NCBI GenBank assembly: GCA_013180625.2
Contig: SNVD02002538.1
Span: 806,001-870,000 of the forward strand
DNA length: 64,000 nt
Reading direction: 5' to 3'
DNA from: Boswellia sacra
Taxonomy: Eukaryota > Streptophyta > Magnoliopsida > Sapindales > Burseraceae
The translations under genes and the position numbers were made by a program. Under the pieces are notes generated by a model. It ran no database searches, was not told the origin of the DNA, and saw only the letters and a list, made by a program, of their open reading frames with translations. This document shows positions 1 to 64,000 of the stretch, piece after piece (the first letter of the stretch is position 1; the number at the start of each line of letters is the position of its first letter).

Positions 1-1850
1 TGCATTTTGTGGTGATGATGAATCTGATGGTTCAAGTGACCAAGGAAACTTCCTTGAGCTTTTACGATTTCTCGCTGAGCATAATGAAGATGTAAAAGCT
101 GTTACTTTGGAGAATGCTCCTGAGAATCTTAAATTGACATCACTTGATATTCAAAAGGATATTGCAAGTGCTATTTCCCTTGAAACTCGTATTGCTATAA
201 TTAGAGATTTGGGTGACTCATTATTTTCCATTATGATTAATAAATCTCGTGATACATCTGTTAAAGAGCAAATGACTGTTGTTTTGCGTTATGTGAACAA
301 AAAAGGTCTTGTTGTAAAACGCTTAATAGGAATTGAACATATTACTAGTACCACAGCTCTCTCACTTAAAGCAACACTTGATAATCTATTTTGTAAGTAT
401 GGATTGAGCATATCTAGGTTGCCAAGGCTATGATGGAGCTAGTAACATGCAAGATGAATTCAATGGGCTTAAAACACTCATTTTGAATGAGAATAATTGT
501 GCTTACTATGTTCATTGTTTTGCACATCAACTCCAATTGGCTCTTGTAGCGGTTGCAAAGAAACATGAAGATGTTAATGATATTTTTAACATAATTGCAA
601 TCATTGTTAATATTGCTGGAGCTTCATCTAAGCGTAGTGATATCCTTCGAGAGAAAAAAGCTCTTAAAGTTAAGATATCAATAATGCTGAACTTTCAAGT
701 GGACAAGGTCTCAATCAAGAGACTAATTTGAAACGTGCTAGTGATACACGTTGGGGATCACATTATGGTACAGTGATAAGTATAAATATCATGTTTTTAT
801 CCATAATTGATGTCCTTAAGATAATTGCACAGGATGGAAGCTCTGAACAAAGATTTCATGCCAAACATATTTCAAAGATGATGCAATCATTTAATTTTGT
901 GTTTACTCTCTTTTTTGATGAAATATATACTTGGCCTTATAAATGAATTGTCTCAAGCTCTTCAAAGAAAAGATCAAGATATTGTGAATGCTATGAAATT
1001 GGTTAGTGTATGTAAACATGGATTGCAAATGATGAGAGAGAAAGGATTGGATACTTTACTAGGTAAAGTATATTCTTTTTGTGTTAAGCATGACATTGAT
1101 GTCACTAACATGGATGATAGGTTTATAATTGAAGGGTGATCTATGCTTAATGCTCTAGAAATCACAAATATGCATCATTATCGGATAGATTTGTTTACAC
1201 TATTTCGGATATGCAACTTCAAGAGCTAAACAATCGCTTCAATGAGGCAAATACTGAGTTGCTTTAGTGTATAGCATGTTTATGTCCATATGACTCGTTT
1301 GGTGCTTTTGACAAACAAAAATTAATGCAACTTGCAGAATTCCATCCTAATGATTTTTCTGAAATGGAGCTCATGGCACTTGATATTCAACTTGATGGTT
1401 ACATTATGGATATACGTTCTAGCATTGAATTTTCAAGATTGAAAGGAATTGAGGATCTTGCAAAGAGAATGGTTGAGTTTAAAAAAGATATTTTGTATCC
1501 ATTAGTTTGGAAGTTAGTGACATTAGCATTAATTCTTCCAATTGCTACAACCAGTGTTGAGAGGGCCTTTTCAGCAATGAATTTTGTCAAGAACCATCTT
1601 TGAAATCGAATAGGAGATCGATGGCTGAATGATAACTTAATTCTATATATAGAGAAGGATGTATTTGATGCTATTGATAATGAAGATATCATTCAACGCT
1701 TTCAAAATATGAAATCACGTCGAGGACAATTGTAAAATTGAAAATGTATGAATGGATATCGCTATTTTTCTTCATTTTTTTATTGTCATTTTAAATTTTA
1801 CTGTTGTTTGGATTTGCCCCTCCTTGGCAGAAATCCTGGCTCCGTTTATG
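1..1850 (+). mobile_element. hAT transposon, 3' part (left copy)
   Basis: The 3' half of a hAT element enters from the left edge of the window. Its terminus (rc CATAAACGGAGCCAG) resembles the 5' terminus of the hAT at 62249 (CAAGGATGGAGGCAG), matching at 10 of 15 positions. It is followed at once by the 8-bp target duplication GACAGAAA (1851-1858), after which a gypsy integrase reading frame resumes. Adding the part of the right-hand copy that lies left of the matching position gives a full length near 3.45 kb. That suits hAT elements encoding a TTF/MYM zinc-finger transposase. Confidence 0.9.
2..1734 (+). pseudogene. hAT transposase (DUF4371 and hAT dimerisation domains), broken
   Basis: This is the middle and C-terminal part of a plant TTF-type zinc-finger hAT transposase. 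The frame is open from base 2 to 433 and then shifts several times, continuing at 447-731, 728-946, 897-1139 and 1325-1603. The DUF4371-like core shows YDGASNM at the first break and CAHQLQLALVAVA after it. The C-terminal hAT dimerisation domain is clear near 1490-1600 (YPLVWKLVTLAL, then SVERAFSAMNFVKNHL). An in-frame TGA follows, after which the tail NRIGDRWLNDNL and a final FQNMKSRRGQL can still be read before a TAA near 1734. Several frameshifts and stops mean it cannot make an active transposase. The same coding sequence appears at 63265-64000. Confidence 0.88.
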
Positions 1851-2092
1851 GACAGAAAGTCCTTTTATTTCATTCTCGCATCAAGTTATTTTCAGGTAAA
1901 TTACGTTCTCGATGGGTTGGACCTTTTGTTATTACTGATGTCTTTTCCTATAGTGCAGTGGAAATCAAGAGCTTAAAAACAGACAAAGTATTCAAGGTGA
2001 ATAGACACAAGTTGAAGCCTTACTATGAAAATTCAGTGATACAGGACATCGAGGAGGTACCACTCTACGAGCCAACTTATCTTGATAGGTGA
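1850..2092 (+). pseudogene. gypsy integrase C-terminus (fragment)
   Basis: Reading from GQKVLLF at 1850, through [17 protein letters not shown] and [14 protein letters not shown], this is the typical C-terminal tail of plant Athila/Tat integrases. It ends at a TGA at 2090-2092. The upstream residues FEVGQK lie at the far end of the window (62231-62248), and the hAT insertion splits the frame exactly between them. The frame upstream of 1850 (from the ATG at 1748) is hAT terminal sequence and not gene. The fragment itself shows no stop or frameshift. Confidence 0.9.
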
Positions 2093-2397
2093 GGGCAGGT
2101 AACGTTAAGCTGAGGATGTTAAACCAAGCACTTATTGGGAGGCAACCCAATGTTTTTGAAAACAATTAAAAAGGAAAAAAAGAAAAAATGTAGTAATGAT
2201 CAATTTTTGTGTCTCGAGGAGATTCCTCTCGTGGGCTCTATGCATCATAATTGATCAGGTTTTATCTCTCTTTGCCATCTGTCTCATTTGCTTTATCGTT
2301 TTTTTTTTTTACTTTTGTTTGCTATTCTATTTTTGTTTCTTTTATGTGTCTTTATTTTATTTTATTTTGTTTAATTTGATTATTCCGTCCTTTGCGC
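2093..2397 (+). other. Athila post-pol untranslated region
   Basis: Non-coding sequence directly after the polyprotein stop. The segment GTTAAACCAAGC...TTGGGAGGCAACCCAATG is characteristic of Athila/Tat elements downstream of pol. A T-rich run follows (2285-2390). No gene is seen. Confidence 0.6.
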
Positions 2398-2412
2398 TCA
2401 TTTGTGCAACAA

Positions 2413-2520
2413 CTTGAGGAAACACCCAAAAGGGAACTGAAGCCATTGCCTGAAGGTTTGAAGCGTGCATATCATGGAGAAGAAAAGACTCAAATGCATT
2501 ATCAGTAATATCTTTCCTTT
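2413..2520 (+). pseudogene. displaced piece of Athila pol upstream of RT
   Basis: The residues ELKPLPEGLKRAY followed by GEEKT, then (after a frameshift) LSVIS, resemble the conserved stretch just before the reverse transcriptase in Athila polyproteins (LKPLP, then LG, then PVIIS). Here it lies downstream of the integrase, out of order. The same region is missing from the right-hand copy between 59960 and 59990. It may be a rearranged piece of the element or a fragment of another one. Confidence 0.4.
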
Positions 2521-2689
2521 TCTCCTCTTTAATAGATATCGATATCTTTCTGTCAAACCTTCGTAAATATTTTCCTTCACTTCTTCAAAATGCCGTGTTC
2601 AAAATTTATAAAGTACGAATGACTAAACTTTGGATGTTAATTCTCCTAAAAATGCCTACAGATATCCAATGACTTATCGAAGCCAAGGG

Positions 2690-3137
2690 AAGATTGTCCG
2701 GTGAGCTTGATTTTAATCTTATAGTATACATGCCTGGTCTAGGAAAGAGCTATTACGCCAAGAGGTGACAAGCAAAGAGGTTACAAGTATGTTATAAATG
2801 TGCTCGATGGAATTGTAACCAGAGTTGTCAGTCATTAGGTTTTGTGTCCAGGAATAGAGAAGATAAACTTTCGTTTAAGAATGGTTTGAGTAATGAGTCT
2901 CTGGATAATATTTTACTAACTCTTGAGTCACATTCTTGTGGACTTGTTCATCGTGAATTGCTTAATATATGAACACAATTTCGTGATGAACTGCAGCGTT
3001 ATAGTTTAGGGAATTTGACTGAAAATGACCCTATTTGCCAGTCTATAAGAAAATTGGATGGGAAGCATATTCCTAACTCATAAAAGGCGTTTCAATCGTT
3101 ACTGGATGTAAAACCAGAGAAAGATGTAAGCCACAAT
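2690..3137 (+). pseudogene. unidentified ORF relic
   Basis: One frame stays readable for about 150 codons with only three stops (TGA, TGA, TAA). It contains CYKCARWNCNQSCQSLGF, then HRELLN, then a region reading YSLGNLTENDPICQSIRKLDG and ending FQSLLDVKPEKD. The four closely spaced cysteines could be a degenerate metal-binding site. I do not recognise the family. It lies between pol and the LOG pseudogene in the 3' region of the gypsy, so it may be an element-encoded ORF or another captured host fragment. Low stop density is the only evidence that it was once coding. Confidence 0.4.
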
Positions 3138-3585
3138 CACAATTACTTGTATATTTGAATGTGTGTTATTATTGTTGAAATTTATTTTTCTTGTTTTGTT
3201 TGATTGATTATTATTGTTGTCTTTGTGTTGTTGTTATTTGTTGATTTTGTTTATTTTGATTTCAAGTTTTCTTTTTGACAAACCACACGGCTACCTATAA
3301 TATAAGCACATGTGGAAGACAAGTGTGGGGGTTTTGTCAACCCCCATCGAAAGCATATCTCAATTTTTCAAATCTTGGAGTGATAAATATGCATCGAGCA
3401 ACCCCCACCGAAATTACGTTCCCATATGTCAAATTTGAGAGCATTACGTATGTATCCATCCATTTTCCATATTTTCAAATGTCATTATTACAACATCTTT
3501 TGACCTTGAAAAACACAATACCTAATGTGCATCATTGTTTTACACATGATTAGGTCACATGTAGAAAACACCAATTCGGTGATTC
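3138..3585 (+). other. non-coding stretch before the LOG pseudogene
   Basis: Contains a T-rich segment (3170-3270) and a GTGTGGGGG tract at 3323 like those at 6030 and 12451. A short ORF at 3275-3553 has no recognisable similarity. No gene is called. Confidence 0.4.
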
Positions 3586-4209
3586 CGAAATATATGCGTA
3601 TTTTATGGATCTCAATTTGGTAAAGATGGAGAGTTTGTAGCAGCAGCTTTTGATCTTGGTAGGGTATTAGCTGAGAGGCATATTTATTTGGTTTATGGAT
3701 GGGGTAGCCTTGGGTTAATGGGGTGTGTGTCAATAGCTGCAAACTTAGCAGCGAGCCAAGTTCTCGGCATTATCTCTAAACCATTAGTTGTACGACATAT
3801 CATAGGCAACACAATAGGAGAAAAGTTATAGATTTCAAGCATGCGTGAGCGTATTGCACATATGCTTTTTAACTCTGATGCATTTATAGCTCTGCCGGGT
3901 GGTTATGGTACATTAGAGGAAATATTTCAAATCACCTCTTAGGCACAGCTAAACATCCATCGAAAACCCATTGGTTTGTTAAATGTCAATAAATTTTTTG
4001 ATGGTCTATTATCTTTTCTTGATCAAGCTGTAGAACAAAACTTCGTCTCACAATCAACGAGGCAAATCCTGGTTACGGCTTCAACTACAGAGAAGTTGAT
4101 TGACAAACTACAAGAATTCGTTCATTCACCTATTCCATCAATAGCTCGGATAAATTGGTTTGTGGAAGGCAGTAAAAGGTATAAACTGGATTTGACGCTC
4201 TACCTGTAA
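3586..4209 (+). pseudogene. LOG: LOG-type cytokinin-activating enzyme, intronless pseudogene
   Basis: One uninterrupted frame of 208 codons reads as a plant LOG protein (cytokinin riboside 5'-monophosphate phosphoribohydrolase, which releases active cytokinin bases in the cytosol). It runs CVFYGSQFGKDGEF, then LAERHIYLVYG, GSLGLMG, the MRERIAHM segment, the family signature PGGYGTLEE, and a C-terminus ending LDLTLYL. No introns interrupt it, although plant LOG genes have several, so it derives from a spliced transcript. The family YGGGS loop reads YGWGS here. Two in-frame TAG codons (3829-3831 and 3940-3942) break it, the second at a Trp usually found just after the signature. The N-terminal start is not evident. 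It lies in the 3' non-coding region of an Athila-like element, in the same orientation. It could have been captured by that element, or inserted later as a processed pseudogene. I see no poly-A tail. Confidence 0.85.
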
Positions 4210-4408
4210 TCTTTATCTACTGGTTTGCTTCACTTTTATTTGCTTTCTTTTAGTTGTGGTTATTTGAGATTTTTCAAGTTATTTCTTTTGACTTTCGCCA
4301 TAGGTAATATTTTCTAATCTTGCCTTTTGGAGTGGTGGATTGGGTATCAAAAGTTCAAGTTCTCTTGAAACGCATTCTGGATCTCTTCGATCCGGAATGG
4401 TTAAATTA

Positions 4409-5010
4409 GGCTTGGAACCGGGGCAGGGCGAGTACGGGGCAGCCGATATCCATCCCCGCCTTGTGGCATTATTTTTCGCCCTGCCCCGTTCAGTTCGGGG
4501 GCAATGGTGCCCCCGAACTGAACTGGGCGGGGCAAAAAAAATTTAGGCGGATCCATACCCACCTAGCCCCGCCCTATCCATTTATAAATTCGTGGAAATT
4601 TTTTTTTTTAAGTAGACCCACCATATTTAAAAACTTTTTTTATATATACATGTAGACAAATTTTAGTGAAGTGGAACCATTCTATTTAAAAACTTTTTTT
4701 TATATACTTTGTCAAATTTCAAGACACCCATATATATATATATATATTAAAAGTTAAAACTTATCAAAATCATCCTTTAAAATTACATATCAGTCCATAT
4801 ATTTTATAATTTTTCATATACGCCTTTTTATAATGCAGGCGGGGCGGGTCAGACGGGTCTAGAAGTCAGACTTAGCCCCAGACTCGCCCCAACCGAGGCA
4901 ACATCCATTGGGATCCAGACCTGCCCCGAACAAGCAATGGGGCAGGTCAAGCCTTGCCCCTTCTTCACGGGTCGCATTGGGGCCCCGAACCCATAGGGTC
5001 AAATGCCCAA
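4409..5010. repeat. GC-rich, inverted-repeat-like insertion
   Basis: Two GC-rich ends (4415-4580 and 4838-4990) rich in GGGGCAGG/CCCCGCCC motifs flank an AT-rich core with a doubled (A/C)TATTTAAAAACTTTTTT segment. An internal palindrome (CAGTTCGGGGGC...GCCCCCGAACTG, 4490-4522) stands out. The ends are partly complementary, like a non-autonomous DNA transposon. A 15-bp near-repeat, CTTGAAACGCATTCT at 4365 and CTTGAAACACATTCT at 5229, brackets the region, but I could not fix the boundaries. Confidence 0.4.
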
Positions 5011-6252
5011 GCCTAGGCTGAATAAGGGGGTTAACTTCTGAACTTTTGAGACCCATCCTGACTAACTTGTTTTTGTTTACTGACTGTTGGATTTTGTTGT
5101 TTTATGAGTAAGTTGAGTTTTATGTAATTTAAAGTTGTTATGTGTTTTTTTTTTGTCTCTATCAGGTCCGATTAAAAAAATTATGGAAAAGAAATAAAGA
5201 ATTTCAAAATATGGTGTTTCTTTAACCCTTGAAACACATTCTAACTATATAAATTTGTAGTTTGTTTATTTACTGTTGTTTGAAGTGTCTTGTATCTTTT
5301 TTGTTAATTTATAATAAAGGTATATAGGCTGAAAACCTTAAGTCTACAGGCTACTGGTCATAAGGATTGTTGAAATATACAATCTTGACTCAGGTCTAAC
5401 AACGCCATGTACATCTTTTCTTGCATTTTGTGGGCTGATGATAAGGCAATCATTGAATTGAGAATAACTTTTGAAAAATAATAAATGATGCATAGATCTG
5501 TGTGCTTGAAATGTTTGTTGGTTTTTGCTTTACTTTTGATTCCTTGCACAACTTTGAGTACTGGGCCATTATCATTGAGTTATTCGTTTACTTAGAGAAG
5601 GTTTATGCAATTTAAGTGTTTCTTTAGATTTCAATGAATTATAGAACTTGTTTGATAGTCACTTGAGGCAAAATCCTAGACTGTGTAATATTAGGGAAAT
5701 GATTTAGGCCATCTTTAAACCGTTTAAGCCTTCATAGCCAACCTTGAATGAAATTGATCCCTAATTACCCATTTGAGCCTCTTTAAGCTATTTTCCTTAT
5801 TAACTCACTAAAAGATTTCCTAACTTTAAACGAATTTTTTCAAACAGTTTATCCTTTACCTATGAGCATGTAGATCATTCACGATCACATTTTGAGTTAT
5901 GCTATGGTTTTGGGAAGTTAAAGGAGGTTGGATGGTATCATAAGCAAAGAAAGTGAGTTCTATTATGTTTGAAAAAAAAAATCTATACTTATCTTCCACG
6001 TGCTTAAACATTGAGGACAATTTGTTGTTTAAGTGTGGGGGAGGGGTAGTTAAAAATAAAAAAAAAAATAAGAGAAAGAGAAGAAGAAGAGATCTATGCC
6101 CTTGAGTGTTTCTAAAAAGAATGAAACAACAAAGTATGAGGGTGTAGTTTCTTTGTTATATTAAAAAAAAGAGATCGAGTGTTCTAAATAAGCTTGGGTG
6201 AGTTACCTGGTGAACTGAAATGAATTTGTGTTATGGGGTTGAGCTCTACATA
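5011..6252 (+). other. Athila 3' region, non-coding
   Basis: No gene seen. The stretch around 6010-6050 (AACATTGAGGACAATTTG, then AAGTGTGGGGGAGGGG) is typical of the Athila 3' region, a polypurine-like tract inside the element. The TSD of the nested CACTA element ends here (ATA, 6250-6252). Confidence 0.5.
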
Positions 6253-6272
6253 TACTACAACAGAAAGGACAA

Positions 6273-6525
6273 TTTACGGCGGGCCAAAACCGTTGCAAAA
6301 AGGTTTTTACGGTGGTTCTACGGCGGTTTCTATCCGACGTAAAAGCAACCGCAGTAAAAGCTTTTACGGTGATTTTTATCCACCATAAATAACTTTATAC
6401 GGCGGTTTAAATGTTCATCGTAAAAAGGTTCGACGAAATTTTGGGACACCCTTTTACGGCGGTTTATGAACCGCTACAAATATTTGCGGCAGTTTCAAAA
6501 CCGTCGTAAAAAGCCTTTTTAATAT
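6273..6525. repeat. CACTA subterminal repeat array
   Basis: About ten short copies of ACGGCGGTTT-like motifs alternate in direct and inverted orientation (for example at 6276, 6307, 6321, 6366, 6399, 6451 and 6484). This matches the subterminal repetitive region of CACTA elements, where the element-encoded DNA-binding protein docks. Confidence 0.8.
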
Positions 6526-6959
6526 TTTTTAACATATTTTTTTCATTTAATCCCCGCTTGCTGTTTTACAAATTGAGTTCACATGTCTACCCTGTCTGCT
6601 GTTTACAAATTGAGTTCACATGTCTAAAAAATATTATTGTATAACATTTCAGTAATTATATGCATTCAATATAAATATAAAAACAAACGAAATATGAAAG
6701 CATCTCATTTAAATGGTTTTAAACGTATTGTAACAAACAAATCAAATTTAACTCTATCATAATTCACATTGTTTAACATCTAATAAGCAAATAATTAAAC
6801 AATATCTCTAATAGTTCATCAACCTCCATATAAGTGCAAACCACAAAACTTGAACTTACCTGCAAGAATAAATTTGTAACTTAGATAATATTCATTTAAT
6901 AAGATTGCTTAATTTGGAACAAATAAGATTATTTATACGTACTCATGTTCCTGATCTGA

Positions 6960-8846
6960 TATGTCACGAGTGACATCATTTGTTCCATGACTATCAGGTT
7001 GAAAATGACTTTGGTGTCCACTTGAAGCATCTAGAACCTATTTAGAACAAAGAATATCAAACGCAAGTTAAAGTATAAATCATCTGAAACTTTTAAACTT
7101 TATGAAAATATGTGAATACCGGTCTATTTGCACGCCGTTGTGCAAATTCTGGAAACGTCTCTTGTAGAAAGGAAAGGACTTCAGCATGCGTCATCTTCAA
7201 GTTATTGTATTCTTCCTTCAAGTAATTGTGTTGTTCATTCAAGTTGCTGTGTGCTTGTTGTAAGGCACTAAACTGTTCCCTCAATTGATTATCAGATGAG
7301 CTGCATCATCCGTGAATGCCAATTGGAGATGGACCATGACCGTATGTCCGAGCATAGCCACGATGATCAGGTCCCATTACGTTGCCAAATACCTCTTCTC
7401 TCACTTGTTGAGTTTGTTGCTCTTGTGTAAATTGAGACAAACTATCATTAAATTGACTCTACAACATTATCAAAACAAATAACAAGTTAAAGAAAGATAA
7501 AACAATAAGCAAAATAATTTCATACATAATAGATGAATAGATAGGTTCAAAAAATTAAAGAACTTACAATTATTTCTGCACTTTCATCATCACCTATTTC
7601 CCCAGTACTTTTTGTTCTGGTTTTGATGAAGACACTAATACGATCAGTTTGTTCGCCATTTCTTATCATCTAACCAAAAAAAGAAAACAACTAATATAAA
7701 GGTTTATTATCATTTACAAGTACTTAAAAAGTGAAGTTACTTACCAAAAACATCATAAAAAATAGACACATCCCATATCTTAGCAATACAATGGTAACAT
7801 AATAATAGACACATCCTATTTCTTAGCAAGACAATGGTAACATAATAGAAAGATCAACTCCCACAAAATTGAAATAACAACTGCTAATAAGATACAACAT
7901 CTTCATAACTAATAAATAAATAGCATGCAAAACTTACCTCTTCTCATTTTTGGGCAAACGATGTACGACCTGTTCGATGAAGTGCAACCTGTTGTGTACG
8001 GTTTACCTTATTCTTTTCTGCAACTTCCTATAATACAAACAATTTTAAAGGTTTACGTATTATAGAATTTATAACTACATACAAATAACTATTTGGGTAT
8101 AGATATCATGTATTGAGTTAGACATATACTTTGGCTTCTTCCGTCCCCTAATAAGCTACAAGAATAGGCCACTGGTCGGGGTTAACTCTAGAAGGAGTGA
8201 AAGCTAACCGAGCCTCATCTGTATCAAATTTCTTGTAATATTCTCTCTTGACACGAGCTTTCCAATCCCTCCAAAGATTCTCAACTGCTTTTAGACAATG
8301 AAGTCTATACTCATTAAGAACATCTGCATTATCCTACAATAACAAATTATAATATATTAACATAGATTCAAAAAAATATGTTCTAACCCAAGAATTTCTT
8401 ATAAATACTCACCTTTAATTCTTTCCAAATATCATCTAAAAGATGTTGTGGCATGCTTTGCCATCGTGGACAAGTCAGTAGAGCCATGTTGCCATTCTTT
8501 GCTATGATTCTGAGTTGGGAGGTTAATTTATCTTTGTTTGCATTTATTAGTTGCCACTGAGAGTTAAACTCTATATGCAACCTTTGCCCTGTTCCCCACT
8601 CACGAATAGTGCGAGCTGATCCATGACCTTTTACAACCTTTGGTGTACCACCATCATCTTAAAAACAAATAAACAAATGAGAAAACAACTTTAAATGTTA
8701 ATTAGTAAAGGAATCTTATTTATGTACATACCTTGCTCTCCGTTATTTGTCTGAGTTTGAGAAGATGTCGATTGTCATCGAGTTTCTGCTTCCTTTTGTA
8801 TTATACTCTCCATTTAGATGTCTTGATGTCTCTTTGGTGGCATAGT
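6960..8846 (-). pseudogene. En/Spm-type plant transposase (Transposase_24), multi-exon, decayed
   Basis: Read on the minus strand from about 8846 (MPPKRHQDI, then a stop), exons can be followed. At 8670-8383: an HIEFNSQW segment and then LTCPRWQSMPQHLLDDIWKEL. At 8335-8150: LKAVENLWRDWKARVKREYY, then DEARLAFTPSRVNPDQWPILVAY and a stop. At 8029-7937: EVAEKNKVNRTQQ, then GRTSFAQK. At 7670-7570: MIRNGEQTDRISVF. At 7460-7093: a Gln-rich and then coiled-coil region, EQFSALQQAHSNLNEQHNYL. The WRDWKAR and KN(K)xNR blocks are hallmarks of the plant Ptta/En/Spm family (Pfam Transposase_24). Stops at the N-terminus, after LVAY, after AQK and at GIHG show that it is no longer functional. Confidence 0.8.
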
Positions 8847-8919
8847 TACCTACAAAAAAACAAAACAGAAAACCATGTTATCATCATTTGTTATATGTCA
8901 TAATATTAACTTAGAATTT

Positions 8920-9480
8920 TTTGGGTAGTGGGCTAGTGTCTTTTCTTTTTTATAATAACACACTAGTGGGTTTAGTGGACTAATGTGTTAAGTTTTTAAA
9001 TGGGCTAGTTATTTTTTTGGTTTAGTGGGCTAATGCACTTTCCTTGTTGGCTTAGTGGCCTACTGTAGGTATTTTTGTTGGATTAGTTGTCTATTTATTT
9101 ATGCTTTTTGGGGTTAGTGGGGTGGTGTCTTTTATTTTATATTAACTCTAGGATTTTGTGGGTTGCCCATTTTGCTTTTGTTGTGGCATATGTATCGGCT
9201 GCTAAAGTTTTTTAGTTTGCTGGGATGGTGTTATTCTTTTTTTTATTTAATGGGCTGTTGTCAATAACTTGTTGGGTTTAATGGACTGATGTCTTCTATT
9301 GAGGTGGTAAGCTCTTTGTTCATTTAGTGGGTTGGGATCTTCCTTTTTTAACTTGTTTAGTAGGCTACCCAATTTGGTTATATGGTAGGGTCTCTCTTTG
9401 TTCATGTGGTGGGCTGGGGCCTAATTTTTTTAATTTGTGTAGTGGCTGCCCACATTTTCCAAACCATGACACTATAGTAT
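8920..9480. repeat. diverged TTTAGTGGGCTA-type repeats
   Basis: A short motif resembling TTTAGTGGGCTAATGT recurs at irregular spacing through this stretch (for example near 8931, 8966, 8996, 9023, 9050, 9107, 9240, 9320 and 9400), with T-rich linkers. It looks like an old degenerate minisatellite inside the CACTA element, between its transposase gene and the captured ADH3 piece. No coding potential is seen. Confidence 0.5.
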
Positions 9481-9789
9481 TCTTCAGCTAATTTATCATC
9501 GGTACTGATGTCTTTAACAAAGTCAACTTCCCAAATCATGAATGTGTGATCAATGTCAAACAAAATCATAGAACACCTTCAGTACTTAAACTAAGAGAGA
9601 GCGAGCCACTTCTCAAAAAGTCCAGCTAAACATACATATCAAAACTAGCAATTCAAAAAACCAGTCGAATATTTTATGGCACAAGTATCAATGTGTAATG
9701 TGTGCTACAATGCATGCAACAATTAGTTAAAAATATCTATTATTTTTAAACACTGTCGCTTAAGTAAAGAACGTGCCTTAAACCTCCTA

Positions 9790-10935
<1,146 letters not shown>

Positions 10936-11015
10936 ATACGAGTAGGAACACCACAGCCAATGAGGCACACTTTATCTAAAGGAGCTTATGTATCTAAAGG
11001 AGCTTATGGATCAAC
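10936..11015 (-). pseudogene. ADH3: captured ADH3/GSNOR exon, preceding one
   Basis: The minus strand reads APLDKVCLIGCGVPT, the segment that directly precedes the NAD-binding exon in class III alcohol dehydrogenases (LDKVCLLGCGVPTG). The intron between this exon and the one at 9850-9932 is about 1 kb and was captured with them. Two changes break it. A 17-bp tandem duplication (10975-11009, around CTAAAGGAGCTTATG) repeats APLD and introduces stops. The splice donor after the final Thr reads TCGTATC where an AGGTATC-like donor is expected. The 5' boundary of the exon is uncertain. Confidence 0.75.
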
Positions 11016-11274
11016 CTTATTTTAAGTATCAATATATTTCTAACAGAAATCTACAAGCTGATTTTATTCAATATAGACAATCAGTAGCCATGCGGAATAC
11101 AACAGCTACCACAAATACACCTTAATATTGTTAATTCTTCAGTACAAACAAAACTGGAAGCATAAGGTGACCATCAGTAATGAGCCTATCAGACTTTGTA
11201 ATTACTGACTAAGTGCAGAAACGAGCATGCATCTTTACTATCAGACTACTACACCATCAATAATTCATTGATCA

Positions 11275-11340
11275 ACAACCACTCCACACCCAATCGCACA
11301 ACCACTCCATACCCAATCGAACAACCACTCCACACAATCT
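11275..11340. repeat. short tandem repeat, about 23 bp x 3
   Basis: The unit CAACCACTCCACACCCAATCG is repeated about three times with small changes. Confidence 0.7.
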
Positions 11341-11489
11341 AAAAAATCATGCACCAATTAACAAAAATTAAACAAAAACCACCCAATGACACACTACACA
11401 ACACACCAAAAATCTCACACCCAATCAAAAAAACCAAAAACATAACTTATCAAATCAAATCCAAACACAACACAGCTTACCTATCAACA

Positions 11490-11862
11490 AGGCTTTGTCA
11501 CGAAGAAGTGATGGCAGATACAACGACAGCTGCAGGAGCAATGTAGGTAACAGTAGTGGCGGGTGGTCGATTTTAGGGTAGAGAGAGACGCGGAGGGAGA
11601 CCGAGAGGAAAAAAGGCTCCGTCACGCAGAAGCGACGATGGATACGATGGCAGCTGTAGGAGCAACAGAGGTAACAGCAGCGACGGGTGGTCGATTTTGC
11701 GGTAGAGAGAGACGCAGAGGGAGACCAAGAGGAAAAAGGGCTCTGTCACGCAGAAGCGACGGCAGATACGATGGTAGCTGCAGGAGCAATGGAGGTAACA
11801 GCAGCGGCGGGTGGTCGATTTTGCGGTAGAGAAAGACGCAGAGGGAGACCGAGAGGAAATCA
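11490..11862. repeat. 124-bp tandem repeat, three copies
   Basis: The landmark GTCACG(A/C)AGAAG recurs at 11498, 11622 and 11746, exactly 124 bp apart. The third copy runs to about 11862. The unit is GC-richer than its surroundings, with GCAGGAGCAA and GAGACCGAGAGGAAA segments. Several frames stay open across all copies on both strands because the repeat lacks stops, which explains the ORFs here. It sits near the right end of the CACTA element, next to the only right-hand subterminal motif. Confidence 0.9.
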
Positions 11863-11973
11863 AAGTGAAATTCGCAATTAGGGTTACATGCGATTTGGGA
11901 ATTTTTAAAACCTTTCTACGGCGGTTTTTCCCGAATACCTGTGCAGTATATACCCTGCTTTCTTGTAGCGATA

Positions 11974-12450
11974 GTCTTGAATGATTTATGTGTTTGTGGG
12001 TGATTTGAGCCAAATTATTATCCTTTATCATATCTTCACCCAAGCCAACGTTACAAGCTTAATACACCCCTACTTGATCCTTAGTGTTTTGCTTGTCTAC
12101 ATTAGTAGAGAGTGACTTGAAACGCAGGCCTATGGAGTTCATTTATGCGCACATCTTCACTATTAAATATGATTCATTTTTATGTATTAACTCATCCGGA
12201 TTACAAGTGATTAGGTGAGAACGGCTTTACACACACACACTTGAGGAATTGAAGTGGAGCGAAACTAATCTATGAGATGAAATTCATGATCAAGTGCATA
12301 ATTTTGAAGTTTTCCTTGGGTTATAATTAAGTGCAATCTTTGAGGCCTATTTGCAACTTGAAGCATTTGTGTGTTTTTTTTTGTGATTCTGTTTAGATTT
12401 AGTTTTGTTTTCATATCGTTTTAGTTGCTCGAGAATTAGCAAAGTCTAAG
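11974..12450 (+). other. Athila 3' region continued
   Basis: Non-coding gypsy sequence resumes after the CACTA element's right TSD and runs to the polypurine tract. No gene seen. Confidence 0.55.
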
Positions 12451-12462
12451 TGTGGGGGAATT
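12451..12462 (+). other. polypurine tract of the left Athila copy
   Basis: TGTGGGGGAATT lies directly upstream of the 3' LTR, the expected site of plus-strand DNA priming. Confidence 0.7.
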
Positions 12463-13894
12463 TAATAGGTGTCTATTTATATATTATTTTCACATCAATT
12501 CGTCTATATTTCTTTGCTATATTCCTTGGTATTTCTATGTTTTTGTATAGTTTTGATGTTTGTAGGAGTTATGGAGGAGCTTGGACCAAATTGGAGTAAA
12601 ACCCTTCATTTTTACCTTTGCTAGTCAACCAACTTCTCGGATTTAATTGTATTGATGTACAATAAATCAGATGATGTGCTATATACCGTTGGAAAGCTCT
12701 AGAAGTCTAGTTTCTAGATAAATTTACGGTTCATGAATCCATATAGTGTACCAGAAGTTATGATCAAAATGGTGTGAGTAGTGCAGAATTATAATTTTAC
12801 AAATCATTGTAGCATGTTATTATTCGGGGCACTGTAGCAGGGTTACTGGAACATAGTATATAAACATATTTTAGGGTTTTATTTTGACAATAAGAAGTAG
12901 GGAGAACGAGCTAGAGGCTGCCTCTCTTGATTTCTCTCATCTTTTGGAGTTCTTGAAGGAGAAAGAAGGGCTTGGAAAGAGGAGGAACTACAATCCTAAG
13001 GAGATTCATCTACGAAGGAGATTTTCAAGGGATTTGCTAAGTGTTTCCTTTCCTTTTCATTTTCTGGAATGTCTCTATGTTGCGTTGTATTTATGTTGTG
13101 TTTGAACATGTGTAACTAAATCTGATTTGGTTGATGATTTCAAAGCCCTAGATATGGTTTTTGTGAGTTGATTGTTCAAGAAATTGTTATCCGATTCGCT
13201 AATTGAAATTGCTTATGTTTTCCCATATTCAGTGCTTATGATTGCTTCCTGATTTTATTTGGGGTGACCAACTAAATAGAATCTGGTTATTGTCTATTGC
13301 TAAACTAGAAATCTTGATCCGTAATTGTCTTGAATTTTTAATCATTAGTAGCAAAATTATGATCGGAGATTGCAATTGGAAAATAAAACCTAAGTTAAAT
13401 AATCCGAGCTTGTGCGGTTATCGCTTAGATCAACCTATCTTTCTTATCGTAATGCTTCCGTTGAATTAAATTTAGAGAGTTTCTTCTAGGTTGTTTAATG
13501 GATAGAGATTAAATAAAGAGCTTGTTTTATTTAACGGCAAAGTGAGGAAAGATTGGGGTAATAGAGCTCGCTATTATCTACGGTTAATAATTTCAATGTT
13601 GTAATTGGATGACAATTCTATAGTTGATTCACAAATTCATATCTTGTGGTAGAGAATGATCTCTTAACCAAGTTTCTCTCGTTGATTATTTCTCACTCTA
13701 TTTAACTTTGTGTTGTGTTATTCTTCATTTGCATTCATATTTCATTTAGTTAATCTATGAACAAAACCCCCCATTTATTGTATTGGTGTTGTCTAATAAC
13801 AAATTTAATAAGAAACAATCCTCACGGGAACGATATCTTACTCATCACTTTATTATTTATGCGACTAGTATATTTGCTAGTTTTGAACATGCGA
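12463..13894 (+). repeat. 3' LTR of the left Athila copy
   Basis: 1432 bp, aligned end to end with the 1434-bp LTR at 56211-57644 (the first 335 bp show about 24 differences by eye). Terminal TG and CA have decayed to TA and GA. A small ORF (12884-13105) with a counterpart in the other LTR is the LTR transcript region and not a gene. A 5-bp AAAAT follows, compared with GAAAT before the other LTR. Confidence 0.88.
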
Positions 13895-14353
13895 AAAATG
13901 CACTAATCTATGGGAATAAAATATAACTTGCAATTGTCAATTCCATTGTCAAATATGCTAACTTCAACTGTATTACAGCTGGGTCGCTTACAAATTGTAT
14001 TTATTTTCTCACTTTTTATGAGATGTATTAAAGACTGAGATAGAGATTGAGAATTTGTTCTTTCATCTTCATATTTTTATTCCAGTATAATTCTCATAGA
14101 ATATCCATTGCTTTCAATATTCACAACATGGTTGCTAATGATTATCTCTTCGCCTTACTGCAGTATTGTTACCAGCTTTATGAGATTTCCTGTAGCGATA
14201 TAGTGGATGGTTTATTGGACTTCAAAGTTTATCAATTAGAAAAAGTTCCATCAATTTATTTATAACTTTAATAATATTCCTGCTTAAAGATTATTATTTC
14301 TACTTTCTGGATCACATTCGGGTATCATGGATGACATATTATAAGCTTTTGAG
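13895..14353. other. intergenic sequence
   Basis: Flank of the gypsy insertion. A short ORF at 14047-14265 has no recognisable similarity. Nothing is called. Confidence 0.4.
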
Positions 14354-14714
14354 GTGTGCTTGGTAGACCGCATTAAACCGTATAAGTTGTCAAGGATTTG
14401 ATTGCACTGTATTGAATGAGATAGGATCGAAGAAGTGTAGTACCATACAAGGTTTGACTTAGTGTTAGATCGGATAGGATTATATACAATAACTTTAAAA
14501 AATTAAATTTATAATTAATTAATTTAAATAAAAATATTATACTTATATTTAAAATATAAATCTATATTTAAAATTTTAGTCAAAATATTAATTCAAATAT
14601 TACCGAATAAAGTTACAGTGGACCATGACCATTCTATTATGCAGGGCAATACCATGGGTGGGCGTGGGTTCATTTTTCGGCTTTTTATGCGGTTCTTCAC
14701 TATGCCAAGCACAC
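14354..14714. mobile_element. possible Tourist-like MITE
   Basis: The ends GTGTGCTTGG (14354) and CCAAGCACAC (14705-14714) are perfect 10-bp inverted repeats around an AT-rich core of 341 bp. The terminal sequence resembles Tourist/PIF MITEs (compare the element at 46473). The flanks TGA and GTTAA do not form a clean TSD, so this is tentative. Confidence 0.45.
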
Positions 14715-15171
14715 GTTAAGAAAAATTAATACGGTTTCCTTCTCTTATACGGTCCTATTACGCGTAAGAAACGCTCCCCTGATGTAAGATATTGAAACAC
14801 AGAATATTACATCATAAAACCTGGAAACAGTACAAGCAACTTGATACGGGCACATATTCATATTATCAACATTCTGGAAATTAAAGTGGAAACACTACAT
14901 AGATTAGATGCAAATTAAAGAGTTGCACGATCGTAGATTCTGTATACAAAGGTACATATGCAACTCCAAAGTCGAACAACAGTACCACATTAAACAGTAG
15001 AACAGCTAAGGATACACAGAGAGAACGACAATGCAGTAAAAGATAATAGAATAGAAGACACTAGAGGTGGTGGTGGTAGTAGTAGTACTAGTCTTCTAAA
15101 GTACTTCACTTCATCAACGAACTATCTTATTTGACAAAGCTGCTTTCGTTATTTATCCTACTAAGAGCCAC
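14715..15171 (-). other. probable 3' UTR exon and downstream flank of the RADIALIS-like gene
   Basis: On the minus strand a TTTTGCAG acceptor ends at 15172, so exon 2 of the RADIALIS-like transcript probably begins at 15171 and is untranslated. Its poly-A site is not determined. Confidence 0.45.
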
Positions 15172-16027
15172 CTGCAAAAGGCAAAATTAATTAAATATCC
15201 AAAAGTTTAGATAAGTTAAACAATAATCCTGCAGAAAGTAAAGAAGATTAATGTATGTAATCAGGTTTATGTAGAATGCAGCCAAAAGTTCCTGGCAGGT
15301 CAGAAGAGCCCCATGCTGCTAAGTGAAGACAAAATGATGAACGATAAAATAAGGAGTTTGGTTTACAAGGAAATCGTCATCTGAATCAAAAAGTGAGGCC
15401 AATGTTTTGTAGCTCTCACATGGGACTGACTTGATTGAATTGTAACAGTGAGGGTCTAGGCATAAATGTTATCCAGAAAGGGAGGATTAGATCTCATGCG
15501 GGCTTTGTTTGGCTTAGGGAAAGGATAAGAAGTTGAATGGAGTGTGGTCAGGCAATGCCTTTTCTCAATTAAATAAAAATGACAAGCAGTTAGGCAAGGA
15601 GTACGCTATGTGCAAATGATCAGCTGGAGGACCACACAATAAATTAACAAGAACTTTTGAGACTTCTGAACTTGCATGCGCTTTCTGGATTACATATTCC
15701 ATGGCCCCACGACAGTAATTGGTTCACTTTAAAGGATGCATAAAAGATCGATGTGATACGGTCAACAGTCTGACTGGGAGTTGCTAAGGTTATGTATGGA
15801 GTCTCAAAGCACAAAACATATATGATATGCCCATCTCACCCTCATAAAGGCCATCACTTTGTAAATATTTAACATGCATGTATATAAACTACAGGGAGTG
15901 AATGTGCTATTAGTCTTAGAAACGTCATTAATAATGTCACATCAGTATGGTTGGGCCGGATTTATTAAAAAAGTTACTCTTTGATTATGTAAGTCAATAT
16001 ATTATATATAGTTCTGAATATGGGTAC
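15172..16027 (-). other. probable 3' UTR intron of the RADIALIS-like gene
   Basis: On the minus strand the sequence CTACAG|GTACCC (16028/16027) gives a donor and TTTTGCAG|GTGG (15172/15171) an acceptor, defining an 856-bp intron. It starts 114 nt after the stop codon. RADIALIS-like genes commonly have one intron near the 3' end. No transcript evidence is available. Confidence 0.5.
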
Positions 16028-16141
16028 CTGTAGATACACGCAGAAAGAGAATAAAGCACAAATATAATTAAATAGTCTTAAATATTTGGCTTTAGAAGTG
16101 GGTAGGAGGAACTCGTTTGCATTACCATATGCTCTTCATAG

Positions 16142-16399
16142 TCAGTTCTTGCTTCCATTTGAGCGGTTGTTGGCATCAGGGTACTTGTCAGTTTCAATGT
16201 CATTGATATCCTTGAGAAGGGCCTCATAATGACTCTTAACCTCCTCGGCGGTTTTCCCAGCACCCACAGCCCTGGCAATATTCTCCCAGCGGTCAGGAGT
16301 GTCTTTATCATAATAGGCGAGGGCCATTTCAAAGATTTTGTTCTGTGCAGGAGTCCAAGAGGAGCTGGAGTCACGTGGGGAAATAGAGTTGGATGCCAT
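16142..16399 (-). CDS. RL: RADIALIS-like single-MYB/SANT protein
   Basis: An 85-residue protein made almost entirely of one MYB/SANT domain, the usual size of plant RADIALIS-like (RL/RSM) proteins (roughly 75-105 residues). The domain spans residues 12-60: [16 protein letters not shown], then the family block [17 protein letters not shown] and [14 protein letters not shown]. Trp residues mark the first two helices and Tyr takes the place of the third. The tail is short and polar. These proteins act in the nucleus. Antirrhinum RADIALIS works by competing with a larger MYB for partner proteins, and the role of this copy is inferred only from family. An in-frame ATG at 16519 would add 40 residues. 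It lies only a few bases after the expected transcription start and lacks family similarity, so the MASNS start at 16399 is preferred. No lesions are seen. Codons differ clearly from the surrounding repeats. Confidence 0.92.
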
Positions 16400-16555
16400 T
16401 AGTGGGAGAGTTGGAAGGAGTGGATGTGAATTGGAAAAGTGAGCAGCAGAAAAGGGAGCGATGGAAAGATAAAAGAGAGTGTTTTTAGTAGTCAAGGAAG
16501 ATGACTTGAACGAAATCAAGTGGTGGTTTGGGGAGGGGATATCACCCGAGGAGCT

Positions 16556-16565
16556 CCTTATATGC
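16556..16565 (-). promoter_or_regulatory. TATA box of the RADIALIS-like gene
   Basis: GCATATAAGG on the minus strand, about 155 nt upstream of the chosen start codon. It predicts transcription starting near 16525-16530 and a 5' UTR of about 130 nt. Confidence 0.6.
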
Positions 16566-19500
16566 AGGAGGAAAAGTGTGGTGGGGTTGAGCCAGTTGGC
16601 CGAATATATCCTTCTGAAGCCCAGATAAAAGGTGAGTCGTCACCTTATTAAGAACCACAGAATGGGGAGGACAAAGGAGGAGCGAGTGAGATGCAAGAAT
16701 CGGTATCGAAGGACTGTACTCTCTTTATTATAGGTTTACGAGATTATATTCCTTCATTCATTATATATCTCTGGCAACTGGGATTTTCTAAGCTTAGTTG
16801 AGTTGGTATTGTAGTAAATCAGCTTGCCTGCATAATCCCTACTTCTTATTAGACGATAATACTGGCAATCTCAAGAAACTGGCTAGCTGGCTGCCTATAG
16901 TAACATTTGTTCTAAATACGGCATCATTGTACTAAAGACTTGCAGCGCCACCATTCAATTCGTCAGGCTTATTTTTGTCACCTAGGAAAGTTTCATTAAT
17001 TATCAATCAAAACTTGGGCCAGCTCAAGTGTTGAAGGCAACTTGGAGCTTCCAGTTACTGTACCAAGGAATTCCTTTTATTATGTAGCTAGCTAGCTTTT
17101 TCATTAAGCGGAATAAATATGCATGCCGTTGCCCATTTTGATATTTTTTTACTTTTACCATTGCACTTGAGTTTGAATTCCTAGATCTGGTTAACAATAT
17201 TTTTTCTGTCACCACTAGCTTCTAATAGACGTCCTAACTTTTAGCTGGCTTCGTGGAGCAAGAACTAAACCAACTTGGACTGAGCTTTATTTCATCAATA
17301 CTGGAAACAAACACTATAGTTACACACGTTGAATATAAGCTTCACTGTCAGAAAAATCATTCCGTACGATTCTTGGAGATTTGGTAAAATTATAAAGAGT
17401 GTACGCTATTTGATTTTAGAAACACTTTAAATTGTTACTATAAATCACTTCCAAAATTAAAAACTTTTTTCTGATAAGGAAGGTCTTATATATGTCTCAT
17501 TGTTTGCATCCAACAAATTTAATATTTATGTATGTGACATGCAGGTGAGGATTGCATGATAAATCAATTTTACAGCGAAGTCTGTCAATTTTTGGTATAA
17601 TATTTGGTGGTGGAGAAGGGCTTGGGTTGCACTGCAGCGGACGATCCAGCATGCGCTACATAGGCATATCACTCTTACGTGGTACTTATGTGACGTTTTT
17701 TGGTTGTATTTACTATAATGTAGCATATGTATCCAAGTCTTTCTCTTAGTGGTGAAAGGTGTACACAAACAAGTTCGGTAGAGTCATTTCGCTCATAAAC
17801 GACAATGGATGAGGACAGTCCTTCTTGTGGACTCATCAACGACCTTTTTACTTTGCTCGAAGGGACGGAAGATAGGGCGAGGGTGAGGTGGGGGACTCAT
17901 CAATCTTTCAAATTTGATGTCGTCAACAAATTTGTCCCTGAGCTTTGAAGCGTATATTGATTGATAGGCTTCCCACTTTTGGCGACAGAAACTTAATGAT
18001 CACTTCGACATGGGGCGATCTGTTGAGATTTTATAAACAGTAAATGTAACTGTAAAATTTGATCTGAACTTGGTTAGAATTAAGCTTGGGTTTTGATAAA
18101 AGAACGGAGGTTTTAGGTTTTGTTAGGACTTCTTGTGGTGGTCAGTTCAAGTCGATTGAACCAGTAAGTATATATAGAAACGTCAAGAACATTCATTTAC
18201 CAGTTAATATGCTTTGTATATTAGGAAGGAATATTGCATATGCATGTGCTTTCTCTAGTACTTGTGACATAAAAGAATAAAAAATGATATAACTACTCTG
18301 CTGAACAAAGGGCCTTCAAAGGACAAGCAAATCTACTGGGGCCCTAAAACTAATTATAAGGTAAACGACTTGTTTATCTAGTTTGTACGTGTTCACTGTC
18401 CTTCCTTTGCCCAATAAACGTCTCTCTGAAATTCATAAACCCAGAATCATAAACTTTTATCAAAGTTTAATCAACTTTAGAGTAGTAGTTGGGAACCACT
18501 GGAGCCACTTCGCTCTGACCCCCCTTTTTTTCTGTAGTCAAGCAACTCATAAAAACAATTACATGCTGCATATGCATGGTTCACTCCTCTCTTAATTATA
18601 ATGTGCTGTTCACATCATTGAAAAACTTGGCAAGGTTGTGGGACGGTTCACTCAATCTTTAAGTAAACATGACATGGTTATATATATAAGAGTAACCACT
18701 CCAATAATTTTTGGACAACTAGCTAGCCTGCAAATGCGAGTACGTAAGTGTGCAGAATTCACTCGGACCTTCGATGTTTAATCAATAGGCATCAAGCGGA
18801 CCACCTTAAAAATCTTACAAGATGTGGCTGATGAATCTTATCAGGAGTATACTGCTCTTTCTGCAATTTTATTTTTACCTCTGAAGCACAATTGTGACCC
18901 TTGATTCTCCAGTTACCGATATTCCACCCAACATATGGACTGAATTTAATGTTGGAAAGATAATAGCAGCTTGTTTTGGGATGTATATTCTCAGCGTAGG
19001 ATAATATCTTGGCAGATACCCGGAACTTCAATTGCCCACCCAGCAAGTTGCTTGCCTAGATTGACCCTTTCGCTAGTGTAATTGTCATGTCTATGTTTCA
19101 CTATTGGAATCTCAAATTTGCTTTCTCGGCTAAAGGACGCAGGTACGGAAAGTTAAATTTCTAATTTTTGTTGTTTCTGCTGTCCCGACTTGGTCATTTG
19201 TATGCGTTAATGACCTGTTACATTAGCATATTAACTTTGACTAGTTTAACTGAGAGCATCTCTTGCATGCAGAAAAACTGACCTCAAGCAATGATTTCAT
19301 TTGTACTCATTAACCCTTTCCCTTTGTTTTTATATATAAGAACTTAACTTACACACTATTATCATTAGTTGTCTAGTTAATTTATCGGTTTGCAATTGCA
19401 ATGAGAGGGGACCTGGGATTCAATTCAATGCCGGTGTTGTCCAATCATTGGATGAGCAAGACAGACAAAATGCATGCAAATGGATTCTGTAGAGATAATG

Positions 19501-19671
19501 CTCTCTGATAACCTCATCCAGCTAGCATTTGGAATCCTTATCACTTTACCTCTCCGCCTCTGAGAAAGCAATTTCCATGGCTTCCTGATATGTTATTGCT
19601 TTAAGTGCCAGACCAGGTTTGTGAAATTGATGGACGATATATGTTTGGATATTCACCGCAAAAAGAAAATT
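16566..19671. other. intergenic, upstream of the RADIALIS-like gene
   Basis: About 3.1 kb with scattered short ORFs on both strands (for example 17526-17768 minus and 18792-19046 minus), none recognisable. It probably contains the promoter region of the RADIALIS-like gene. No repeats with clear ends are seen. Confidence 0.4.
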
Positions 19672-19703
<32 letters not shown>

Positions 19704-19745
19704 GATATATATAGATAAAGATATCTATATATGTATATATATAGA
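19672..19745. repeat. CA/TA microsatellite
   Basis: A (CA)n run passes into (TA)n and then GATATATA-type units. Confidence 0.95.
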
Positions 19746-21130
19746 GTGTTGATAGATGTGGTTTGATTGTTCAAACTTTATTTTTGATTATTCCTCTTGC
19801 TTTTTGTAATAATAACTGGTCAGAAACCTGAAGAACGAGCACCCTTCAGGAATGAAAGTTATGCACCACTTTTCTTGGTCCATTAGCTACAAACTACCTT
19901 TCGGGGATTCTTTTAACGACCTAAGAAACGTGCAGGAAAGCCATTGAATTTGAAAGTTGAATATGAAAATTAGCCCCATATTAACATATTCTTAAACCAA
20001 TTTTAGTTAATTAATCAGTAGTACGTATGTAGATGTTTATATTCATGCTATGGTATGTGTTATAGGCGCTGAGGTAGGAAACTTCCCTCTTGGTAGGTTA
20101 TAATGTAAAAAGCTAACAATTATTAAAGCAACTCTGAGGAGATAAACGATCTGTGGCTTGAATCACATGGATATCATCATGTGATGTATATGCAATTATT
20201 TTGATGGGATTGAGACATGACTCCTGCACTGTAAATGAGTGATGAAGACAAACTAATTGTACTGCAAAGGTTTAGACCATTTCAGAAAAGCTTAACCTAA
20301 CGCAGGCCTAGCTTGTCATCTTCCATCTTGTATGTTTCATTTATTTTTAATTTGCTTTTGGATCTAATTTCTAAATTACACTTGAAGCCTCCGCCGGACT
20401 CGAAATTTCAATTGCTAGCCATCGGTTGATCAATACAAATTCATATAATAAAGTATTTTATACCTTGTTTTAGGAACAACTATCCTTAATCTTACAGTTG
20501 AAAGGTTTAAAGAGTAAATTGAACTCATGATTTTTTTAAGTTAATAATCATCTCATGTTGAGACTGGAGATATTGTGCATGTTATTTGTACTACTTTGAC
20601 CATAAATTTCACAGAGAATTTATAACGTAAAGCAGTCGCAGTCTAATGCAAACTCATCCCAGATCCCTGCTGCAAAATCCAAGAGACTCATGGGTGATAT
20701 ATGCAGGCTTTTGTAGTTTAGTGAATTGAGCATTCTAGGCTTACTAAAGATGGATGTCATCTTTTATCAAGGTTACAGTTTGGGCCTCCATGGACTAATG
20801 AACGGGTCTGCAGGGCCTAGCTGGCTATGGCCCATAGGGGTTATTGCCCCTCCTGGCCCAAGAACATCCTCGGTAACTCGGTTTATTATTATTATTTTTT
20901 TATAGGTTTTCTTAAAAGGTTATGCTATCCCGACCCACCAATGAAATAAAGAAACCCCATTTTTAAATTAAATAAAGACATATTAATAACAAAAAATTGA
21001 CATGGAAGGGGTACATTAAGGACTTCTTCTTTTATCATTATCTCCATTGTTCATTATCTTCCAAGATTTTTTTTTGCATCTATTTGATAAACTTTCATCT
21101 TAAACTCCATCAATACAAGCTTCTCGACAT
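19746..21130. other. intergenic sequence
   Basis: No gene or delimited repeat seen. Confidence 0.4.
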
Positions 21131-21176
21131 AAATAATAATAATAATAACAATAATAATAATAATAATAATAATAAA
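21131..21176. repeat. AAT trinucleotide microsatellite
   Basis: A run of AAT units with one AAC interruption. It produces the Asn-rich and Ile-rich ORFs seen here on the two strands. Confidence 0.95.
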
Positions 21177-22316
21177 CACATGATCATGGAAGACAGTGAA
21201 TCCTTTCCTCCTAAATATTGCGTCAATTAAAACATATTTCAAAGCTTATTTCAAGCCTTGCGGCTTGCTCTTCTTCCTCAATTGTGTAATAGTCGATAGA
21301 CATGTACTTTTTTATAAGTGATGTTGAGTATAAGATTAACAAAAACTTATTTAAATTCACGACATAAATAGTCATCTTTAAATTTGTCTAATAGATTTGT
21401 TCAATATTTTTTAAAAGTTAAATATGAGTTTAAGATAATGACACAATATTCAATTTTATAGGTGAGGCTCAATGGCATCACTATTTCTTAAATTCATTAT
21501 TAATTATTTTCTTGCTCAAAATATTTTGTACGCTCTTTATCTTCTTTCATCAATGTATTTTGTCTGTCTCTTTCTCTTCTAAATAAGCTATTTTCAATCC
21601 ACTAGAAATATTTTAAAAGTAAATATATTTTGGCCTTTGTTCATTATTCTACATATCATTTTTTTCTAAAATAAATTTAAAATCTATATTATGTAAATAT
21701 CCACTCTAAATAGTATTGAATAATATATTAAACTATCTTCATCTTGTATTATTTAGGGTTAATATAGCACACCTCCTTGTGCTTTAGTAAATTTCTCATG
21801 ACATCCTATAGCTTTAAAAATCCCGTAATTCTCCCCTATCATCCGTTAAAGTTAACATCTTTCATAAAATTTCAGTAAAATAACTAAAATATACTTAACC
21901 TAAGAAAAAATCCTTAAAAGTAGTATTAATTAAAAATCAATTTTATTTAATAAATAAATTATTATAAAATTTATGAACACAATCTTCCATTAGATAATAG
22001 TTTTGAATTTATGTCAGTTAAAAAAAAATTCTTTAAGTATAACATTTAAGAGTATTTGAATCACTTAAATTGAAAAATAATAAAACATGTTAATTTTTAA
22101 CTTCAGTAATGTTATACTTACAACTTACATATAATCTAGACTTTACAACATGATGTGACAGTTTATATGACAAAATTCTATTAGATATATAACTTTCGTT
22201 TTTTTTCTTCTTCAGTGAATTTTTATCATATAGACTACCACATCAGGTTATAGTATTTCGATTATATATAGATTGGATATAGGAATTGATCATGATAGTG
22301 GAGACAAATCCTATCT
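21177..22316. other. AT-rich intergenic sequence
   Basis: Very AT-rich, with no coding signal. The stretch from 21765 (CACACCTCCTTGTGCTTTAG) resembles one terminus of a long-TIR transposon, but no partner end was found. Confidence 0.35.
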
Positions 22317-22324
22317 CATACAAG

Positions 22325-22921
22325 CAGTGACGGAGCTAGAAACTTTTATGAGAGGGGGCAACATAATTAAATAAAAATTTAACTAAAAAATAATTATATA
22401 AATTCATAAATGTATTCAATAATTTACAATTGTGTAATATTAAACAATTTTTATTTTAAGAATTTGTTGTAAGATAGTGTCATTATGTTGCAGCTCATTA
22501 TTTAATATTGGTTATCAATTATAATTTTTCATATATGATGTTATAGCTAATCATTTAAAAAATTTTAATTGAAATATCAATTCTAAATATAAAATTATAA
22601 ATTGATAAGCACTATAGTTAATATCTTGTATCATCTTTTATTTATAATTAATAAATATATTCAATAATTTTATAATTATATAATATAGACTAATTTTAAT
22701 AATGAACAAGAGAGGAATTAGTAATATGAGAGACATAGTAGATAAAGAACATAATATAATGAATTTAGATTCAAAAATTCATAAGGAATGATATAATAAT
22801 CATATACATGATAGTTGATTAATGGCTAAATAAAAAAAAGAATTAATAAATAAAATTAGAAGTTTTTTATGAGCCCAAAGGGGCAACTGCCTCTGCTGGA
22901 CCTTAGCTAGCTCTGTCCCTG
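22325..22921. mobile_element. non-autonomous hAT element, 597 bp
   Basis: The terminal inverted repeats CAGTGACGGAGCTAG and CAGGGACAGAGCTAG (the latter read on the minus strand) are flanked by a perfect 8-bp target duplication CATACAAG at 22317-22324 and 22922-22929. The AT-rich interior has no transposase. A second, inner complementary pair (GGGGGCAAC near 22356 and GGGGCAACTGCC near 22880) strengthens the terminal structure. The ends share the CGGAGC(C)AG core with the large hAT at the window edges, so they belong to the same superfamily and possibly the same family. Confidence 0.92.
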
Positions 22922-22929
22922 CATACAAG

Positions 22930-24700
22930 ACCAGGTGACCAATCGAACACGATTTATGAGGATCTTTGAAATTTGTTTGTGGACAACCCACTAATACAAA
23001 TCAGCTGGTGGTGTAAAATCGGTACAAGGTAGTTGAAATGACGCAATAAGCAACAACGCAAAGGCTAGGGCTAACGCTTCAAATCCTGTAATTATAGTGC
23101 TGGTTAATTTCCATGCGAGAAGTCTATCATACACTACTCTTATCATATCTCCAAACGCAATAACTCTATACCAATTGCATATATTTACGTGGGTGTCACT
23201 GTTGTGGCTCATATCATTACATACCAGTTGTCCCATGTTGAAATGGAGATAGATATGTTTCTTGATAAATCATCATGGTGGTTATTTTGGATTTAGTGTC
23301 TAATGCCTATACTTTGTATGGGTAAATTTAGTTTATAAAACTTTAGAAGCAATCTGAAAAGATAAGAAGTGGCCGAAGCAAATTATAATATAAGGAAATA
23401 TTGCCCTTTAATTAAGTCAAATAAAAGATGAGTGCTGCTGCTGGCCTCGGCTGAAGGTAAAGGAGCCGTAAAGCACCACATTTCTAAGTTAGATTCAATT
23501 TATATTAGAGCAATGCTACACTTTAATATATGCTTTATCGGACAAACAATTTCATTATTGTTTCGTATTCTGAGCTGATCAATATCCATATTCCCCTAAA
23601 TGACATGTCTCTCACGAGTTGCATGCCACCCAAGATACCGATTGGTACCTATCCACTATCCATCTTTTCTTTCTATTTTTTTTTTAATCAATTTTCCTTG
23701 TAAAAGATCAAGCTTCTACTTCAGATTTTCAACTTTCGAATGTTTCCCGTTTATGCTTTTACACAAGTAACTTCCAAATGTTTCCCATTTACGCTTTTAC
23801 ACAAGTAACAGTGCAACTTTTACAGTATTACTAATGGATATGGTTTTATTTAGCCAAGATTGACATAAATTGATCAATACACTCACTTCAATAATTTAAC
23901 GGTCACATAATGTTTAATCTCACTTTTAGATGTTTGCATTATATTCTAAAGAATCTTAAGAGCAATGCTACACTTACAACTATATAACCTAAGATAGTAA
24001 AAATTCACTGAATAAGAAAAAAATAAAAATGAATAAAGGTAATTATAGTTAAAGTATGATTTTGTCAACTCAGATTATAAGAAAAGTTGATTGTAAATAA
24101 GTTGTTAGTATAAAAGTATTCGAATCGTAATGTTTACGACAATTAATATGACAAAAAGTGTATAAAAACTTTTATCATCTCATCCTTCAATATGCTTGGT
24201 GTCACAGGACTTTTTTGTTGATATGCAGATTGCCCTGCGATAGCGCTAAGCACCTACTTAGCCAACTAATCGATAAACCGCATTCTAGGCCACTCGAGGT
24301 TTACACACAAAACTGTACGCAGTGCACACACAAATTTTTCGACACAAGGCACAACGAATTTATGGAAGCACCGACTTCCAACTTTTCTTTATTCCTCCAA
24401 AGAAAAGATTACAAATGCCGCCCTAAGATATTGAGCTGGAAACACACTCTAGCTTACTCACACAAGCTACAAGCATAATTGCTTCCCCAAGCAATTCTCT
24501 CAATGCATGTACTCTATTGTTGTATCTAGTTCGTGTCCTTTCTAGCCCCCACCCTTGGTACAATCTATAGGCAAAATACCGACCAACACCCCTAGTTGAT
24601 AGGTCCTAAATCCATGTGCTGCATGCCACATGGTCCATATAGTTGACAACCCCAACTACTAGGTGAGGTGACACGCTCCTACGCTGCCACACGCTTCTCC
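22930..24700. other. intergenic sequence
   Basis: No recognised gene. A minus-strand ORF at 22991-23236 has one hydrophobic segment (ALALAFALLLIASF) but no known similarity. An ORF at 24158-24478 is likewise unrecognised. The phrase GAGCAATGCTACACTT occurs near 23508 and 23960, suggesting MITE ends, but no complete element was delimited. Confidence 0.35.
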
Positions 24701-24702
24701 CA

Positions 24703-25040
24703 CTACCCATGAGTGGAGATCATGGCATGGAACATGGGAGTAACTTCCTCAAGCCACTTCCTACTTCTTCTCATAAGCATCCCCCACTACCAATGAGTGG
24801 AGATCATGGCCTGGAACATGAAAATAACTTCCTCAAGCCACTTTCCCATTTCTGCTCCTACAATTTAGGGACATGGTTGAGTCCACTCAACAACCAAGTT
24901 AGTGGGGAAGTGTAGCCCACCATTTGTACTACCACTTCCTATATTCTACGAAATGCCTCCTAGCCCACTCAACCACCAAGTTAGTGCGGAAGTGTAGCCC
25001 ACCATTTGTGCTGCCACTTCCTACACACTAGGAAATGCAT
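24703..25040. repeat. imperfect direct repeats
   Basis: Two copies about 81 bp apart share GAGTGGAGATCATGGC and AACTTCCTCAAGCCACTT (24714 and 24795). A second pair shares CAACCACCAAGTTAGT, GAAGTGTAGCCCACCATTTG and CCACTTCCTA (24889 and 24972). The sequence is pyrimidine- and CCACT-rich. Confidence 0.6.
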
Positions 25041-25690
25041 TCTCCCCACTTTGCCCACTACCTTCTTAATTTTAGGAGCCACTATCCCCTTGAATATGTG
25101 CCATGATTTATGCCCACTAACACCACCAAGTTGCACCATGAACTGCTGTTGCACGCCATGTCTCTCGATGCCATGCGCTATGTCATTGCATTGTTGCGCG
25201 CTACCCGTGCGCGTGCCTGCTGCCTCGCAAGCGTCCCAGCTTGCATGCGTGCATATGCTAGTGTTGTTGTGCTACATTGCCCCAATGTACGCGTTGCATC
25301 CTTGTGTCGCGCCCAACTCCCATGTGCGCTCCACACATCATGCCCGCAAACCGTGCATGTATGTTATCCCACTGTGCCACACCCATCTCCATGCACGTGC
25401 CATATTACGCCCGCTACCCATGCATGCGTATTGTTTCGTTGCGCTACACATCCCCTTGTGTTAGCGTTCACATTGACTTGCGCTTACCCTCGCGCATCAA
25501 TGACTATCATGTCATGCAACGTCTCCGCACCTTGCTTAAGCGCTCACTCGTGCGTTTCTCGTTGGCATGCACCATTGCTGTGAATCCCAATATATATATA
25601 TATATTGTGGTAGTGGGCTTGTGTTGGAAATTGAAAATGATGAATTGGGCTTAGATTACAAATGAATGGACCTCAACCCATGGGTAGCCT
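25041..25690. other. CpG-rich segment with spurious Cys-rich ORFs
   Basis: A stretch of GC-richer sequence full of TGCATGCGTGCATATGC-like alternating runs. Three overlapping frames on the plus strand stay open (25006-25464, 25110-25583, 25277-25654). Their residues are dominated by Cys, His and Ala in low-complexity patterns and none looks like a protein family. Confidence 0.45.
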
Positions 25691-25694
25691 TGGA

Positions 25695-25702
25695 TATATA
25701 AG
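25695..25702 (+). promoter_or_regulatory. TATA-like box
   Basis: TATATAAG preceded by a GC-richer segment and followed by a purine-rich leader. It has the look of an LTR or gene promoter, but no coding sequence follows. Confidence 0.3.
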
Positions 25703-25788
25703 AGAGACATGAGAGTTCCAGAAGGGGTGGGGGAGATATTTTTCTTTCTTTCATTTTCGGGATAGAGGGGAAAAGTCTAACGGGTTAA

Positions 25789-25860
25789 AGGAAGAAGAAG
25801 AAGAAGAAGAAGAAAAGAGAAGGAAGAAAAAGAGAGGAAAAGAAGGAAAAAAAAAATCAA
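25789..25860. repeat. (GAA)n and long purine tract
   Basis: Eight or more GAA units followed by an uninterrupted purine run to about 25855. Confidence 0.9.
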
Positions 25861-26164
25861 AGAGGTGTATAGGCTTGGAAACCAGATAGGGATTTTTTAA
25901 CACTATACTTAAATTGTTTTATCTATTTTGCTGTTTTAAATTGATATGGGTTTATAGTGCACGTGAATTGTTGTTAAATTGATTGTTTGTTGCTTGGATG
26001 ATGAATTAATTGTGGAGTTATGTGCTTGTGAAGCTTTAAACAGCCACTGATTGCATGAAAATTGGATGAATGAAATTTTGGTGAATTTTTGAAGTTTGTG
26101 TTTGAGATCTAGAAATGGTTCAGTTTCACGATTCTGGAATTCTGATACTGGCTGTGAATCCGAC

Positions 26165-26880
26165 ACAACTCGACAAGTGGTTGTCGAGTGTCGAGTGATG
26201 TTGTCGAGGGTCGGGTGTGACGTGTCGAGCGTCGAGTGTGACGTGTCGAAGGTTCAGTCATGAAGGTGTCGAGTGTCTAGCATGACTCGACATGAGGTGT
26301 CGAGCGTCGAGTGTGACGTGTTGAGGGTTGAGTCATGAAGGTGTCGAGTGTCTAGTGTGACTCGACATGAGGTTTCGAGGGTCGAGTGTGACGTGTCGAG
26401 CGTCGAGTGTGACGTGTTGAGGGTTGAGTCATGAATATGTCAAGTGTCTAGCGTGACTTGACATGAGGTGTCAAGGGTCGAGTGTAACGTGTTGAGCGTC
26501 GAGTATGACGTGTCAAGGGTTGAGTCATGAATGTGTCGAGTGTCTGGCGTGACTCAACATGAGGTGTCGAGGGTCGAGTGTGCATGTCGAGCGTCAAGTG
26601 TGACGTGTCGAGGGTTGAGTCATGAACGCGTCGAGTGTCTAGCGTGACTCGACATGAGGTATCGAGGGTCGAGTGTGACGTGTCGAGGGTTAAGTCATGA
26701 ACGTGTCGAGTGTCTAGCGTGACTGGACATGAGGTGTCGAGGGTTGAGTGTGACGTGTCGAGCTTCAAGCGCGACGTGTCGAGGGATCGAGCATCGATCG
26801 ATCGAGTGTCGAGCGGTATAGGTGCCGAGTGTCGAGCGTTTAGTTGTGTCGAGCGTCGAGTGTCGAGCGCTCTAACAGAC
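26165..26880. repeat. GTCGAG minisatellite with two-level structure
   Basis: About 22-bp subunits of the type GTCGAGNGTCGAGTGTGACGT are grouped into larger units marked by GTCATGAA at 26259, 26334, 26430, 26526, 26621 and 26696. Spacings are 75, 96, 96, 95 and 75 bp, so the large units differ by the loss of one subunit. The reverse strand is open for 149 codons (26448-26897) because the repeat has no stops. The resulting Thr/Asp/Ser repeats are not a recognisable protein. Confidence 0.9.
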
Positions 26881-26980
26881 TCGACCCGAATGTACATTTC
26901 TGACAGAATTTTTCATAAAAACGGTGCTACTTTGGGACTTATTTTTAGGGATTATATTGAAGGGTTTATAAGCATATGCA

Positions 26981-27257
26981 TTGGACCTTGGATAGACCGT
27001 TTTGGATACGGATCCAAGGAGAATACGGATATGAAATTCTATGTGTTGGACCTTAGATGGGCTGTCTTGTGTACTGATCCAAGGGGAACATGAATATAAA
27101 CTTGATGTGTTGGACCTTGGATGGGTCGTCTTGTGTACGGATCTAAGGGGAACATAAATATAAACTTGATGTGTTTGACCTTGGATGGGCTGTCTTGTAT
27201 ACGGATACAAGGGGAACACGAATATAAACTTGATGTATTGGAACTTGGATGGGCCGT
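26981..27257. repeat. 64-bp tandem repeat, about 4.3 copies
   Basis: TTGGACCTTGGATGGG-type starts occur at 26981, 27046, 27110, 27174 and 27238. Each unit contains TACGGATCCAAGGGGAACA. ORFs on the minus strand are by-products. Confidence 0.92.
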
Positions 27258-27764
27258 GGAAAACATTAGATGAAAGATTTTGATTGTTAAGTGAATAAGT
27301 GATACCTTGATGTGTGAATGAGAATGATTTCTTGACTTATTATAATTGGTTGTGTAACTATGTGATTGAGTAACGGTTTGAATGCTTGTGATTTACTATA
27401 ACGTTAGAATCTATCCTAATGGGCTATATGCGCACCCCCTCCCTCCACAGGTATACAAAAAGATATTCGTCTAAGTGGTGTTCCAGAGTTTTCCTAGGGA
27501 GTCTGGGCGTTTACATGTATGCGATGGTTTTGAGAAAAGTTTGACTAGCCTAAATTGTGATAGGAAACTTTATTATGTGATCATCAACCCACATTCTAAG
27601 TGTGGTCATCAGTGTATGTAAAGTTTATCTTGAACAAATAGCCAGATGTTGTAATAGATTCATATGAAATGTATAAATATATGTATGAATTGGAAAAGGA
27701 AAAAAAATGAGATATTGTTGATGTCTTTTTATTATTTTTCTTAATCAATCACCCTTAAATTCTC
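27258..27764. other. intergenic sequence before the copia element
   Basis: No gene or delimited repeat seen. Confidence 0.4.
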
Positions 27765-28668
27765 TGATAGTTCTGGAGGTATGCAGTTATAAGAAATATA
27801 ACAGTAAACTGTAATATAAATCAGCACAGGAGGATTTTTACGTGGTTCGGTTATAAAACCTACGTCTATGGACAGCTATAGAGCTGTAATTCACTATGTT
27901 CTTGTTTGTACAATCTTTAGGACTTTTTATAGTGATGACTCACTCTCACGCACAGACCTAATATTTGACAAACAAAATCTTTGCAAATATCCTAAACATT
28001 AGTGACACTGCTCACTCTCTGTCACAGATAACTTAACAGAACACTGTTAAGTTATACATAACAATGACGTCTGACACTGAATTACATAAACACTTAACCC
28101 GCAAGTTATCCCAAGTGTCTACTAACTCACACAGACTCAATCAACAACTCATGTACGATTTCTACCACTCATACATGAATCAAAAGACTCAAAGAATCAA
28201 ATCAAAGAAGACATTTCTTTTGCGTTGAAGCTCTCTTCTATGAATTCATGGAATCCCAAACTCAAGACTCTCTCACAACCAAAACAGCCAACACGTCAAT
28301 CTCTCAATTACATTCTCAGCCGCCTGAATAGCTTTGTATATATATAGTGAGGGTCTGACCGAAATCTCCTAGAAATCCTATAAAAATTCTAATCAAAATC
28401 ATATTAGGATTAGAAGAAATAAAATAGGAAGTGTTATAAACAAACTCTAAACGGAATTAGGACAAATAAATATTCTTCTATTCTAATTAGGATACAAGAT
28501 ATTATATCCTAATCTAAAGAGATATTTATTCCAAATCAAATACTTTCTAAAATATAATTCTAGAAACATTAAAATAGGAATAAAAATAATATTCTTGTTT
28601 TATCACAAGTCGATCAAAACTCATCATGTGCATAGCACATGCATATGTAGTAGACTTTGACACCAACA
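27765..28668 (-). repeat. 3' LTR of the Sirevirus-like element
   Basis: Begins TGTTGGTGTC and ends CAGAACTATCA on the minus strand. A GGGGGAGAT polypurine tract lies directly upstream (28669-28682). Confidence 0.93.
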
Positions 28669-28682
28669 ATCTCCCCCTTTTT
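28669..28682 (-). other. polypurine tract
   Basis: AAAGGGGGAGATT on the minus strand adjoins the 3' LTR. Further similar tracts lie at 29025-29033, 29151-29159 and 29729-29737, a repeated arrangement described for Sireviruses. Confidence 0.8.
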
Positions 28683-29189
28683 GACAACTTGTGATGAAAA
28701 CACAAAACTGTTTCTGATCAAAGAATATCACACATGATAAGTCAATCATAACAATAAACTGCCATGAAATAGCAAACAGAAATTATCATGTGTAAAGAAT
28801 TAACCAGTGAGCTGTTACAAAACTCATAACAGAACATTGTCAGAATAAGTATATCCTGCAATCAAAATGACTTTATCAAACTGATCAAGCAACATACTTT
28901 AATCAATTCATGATCAAAGTAATTATATCAATCAATGTAATCAGATCATGATCAGAGGAAAAACATTCATCAACGTAAGATATCTTGAATGCACACATAA
29001 AGCAAACATAAGAAGTTCTTCTTACTCCCCCTTACTACTTACTTACATCCCTTGAGAAATAAGCAACAAAAATATAAACAAAACATAAATAAGTAACCAC
29101 GGTAATATCATACATAACAAAAAGATCAAAAAATTAGAAAACTCATTGATCTCCCCCTTGATTTCAGCACAAGTGCCAAAAGCACTTAA

Positions 29190-29465
29190 CGAAGGAACTT
29201 ACGAACTGGAGGAGAAGAGGAACTGCCTGTGCGCTTCCTAAGTTTTCCCTATTGTGGTTGGAGTTGGCTGCGTAGAAGCTACAGGAGCAGTGTGTTCTTC
29301 AGCTGTGTCAGAAGAAGTGGCAGTGACTTCAGCTACAATTCTTCGAATCTCTTTGTCACATCTCTCTGCATTGGTTTCGGCCTTTCCATCTGCAACTTCC
29401 TCTATGAAGTGTACTTTTCAAACTTCTGCTTGATGTTGGCTGTGAGAAACTTATTGGTCTGTAGA
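29190..29465 (-). pseudogene. 3' accessory ORF relic of the Sirevirus-like element
   Basis: Downstream of pol the minus strand reads NKFLTANIKQKFEKYT, then (shifted) EEVADGKAETNAERCDKEI, AEVTATSSDTAEEH and a Pro/Thr/Ser-rich tail ending in RKRTGSSSSPPVRKF. Charged, low-complexity sequence at this place is where some Sireviruses carry an additional ORF, env-like in a few. I see no membrane segment. It is broken by at least one frameshift. Confidence 0.45.
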
Positions 29466-29739
29466 AAAAATTTTTAAAACAGGAAGAGAGAAGCAAGATG
29501 CGGGATAGGGAAGACACTGTTGTGGGAATATGGAATGAACAGAAGAAGCCCAAAACTGATTCGTAATATACTAGGCCAAATTTAAAAACAATTTTGTTTT
29601 TAACAAAAATTAATATCAAATCTATTTCCAAAACCGTTTGATAATTGACATTTATAGACAGAAATTCAAATTTGATTCCAATTTGAATAAGGAATTCTAA
29701 TAGAATTAGGATTCCCGCCACTGAAACTTCTCCCCCTCA

Positions 29740-30279
29740 ATTCAATAATGCTGACATAGCATTTTTGACACATGGACACACAAGAAAATCAAATTTCGAA
29801 TAAGCACAAAGAGTATCGTATGTTATGAAAAACATAACAGAACACAGTTAAAAATAACATAACAACAATATCTGAACATCATATGAATCATTCTAAGAAA
29901 GCATATTCAAGAGCTGTTTTATTTTCTTTTAATTATTTCATCACTTAATCCAATTGAGTGATCAACTTGAGCATACTTCTTACACACACAAAAGTTAGTC
30001 TCAATGTGAATTTGCTAAATAATACAGTAGCTTTCACACATGTATAGAGGTAGCCCTTTTCCATTTAAGCGGGTGACCTCACCATATTTCTTAGATACAA
30101 TGAAGTTACTCTCAATGGATGGCTTTCACACATCATATACTGGTAGCCCTCTCTGTATTTTTTATTTTTAAACTAGTATTTAATTAGTCACACAATTTTT
30201 TATATCATAGCTCATACATGCTTAATTAGAAGAAAACTTATGATATTGCAGATACAATTAACATAACAGTAAGCAGTGT
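29740..30279 (-). other. non-coding region after pol of the Sirevirus-like element
   Basis: AT-rich. Contains a duplicated segment with GGTAGCCCT near 30050 and 30143. No ORF is called. Confidence 0.45.
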
Positions 30280-32159
30280 TCATTCATGTAACTGACAAAT
30301 GCTTAAGGCTTTTCTTAGATTTTCAAATCTTGTTGTATCCAATGCCTTAGTGAACAAGTCAGCCAATTGTCTATCAGTGGAGATGTGTTCAATATGTATC
30401 ACCTTAGACTCTACTAGTTCCCTTATAAAATGGTATCTTAAGTCAATGTGTTTTGTTCTAGAATGCTGAACAGGATTTTTGAAAATATTTATAGCACTAG
30501 TATTATCACAAAACACAGTTATAGGCTTTTGTTCAATACCATGATCACTCAACATTTGCTTTATCTACAATAGTTGTGTGTAACAACTCCCTGCTGCTAT
30601 GTATTCGGCTTCAGCTGTAGACAAAGAAATAGAATTCTGTTTTTTACTGTGCCATGAAATCAAGTTAGTACCAAGATAAAAACATCCTCCTGAAGTACTT
30701 TTTCTATCATCTGCATTTCCTGCCCAATCTGCATCACTTAACCCTGCAAGATAATCATTTGTATCTTTAGAAAACTATATTTCATAATCATATGTTCCAT
30801 GAACATACCTGATGATTCTCTTTACTGCTGCAAGATGTGATTCTTTGGGATTTGCTTGAAACCTTGCACAAAGTCCTACACTAAAGCTCAAATCTGGTCT
30901 GCTTGCTGTGAGGTATAGTAGGCTGCCAATAATGCTTCTGTACAAGCTTGCATCAACATCTTTTCCTGTATTATCCTTTGAAAGTTTTAGATTAGTACTG
31001 ATAGGAGTTTTCATTGGTTTTGCATTTTCAAGCCCAAACTTCTTTATAAGATTCTTGGCATATTTTGATTGAGATATATCATTCATTTGCTTAACCTGCA
31101 ATCCAAGAAAGAAATTTAATTCTCCTACCATGCTCATCTCAAACTCTTCCTGCATCAATTTAACAAACTCATTAATTTTGTTTTTGTTAGTTGATCCGAA
31201 AACAATGTCATCAACATATATTTGAGCAATAATAAAATAGTTAGATGCATGTTTGATAAACAAAGTCTTATCATTGCTGCCTCTTTTGTAACCTCTGTTG
31301 ATTAAAAAATTTGTCAACCTTTCATACCAAGCTCTAGGAGCTTGTTTCAAACCATACAAAGCTTTGTGCAATCTGTACACAAAATCAGGATGTTTAGGAT
31401 CTTCAAATCCCTTAGGCTGTTCAACAAAAATTTCTTCATTGAGATAGCCATTTAAAAATGCAGTTTTAACATCCATTTGATACAACTTAAAATCAAGCAA
31501 ACAAGCAATTGCAAGTAGTATTCTGATTGACTCAGGTCTAGCTACTGGTGCAAAGGTCTCATCAAAGTCTATGCCTTCAACTTGTGCAACTAGCCTAGCT
31601 TTATTCCTTACTACTTGACCACTTTCATCAGTTTTGTTTTTGTAAATCCATTTAGTTCCAATGACATTTGTACCTTCTGGCCTAGGAACTAATTCCCACA
31701 CTTCATTCCTTTTAAACTGATTAAGTTCATCTTGCATAGCTTGAATCCACACCTCTTCTTTTAAAGCTTCTTTCACATTTTTTGGCTCAACTAAAGAAAC
31801 ATAACATGCAAACCTTACCTGATTTCTTACCTCGCTCCGAGTTTTCATCATGCCATCTGGTGTTCCAATGATAGAACTTGTTGGATGTGCCTTCTGAATC
31901 CATGTGGGTGGATCTTTTCTATCTTCATCATTCCATATTGAACTTTTGTTCAAATCTAAGTTGTCAGATGTTACCTGTTACGTCAGGTGTAACAGCAACT
32001 GTTTCCTCCTTCATAACAACATCTTCCTTTTTGCTGCTGTCTGAATCTGATTTTTCTGTATCTTCTATGAAGTGGTTATGCTTTTCTCTTGTGAGTACTT
32101 TGCATAATCATCAAGCTTATCGAATACTACGTTTGCAAATTCCATGACTGCCTCAGTTC
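30280..32159 (-). pseudogene. copia reverse transcriptase and RNase H
   Basis: The main open stretch (31953-30775, 392 codons) has the copia RT features: [18 protein letters not shown], the [13 protein letters not shown] block with the first catalytic Asp, [15 protein letters not shown], and the YVDD catalytic motif ([11 protein letters not shown]). Stops then interrupt the connection, but SDADWAGNADDRKSTSG, STAEAEY and, at 30555-30280, FCDNTSAI and TKHIDLRYHFIRE show a complete RNase H. It copies element RNA into DNA in virus-like particles. One stop lies just before FSKDTNDYLAG and another at a Trp after SCYTQLL, so the polyprotein cannot be finished. Confidence 0.92.
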
Positions 32160-33841
32160 TCATATTGTAAACTCGAATGCTTTGCTGTTTTGAGCATATC
32201 CCACGAAGACTCCTTCATCACTCCTTGGATCTAATTTTCCTAACAGTTCTCTGTCGTTTAAGATGTAACACTTGCAACCAAAGACGTGAAAATATTTCAA
32301 ATTAGGTTTTCTTCCTTTCAAAATTTCATAAGGTGTCTGGTTAGTGCCAGGTCTAAGAAAAACTCTATTTGAAATATAACAAGCAGTGCTTATTGCTTCA
32401 GCCCATAGCCTTTTTGTCAACTTCTTGCTATTGAGCATCACTCTTGCCATCTCTTGAAGAGTTCTATTCTTCATCTCCACAATACCATTCTGTTAAGGGG
32501 TTTTGGGAGCTGAAAATTTATGATCAATTCCATGATATTTGCAAAAGTCAGCATAGCTAACATTTTCAAACTCCTTGCCATGATCATTTCTTATTCTCAC
32601 AATCCTTCCAATGTTACTATTTTGCTCATTTTCAAGCTTAACGCAAAGGTTCCTGAAAGCATCAAAAGTGTCAGATTTTTCTTTAATGAAATCCACCCAA
32701 GTAAATCTAGAAAAATCATCCACACAAACAAATATATATCTCTTACCTGTAATACTTTCAATTTGCATAGGACCCATAAGATCCATATGAAGCAAATCAA
32801 GTATCTTAGAAGTGCTACGATGTGGATTTAATTTGTGTGAACTTCTGATTTGTTTTCCCATTTGACATGGTCTACAAATTTTATCAATTTTGTCATTAAG
32901 TTTAGGAACTCCTCTTATAGCACCTAACTTAGTTAATTTAACCAAGTCTTTGTAATTTAAGTTTCCTAATTTTTGATGCCACAATTCTAAACCGAAATCC
33001 TAGCATGAAATGCAATTTCTACTAAATAACAGTTATCCAAAGATCTATTACCTTCTAGAATGCATTTACCAAAATTATCAAAGACCATGCATTTGTTTTG
33101 TGTGAAGTTAACAGTATACTTTTCATCACAAATCTGACTAATGCTTATAAGATTAGCTTTCAAATCTTCCACTAGAAGGACATTTTTAAAATTGGGTAGG
33201 CCTTTGACATTCAAAGTGTCTTTACCAATGATTTTACTTGTTGCTCCATCTCTAAAGGTAACATTTTCATCCCTACATGCTTTAAAATTTGTCAAAAACA
33301 ATTTATTTCCAGTCATGTGCTTGGAACAATCGCTGTCAAAATACCACAAATCATTAGATGCATGATCAAGTACAGTAAAGGCAACATGGCATACTGTTTT
33401 GTCTTTCCTAACCCATTGCAGTCGTGATTTAGGTAACAGTTTAAACTGTTTTGATCTTTCATGCAAAAGATTCAACAATTTAAAGCATCTAGGCCTAATA
33501 TGTCCCTTTTTACCACAAAAATAGCAAATAGGAATGAATTTCCTTACCTTTTCAGGACTGGATTTGAAAGAACTCAGAGGAGAGACAAATGTTTCACTGC
33601 TCTTAGAATTAGGACTTGACTTTAAAGAGTTAAGTTCAAAATTGGCTTTCACAAAAACTGTTTTTGATGAAGATGCAGCATTACCTTTTGTATACCCTAA
33701 TCCATGTTTGTTAGAGTTGTCTCTTCCAAGGCTTAAGACCTGATCAACTTTGGCTGCTCCAATTTTGAGTTGATCAACACACCTCTTACTTTCAACCAGT
33801 TCTGTTATGATTTTCTCAATATGTGCTGTTTTATCTGTCAA
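32160..33841 (-). pseudogene. copia gag end, protease and integrase
   Basis: From 33841 the frame gives a second CCHC knuckle (CYFCGKKGHIRPRC), then the protease motif as WYFDSDCSKHMTG, where the usual DSG active site has become DSD. The GAG-pre-integrase segment MWHQKLGNLNYKDL has its HHCC finger ending CRPCQMGKQ. The integrase core shows HMDLMGPM and VDDFSRF (first Asp), RNDHGKEF (second Asp) and, after a stop, MKNRTLQEMARVML with SNRVFLRPGTNQTPYEIL. Stops separate 32987 from 32984 and 32493 from 32480. The changed protease triad and the breaks make it inactive. Confidence 0.9.
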
Positions 33842-35136
33842 AACAGTTTTCAGTTCTGTGATCTGATTTTCAGCAAAGGATTTTTCACATTCCAGCTTTT
33901 TAATCTTCTTCTTTAAGGCTCTAATTTCTTCCTTCTGATTTAGCCATTCATCGTAGAGTACATTGTATGTCTATTGCAACTCTTCATAGTATTCTGGTCC
34001 TTCTTCTTCATTCGAATGATCAATACTGGTTCTGTAATTTTTTGTTATGTCAGACATAACAGCCTTTCCTTTGTCAGCTGCAGATGCAGTAAATACAACA
34101 AAGTTGCTCATGGAATCTTGATCTTCTGACTCGAATTCTGATTCATCACTCCAGGTTGTTGTCAGCCCTTTATTCTTCTTCTTGAGATTTGCACATTCAG
34201 ATTGAATATGCCCATAACCAGAACATTCATAACACTAAATTTGCCCTTTCTTTTCAGGTTGTTTTGGCTTCCTCTTGTCATTCTCCTTGCTGAACTTTCT
34301 GAATTTTTCTTCGCTTGAGTTTGATGGCTTTCCTTAATTCTTTTTCCTAAAATTTCTTTTCATAAACTTGACATAATTTCTTGTTAGAAAAGCAATCTGT
34401 TTAGAATCAGTTTCATTAAGCACATCACTACTTTCATCATCAGATTTTCAGTTTTCACATTGAATGCAATGCTTTTACCTTTTTACTTCCTAGTACTTTG
34501 ATTAATTTCAAAGTTTTGGAGGATGCCAATCAATTCATCAACCCTCATCTCATCAGAGTTTTTAACTTCCTCAATGGCTGAAATTTTAGGTTGAAATTTA
34601 TCTGGAACAGACCTAATTATCTTGCTAACAATTTCTGCATCAGTGAAAGTTTTGCCAAGCATGTATGCCGAATTTGTAATGTGACATATCTTAGAGTAAA
34701 ATTTAAAAATTGACCCATCCTCATGCATCATCAGATTTTCAAATTGAGAATTAAGTCTCATCAATTTAGATCTTTTAACAGATGCGGTACCTTCATGTTT
34801 TACCTCAAGTATGTCCCATGCTTTCTTGGCTGCTTTGCACCTTGAAATCTGTCCAAAGTTGTTTAAGTCCACTGCAGCAAAATTTGCATTAAGAGCCTTT
34901 GAATTCCAACTGGAACGTCGGTATTCTTCATCAGTCCATTCATCTTTAGGTTTCGGTTCAGAATCATCAGAAGCATTCAACTTTGTTGGCAGTGTCCATC
35001 CTTTAAGCACACTAGTCCATGCCCTGTCATCAAGAGATTTGATATACATCATCATTCTTACCTTCCAATATGAATAATTACTGTCATTAAGAATGGGTGG
35101 TTGTGTTTCGGATCCTCTATTGTGAATAAACTCCAT
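33842..35136 (-). pseudogene. copia gag
   Basis: The first 217 codons (35136-34483) are open: NDSNYSYWKVRMMMYIKSLD, then the UBN2-type gag core with WNSKALNANF and LEVKHEGTASVKRSKL. After a TAA the sequence goes on (KGKSIAFNV), with stops, to a zinc knuckle CYECSGYGHIQSEC near 34230-34190 that is preceded by an in-frame TAG. Together with the second knuckle in the next segment, this gag had two CCHC fingers. Gag forms the virus-like particle and packages RNA. The ATG at 35136 is preceded by the LTR and PBS at the usual distance. Confidence 0.88.
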
Positions 35137-35181
35137 CCTTCCAGATCAACGTGATCGTTTTCTTCACTTGTCTATCAGTGA

Positions 35182-35197
35182 ACCCGCTCTTATACCA
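35182..35197 (-). other. primer-binding site
   Basis: TGGTATAAGAGCGGG just inside the 5' LTR on the minus strand matches the initiator-Met tRNA-type PBS (TGGTATCAGAGC) with one change. Confidence 0.85.
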
Positions 35198-35199
35198 AT

Positions 35200-36102
35200 T
35201 GATAGTTCTGGAGGTATGCAGTTATAAGAAATATAACAGTAAACTGTAATGTAAATCGGCACAGGAGGATTTTTATGTGGTTCGGTTATAAAATCTACGT
35301 CCACGGACAGCTATAGAGCTGCAATTCATTATGTTCTTGTTTCTACAATCTTAAAGACCTTTTACAGTGCTGACTCACTCTCACACACAGACCTAATCTT
35401 TAACAAATAAAATCTTTGCAAAAATCCTAAACACTAGTGACACTGCTCACTCTCTGTCACAGATAACTTAACAGAACACTGTTAAGTTATACATAACAAT
35501 GACGTCTGACACTGAATTACATAAACACTTAACCCGCAAGTTATCCCAAGTGTCTACTAACTCACGCAGACTCAATCAACAACTCATGTACGATTTCTAT
35601 CACTCATATATGAATCAAAAGACTCAAAGAATCAAATCAAAGAAGAAATTCTTTTTGCGTTGAAGCTCTCTTCTATGAATTCATGGAATCCCAAACTCAA
35701 GTCTCTCTCACAACCAAAACAGCCAACACGTCAATCTCTCAATCACACTCTCAGCCGCCTGAATAGCTTTGTATATATATAGTGAGGTCTGACCGAAATC
35801 TCCTAGAAATCCTGTAAAAATTCTAATCAAAATCATATTAGGATTAGGAGAAATAAAATAGGAAGTGCTATAAACAAACTCCAAAAGGAATTAAGACAAA
35901 TAAATATTCTTCTATTCTAATTAGGATACAAGATATTATATCCTAATCTAAAGAGATATTTATTCCAAATCAAATACTTTCTAAAATATAATTCTAGAAA
36001 CATTAAAATAGGAATAAAAATAATATTCTTGTTTTATCACAAGTTGATCAAAACTCATCATGTGCATGGCACATGCATATGTAGTAGACTTTGACACCAA
36101 CA
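35200..36102 (-). repeat. 5' LTR of the Sirevirus-like element, shared with an upstream partial copy
   Basis: Close match to 27765-28668 over its full length. The sequence beyond its outer end (36103 onward) is not host flank but a copy of the element's own 3' internal sequence. Confidence 0.92.
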
Positions 36103-36255
36103 ATCTCCTCCTTTTTGGCAACTTGTGATGAAAACACAAAACTGTTTCTGATCAAAGAATATCACACATGACAAGTCAATCATAACAATAAGCTGCCATG
36201 AAATAGCAAATAGAAATTATCATGTGTAAAGAATTAACCAGTGAGCTTACGAAAT
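36103..36255 (-). mobile_element. partial second copy of the Sirevirus-like internal 3' end
   Basis: About 150 bp match 28669-28815 closely (polypurine tract, then CAACTTGTGATGAAAACAC, and on to CCAGTGAGCT), after which similarity stops. The LTR at 35200-36102 is therefore also the 3' LTR of a second, otherwise lost element. Confidence 0.88.
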
Positions 36256-36615
36256 GTTTGTTGAACCAACGAATTACATGCACATAACAAATATTGTTGA
36301 CGCAAACTTTGAAAATTCGAAAGACAAAATAAAATGATCTTACGAAATTGTAGATAATGTCGTCGATAGCACCAAAACGTATAAAAACGAACTCAACATT
36401 TCAAGTCAGTCCTATAGGGGATGATGCCATGCCAAGAATTAAAGCACCATAGACAGGATTGAGATTAGAAATTTGGAATAGATACTAACAAGACGTTTTG
36501 GGCGTGGAATAAACAATATGGCCTTCTTCTTGTTCCAATTGCACATCAAATCGCATTGAGATTTAGCGATGGATCTTGATTGATTGATTGATTGATTAAG
36601 ATTTGAGAGCTTGCT
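36256..36615. other. intergenic sequence
   Basis: No gene seen. A GATT(GATT)n run lies at 36577-36597. Confidence 0.4.
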
Positions 36616-37163
36616 CTTTGTAAAAGATAATTCTAATTTGGCCCCTGAGGTTAGGCAAAAATAAAAGTTAGGACCTCGATTTTCTGAAATCTGGATTGCC
36701 CCCTGAGGTTTTCTTGAAAACGTTGGATTAAACAAAAGTCTACTTGTTGATTGTTGACTGTTGTTGGCAGGAAGCAAGTAGACGAAATTGCCATTCTCCT
36801 CATGAGAATTAATAATATAATATCGGAACCTTGGACAAGTTTATTATATTAAAATGGTAACAAATTTTAAAGGTATTAGCCTTATTAATTTTAGGCATTT
36901 GACCGTAATACCCCTTTGTTCTCCTTATTACATAAAGTTCACATGGTTTCTATCAATCATCGAATATAAGTTCCTGTTTCTACATTCATAAAATCATATT
37001 TTCATCCACAACCTGCGATTTTCATTGCTAGAGCATAATGCTCACATCTTTTTCAATCAATCATCGAATGAAGTATTGGAAAGTTAATTTCAAAACTCTG
37101 GATTCCTGGAACTTCTTGTTACGCATACAGAAGAAAAAAAGTTATTGAGCCAAATTCCATTTC

Positions 37164-37622
37164 TTGAGCTCCATGAAGTTTACGTGAAACACATGCAACT
37201 TTTGAAGACAAAGAAATTTTTAATATTTCTTGCATGACGGCTTAAGCATTAAAATATTTTATTCTTAGCCATGTAACACATCTTGAGCCAATCGCATCCT
37301 TGGGCCATATATTTCTTTTTGTTTTCATTTTAATCTGCCATTGTGTTGTAGTGGTGTATGTCCACCATAATGGCTATTTAAATAGCCATGTAATTGAGCT
37401 CCATGATGTTTACGTGAAATGCATCCAACTTTAAAGACAAAGAATTTTTTAATATTTCATGCATGAAGATTTAGGCATTAAAATATTTTATTCTTGGCCA
37501 TGTAACATATCTTTGCCCAATTGCCTCATTGAGCCATGTATTTCTTTTTGTTTTATTTTGATCTACCATTGTGTTCAGGTGGTGTATGTCCACCACAATG
37601 GTTGTTTAAATCGCCATGTAGC
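37164..37622. repeat. 230-bp tandem duplication
   Basis: TTGAGCTCCATGA starts at 37164 and 37394. Both copies run through GCATTAAAATATTTTATTCTT and GGTGTATGTCCACCA(T/C)AATGG. It lies inside the long-TIR element. Confidence 0.9.
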
Positions 37623-37724
37623 TTGTGTTACGAGAGACATGAGTTAAGCTCCCATATATGCAATGTAGAAACCATTCTTTCTTACTCAAATTGATCACTT
37701 CTCTTTTGCTCTAAACCCATCACG

Positions 37725-38110
37725 AAGTTCATGTCTCTACATTCAAACAACCATACTTTCATCCACTGCCTGCCATTTTTCAATCAATCATTGACAAGTT
37801 CATGTTTTTACATTCAAGCAACCATTTTTTCATTCATAGCACTACATTTTTCATTACTAGATCATAAAGTTCACATCTTTTTTAATCAATCATTGACAAG
37901 TTCATGTTTTTACATTCAAGCAACCATTTATTTTTCATTCATAGCACTGCGTTTTTCATTACAAGATCATAAAGTTCACATCTTTTTTTATCGATCATTG
38001 ACAAGTTCATGTTTTTACATTCATGCAACCATCTTTCATTCACGGCATTGCGTTTTTCATTACTCAAGCACAAAGTTAACATCTTTATCAATTAATCATT
38101 TACATCTTTT
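37725..38110. repeat. 103-bp tandem repeat, about four copies
   Basis: TTGACAAGTTCATGTTTTTA occurs at 37791, 37893 and 37998, with a further degenerate unit on each side. It produces the plus-strand ORF at 37731-38147, which is not a gene. Confidence 0.88.
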
Positions 38111-38477
38111 TCAATCATTCACTCAAAAGGTCCAACTTAAACAATGAAAGATTTTTTTCTTCAAAATCAAACAATACACTCAGAAGTACAATCATAGATG
38201 CATTGATAAAAAAAGGCACAACACTCAACATTTACTGTTCACATTCATTCAAAAATGTAAAAACACCAAATAAGTGGAAAAAAAAAAACAAAATGAACCT
38301 CATTTTGTCACACTTTGGCACACTCAACGCTCCTTTTGACTCTTCCTTGTGCAATGCTATCTCTTCTTTGCGTTTGTAACTGAGTTCAAGTGGAAGCTTG
38401 TGAGTCGGTGAAGGCATTTGTTCGCGAGAATATGGCATTTGTTTGCAGAGAACACAAACTTCAACTATGGTTAATGC

Positions 38478-38482
38478 ATGTG

Positions 38483-38535
<53 letters not shown>
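38478..38535. repeat. (TG)n(TA)n microsatellite
   Basis: A short GT run followed by a TA run of about 40 bp. Confidence 0.95.
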
Positions 38536-38541
<6 letters not shown>

Positions 38542-38802
38542 AGTTTGCCTCTTTATCATTGTTAACTACTGTACTTAAGATTTTTTATTAGATCAAGCAC
38601 ACTCCTTTACGTTTAGGTGACTAATACATCCTTACTTTGAATTTTAAATTACTTTGCCTCTAAGATGACCGTTTTGCCCTTCGTCCATTTAAGTCAACGT
38701 TTTCAGGAAAACCTCAGGGACAATCTTAGATTTCAGAAAACTAAGATCCTAACTTTTTGTTGGCCTAACCTCAGGGGTAAATTAGAATTTTTCACTTTGT
38801 AA

Positions 38803-39780
38803 TGTATTTCATCATTTTAACACTATCCCACTCCCACGCCGAAATGTCAGGGTTGGCAGCCCCGCGATGTTGGGCGAAAACGACATCCATTAACCATGTG
38901 CTTGTCAATTTGTTTGTATGAAAAGAGTAGCCCATTAGCTTTATTGGGCTTCACTCTCACTCTCATTCTCATTATCACTCTTAGCCTATCCAAACTATTA
39001 ACTAACACTTTTATTTATTTGTTTGTTTATTATGATAAATTTGAAATTTTCATTTTTTTATTATATTCTCTATAATACTAAGTTAATTAACTTACCATTT
39101 TATGGTTTTTTTATTATTTTAACTAAATTTGATTAAGATACGAAAGATTTATCAAATTTATAAAATCAAAGGTATCATATAGGCAAAAGGATTTCAACAA
39201 ACCTGTAGAAAGTACATAAAATTTATAGTTGTTTATTTACTTCGACATTTATAATAATACAATCTATAATTTAAAACACAATTAGCTTAATTGTTTATCA
39301 ATTAGATTCCTTTGAATCCCTTAAAAGTTTGATCAATCAATTTAAATGGCTTTTGACAATAATATTTGCACAACTCTTTCCCTCACCTTGCTTCCCATGG
39401 TAGCAACACATCTTCAAAATTACTCGCCATTTGTGAATCTCGAAATTTGACATGTAATATATGAACATAGATATTGGAAATTTTAAACAAAAGATAAGAA
39501 TAAAGATATAAATTAGACAGTCATCCATAATAATTTTCATTCTAGCTGTACTCAAATATTCTTAAACATGGATGGGTCCAAGAATTTTTCCTATATTGGA
39601 CTGCATTTAACTGGGAGAACCTCGATAGCACGAGAAAACCTTATTAATAAAACAACAATAGTACACCAAACTAGATTTTCATGACTTTTTTGATTGATTG
39701 TTTGACATTCAAACCTATAGTATATAATTATGAAATAACAAAGCAACATCAAAATATGTTATACTTAAAAAAGAAAACTA
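38803..39780. other. intergenic sequence
   Basis: AT-rich, with no recognised gene. Confidence 0.4.
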
Positions 39781-39785
39781 AACAC

Positions 39786-41011
39786 TGTTAGCCCTAAGGC
39801 TACATGATAATTTTGATGATAACAATACACATTGATTAATTGTGATTTACTAACATGTTTATTTATGTGCAAGAGTAATATCATTGAAATAATTGTCAAA
39901 TCAAGAAAAGGCTTATTAAAATGAAGTGTTGAAGCTAAGGAGAAGACTACATGTTAAAGGCACCAAAGTTTAAGTACAAGATTTTCAAATTTCAAACGGA
40001 ACATTGACAAAAATGGAAGACAAGATTACGGTTTTTATGGTGGGCAGAAAATTTGGAATTGGTGTCTTCACTTGATTAAGTTCATCTCATTTGCCTATAA
40101 AAGGAGCCATTCTCCCATGCATTCAAGTAGTGCAAGAGAAGCATTTTATCAAGCAAAAAGCAAGAGAAATATCAAGTCTAGAGAGCTTTTATATTATTTA
40201 TCTACTCTTTGAAGAGAGTTATACTTTTGTTGTAAAAATTATCTTTGTTCTTGTATTGTGGTGAGAGTGAGATATTATTGTAAAGGATAATAGTTATCCT
40301 TGAGAGAACTCTTGTTGTGTGTTATCAAGAGTTGAAGGAAGTTGCTTGGTGAGGTTGTTCATCAAGAAGAACTCTTGGTGTGGTGTTATCAAGGGTTGAA
40401 GGAAGTTGCCTTGGTGAGGTTGTTCATCAAGAAGAACTCTTGGTGTGGTGTTATCAAGGGTTGAAGGAAGTTGCCTTGGTGAGGTTGTTCATCAAGAAGA
40501 ACTCTTGGTGTGGTGTTATCAAGGGTTGAAGGAAGTTGCCTTGGTGAGGTTGTTCATCAAGAAGAACTCTTGGTGTGGTGTTATCAAGGGTTGAAGGAAG
40601 TTGCCTTGGTGAGGTTGTTCATCAAGAAGAACTCTTGGTGTGGTGTTATCAAGAGTTGAAGAAAAAGTCTTGGTGAGGTTGTTCATCAAGCAAGTTGTAA
40701 AGATTTCTACAACTTAGTGGAAAGCTTAGCTCGTGGAGCTAGGAGCCCGTGGACGTAGGCAAGGTTTGCCGAACCACGTAAATCGAGTTTGCACTCTCTC
40801 TATCCCTATCTCTTTACATTTACTTGCACTTGTGATTGTTCTTTATTGCCATTCTCTTGATTGCATTCTATTTTCATCTTCTTCACCTTTATTCTCAAAG
40901 AAAGAGTTAAATAATTTTGATCTTTCAAGAAAAGTTTTCTAAATCCGTTTTGATAAATAAAAACCCAATTCACCCCCCCCCCCCTCTTGGGTTGCCATAC
41001 CTGGGTCAACA
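39786..41011 (+). repeat. 5' LTR
   Basis: Starts TGTTAGCCCTAAGG and ends GGGTCAACA. It contains a six-copy 65-bp array and a C-tract of about 14 bases. Confidence 0.95.
40313..40690 (+). repeat. 65-bp minisatellite in the 5' LTR, six copies
   Basis: TTATCAAG marks units at 40322, 40386, 40451, 40516, 40581 and 40646 (spacing 64 or 65). Each contains GTTGAAGGAAGTTGC and GGTGAGGTTGTTCATCAAG. Confidence 0.95.
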
Positions 41012-41013
41012 AG

Positions 41014-41025
41014 TGGTATCAGAGC
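41014..41025 (+). other. primer-binding site
   Basis: TGGTATCAGAGC two bases after the 5' LTR, complementary to initiator-Met tRNA. Confidence 0.92.
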
Positions 41026-41066
41026 AAGGTTGCTCATTTTTTTTAAATCTTAACCGATTTTGAGCT

Positions 41067-42473
41067 ATGGCTACTTTTAATTCAACTTCATATGTTGAGG
41101 GACTTTCTATCTCTAGACCTCCATTTTTTAATGGAAGTGATTACTCTTATTGGAAAACTAGAATGAGTATTTTCTTGAAATCTTTTGATTATGATTTGTG
41201 GTCTATTGTTTTGGAAGGACCTTTTGTTCCTACCAAAATTGAAAATGGGGAATGCATGCTTAAAGAACCTAAAGAGTTTAGTGAAGATGATAAAAAGAAA
41301 TTGAGTTTGAATGCTAAAGCTATGAATGTGTTGTATTGTGCTCTAGATAGAAATGAGTTTAATAGAATATCTACTTGTTCTACGGCACAAGAAATATGGC
41401 ACACACTTGAAGTAACTCATGAAGGAACTAGTCAAGTTAAAGAATCCAAAATTAGTATGCTAGTTCATAGTTATGAGCTTTTTAAGATGAAATCGGATGA
41501 ATCAATTTCTGAAATGTTTACTAGATTTACGGATATTATTAATAGTTTGAAATCCCTTGGTAAATCTTATTCTAATGTTGAAATGGTGAGAAAGATTCTT
41601 AGGTGTCTACCAAAATCTTGGGAGCCAAAGGTGACGGCAATTCAAGAAGCAAAGGACCTCACCAAACTACCATTAGAAGAACTTATGGGTTCTCTCATAA
41701 CTCATGAAATCACCTTGAAGGAGAATGAAGAAGAAGATTACGAAGTGGCAAACATGTGCTTCATGGCTTTAAGTGAAGATGAGGTAAGTATTCTAAACTA
41801 TGATCCTAAACTTTCATATGATGAATTACTTGAAGCATTCCAAAATTTACATGTGCAAGTTGATAAACAAAATTCAAAAATCAATGCTTTCAAAAAGAAG
41901 TCAAAAATCATGTTATCTCAATTAGAAGAGTTGGTGGAAATAAATGAAGCTTTAGAAAATGAAAATGAAATTTTAAAGCAAAAAGATTTTGAAAGTTTGG
42001 AAAGTCAAATACATTTATTAAAAACTGAAAATGAGATTTTAAAACAAAAGGATTTTGATAAATTGGAGAAAGAAAATGTTATTTTGAAAAAGGAAAATAA
42101 TGACTTAAGAAATATTGTTGATAGTTTTACAAAAAGTACAAAAAATTTGAATTCTATGTTACAAAACCAAAGGTGTGTTTTTGATAAAAGAGGTTTAGGA
42201 TATAAAACTCATAAAAATCAAAAGTATTTTAAAAATTATTTTGTTCATGCATCTTCTAGGAATAATCCTAATCATTCATGTACTTATTGTGGAAGAAAGG
42301 GACACAAAGTGTATTATTGTTATATTAAGAGAAATCCTAATTTGAAACAAATATGGGTTCCAAAAAGTACCATAACTAACCCCCAAGGACCCAAGAACTT
42401 TTGGGTACCAAAAAGTTACTCCTTGAATGTTGATTGTAAAGACAAAGGAGTGGCAAACACAAGTGGTACTTAG
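41067..42473 (+). CDS. copia gag
   Basis: A 468-codon open frame. The N-terminal gag core (residues about 15-220) has GSDYSYWKTRMSIFLKSFDY, LNAKAMNVLYCALD and EGTSQVKESKISMLV. A Glu/Lys/Asn-rich coiled coil with repeated ENEILKQKDF follows (residues about 265-355), then one CCHC knuckle CTYCGRKGHKVYYC (residues about 405-418). It would assemble the particle and bind element RNA. The frame is intact, unlike the downstream pol. It stops at a TAG exactly where the protease motif WYLDNGCSRHMTG begins in another frame, so gag and pol are separated by a frameshift here. That could be a lesion or a programmed shift. Confidence 0.92.
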   Translation: MATFNSTSYVEGLSISRPPFFNGSDYSYWKTRMSIFLKSFDYDLWSIVLEGPFVPTKIENGECMLKEPKEFSEDDKKKLSLNAKAMNVLYCALDRNEFNRISTCSTAQEIWHTLEVTHEGTSQVKESKISMLVHSYELFKMKSDESISEMFTRFTDIINSLKSLGKSYSNVEMVRKILRCLPKSWEPKVTAIQEAKDLTKLPLEELMGSLITHEITLKENEEEDYEVANMCFMALSEDEVSILNYDPKLSYDELLEAFQNLHVQVDKQNSKINAFKKKSKIMLSQLEELVEINEALENENEILKQKDFESLESQIHLLKTENEILKQKDFDKLEKENVILKKENNDLRNIVDSFTKSTKNLNSMLQNQRCVFDKRGLGYKTHKNQKYFKNYFVHASSRNNPNHSCTYCGRKGHKVYYCYIKRNPNLKQIWVPKSTITNPQGPKNFWVPKSYSLNVDCKDKGVANTSGT

Positions 42474-44104
42474 ATAATGGATGCTCAAGGCATATGACCG
42501 GAGATGCCTCCAAATTCTCAAGATTAATCATGAAGAAAAGAGGATATGTGACCTTCGGTGATGATGCCAAAGGAAGGGTAATCGGACATGGTGATATTGG
42601 TAACCCTTCTTCACCTATTATTGAAAGATGTTTTGCTTGTTATGGTTTGAAACATGATTTGATTAGCATTAGTCAATTGTGTGATAAGGGATATTTTGTT
42701 ACTTTTGAGCCTAATAGATGTGTGATTAAGGATGTTAGTAACAATAAGACATTATTTGTTGGTAATAGATGTGGTAATATTTATACAATTGATATTGATG
42801 TTAATGATCATGTAGAAAATTGTTTCATTGTTAATGATGATGCTTGGTTATGGCATAGAAGGTTAGGTCATGCTAGCATGGACACAATTTCAAAAATTTC
42901 TAAAAATGATTTAGTTGATGGTCTTCCAAAAATAAAATTTGAAAAGGATAAGATTTGTGATGCTTGTCAATTTGGAAAACAAGTGAGAACTTCTTTTAAA
43001 CAAAAGAAATTTATTTCAACAAATAAACCTCTACAATTACTTCATTTGGATTTATTTGGACCATCAAGAACTCAAAGCTTGGTGGAAAGTATTATGTTTT
43101 TGTTATTGTGGATGATTATTCAAGATTCACTTGGGTGTTATTCTTGAAAACTAAAAATGAGGCCATACAAGCTTTTTCAAAATTTGCAAAAAGAGTCCAA
43201 AATCAAAAAGGGCATTCTATTGTGTCCATTAGGAGTGATCATGGTGGTGAAGTAGACAATGTTGCATTTAAAAATCTTTGTGATGAAAATGGTTTTGAGC
43301 ATAATTTTTTCGCACTTAGAACTCCACAACAAAATGGTGTTGTTGAGAGAAAAATAGGACTATCCAAGAAATGGCTAGGACCATGTTACTTGAAAATAAT
43401 TTGCCAAAATATTTTTGGGCCGAAGCCGTTAATACCGCATGCTTTATAATCAATAGAGTCCATATTAGAGCTTTAATAAAGAAAACTCCTTATGAACTTT
43501 GGAAAGGAAGAAAACCCAACATTGGATTTTTAAAGTTTTTGGATGTAAATGTTTTATTTTAAACACCAAGGATAACCTTGGAAAATTTGATGCAAAAGCC
43601 GATGTTGGAATTTTTGTTGGCTACTCCAACCATAGTAAAGCATATAGAGTTTTTAACAAAAAGACTCTTACTATTGAAGAATCTATGCATGTTGAATTTG
43701 ATGAAACTAATGTTATTTCTTCAAAGAATTTAGATGATGATATTGTTGAGGTAGAAAGGCAAATCAAGGAATCAAGGCTTGATGAAAAGAGCCAAGATGA
43801 ATTACAACTTCAACAAGAAAAGCTTGAGGAAGTAAATGATTCTTCCCAAGAATTACCAAAGGAATGGAGGTATGCAAAAGCTCACCCTAAAGATCTCATT
43901 ATTGGTGAACCATCACAAGGTATGAAAACTAGATCTTCTTTTAAGAACTTTTGTAATCATTTTGCTTTTGTCTCTCAATTTGAACCAAAATCTTTTAAAG
44001 AAGCCGAAAATGACGAAAGTTGGATTTTGGCTATGCAAGAAGAATTGAATCAATTTGAGAGAAATCTAGTTTGGGAATTAGTCTCTAGACCCAAATATGA
44101 CTAA
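42440..44104 (+). pseudogene. copia protease and integrase, RT missing
   Basis: Pieces in shifting frames give a protease motif WYLDNGCSRHMTG (DNG in place of DSG), GAG-pre-integrase WLWHRRLGHASM with CDACQFGKQVRTS, and integrase core LLHLDLFGPS, MDDYSRFTWVLF, RSDHGGEVDN and QQNGVVERK, so all three catalytic acidic residues are still present. A C-terminal part follows with WAEAVNTACFIINRV and KVFGCKCFILN. Breaks fall near 43100, 43350 and 43540. The last frame (43499-44104) ends after NQFERNLVWELVSRPKYD. That is the point where RT would begin (normally GTKW follows), so the rest of pol was deleted. Confidence 0.92.
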
Positions 44105-44407
44105 ACCCCTTAGTCAAGATAGATTTTGCATAATTAGAAGAGAATTAGGCATGTTGGATATATCTTAATTTTTCTTTTATTTGATAATCTTTGAATGGTA
44201 ACATATGTTAAGGGGGAGAATATATTTAGGGGGAGTAATTAATTTGATTACATTTTTTTGATGATAACAAAAGGGGGAGAAATGGTTGGATTGCTTGTAT
44301 TTATAACAATTGCTTCTTTTTGTTTATTCTTGATTTCATTTTCATTCTTGATTTTAGATATTATTTTAAAGCAATCAATGGTTTGTCATCATCAAAAAGG
44401 GGGAGAT
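44105..44407 (+). other. 3' region with repeated polypurine tracts
   Basis: AAGGGGGAGAA-type tracts at 44211, 44228, 44271 and 44397. The last (AAAAAGGGGGAGAT, 44394-44407) touches the 3' LTR. Confidence 0.85.
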
Positions 44408-45610
44408 TGTTAGCCCTAAGGCTACATGATAATTTTGATGATAACAATACACATTGATTAATTGAGATTTACTAACATGTTTATTTATGTGCAAGAGTAA
44501 GATCATTGAAATAATTGTTAAATCAAGAAAAGGCTTATTAAAATGAAGTGTTGAAGCTAAGAGAAGACTACATGTTAAAGGCACCAAAGTTTAAGTACAA
44601 GATTTTCAAATTTCAAACGGAACATTGACAAAAATGGAAGACAAGATTACGGTTTTTATGGTGAGCAGAAAATTTGGAATTGGTGTCTTCACTTGATTAA
44701 GTTCATCTCATTTGCCTATAAAAGGAGCCATTCTCCCATGCATTCAAGTAGTGCAAGAGAAGCATTTTATCAAGCAAAAAGCAAGAGAAATATCAAGTCT
44801 AGAGAGCTTTTATATTATTTATCTACTCTTTGAAGAGAGTTATACTTTTGTTGTAAAAATTATCTTTGTTCTTGTATTGTGGTGAGAGTGAGATATTATT
44901 GTAAAGGATAATAGTTATCCTTGAGAGAACTCTTGTTGTGTGTTATCAAGAGTTGAAGGAAGTTGCCTTGGTGAGGTTGTTCATCAAGAAGAACTCTTGG
45001 TGTGGTGTTATCAAGGGTTGAAGGAAGTTGCCTTGGTGAGGTTGTTCATCAAGAAGAACTCTTGGTGTGGTGTTATCAAGGGTTGAAGAAGTTGCCTTGG
45101 TGAGGTTGTTCATCAAGAAGAACTCTTGGTGTGGTGTTATCAAGAGTTGAAGGAAGTTGCCTTGGTGAGGTTGTTCATCAAGAAGAACTCTTGGTGTGGT
45201 GTTATCAAGGGTTGAAGGAAGTTGCCTTGGTGAGGTTGTTCATCAAGAAGAACTCTTGGTGTGGTGTTATCAAGAGTTGAAGAAAAAGTCTTGGTGAGGT
45301 TGTTCATCAAGCAAGTTGTAAAGATTTCTACAACTTAGTGGAAAGCTTAGCTCGTGGAGCTAGGAGCCCGTGGACGTAGGCAAGGTTTGCCGAACCACGT
45401 AAATCGAGTTTGCACTCTCTCTATCCCTATCTCTTTACATTTACTTGCACTTGTGATTGTTCTTTATTATTCTCTTGATTGCATTCTATTTTCATCTTCT
45501 TCACCTTTATTCTCAAAGAAAGAGTAAACTAATTTTGATCTTTCAAGAAAAGTTTTCTAAATCCGTTTTGATAAATAAAAACCCAATTACCCCCCCACCC
45601 CCCCCCCCCC

Positions 45611-45643
<33 letters not shown>

Positions 45644-45674
45644 TCCCTCTTGGGTTGCCATACCTGGGTCAACA
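44408..45674 (+). repeat. 3' LTR
   Basis: Nearly identical to the 5' LTR. About 41 bp longer, because of a C-tract of about 50 bases (45592-45641) that replaces the 14-base one. Confidence 0.95.
44935..45312 (+). repeat. 65-bp minisatellite in the 3' LTR, six copies
   Basis: TTATCAAG at 44943, 45008, 45073, 45137, 45202 and 45267. The order of AAGAGTT and AAGGGTT variants differs from the 5' LTR array. Confidence 0.95.
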
Positions 45675-45679
45675 AACAC

Positions 45680-46136
45680 ATGATTCCCACTAATTATTTA
45701 TACAAATCAATGGATTCCATATTAAATTATAAAAGTCTACTTCATTAATATATTTTATTCATTAATTAAAGTTAAACATTCTTTGCAAATTTTACTAAAA
45801 GAAAAAGAGTTATGCCCGACACAACATTTTAGCATGATGGTGTGAGGAAGAACATAAATTTTACAAGGTAAAGTTATATATTATCAGTGGTAAACTATGC
45901 ATCCTTTGAAGGATGGCTATGAATGCAAGTTATGCATCACATGTTGTAAAGCAGAAAGTTTTATAAAATGCTCAATAGTCTTGAAAATAACTGAGGAAAA
46001 CATAACATAAATGTAGCAAAACACTAAGCATGGTAAAAGAAAATTTTAAAAGAGATAAGAGATAAGACAAGTTATAAGACATTTCATCGCACTTAATAGT
46101 TACATGTAACAAAATTTTATAATTGTTGAAACTCCA
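45680..46136. other. intergenic sequence
   Basis: AT-rich, with no recognised gene. Confidence 0.4.
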
Positions 46137-47660
46137 TTTTTTTTTCCTAGGAAACAAAGAAGAGTGCATACAAATATTAACTCAAAAATAGAAAATATAA
46201 AAGGACTTGCTAACCAAAAAGCAGTCCTAGATCCTAAACAAATTCCAAAAAACATACAAAAAATTAGTTCTCAGTCAAAAATAGAAAAGGAGAACCGAAG
46301 TCAAAAAGCAAAAGCTTCCCTGATATACTACTAAAGCTTGCCAATTTTGATGAATAAGGAAAAGGAGACTTCCTTAAACTCTAAAGAAATAGATGCCCAA
46401 TGAGAAGCGCAAAACTTAATTTTATCTCACATAAAGGAGACCTCTCCTTCACCGTCCAATATAATGCCATAAGGGCATGTTTGGTGCACGATACTGTATA
46501 GTACTAGTTTACTACATTGTATTAAATAATGTAATACATGTGTTTGATGCTAATTTAGCATAGTATTAATTAATACAAAGTACAATCCTTAGATACATCA
46601 ATATTGTATTAAATTATGTAGAGCTAATCAATGACATTAGCATTACATTGTATAGCACAAATAAAAAATGTCAAAATTATCCCCATAAAATTCTATATAT
46701 CCAACAATACTCTCTAATTTTTAAAATAAAAAATATATTTAATAGATAAATTATAAAATAAAATTTATTTTAAAATTTATTTTCTAAAAATAAAGAAGAG
46801 ATGAAGGAAGTCACCGCCCCCACTGGGTGACACCAGAGGTCTACTGCCTCTGTTTGACCAATTGGCACCTAGCATGCCACCATAAACTCAAATTGGATCC
46901 CTAGTAATTTTTTCAATAATTAGCAACTGTTCGATAAATTACTAAATATCTAATTTTATAAATAAAGTAAAAATATATTTATACTTTGTATATATTTTTT
47001 TAAAAAAACGATCTTACTTTTTTGTACAAATTAATACAATACATGAGTATACCAAACACTATGTAATTTTGACATAACATTATTTTTAGTACTAAACAAT
47101 GTAATGCTATATAATACAATACGATACTATACTATACAATGTCGCGTACCAAACATGCCCTAACAACATAGTTCCACAAAACAACAACCTTCCTATTGCT
47201 TCCTAAGGCTACAACCTTTCCAAACGAACCATGGATGAAAGGGACAAGAGCCCAGGAGATACTTAACTGTAGCTAGATTATTCCATAACCAACTAGCAAT
47301 AGGGCAATACAGGAAAGGTGATCAACATCTTCAGACTCTTTCCTACACAAAATGAACAAATTTGGAGGAAGAAATAAAAAGGGTCTTCTTCTCTTATATT
47401 TTCTCTCAATAATATCAATGTTATTAATCTTCGTAACAGTTATAATCCAAGCTATCATCTTAATTTTGCTATGGACTTCAGCTTTCCAAATCACATTTCA
47501 GGGCTCAAAAGGGGGAACATTAGAAGGGTCAATAAGACTATTGAAAAAAGGTTTTGTAGAATAATTCCATAATTCTCAAGAATCCACATTCTACTATTCT
47601 CTTTTCTTTTATTAAGATAAACAACTTCTAACAAGTGAAGGAGGTAAGCACATTGAAATT
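46137..47660 (-). mobile_element. 5'-truncated L1-type LINE (3' end only), split by a MITE
   Basis: On the minus strand: PFFNSLIDPSNVPPFEP, then VIWKAEVHSKIKMIAW and FILCRKESEDVDHL. This is the zf-RVT region found after the reverse transcriptase in plant LINEs. Beyond the MITE (46472 downward) the coding sequence continues as DGEGEVSFM, a stop, DKIKFCASHWASISLEFKEVSFSLF, typical of the LINE C-terminus. A T-run on the plus strand at 46137-46147 is the poly-A tail. Several stops are present. It interrupts the ATAD3 relic. Confidence 0.75.
46473..47160. mobile_element. Tourist-like (PIF/Harbinger) MITE, 688 bp
   Basis: The ends GGGCATGTTTGGT...GTATAGTA and the complement of ...CCAAACATGCCC pair over about 30 bp. 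The TSD TAA occurs at 46470-46472 and 47161-47163. The AT-rich interior also contains a GC-richer patch at 46810-46870. It is inserted in the C-terminal coding part of the LINE. Confidence 0.92.
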
Positions 47661-48179
47661 TCTATCAATTGTACGCAGAAAACTTACAATGCCATAAGCC
47701 TATATCCCCGAGCCAAAACCTGCTATTTCACAATAAAGACTAACCTAAAGTTCAAAGAAAACACTTTTCTAGCATCTTACAGTTTGACGATCGTAGATAA
47801 TAAATACAGCAATCAAGATCTAATAAACCAAGCAACTCAGAAAACGGTCCAAATGGATACATTGCATACCTTCAACATGACTAAAAGTTGTATTGATTGC
47901 AGCAAGCCATTTTTCTCTTTCACCATTAATCCGTTGTATAAGCATTCTCCTGTTATGGTCTTCAGTTAATTTGGCTTCATGGGCGCGGGCTTCAGCCTCA
48001 GCCATGGCCTTACCTCTTTTTGTTTCCCTTTCTATTTCAGCTCTCTCTTTCTCAATCTGGCGCTGTTGAGCCTGAATTTGCTTCTTAGTAGCTCGTCTTG
48101 CTTGTTCTTTTCGTACAGAAGACTCCTCTTGCATTTTAACCAACTCGACATTCTACCGCCTCTGAGCTTCATGATCTGT

Positions 48180-49034
48180 CTGCACAGGTTGACAATACCA
48201 TAAAATGTAAATTTTCTAAGGCAGCAATAAATTCTAGTTGATTCTTAACAGAAATTAATTCAACAGTAAGAATGCATGAAAAGCAATTTCAACGCAGGAT
48301 GTTATAAGAATGTTTACTCCACTGGTCTTTATCTGATTTCAAAGTTTAAGAGATGTAGGTATGATGAGGCTGATAATAAGCTCATAATAAGATTACTTCT
48401 CGTACTTGCAATCTTTTTCTCGCCAACTCATCCTCATATCGCAGCTTTTTGCCTCAACCTATGCCTATTGCTGCACAAGATTTCTATGTTCTTCAACCAT
48501 CTTTTGTTGCCTATCCTGCCAATGCAAATGGTCAAATCATACATTAGAATACAGAGGAGAATGATAAAAGAAACCATTATATTTGTACAACACGATTAAC
48601 CCTATACGCTGCCTTACAATGACCTGAAGTTTCTGAGCACATATAGTAATTCCTAAAGCAACATATACGTCAAGCTTTGTATTAACATAAAAAGTCAAGC
48701 ACACACTATGTACAAGGAAATCACCAAAAGAAGCCTACTAGAAAGACAATAACAAACCGCACATGTCTAAGGGCTATAATTTGGGTGTCAAACAGCAATC
48801 ATGGTGAGCAATGGATTTATATAAAATCTACATGCTGATGCTGAAGGTTCATGGTGCCCTCTAAATAAACAATAAGCAACATGCACTAAGTGGTATAAAA
48901 CTAAAATGAACTAAACAACTAGCAACATAAAGAAGCATAGATGCAACATTACGAGTATACAAGCACGGTTTGCTGTTACACAGAAAATAAATAAAAGTTC
49001 ATGTGCAAGCATGTGCGTGATACTTATCACTCAC
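48180..49034 (-). other. ATAD3 relic introns 2 and 3
   Basis: Intron 2 (49034-48516) and intron 3 (48405-48180) show no other coding signal. Confidence 0.6.
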
Positions 49035-49226
49035 AATATCACCTTGAGCTTGTATTGCTTGATAATGAGCTTTCTCAGCATCTAACTTTGCCAGCCGAGT
49101 TTCTTCCTGCTTTCTTATAATTTCAAAAGCCTGCTGACAGAACCGAATTTAGTACAAAAAAAAAGTAAGCGATAAAGCTAAAACTAAAGATTTCATCAGC
49201 AACTAAACATGAAAAACCATCTAAAT

Positions 49227-49488
49227 TGATGCAGGGCTGCTTCTTAGGGTCCCATTTGTCTATTCATAAGTTGTTTCTTTTTATTGGTTTGTTAGTATAA
49301 TATAAGACATAAGAAGTGCACCGTTTTGGGGCCATATAGATGTATTAAAGATATTGCTCTGTCATCTAGAGGAGGTTACTTTTCTGGAAAAAGAAACTTT
49401 GCTGAAATATATTAAGAAAGCTCCAGGAGTACTCGGTACTGCCTTTAGCAAGACTTTCTTCTGTTTTGTTTGCTGGACTACTACGTCA
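49227..49488 (+). repeat. 5' LTR of the intronic gypsy
   Basis: Starts TGATGCAGG, ends CTACTACGTCA. Very similar to 54068-54330. Confidence 0.93.
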
Positions 49489-49491
49489 AAC

Positions 49492-49505
49492 TAGTATCAG
49501 AGCCC
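49492..49505 (+). other. primer-binding site
   Basis: TAGTATCAGAGCCC, a one-base variant of the Met-tRNA type site TGGTATCAGAGCC. Confidence 0.8.
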
Positions 49506-49522
49506 AGTTTTCTGGGTTAGTG

Positions 49523-50293
49523 ATGGCGGAAGGAGGCAGTAGCAGTCACCATACTCGTGATGAAGATCGAAGTGTGCAGGCTCTTTAGGCAGCCCATTCG
49601 AATCTGGAGATGAAGGTTGATGCTCTGTCCGCAGATCTGTGACAGTTCATGCATGAGATTCGAAATCAAGGGTTAAATCATGGAAATTGTAGTTCTCACA
49701 CACTGGCATCCATACCCATACCAATAGCTCCGAAAACCACATCGGCAGCATATAGGACCACGATAGTTGCTCCAAGACAGAGGCGTTCCCAAAGTCTTAA
49801 GCAACAGACTCTATTAGAGTCTTCTGAATCTGATGATGGGATTCCCCACTTCAGACGGTGCAGGTCTCCAGACTCTGATACAGAGGACGAAGAGGATATG
49901 AATTTCACACCCATGCCCATGTATAATCGCCAGACTCATCATCGTAGATATAATGGATCTAGTGAATTTAAGATGAAAATGGATATTCCTTTCTTTGATG
50001 GCCATCTACACATAGAAGATTATTTGGATTGGGAACAAGTTGTTGAGACCTTTTTTGAATACATGGAGATCCCATCCGAAAAACAAGTGAAATATGTTGC
50101 TTGTAAGCTAAAGGGTGGTACAGGTGCATGGTGGGTTCAATTGCAGCATAATCAAAAACAGGATGGCAAAGGCAGGATTCGTAACTGGCCAAGAACGAAA
50201 CAATTGTTACGTGCTCATTTCCTCCCAACTGATTATGAGCAGATGCTTTACTTACAGTATCAACATGCTTGCAAGAAATCGATCTATCAGTGA
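49523..50293 (+). pseudogene. gypsy gag, N-terminal part
   Basis: Starts at ATG 49523 (MAEGGSSSHHTRDEDRSV). In-frame stops at TTT-TAG (about 49587) and TGA (about 49640) precede a long open part. The retrotransposon gag domain follows: MDIPFFDGHLHIEDYLDWEQ, FFEYMEIPSEKQVKYVAC and GTGAWWVQLQ. A frameshift near 50275 moves the reading to the next frame, where SEYTEEFYRLSVRHNL completes the gag core. Confidence 0.88.
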
Positions 50294-52211
50294 GTACACT
50301 GAAGAATTTTACCGTTTGAGTGTGAGGCACAATTTGAATAAGACTGAGAGACAGCAGGTGGCACGTTACATTGGGGGGCTTAAAGATACTATCCAAGATA
50401 AATTAGAAATGAAAACTATGTGGCCTCTTTCACAGGCTATTAATTTTGATTATAAAGCTGAATTGCAATTGTCAAAGTCCTCGAAGGGGGGTTCTTATCG
50501 TCGGAATTACATAGAGGGCAGTGGTGATAAAGCTAAGTCTCATTCTCCTCACTTTACAAATCACTCTCAGAGCTCCATTCAAAGCCAAATGAAACCTGTC
50601 CTAACACCAGATCAAGAAGCCAGACCAGTAAATAAGCAGGTTGCCAACGCTTGTACCAAACCAAGACCCCTCAAATGCTACAGATGCCTACAACCAGGTC
50701 ATAAATCTAACGAATGCCCCAAAAAGAAGCAGATCACAATAGTTGAGGGTGCCCGAGGAAATGAAGAAGAAAGTGCAGATGGTGTTGAATCATTCGCAGA
50801 GGAAACTGAAGTTTTACAAGCAGATGAGGGTGACTACATTGCTTGTGTCTTAGAGAAAATTATGTTAGGTCCAAGAAAACCGAGTGAGTCTCAGAGACAT
50901 GCAATCTTTCGTACCCGTTGTACTATTAATGCCAAAGTCTGTGATGTTATCATTGATAATGGGTGCATTGAAAATGTGGTTTCAAAGTCCCTAGTAAAAG
51001 CTTTGTCTCTCAAAACTACAAAACGTCCAAGTTCTTATTGCATTAGTTGGATTAAGAAGAGTGATGACACTTGGGTTACTGAGGAATGTAGGCTGACCCT
51101 CTCAATTGGCAAGAACTATATGTGTGAAGTTTCTTGTGACATCCTAGATATGGATGCTTGTCACTTATTACTAAGCAGACCTTGGCAATATGACATGGGT
51201 GTCACTATGATGATAGATCCAATACTTACAGCTATGAGTGGAAAGGGTATGAAGCTTAAGTTGTTGCCATCTTTACTACAGAGGAAAGAAGAAGTTGAGC
51301 AGAAAAAGCCAACATTGTTGACAATTTCTGGTGCTGCTATGCTTAATGAAATGAAAGACAAGAGAATGGGGTTGGCTTTGCTTGTTAAAAAGGGTGTTAT
51401 AGATGAGAAAACAGTTCCTGCAGCACTTGAAAATTTGTTAAAAGAATATGATGATTTAGCTCCCGAAGAATTACCAGAAGGTTTGCCACCAATACGCGAC
51501 TTAAAGCATCAAATTGATTTTTTTCCAGGTGCGTCTCTACCAAATCTTCCCCACTACAAAATGAGTCCAAAGGAGCATGATATTCTACAAAAATTGGTGG
51601 ATAAGCTTTTGACAAAGCAACTGATTCAGCATAGCTTAAGCCCATGTGCAGTTCCTACTCTTCTTATTCCTAAAAAGGATGGGACCTGGCAAATGTGTGT
51701 GGATAGCCGAGCTATCAACAAAATCACTGTTAAATACAGATTTCCCATGCCTAGGTTAGAAGACATGTTAGATAAACTAGAAGGATCTTCCATATTCACT
51801 AAACTTGATCTCCAGAGTGGATACCACCAAACAAGAATTAAGCTTGGTGATGAATGGAAAACAGCGTTCAAGACAAGAAAGGGCTTGTATGAATGGCAAG
51901 TAATGCCATTTGGATTGTGCAATACGCCTAGTACTTTCATGCATCTCATGAATTCGGTGCTTAAAACATTCATTGGAAAATTTTGTGTGGTGTATTTTGA
52001 TGACATACTGATTTTTAGCAAGTCTATGGAAGAACATTTAGCTCATCTGCAGGCTATCTTTGATGCTTTGCGAGCTAATAAACTTTATTTGAATTTAAAG
52101 AAGTGTGATTTTGCTACAAATAAAGTGTTGTTCATAGGGTTTGTCATTAGCAAACAGGGCATACAAGTTGATGATAATAAGGTGAAAGCCATTCGTGATT
52201 TGCATCACTGA
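50275..52211 (+). pseudogene. gypsy gag end, protease and reverse transcriptase
   Basis: A long open frame (its gag-pol sense portion begins near 50275; the earlier part of the ORF from 50115 is out of frame with gag). It carries a CCHC knuckle CYRCLQPGHKSNEC (50678-50719) and a retropepsin-like site DVIIDNGCIENVVS with DNG in place of DSG/DTG. RT follows: PHYKMSPKE, PTLLIPKKDGTWQMCVDSRAIN, FTKLDLQSGYHQTRI with a catalytic Asp, MPFGLCNTPSTFMHLMN, and VYFDDILIFS (near 51990). It ends [17 protein letters not shown] and a stop, with RNase H continuing in another frame. The domains are largely intact, so the copy is not very old. Confidence 0.92.
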
Positions 52212-54070
52212 TATGCGTAGCTTCCATGGTCTAGCCAATTTTTATAGAAGATTTATACGTGGTTTTAGCTTTATTATGGCACCAATTACAGATTGTCTCA
52301 AGACTAAGCAATTTGAATGGGGTGTAAAACAACAAGAAAGCTTTGCAGAGATAAAAGAAAGACTTTGTAGTGCTCCTGTATTGGGATTACCGAATTTTGA
52401 TAGACCATTCGAGGTGGAAACGGATGCGTCTATGATTGGGATTGGTGTGGTACTGATTCAAGAAGGAAAGCCTATTGAATTCTTTAGTGAGAAATTGAGT
52501 GGTCCAAAGGCAACGCTGGTCCGTATATGAACAAGAACTGTATGCAGTGGTGCGAGCATTAAAACAATGGGAGCACTACCTACTCCAACAAGAGTTCATT
52601 CTTCATAGTGACCATCACTCTCTCAAGTTTTTAAATTCCCAAAAAAGTCTAAACTGAATGCATGCCAGGTAGGTCTTATTTTTACAGAAATTTAGTTTTT
52701 GTCTTCAAACACAAAGCCAGCACTCAGAATCGTGTAGCTGATGCACTCAGAATCGTGTAGCTAATGCACTCAACAGGAAAAGTAATTTACTTGTTATCCT
52801 ACAAACTCAAGTTATTGGATTGGACACCCTCAAAGATTTGTATGCAGAAGATGATAATTTTAAAGAGGTTTGGGATAAATGCAGTTCGCATCTTCCTGCA
52901 GGTGACTTTTTTATTAAAGAAGGATTCTTGTTTAAGGGTCACCAACTATGTATCCCTCGTACTTCACTTCGTGAACAACTTATTATGGACATGCATTCGG
53001 GTGGTTTATCTGCACATACTAGTAGAGATAAAACTATTTCTTTTTTAACTGATCGATTTTATTGGCCCAAGTTGAAACGTGATGTTATCAGATATGTTAA
53101 GAGGTGTTTTGTTTATCAAACAGCAAATGGGACCAACCAGAATACTGGTTTATATGCCCCTCTTCCAGTGCTTAACACAATTTAGGAAGATAGCCTAGAT
53201 TTTGTTTTGGGATTACCTAGAACTAAAACAAGGGCTGACTCAGTGATGGTGATTGTAGATCATTTCTCGAAAATATCACACTTTCTTCTTTGCAAGCGAA
53301 CATTTGATGCCAAGAATGTTGCTAAGCTACTCTTTCGGGAGATCATTCGCCTCCATGGTGTCCCTCGTTGCCTTGTTTCTGATCGAGATGTCCGATTTGT
53401 TAGTTATTTTTGGAAGGAATTATGACATAGACTCTCTACTAGTTTAAAACTCAATTCTGCTTACCATCCTCAGACTGATGGTCAGACTGAGGTAGTGAAC
53501 CGTACTCTTGGCAACGTGATCCGTAGCTTGGTTGGTGATCATCCAAAACTATAGGAAGAGAAGTTGGCTCAAGCTAAGTTTGCTTACAACTCAATGATCA
53601 ATCGATCTACTGGTAAATGTCCTTTTAGCATTGTTTACACTAAATCGCCTAACCAACCTATTGATGTGGCTATCCTTCCTCAATCTAAAGTCAAGTCTGC
53701 TGCTACTATGGTTAAAGATTTCACCAAGATGTTGCAGGAAGTTAAGAGTAAACTGTAAGGGTCTAATGCCAAATATAAATCTTCAGCTGACATTCATAGA
53801 AGGAAGAAGACATTTGATATTGGAGATCTGGTTATGGTTCATCTATGCAAAGAGCGTTTCCCTGTTGGCACTTATAACAAACTCCAGCCCTGCAAGTTCG
53901 GCCCATTCCCTATCTTGAATTGTATTAATGACAATGCTTCCGTGCTAGAGCTTCCTTCACATCTTGGCATTTCTCCTATATTCAATGTTGCTTATATCTA
54001 TGCTTATCACCGTCCAGATGAGACTAAAATTGAACTCGAGTCGAGTTCTTCTGTGGCAGAGAGGAAATGA
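52195..54070 (+). pseudogene. gypsy RNase H and integrase, broken
   Basis: RNase H starts at [17 protein letters not shown] (the linker), then [16 protein letters not shown], and shifts near 52527, after which VRALKQWEHYLLQ and HSDHHSLKFL can be read. A 20-bp tandem duplication lies at 52733-52765 (CACTCAGAATCGTGTAGCT). Integrase has a zinc finger with the second Cys changed (RCFVYQ), [22 protein letters not shown] (catalytic Asp) and, past a stop at 53425, [14 protein letters not shown] with the Glu. The C-terminus ends at TGA 54068-54070, which is the first codon of the 3' LTR. At least four breaks rule out a functional product. Confidence 0.9.
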
Positions 54071-54330
54071 TCCAGGCTTGCTTGTTAGGGTCACATTTGT
54101 CTATTCATAAGTTGTTTCTTTTTATTGGTTTGTTAGTATAATATAAGACATAAGAAGTGCACCGTTTTGGGGGCCATATAGATGTATTAAAGATATTGCT
54201 CTGTTATCCAGAGGAGGTTACTTTTCTGGAAAAAGAAACTTTGCTGAAATATATTAAGAAAGCTGCAGGAGTACTTGGTACTGCCTTTAGCAAGACTTTC
54301 TTCTGTTTTGTTTGCTGGACTACTACGTAA
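54068..54330 (+). repeat. 3' LTR of the intronic gypsy
   Basis: Starts TGATCCAGG, ends CTACTACGTAA, followed by the TSD TAAAT. Confidence 0.93.
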
Positions 54331-54726
54331 TAAATAATGACCTGTTTGGCAAGAGGAGGGCTATTGAATCTACGAGCAGCCGTGGCGCCTCCCTCCAAGA
54401 CCTCAGGATCGAACCCCGAGTGTCTCGGCTCCTGCGCTTCATCCAATTTCTTCGCGTTCGTCGTTTGATCCTCTGGATCAGTCCTAGTCGATGAGGACTG
54501 AGAGGAGTTAGAAAAGAAAGAAAATCGGGACAGTGCGTCGGCACGAGCACAGTTTGGAGCCTTGGAGATGGATGCCACAGCCGCCGCCGCCGCTAAACAT
54601 AAGGACAGCTTCGACGCAGACATCGGTATTCACTCAAAATTCTGGGTTAAAATTAGGGTTTGAATTCAATTTCAATCATATGAAAGGGAGGGGATTTTCC
54701 TGAGTTTATTGTCTGGCGCCGAGTAT

Positions 54727-54754
54727 AAACCCTAAACCCTGACAACTAGGGTTT
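54727..54754 (-). promoter_or_regulatory. telo-box motifs upstream of ATAD3 exon 1
   Basis: AAACCCTAAACCCT (54727-54740), then AGGGTTT (54747-54753), about 100-130 bp upstream of the exon 1 start codon. Interstitial telomere-like motifs of this kind are common in promoters of plant housekeeping genes. They suggest that the copied ATAD3 fragment brought its promoter. Confidence 0.5.
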
Positions 54755-54759
54755 AAACA

Positions 54760-55364
54760 GAAACTATGGCCAATTCGCAGTTACTTGGTGAAAAATACGA
54801 CAATTGCTATTCAAAGACAAAACGGCACTGTATTGAGTCAGAAGTCCACGGGGTTTTAAGTAAAAGGTTGTTTGGCTGCTCGGGGATTCTATAATCTAGG
54901 AATCAGTTTCGTCATTTCTGAGTCGGTTAAAGATATTGTCTACCTTTCGGCCCAACAATAGAGTGAGTGTAGTTTTTGAAGTCGAACGCAACCCCAATGA
55001 TATTTATTGTAAGTCCAGATTCTAGAATCAGCTCCTTGGTTCTTCTTCGCATGTGATTTTTCACTGCATAGTTATGCTTGCTCTAACGCTATGCTCTTGA
55101 GTTACTCCAAGGCCCAATAATTTAGCTCTAGGAGAGCAGGTGGTGGGCAGCCAATTCACAACATTTATAAAAATTTCAATGATTTTTTTAAACTTTTTAT
55201 ACGTTAAAATTAAGCTATAAAATTATTTTTTAATATGGTAATGGATTTTAAGGTCTAAACTCAAGTATGATCCACTATTAAACATTTAAATGGGCTGGGT
55301 TTTAAAGTTTTGATCCAATAATAACTTTCAAAAGGTTTATGTGGTTTTTTTTGTTCTTGATCTA

Positions 55365-55366
<2 letters not shown>
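54760..55366. other. intergenic sequence upstream of the ATAD3 relic
   Basis: No gene or delimited repeat seen. Confidence 0.4.

Positions 55367-55402
<36 letters not shown>
55367..55402. repeat. (TA)n microsatellite
   Basis: An uninterrupted AT dinucleotide run. Confidence 0.95.
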
Positions 55403-55405
<3 letters not shown>

Positions 55406-55442
55406 GCTTAATCTAATTTATTACATAATTTATATATATAGA

Positions 55443-55662
55443 GAGAGGGGATATTTTAACACAAATTTTTGACACAATTTATCGACACAAATTTATAGCC
55501 ATTGATCTCACAAAATCCAATGGTTGAGATTGAAAGTCAACAAGATACATTTAATATTGCCAACTCATCAATCATCTCAACCATTGGATTTTGTAGATCA
55601 ATGACTAGAAAATTGTTTTTAATCTTATGTCAAAAGTCTTATGTTAAAATATCTCCTCCCCA
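55443..55662. mobile_element. foldback MITE, about 220 bp
   Basis: The left half (AGAGGGGATATTTTAACA, then GCCATTGATCTCACAAAAT, CCAATGGTTGAGAT) and the right half, read in reverse complement, match over about 100 bp each with a small loop near 55540. The ends lie next to GAGAG and to CATGATC. The TSD is unclear because the left flank is TA-repeat. Confidence 0.8.
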
Positions 55663-56205
55663 TGATCAAAGTAAATATGTAATATTTATTTTCAAAAAAA
55701 TTACAAGTTACTGTCAGTAGACCAAAAAGTATCCTTAAGGTGGAAAGGTTTCTTTTTTATTTTGTTACTTTTAGATATTAATTATCATCTCTTACTCTAT
55801 ATGAAAATTTTGTAATTTATCACTATAATTTTTTCGTTAATTCTGATTCCTAATTTTAATGTGAGGTTGTTGGTAAACTAAAATGGCATACTAGGATGAG
55901 ATAACGGTTTTAATAACCATGAAGAAGAAATAATTCACACGGATGTCTATCTATTTTGTTTGGTTAGTGCGTAAAAATAATGAAAGACAATTTTCGTTTG
56001 ATTGTTTAATTTGTACAACCTTTTAAAAGAATATATCAAAATTATAAATTTTGATGTAAATTAATATGATATTAAAATAACAGAAGTTAAAAATAATTAT
56101 AATTTATTGAATATATGATATAATCATGATGGAATAATGAAATATAGACTTTACATAACTGTTAAGAAGATAAACAAAATTTCCCTATTTAATAAATTTA
56201 TATAT
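55663..56205. other. AT-rich intergenic sequence
   Basis: No gene seen. Confidence 0.4.
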
Positions 56206-56210
56206 GAAAT

Positions 56211-57644
56211 TGATAGGTGTCTATTTATATATTATTTTCATATCAATTCGTCTATATTTCTTTGCTATATTCCTTATTATTTTTATGTTTTTGTGTGGTT
56301 TTAATGTTTGTATGAGTTTTGCAGGAGCTTACACCACATTGGAGTAAAACCCTTCATTTTCACCACTGCCAGTCAACCAATTTCTCGGATTTAATTGTAT
56401 TGATGTACAATAAACCAGATAATGTGTTATATACCGTTGGAAAGCTCTAGAAGTCTAGTTTCTAGATAAATTTACGGTTCATGAATCCATATAATGTACC
56501 AAAAGTTATGATCAAAATGGTGTGAGTAGTGCAGAACTGTAATTTTACAAATAATTGTAGCATGTTATTATTCCAGGCATTGTAGAAGGTTACTATAGCA
56601 GAGTATATAAACATATTTTAGGGCTTTATTTTGATAAGAAAAAGTGGGGAGAACAAGTTAAAGGTTGCCTCTCTTGATTTCTCTCATCTCTTAGAATTCT
56701 TGAAGGAGAACGAAGGGCTTAGAAAGAGGAGGAACTACAATCCTGAGGAGATTTACCTAAGGAGGAGATTTTCAAGGGATTTTCTAAGTGTTTCCTTTCC
56801 TTTTCATTTTCTGGAATGTCTCTATGTTGTATTGTATTTATGTTTTGTTTGAACATGTGTAACTAAATCTGATTTGGTTGAGGGTGATTTCAAAGTCCTA
56901 GATATGGTTTTTGTGAGTTGATTGCTCAAGAAATTATTATCCGATTCTCTAATCGAAATTGCTTGTGTTTTCCCATATTCAATGCTTATGATTGCTTGCT
57001 AATTTTATTTGGGGTGGCCAACTAAATAGAACCTAGTTGTTGTCTATTGTTAAACTAGAAATCTTGATCCATAATTGTCTTGAATTTCTAATTGTTAGTA
57101 GCAAAATTGTGATCAGAGATTGCAGTTGGGAAATATAACATAAGTTAAATAATCTCAACTTGTGTGGTTATTGTTTAGATCAACATATCTTTCTTATCGT
57201 AATGCTTCCATTGAATTATATTTAGAAAGCTTTTTCTAGGTTGTTTAATGGATAGAGATTAAATAAAGAGCTTGTTTTATTTAACAACAAAGTAAGAAAA
57301 GATTGGGGTAATAGAGCTTGTTGTTATCTACGGTTGATAATTTCAATGTTGTAATTGGATGACAATTCTATAGTTGACTCGCAAATTCATACCTTGTGGC
57401 AGAGAATGATCCCTTAACCAAGTTTCTCTCGTTGATTATTTCTCACTCCATTTAACTTTGTGTTGTGTTATTCTTTATTTGCATTCATATTTCATGTAGT
57501 TAATCAATCAATAAAACCCCCTATTTATTCTATTGTTGTTGTGTAATAACAAATTTAATAAGAAACAATTCTCATGGGAACGATATTTTATTCATCACTT
57601 CATTACTTGTGCGACTAGTATACTTGTTAGTTTTGAACGTATCA
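56211..57644 (+). repeat. 5' LTR of the right Athila copy
   Basis: 1434 bp, starts TGATAGGTGTC and ends GAACGTATCA. Aligns over its whole length with 12463-13894. Preceded by GAAAT. The small ORF at 56631-56852 matches the one in the other LTR. Confidence 0.92.
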
Positions 57645-57650
57645 AGTTTT

Positions 57651-57670
57651 TGGCGCCGTTGCTAGGGATT
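57651..57670 (+). other. primer-binding site (Asp-tRNA type)
   Basis: TGGCGCCGTTGCTAGGGATT, six bases after the LTR, matches the 3' end of plant tRNA-Asp with small changes. This PBS is used by Athila/Tat gypsy elements. Confidence 0.88.
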
Positions 57671-57748
57671 GATTTTCTAATCGATTTGTTTTTTTGTTCT
57701 TACTATTGATTATTGATTTTTATTTTTGTTTGTTTGTGTTTAGGCTTT

Positions 57749-58800
57749 TATGTCCAACGGAGAAGCAGACCAATGACTTAAGTGAATTAAGGAGTTTCTC
57801 GAGTCCTCGAATTTATGACTAAGTCAGTCAATTTCAACTCCACCTCTGGAATTTGACCTTGCACGACATACTTCCCTTCCATCTTCCTGTATTTTAATCA
57901 AATCTAAATCGGAAGTAATGGCGATACAAAATAATCAGACTCTTAATGAGTTAGCGGCTCCAATTATTGATAAACAACTGCTATGCATAAATCCCAACCT
58001 TGAGGTAGATTTTAAACTTAAATCTAAACTAATTCATCTTTTGCCTACATTTCATGTTTTGTAGGAGAGGATCTTAACAAACACCTCAAAGAATTTCATG
58101 TGGTATGCTCATGTATGAAGGCAACCTGTGATTCTGAGCAGTAAATAAAAACGAGAGTCTTCCCATTCTCTTAATAGATTCAACAAAAGAGTGGTTATCC
58201 TATCTACCACCGGGTACTATCACCACATGGAATGAGATGAGTAGACTCTTTTTGGAGAAATACTTTCCCACCTTAAAAGCTACAAATATTAGAAAAGACA
58301 TTTGTGGCATTCGACAACACAATGGAGAATCACTTTATGAATATTGGGAGAGATTTAAAAGGTTATGTGGTAGCTATCCACGCCACAAAATTAGTGATCA
58401 ACTCCTTATTTAATATTTCTATGAGGGACTCATGCCAATGGATAGGAGTAAGATTGATGCTGCTACTGGAGGAGCACTAGTTAATAAAACACCGAAAGCT
58501 GCAGGATTTTTTATTGGCGACATGGAAGCAAACTCCTAACAATTCAGTAGCCGATTTGAGCCACCACTACCAAAGAAAGTAAATGAGGTAAGTACGCCGA
58601 ACATTGAACAATAACTTTCTCAGCTTACCTCTCTTATGAAACAAATGGCTATAGGAAATATACAATAATCTTATGCATGTGGGATATGTTCTACCACGAA
58701 GCATCTAACATACATGTGTCCAACCTTGCAAAAAGAAGAGACAGAACAAGCTAATGCCATAGGTGAATTTCCAGGACAACCTAGTTAAAGGTATGACCTT
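57749..58800 (+). pseudogene. Athila gag
   Basis: An ATG at 57749 is soon followed by stops. The gag core can be read from about 58190: EWLSYLPPGTITTWNEMSR, LFLEKYFPTLKATNIRKDI, GESLYEYWERFKRLC, QLLI, a stop, YFYEGLMPMDRSKIDAATGG. A degenerate zinc-binding motif CGICSTTKHLTYMC follows near 58680. The wording YFYEGL(L/M)PMDRS and AA(T/S)GGAL is typical of Athila/Tat gag. Multiple stops are present. Confidence 0.85.
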
Positions 58801-59254
58801 TTCTTTAATATTTACAATGGTTGATTGAGAGATCACCCCAATTTTAGATGTGGGAATCGTCAACCAATTTCTTCAAACGCCATACCAAACCGACCACCAA
58901 GTTTCAATCAACCAAGAGTGCAAACAACCATTTCAAACTCCACCACCACCAGCACCACAACCAGCTCCACAAAACTCAGGTACGTCTCTCTAGGACATTG
59001 TTAAAGCACTTACCACTAACACATGCAATTTCAATAGGAAACTAGGGCAAGTGTCCAAAACCTGAAAAATCAAATGGGCCAATTGGCTATTAACATGAGC
59101 AAATTCGAGGGTCAAGGCTCAGGAAAATTACCTTCTCAAACAGTGATCAACTGCAAGAGAGAATGCTAGTGCAATAACTTTGAGAAGTGGAAAACAATTA
59201 GAGGTCCTACCAAAAAAGTCATAATCTAATGAAGGGGATGACACCACTTCCACC

Positions 59255-59920
59255 ATGAACAAAACATCATCTTTTAAGGTAAATCTTAAAACTCATATTC
59301 CTTCTTATGTTATTCCTCTACCTTTTCCTAGCAGATCTGCAAAATCAAAGAATGAGGAACAAGAGCAGAAAATCTTAGAGACTTTTCGCAAGATCAAGGC
59401 AAATATACCACTTTTGGATGCTATCAAGCAAGTACCTCGTTATGAAAAATTTCACAAGGAGTTGTGCACCAAAAGGAGAAAGTTAAAAGGAAATGAGAAA
59501 GTAAGTGTGGGGGAAAATGTTTCAGCTGTACTACAAAGAAAAATTTCTTCAAAGTGTAAAGATTCAGGTACATTTACCATTCCATGCACTATTGGTAATA
59601 CCAAGTTTGAAAAAGCTATATTAGATTTAGGAGCATCTATTAATGTCATACCATATTCTATTTATGTTTCTTTGAATCTTGGACCCCTTGCAGAAACTGG
59701 TTTTATCATTCAACTTGCTGAACGTTCTAATGCATATCCTAAGGGAGTTGTGGAAGATGTTCTTGTGCAGGTGAATCAGTTGGTTTTCCCAGCTGATTTC
59801 TATGCTTTTGAAATAGAGGATGAGACATCTCCCAATCTAACACCAATTCTTTTAGGGAGACCATTCTTGAAAATTGCCCGAACCAAGATCGATGTTCATG
59901 ATGGCACTCTCACCGTGTAG
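59255..59920 (+). pseudogene. Athila protease region
   Basis: A 221-codon open frame with a retropepsin-like site at about residue 128 (KAILDLGASINVIPYSIY), in which DLGAS is the Athila-type active site. The upstream part reads IPLLDAIKQVPRYEKFHKELC, a conserved Athila segment. It ends with ILLGRPFLKIARTKIDVHDG and a TAG at a position usually Trp or Gln, after which FDGEVIRFNIFEVM can still be read. Confidence 0.88.
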
Positions 59921-59959
59921 TTTGATGGCGAGGTAATTCGTTTCAATATTTTTGAGGTA

Positions 59960-61130
59960 ATGAGGTACCTTAATGTTACAGTGGTTAAAAATAATAATGA
60001 TGAGCTAATTCCCACTCGTATCCAAACCAGGTGGCGAGTTTGCATTGATTATCGGAAGCTCAATTCAACAACTCGCAAGGATCAATTTCCCTTGCCATTC
60101 ATTGATCAAATGCTTGAGAGATTAGTAGGTCATTCTTACTATTATTTTCTTGATGGTTACTCAGGATGTAATCAGATTGTCATTGCCCCTGAGGACCAAG
60201 AGAAAACTAACTACATCCACATACCCATTTGGTACATTTGCCTATTGACGCATGCCATTCGGTCTTTGCAATGCCCCTGCCACTTTCCAAAGGTGTATTT
60301 TCTTCAATTATGTCGAGAATATCATTAAGGTATTTATGGATGACTTTAGTGTTTTTGTTTATTCTTTTAATAAATGCCTTGACAACCTTACACTTATACT
60401 TCAAAGATATATAGAAACTAACCTTGTTCTCAATTGGGAACAATGTTATTTTATGATAGATCAAGGTATAGTTTGGGGACATGTTATTTCTGCTAAGGGT
60501 ATAGAAGTTGATAAATCTAATATAGACCTTATATGTTCCTTGCCACCCCCTACAAGTGCGCGGGATATTCGTTCTTTTCTTGGTCATGCAGTTTTCTATC
60601 ATAGGTTTATAAAAGAATTTTCGAAGATAGCATTGCCCTTATGCAGATTGCTACAAAATGATGTGACCTTTGATTTGATGAGAAATGCAATAAGGCATTT
60701 GAAAAACTGAAAGAACTCTTGTCTTCGGCTCCAGTGATCCAATCACCAAATTGGGATCATCTATTCAAGATCATATGCGATGTAAGTGACTATGCTGTGG
60801 GATTCGTCTTGGGTCTACGAATTGGCAAAATTCCATATGCCATTTACTATGCATCTTGGACTTTAAATGATGTTCAGCTTAACTATTCCACCACTAAGAA
60901 AGAACTGTTAGCGGTTATTTTTGCTTTGGAAAAGTTTCGTTCTTATTTGATTGGCACTAAAGTAAATGTTTATTTTGATCATGCAGCCTTGAGGTACTTG
61001 CTCACAAAGAAAGATGTTAAACTAATGCTTATCAGGTGGATACTCCTCTTACAAGAATTTAACTTAGAGATCAAAGATAAGAGTGGAAGTGAAAACTTAG
61101 TTGCAGACCATCTTAATCGCCTTATCCATG
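59960..61130 (+). pseudogene. Athila reverse transcriptase and RNase H
   Basis: The start of RT is missing. The sequence goes from FEVMRYLN directly to VVKNNNDELIPTR, then WRVCIDYRKLNSTTRKDQFPLP and YYYFLDGYSGCNQI. After a frame change near 60230 come MPFGLCNAPATFQRC and the catalytic IKVFMDDFSVF. RNase H (60719 on) has [32 protein letters not shown] and [11 protein letters not shown]. The frame breaks again near 60710. Loss of the pre-RT segment (about 170 codons by comparison with what I know of the family) marks this copy as defective. Confidence 0.88.
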
Positions 61131-62248
61131 ATGAGGATGCACTACCATTACAAGAAAGTTTTTTGGATGAACAATTACTATCTCTAATTGTAGTAGCCCC
61201 TTGGCATGCAGATATTGTCAACTACTTAGTTACCAAGAAGCTACCAGATGACTTGACTCGAGCTCAAAGAGACAAGATCAAAAAAATTGCCAAGCACTAC
61301 ATATGGGATGATCCATACATATGGAAGCATTGTTCTAACCAAGTGATAAAAAGTTGCGTTTCTGAATCTGAATTTAATTCAATTTTAACCTTATGTTATT
61401 CTTATGCATGTGGAGGTCACATTGGACCAAAAAGAACAGCCCTTAAAGTTTTTGATTGTGGATTCTACTAGCCATCATTATTCAAAGATGCATATCTCTT
61501 TTGCAAAGCTAGTGACCGTTGTCAAAGGACAGGTAATTTAAGTGCCAAAAAATCAAATGCCACAAACCTCTATACTTATTGTTGAAATTTTTGATGTGTG
61601 GGGTATTGATTTCATGGGTCCTTTTCTTTCATCTTGGGTAATGTTTATATTATACTTGCTGTGGATTATGTTTCTAAATGGGTGAAAGCAAAAGCTACAA
61701 GAACTAATGATTCTAAAGTTGTTGTAGATTTTGTGAAATATAACATTTTTGCAAAATTTGGAATACCAAAAGCCATAATTAGTGATAGAGGGACACAGTT
61801 CTGCAACATATCATTTGAAGCCTTGCTCAAGAAATACAATATCACTCACAGGGTGTCTACCGCATATCATCCACAAACTAGTGGTCAAGTTAAAGTTTCA
61901 AATCAAGAAATCAAGTCCATCCTCGAGAAGACAATGAATCCGAACAGAAAAGATTGGACCCTATGGGCATACCAGATTGCTTACAAGACACCTATTGGTA
62001 TGTCTCTATATAGGTTAGTCTATGGTAAGCCATGCCACCTTCCAGTAGAGCTCGAACACAAAGCATGGTGGGTAGTAAAGCTTTGTAAAATGGAGATGGA
62101 TGCTGCTGGTGAACAAAGGAAGCTTCAACTGCTAGAATGGGAAAAACTTAGAAATGATGCCTATGAGAATTCAAAAATATACAAGGAGAGAACTAAGGCA
62201 TTTCATGATAAGATGATCTCCCAGAAGAATTTTGAAGTAGGACAGAAA
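61130..62248 (+). pseudogene. Athila integrase, cut by hAT
   Basis: A zinc finger [17 protein letters not shown] (stop), then CKASDRCQRTG. The integrase core reads [11 protein letters not shown] with AVDY (first Asp), [11 protein letters not shown] (second Asp) and [20 protein letters not shown] (Glu). [16 protein letters not shown] follows, after which the frame passes into hAT sequence at 62249. The continuation is the kind of sequence found at 1850-2092. Breaks at 61471 and near 61620 are independent of the hAT. Confidence 0.9.
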
Positions 62249-62284
62249 CAAGGATGGAGGCAGAATTACCCCTCCTGGATTTGA

Positions 62285-63264
62285 AATTTTTTTTAAAAAG
62301 ATGTATTATCTATTTTGCCCCTTCTATAGTCCAAAATTACAAATTTATATTATAGTTGACCCATTATTTTTTTATTGGTTTCTTCCCTCTTAAGTCTTAC
62401 CCGTGCACTTTACCAAATCCAAAAAACCACTTTATTCTTTTGTGGTCCCATAACTCCCATTTCTTCTTCTTCTTCTTCGTCACTCCATTGGCAACAATTC
62501 ATCAAATCAATACCCATTTATCTTGTGGTGGTCCATCTATTTACATAAAAAGAATTGGAAGTTAGTGTATATTGAGGTAAAACTCTTCTTCTCTTGTCCT
62601 TTAGTTATTACTTTGCACTTTTTCAGTTTCTCTATTTGTTTTTACTCTTCAAGCAATGTGCTGCAATTTCTTTTTCCTTAAATTCGCAAGGGTAAGAGTT
62701 GGCCATGAATCATGATTGTAGGACTTTATTTTTAGATTGCAATTTTTTATATAAATATTTTAATTCTATAAAATATATTAAAAATTATATAGTTAAGTTG
62801 TGTTATGATCAAATAGAAACCAAAAACCTCTAATTTAAACAAATGTTAATTAAATTTAATTATTGTGAGATTGTGGATATTTATAATAATAAAACAATTA
62901 AACAAAACAGAAAAGAAATCTCTCTTTGAAAATTTATATAGACCAAAAGGTTTTATGGCGGTGAATAGTTGATTTTTGTGTTGTCCAACATTTGATTTTG
63001 ATAGACTTTTTGGTCAATTTTTTTAATAATTATAATTCTTAATTTTTTATCATATTTCTTTGAATTCTATATATAAAAATAATTGTTTTCTAATCGTACC
63101 ATTTTTTTAACTTAAAATTTCAAAATCTATTTACTTATTATTTGTACTTTTAAAGTTGTCTATTATTAATATTGAAATAATTATTATTATTCTTATTCTT
63201 ATTATTTGGTTCTTTAGCACTTTCGTTCACACAAGTAATGACAAATTTTTTGTTTTGAAACAAT
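62285..63264 (+). other. hAT 5' non-coding region
   Basis: AT-rich, with a TTCTTC run at 62462-62478. No gene seen. Probably 5' leader or intron of the transposase. Confidence 0.5.
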
Positions 63265-64000
63265 ATGGAGAAATATTTAAAAAAAAAGGCAGCACTCCCA
63301 CCACATCAAGAGAGACATAGTGGTGGTTCTAGTAAAAATATAGAAGTTGATTTGAGAGATCTTCCAATGGATCTTGGACTACGACCTCGAATTTTAGATT
63401 ATGATCCTAATATTAGAGATCACGTCCGAAGAGTATACTTACAAAAAAAACCTTGCCAACCTAGAGGCCATAGTTTTCCTTCTAAAAAATATGGACAAAT
63501 CTCACGGCGATTTGTTACTTCTTGGTTACATGGTTGGAATATAACATAGCAAAAGATGCTGCATTTTGTCTTTATTGCTATCTTTTTAAGCCTGAAATTG
63601 GAGATCAAGGAGGTGGTGATTATCTTGTTGGTCAAGGGTTTTCAAATTGGAAGAAGAAAGAAAAAATTTAAAATCCATGAAAAAGGTGTTAATAGTGCTC
63701 ATAATCATGCTCGAATAATGTGTGAATCACTAATGAAGCAAAGTCAACACCTTGAAACTTGCTTCACCGGATATTCTGATCAAGCTAAAATTGAGTATCG
63801 AACTCGATTGACTTTGACGGTTGATTGTGTTCGTTTTCTTTTAAAATAAGGGCTTGCATTTCGTGGTAATGATGAATCTGACGGTTCAAGTGACCAAGGA
63901 AACTTCCTTGAGCTTTTACGATTTCTCGCTGAGCATAATGAAGATGTTAAAGCTATTACTTTGGAGAATGCTCTTGAGAACCTTAAATTGACATCACTTG
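63265..64000 (+). pseudogene. hAT transposase N-terminal part (TTF zinc finger), broken
   Basis: Begins MEKYLKKKAALPPHQE, then DLPMDLGLRPRILDYDPNIR and RRVYLQKKPCQPRGHSFP, the TTF-type zinc-finger region of plant MYM/TTF hAT transposases. A frame change near 63525 leads to WLEYNIAKDAAFCLYCYLF in another frame, and a second near 63665 to KFKIHEKGVNSAHNHARIM. A TAA at 63847-63849 stands where LLKQGLAF would be expected. It then runs on in frame with the part seen at base 2 of the window. Confidence 0.9.

Follow-up and report, generated by a model that had tools for sequence, protein, structure and literature searches.

Identical hAT-in-gypsy junctions at the two ends of a 64-kb stretch of Boswellia sacra DNA suggest descent from one nested insertion

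Each end of the window, by which we mean the whole 64,000-bp stretch of Boswellia sacra DNA that was analysed, holds one border of a hAT transposon lying within an Athila-like gypsy retrotransposon, and both of these hAT-in-gypsy junctions were very probably inherited from a single nested insertion. This reading is well supported by the base, the codons, the strand and the 8-bp target duplication, all of which are identical at both borders, and by 95.2% identity where the two hAT copies overlap. The first-pass annotation had regarded one nested insertion with two descendants as proved; the same observations support it, but "proved" is too strong a word, because the outer hAT junctions lie beyond the window and the sole hAT sequence present in both copies, and hence comparable, is just 146 bp long. 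The event is of a known kind, a nested insertion passed on to two copies, and belongs to ordinary plant genome history. In the mechanism that we propose, a single hAT insertion would have taken place in one Athila-like gypsy, at the codons for the C-terminal part of its integrase, duplicating GACAGAAA and interrupting the polyprotein frame. The composite of gypsy and hAT would afterwards have been copied as a unit, so that the window would span from the middle of one composite copy to the middle of the next. The composite copies lie 63,854 bp apart on the same strand. No description of a hAT-in-Athila composite was found in the open-access literature searched. The features of the hAT pieces and of their borders are as follows.

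1..1850, plus strand: left hAT copy from its C-terminal coding part to its 3' terminus, beginning before the window (Dimer_Tnp_hAT; 3' terminus at 1850)
1851..1858, plus strand: GACAGAAA, right-hand target duplication copy bordering the left hAT (read from the junction)
62241..62248, plus strand: GACAGAAA, left-hand target duplication copy bordering the right hAT (read from the junction)
62249..64000, plus strand: right hAT copy from its 5' terminus through its N-terminal coding part, running off the window (terminus after the target duplication; DUF4371)
63855..64000, equivalent to 1-146, plus strand: stretch common to both hAT copies (139 of 146 bases identical)

The right hAT had been described as beginning directly after GACAGAAA within the gypsy codons for FEVGQK, and this was borne out to the base: the codons (TTTGAAGTAGGACAGAAA) occupy positions 62231-62248, the octamer occupies 62241-62248, and the hAT terminus CAAGGATGGAGG starts at 62249. 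The left hAT, which was said to end directly before the same octamer, does so as well. Its terminus (...GCTCCGTTTATG) closes at 1850 and is followed by GACAGAAAGTCCTTTTATTT, after which the gypsy frame is resumed by the codons GACAGAAA GTC CTT TTA TTT, read as GQKVLLF. The 8-bp target site duplication of a hAT was found in this way with one copy of GACAGAAA from each of the two elements, the other borders of both lying outside the window. The bare presence of GACAGAAA means little, because the octamer occurs six times in the 64-kb window (four times on the plus and twice on the minus strand). The non-random part is that two copies stand exactly at both hAT/gypsy borders and in the same codons.

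Domains of hAT transposases were detected in both pieces. The left one matched Dimer_Tnp_hAT at 1268-1600 (E 2.2e-5, above the Pfam cut-off) and the right one matched DUF4371 at 63550-63846 (E 1.2e-6; its 29 bits fall short of the Pfam cut-off of 32.1), whereas five other hAT pieces scanned against Pfam gave no match. The full hAT, of the DUF4371/dimerisation-domain type, measures about 3.46 kb by coordinate arithmetic. Its putative terminal inverted repeat is imperfect, with 11 of 17 bases matching between the right 5' end and the left 3' end, both of which start with CA (binomial p ~0.002 for an assumed match chance of 0.28); the two arms compared come from two different hAT copies. The 146-bp overlap contains seven differences (4.8%, 95% CI 1.9-9.6%), six of which are transitions.

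That two independent hATs would choose the same base of the same gypsy had been called improbable, and arithmetic agrees: for an element of ~12 kb, two strands and uniform targeting, the odds of a second hAT arriving on the same base and strand are ~1 in 24,000. This figure, together with the shared orientation and the shared octamer copy, weighs against the alternative that two closely related hATs inserted independently, through target preference, at the same base in two copies of the gypsy family. hAT elements have weak target preferences, which lend this alternative some support, and over an overlap of only 146 bp a high family-wide similarity is conceivable. The hAT target consensus is nTnnnnAn, however, and GACAGAAA departs from it at position 2. 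We consider independent insertion very unlikely, and the single nested insertion is the reading followed below.

In the protein relatives of the frames at the two junctions, the site reads FEVGQKVLLF. All 38 relatives of the left junction frame (116 aa) were listed, as were 120 of the 7934 relatives of the right junction frame (224 aa). Altogether, 133 of the 158 listed relatives (34/38 and 99/120) satisfied a loose motif test for a continuous frame; the other 25 failed it, some of them being truncated or frameshifted in the short stretches inspected. When four exact hAT junction peptides were sought in the 158 listed relatives none was found, and on realignment none of these relatives entered the hAT-coded residues save for a chance run of seven in P0022, whose own sequence at that run is gypsy. 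Placed side by side, the window flanks (...NFEVGQK and the resumed frame) match uninterrupted plant proteins, for example P0001 and P0003. In viral_contigs, the exact 20-base right junction had 0 matches and the hAT dimerisation piece had no confirmed relative.

The sequences on the gypsy side of these junctions comprise the following features.

56211..62248, plus strand: right gypsy (Athila-like), with 5' LTR, gag, RT, RNase H and integrase up to the hAT (Retrotrans_gag, RVT_1, RT_RNaseH, rve; LTR)
56211..57644, plus strand: 5' LTR of the right gypsy, TGATAGG...TATCA (repeat comparison; ends judged by eye)
1859..13888, plus strand: left gypsy, running from the integrase C-terminus through a long 3' region that received later inserts to the 3' LTR (frame to 2092; relatives)
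12463..13888, plus strand: 3' LTR of the left gypsy (homology to the right 5' LTR; ends by eye)

The organisation is that of a Ty3/gypsy element, with an LTR pair across both copies, a primer-binding site, a polypurine tract and the order gag, RT, RH, rve. The primer-binding-site-like TGGCGCCGTTGC, recognised by eye at 57651-57662 just past the right 5' LTR, is presumably a tRNA-Asp site, and the polypurine tract AAGTGTGGGGGAATT was seen, also by eye, at 12448-12462 ahead of the left 3' LTR. The two gypsy halves overlap each other in the LTR alone. The open frame of the left half stops at 2092, and its gypsy part aligns with all 38 of the listed relatives. Searched against PDB, the integrase frame had 95 matches to E 0.1, foamy-virus and Ty3 integrases leading among the 60 listed, and these confirm that it is an integrase but resolve nothing finer. 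The 231-aa frame at 59225-59917, in the place expected for the protease, had no Pfam match, and ARAGORN and Rfam gave no match over the window.

The gypsy likely belongs to the Athila lineage, an assignment made from its overall organisation and not from placement in a tree. In the pieces scanned, which represent part of the frames, no RNase H model other than RT_RNaseH and RT_RNaseH_2 was reported. An extra RNase H (aRH) marks Tat, and its lack is expected of Athila. The window gypsy resembles the Athila elements among the non-chromovirus Ty3/gypsy elements described in PMC6317226 in being long, in having a long stretch between pol and the 3' LTR, and in its RT_RNaseH-type RNase H and rve integrase with no extra domain in the pieces scanned. 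It differs from them in that the Athila ORF-1 model (pfam03078) found no match in those pieces, so that the name given in the first-pass annotation fits the organisation of the element but not this feature, which is not obligatory and is reported in only 16% of Athila elements in the part of PMC6317226 consulted.

Three accounts of how the junction came to be present twice share the single origin, wholly or partly: a genomic duplication, a joint retrotransposition and an effect of assembly or haplotypes. The first, a duplication of ~64 kb that would be segmental or tandem and could have arisen, for example, by unequal recombination between repeats, is the one we prefer; it is slightly favoured and we would give it an even chance. 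Its main rival is that transcription and retrotransposition acted on the composite as a whole, by means of enzymes provided in trans, and gave rise to a small non-autonomous family; the two members seen here would then share a strand, at a distance of 42 kb, by chance. We regard this as quite possible, if on the doubtful side. The two accounts differ in the divergence expected: a genomic duplication should leave an older divergence in the LTRs, whereas after joint retrotransposition the LTR and hAT divergences should be about equal. The left 3' LTR and the right 5' LTR differed at 126 of 1425 aligned bases (8.8%, 95% CI 7.4-10.4%), which, compared with 7/146 in the hAT, gave a Fisher one-sided p of 0.057 and a two-sided p of 0.117, a difference that is not significant. 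The greater divergence of the LTRs leans to genomic duplication, because the LTRs would date an older gypsy insertion and the hAT a later duplication, and to the same extent it speaks against joint retrotransposition; the overlap of the confidence intervals of the two divergences works in favour of the latter.

Other observations bear on the retrotransposition of the composite as well. Copy-and-paste is the normal way in which gypsy elements multiply, the hAT is oriented as the gypsy, and the composite without its CACTA-like insert would measure ~16 kb by arithmetic, which is within the range of 4.4 to 24.1 kbp given in PMC6317226, a range that may not be for gypsy elements alone. Against it, no further composite was found in the 158 listed relatives (120 of 7934 for the right junction), from a database that need not hold this plant, and a survey of nested pairs deemed joint retrotransposition unlikely (PMC6911290), the elements there being LTR-in-LTR. 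Only tentatively, then, might the gypsy with the hAT inside be seen as a replicating non-autonomous composite that carried a whole DNA transposon via RNA and spread in this plant genome.

In a genomic duplicate, the 5 bp that follow the left 3' LTR should also be identical to those that precede the right 5' LTR. The flanks, compared by eye, were GAAAT on the right and AAAAT on the left at the equal-length position, alike at 4 of 5 bases. The left LTR end is degraded, and its true position is uncertain because the right LTR agrees with it at only two of the final six bases. A clean match of the flanks would have been informative, since 5-bp target duplications are found in 93.4% of elements and 1008 of the 1024 possible 5-mers occur, according to the part of PMC6317226 consulted. 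Judged from repeat pairs, at least three further LTR elements occupy parts of the ~42 kb that separate the two visible LTRs.

According to the third account, both ends of the window represent one locus, either as two alleles or as a tandem repeat that was collapsed or expanded, placed consecutively in the contig. The 146-bp overlap between the ends of a 64,000-bp window is compatible with this, as it is with any such window having a 63,854-bp period, and a 52-base mostly-C run at 45590-45641 shows that the assembly contains hard-to-sequence stretches. On the other hand, two reads of one locus would be expected to differ by less than 4.8%, and differences of which six in seven are transitions resemble real ageing more than read errors. 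An effect of this kind is improbable, and genomic duplication remains our preferred account.

Several other repeats were noted within the window. An LTR element at 39786-45602 has direct repeats (39786-40984 and 44408-45602) that are 98.8% identical and young-looking, with a six-copy 65-bp tandem repeat in each; from its frames it appears copia-like by eye. The run of 52 mostly-C bases at 45590-45641 lies at the end of its 3' repeat and is possibly a sequencing or assembly artefact. Two more LTR elements are located at 27765-36247 and 49223-54328, with repeat pairs of 95.9% and 95.8% identity, respectively. A TGTCGAG-type minisatellite array extends over 26182-26860 with nested periods of 21, 75, 96 and 171 bp.

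The long 3' region of the left gypsy contains a gene fragment and a later insert, the first of which is listed here.

3583..4206, plus strand: LOG-like pseudogene (cytokinin riboside monophosphate phosphoribohydrolase, a cytokinin-activating enzyme), between pol and the 3' LTR (PF18306, PF03641)

The pseudogene matched PF03641 with E 5.9e-12 and PF18306 with E 0.00021, the latter below the cut-off. Its coding match, on the same strand as pol, has no visible intron and contains two in-frame TAG codons; host LOG genes contain introns. Among the 120 listed of the 6967 relatives found, 31 were from Reevesia pubescens and span 16 different chromosome-like locus-tag prefixes, a set that looks like a mobile multi-copy gene; Diplodiscus, Populus and Paulownia were also among the relatives listed. 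The relative P0161 had no confirmed relative in viral_contigs. The possibility that the pseudogene was an unreported captured gene was rejected, as gypsy elements that bear a YgdH/LOG domain as an extra part are already in print for two species of Citrus and, under a looser filter, for Populus trichocarpa (PMC9289625, which cites Steinbauerova et al. 2011). The window copy is like those in being a LOG-type domain carried as an extra part of a gypsy and unlike them in being decayed and found in one element. No mention of LOG was found in the part of PMC7264820 consulted.

The CACTA-like insert of the left gypsy, at about 6254-11970, was delimited by eye from its ends CTACAACAGAAAGG and CTTTCTTGTAG. 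It has minus-strand transposase-like frames and an alcohol-dehydrogenase-like fragment (9787-9993, minus strand), both recognised by eye, and a 124-bp GC-rich tandem repeat in three copies at 11489-11859. Four of its frames scanned against Pfam gave no match. A search of 1-14500 for canonical CACTA...TAGTG termini did not confirm the insert: two starts resembling CACTA were returned but no TAGTG end, and none of the 30 best inverted repeats listed pairs its ends.

Two published systems pose comparable questions. A study of 12 plant genomes covered 26 sets of nested LTR-element pairs that resemble each other, and the insertion points of similar copies were always at least 50 bp apart. The authors considered joint retrotransposition unlikely, although they allowed that chimeras may move, with the site altered later by an unknown process (PMC6911290, as far as the part consulted goes). 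The present case is like these in the recurrence of similar nested pairs and in the question of duplication versus joint retrotransposition, and unlike them in having identical insertion points and a DNA transposon as the inner element. The modelling of segmental duplications in REANNOTATE (PMC2672092, part consulted) likewise uses nesting order, LTR divergence and explicit models to set duplication against independent transposition; it works, however, with whole genomes and both LTRs of each element, whereas here one LTR per copy is in view.

If the copies share their flanks, the finding would simply be that 64 kb of a repeat-rich plant region were duplicated. Its interest is modest unless a genome-wide count reveals a mobile composite. 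Counting all copies with the junction would show whether a gypsy broken by a DNA transposon still copies as a unit, to which the answer for LTR-in-LTR nests in 12 plant genomes was probably no (PMC6911290, part consulted). An identical nested junction, being very unlikely to arise twice, is a good genealogical marker that ties two repeats to one event without recourse to flanking genes.
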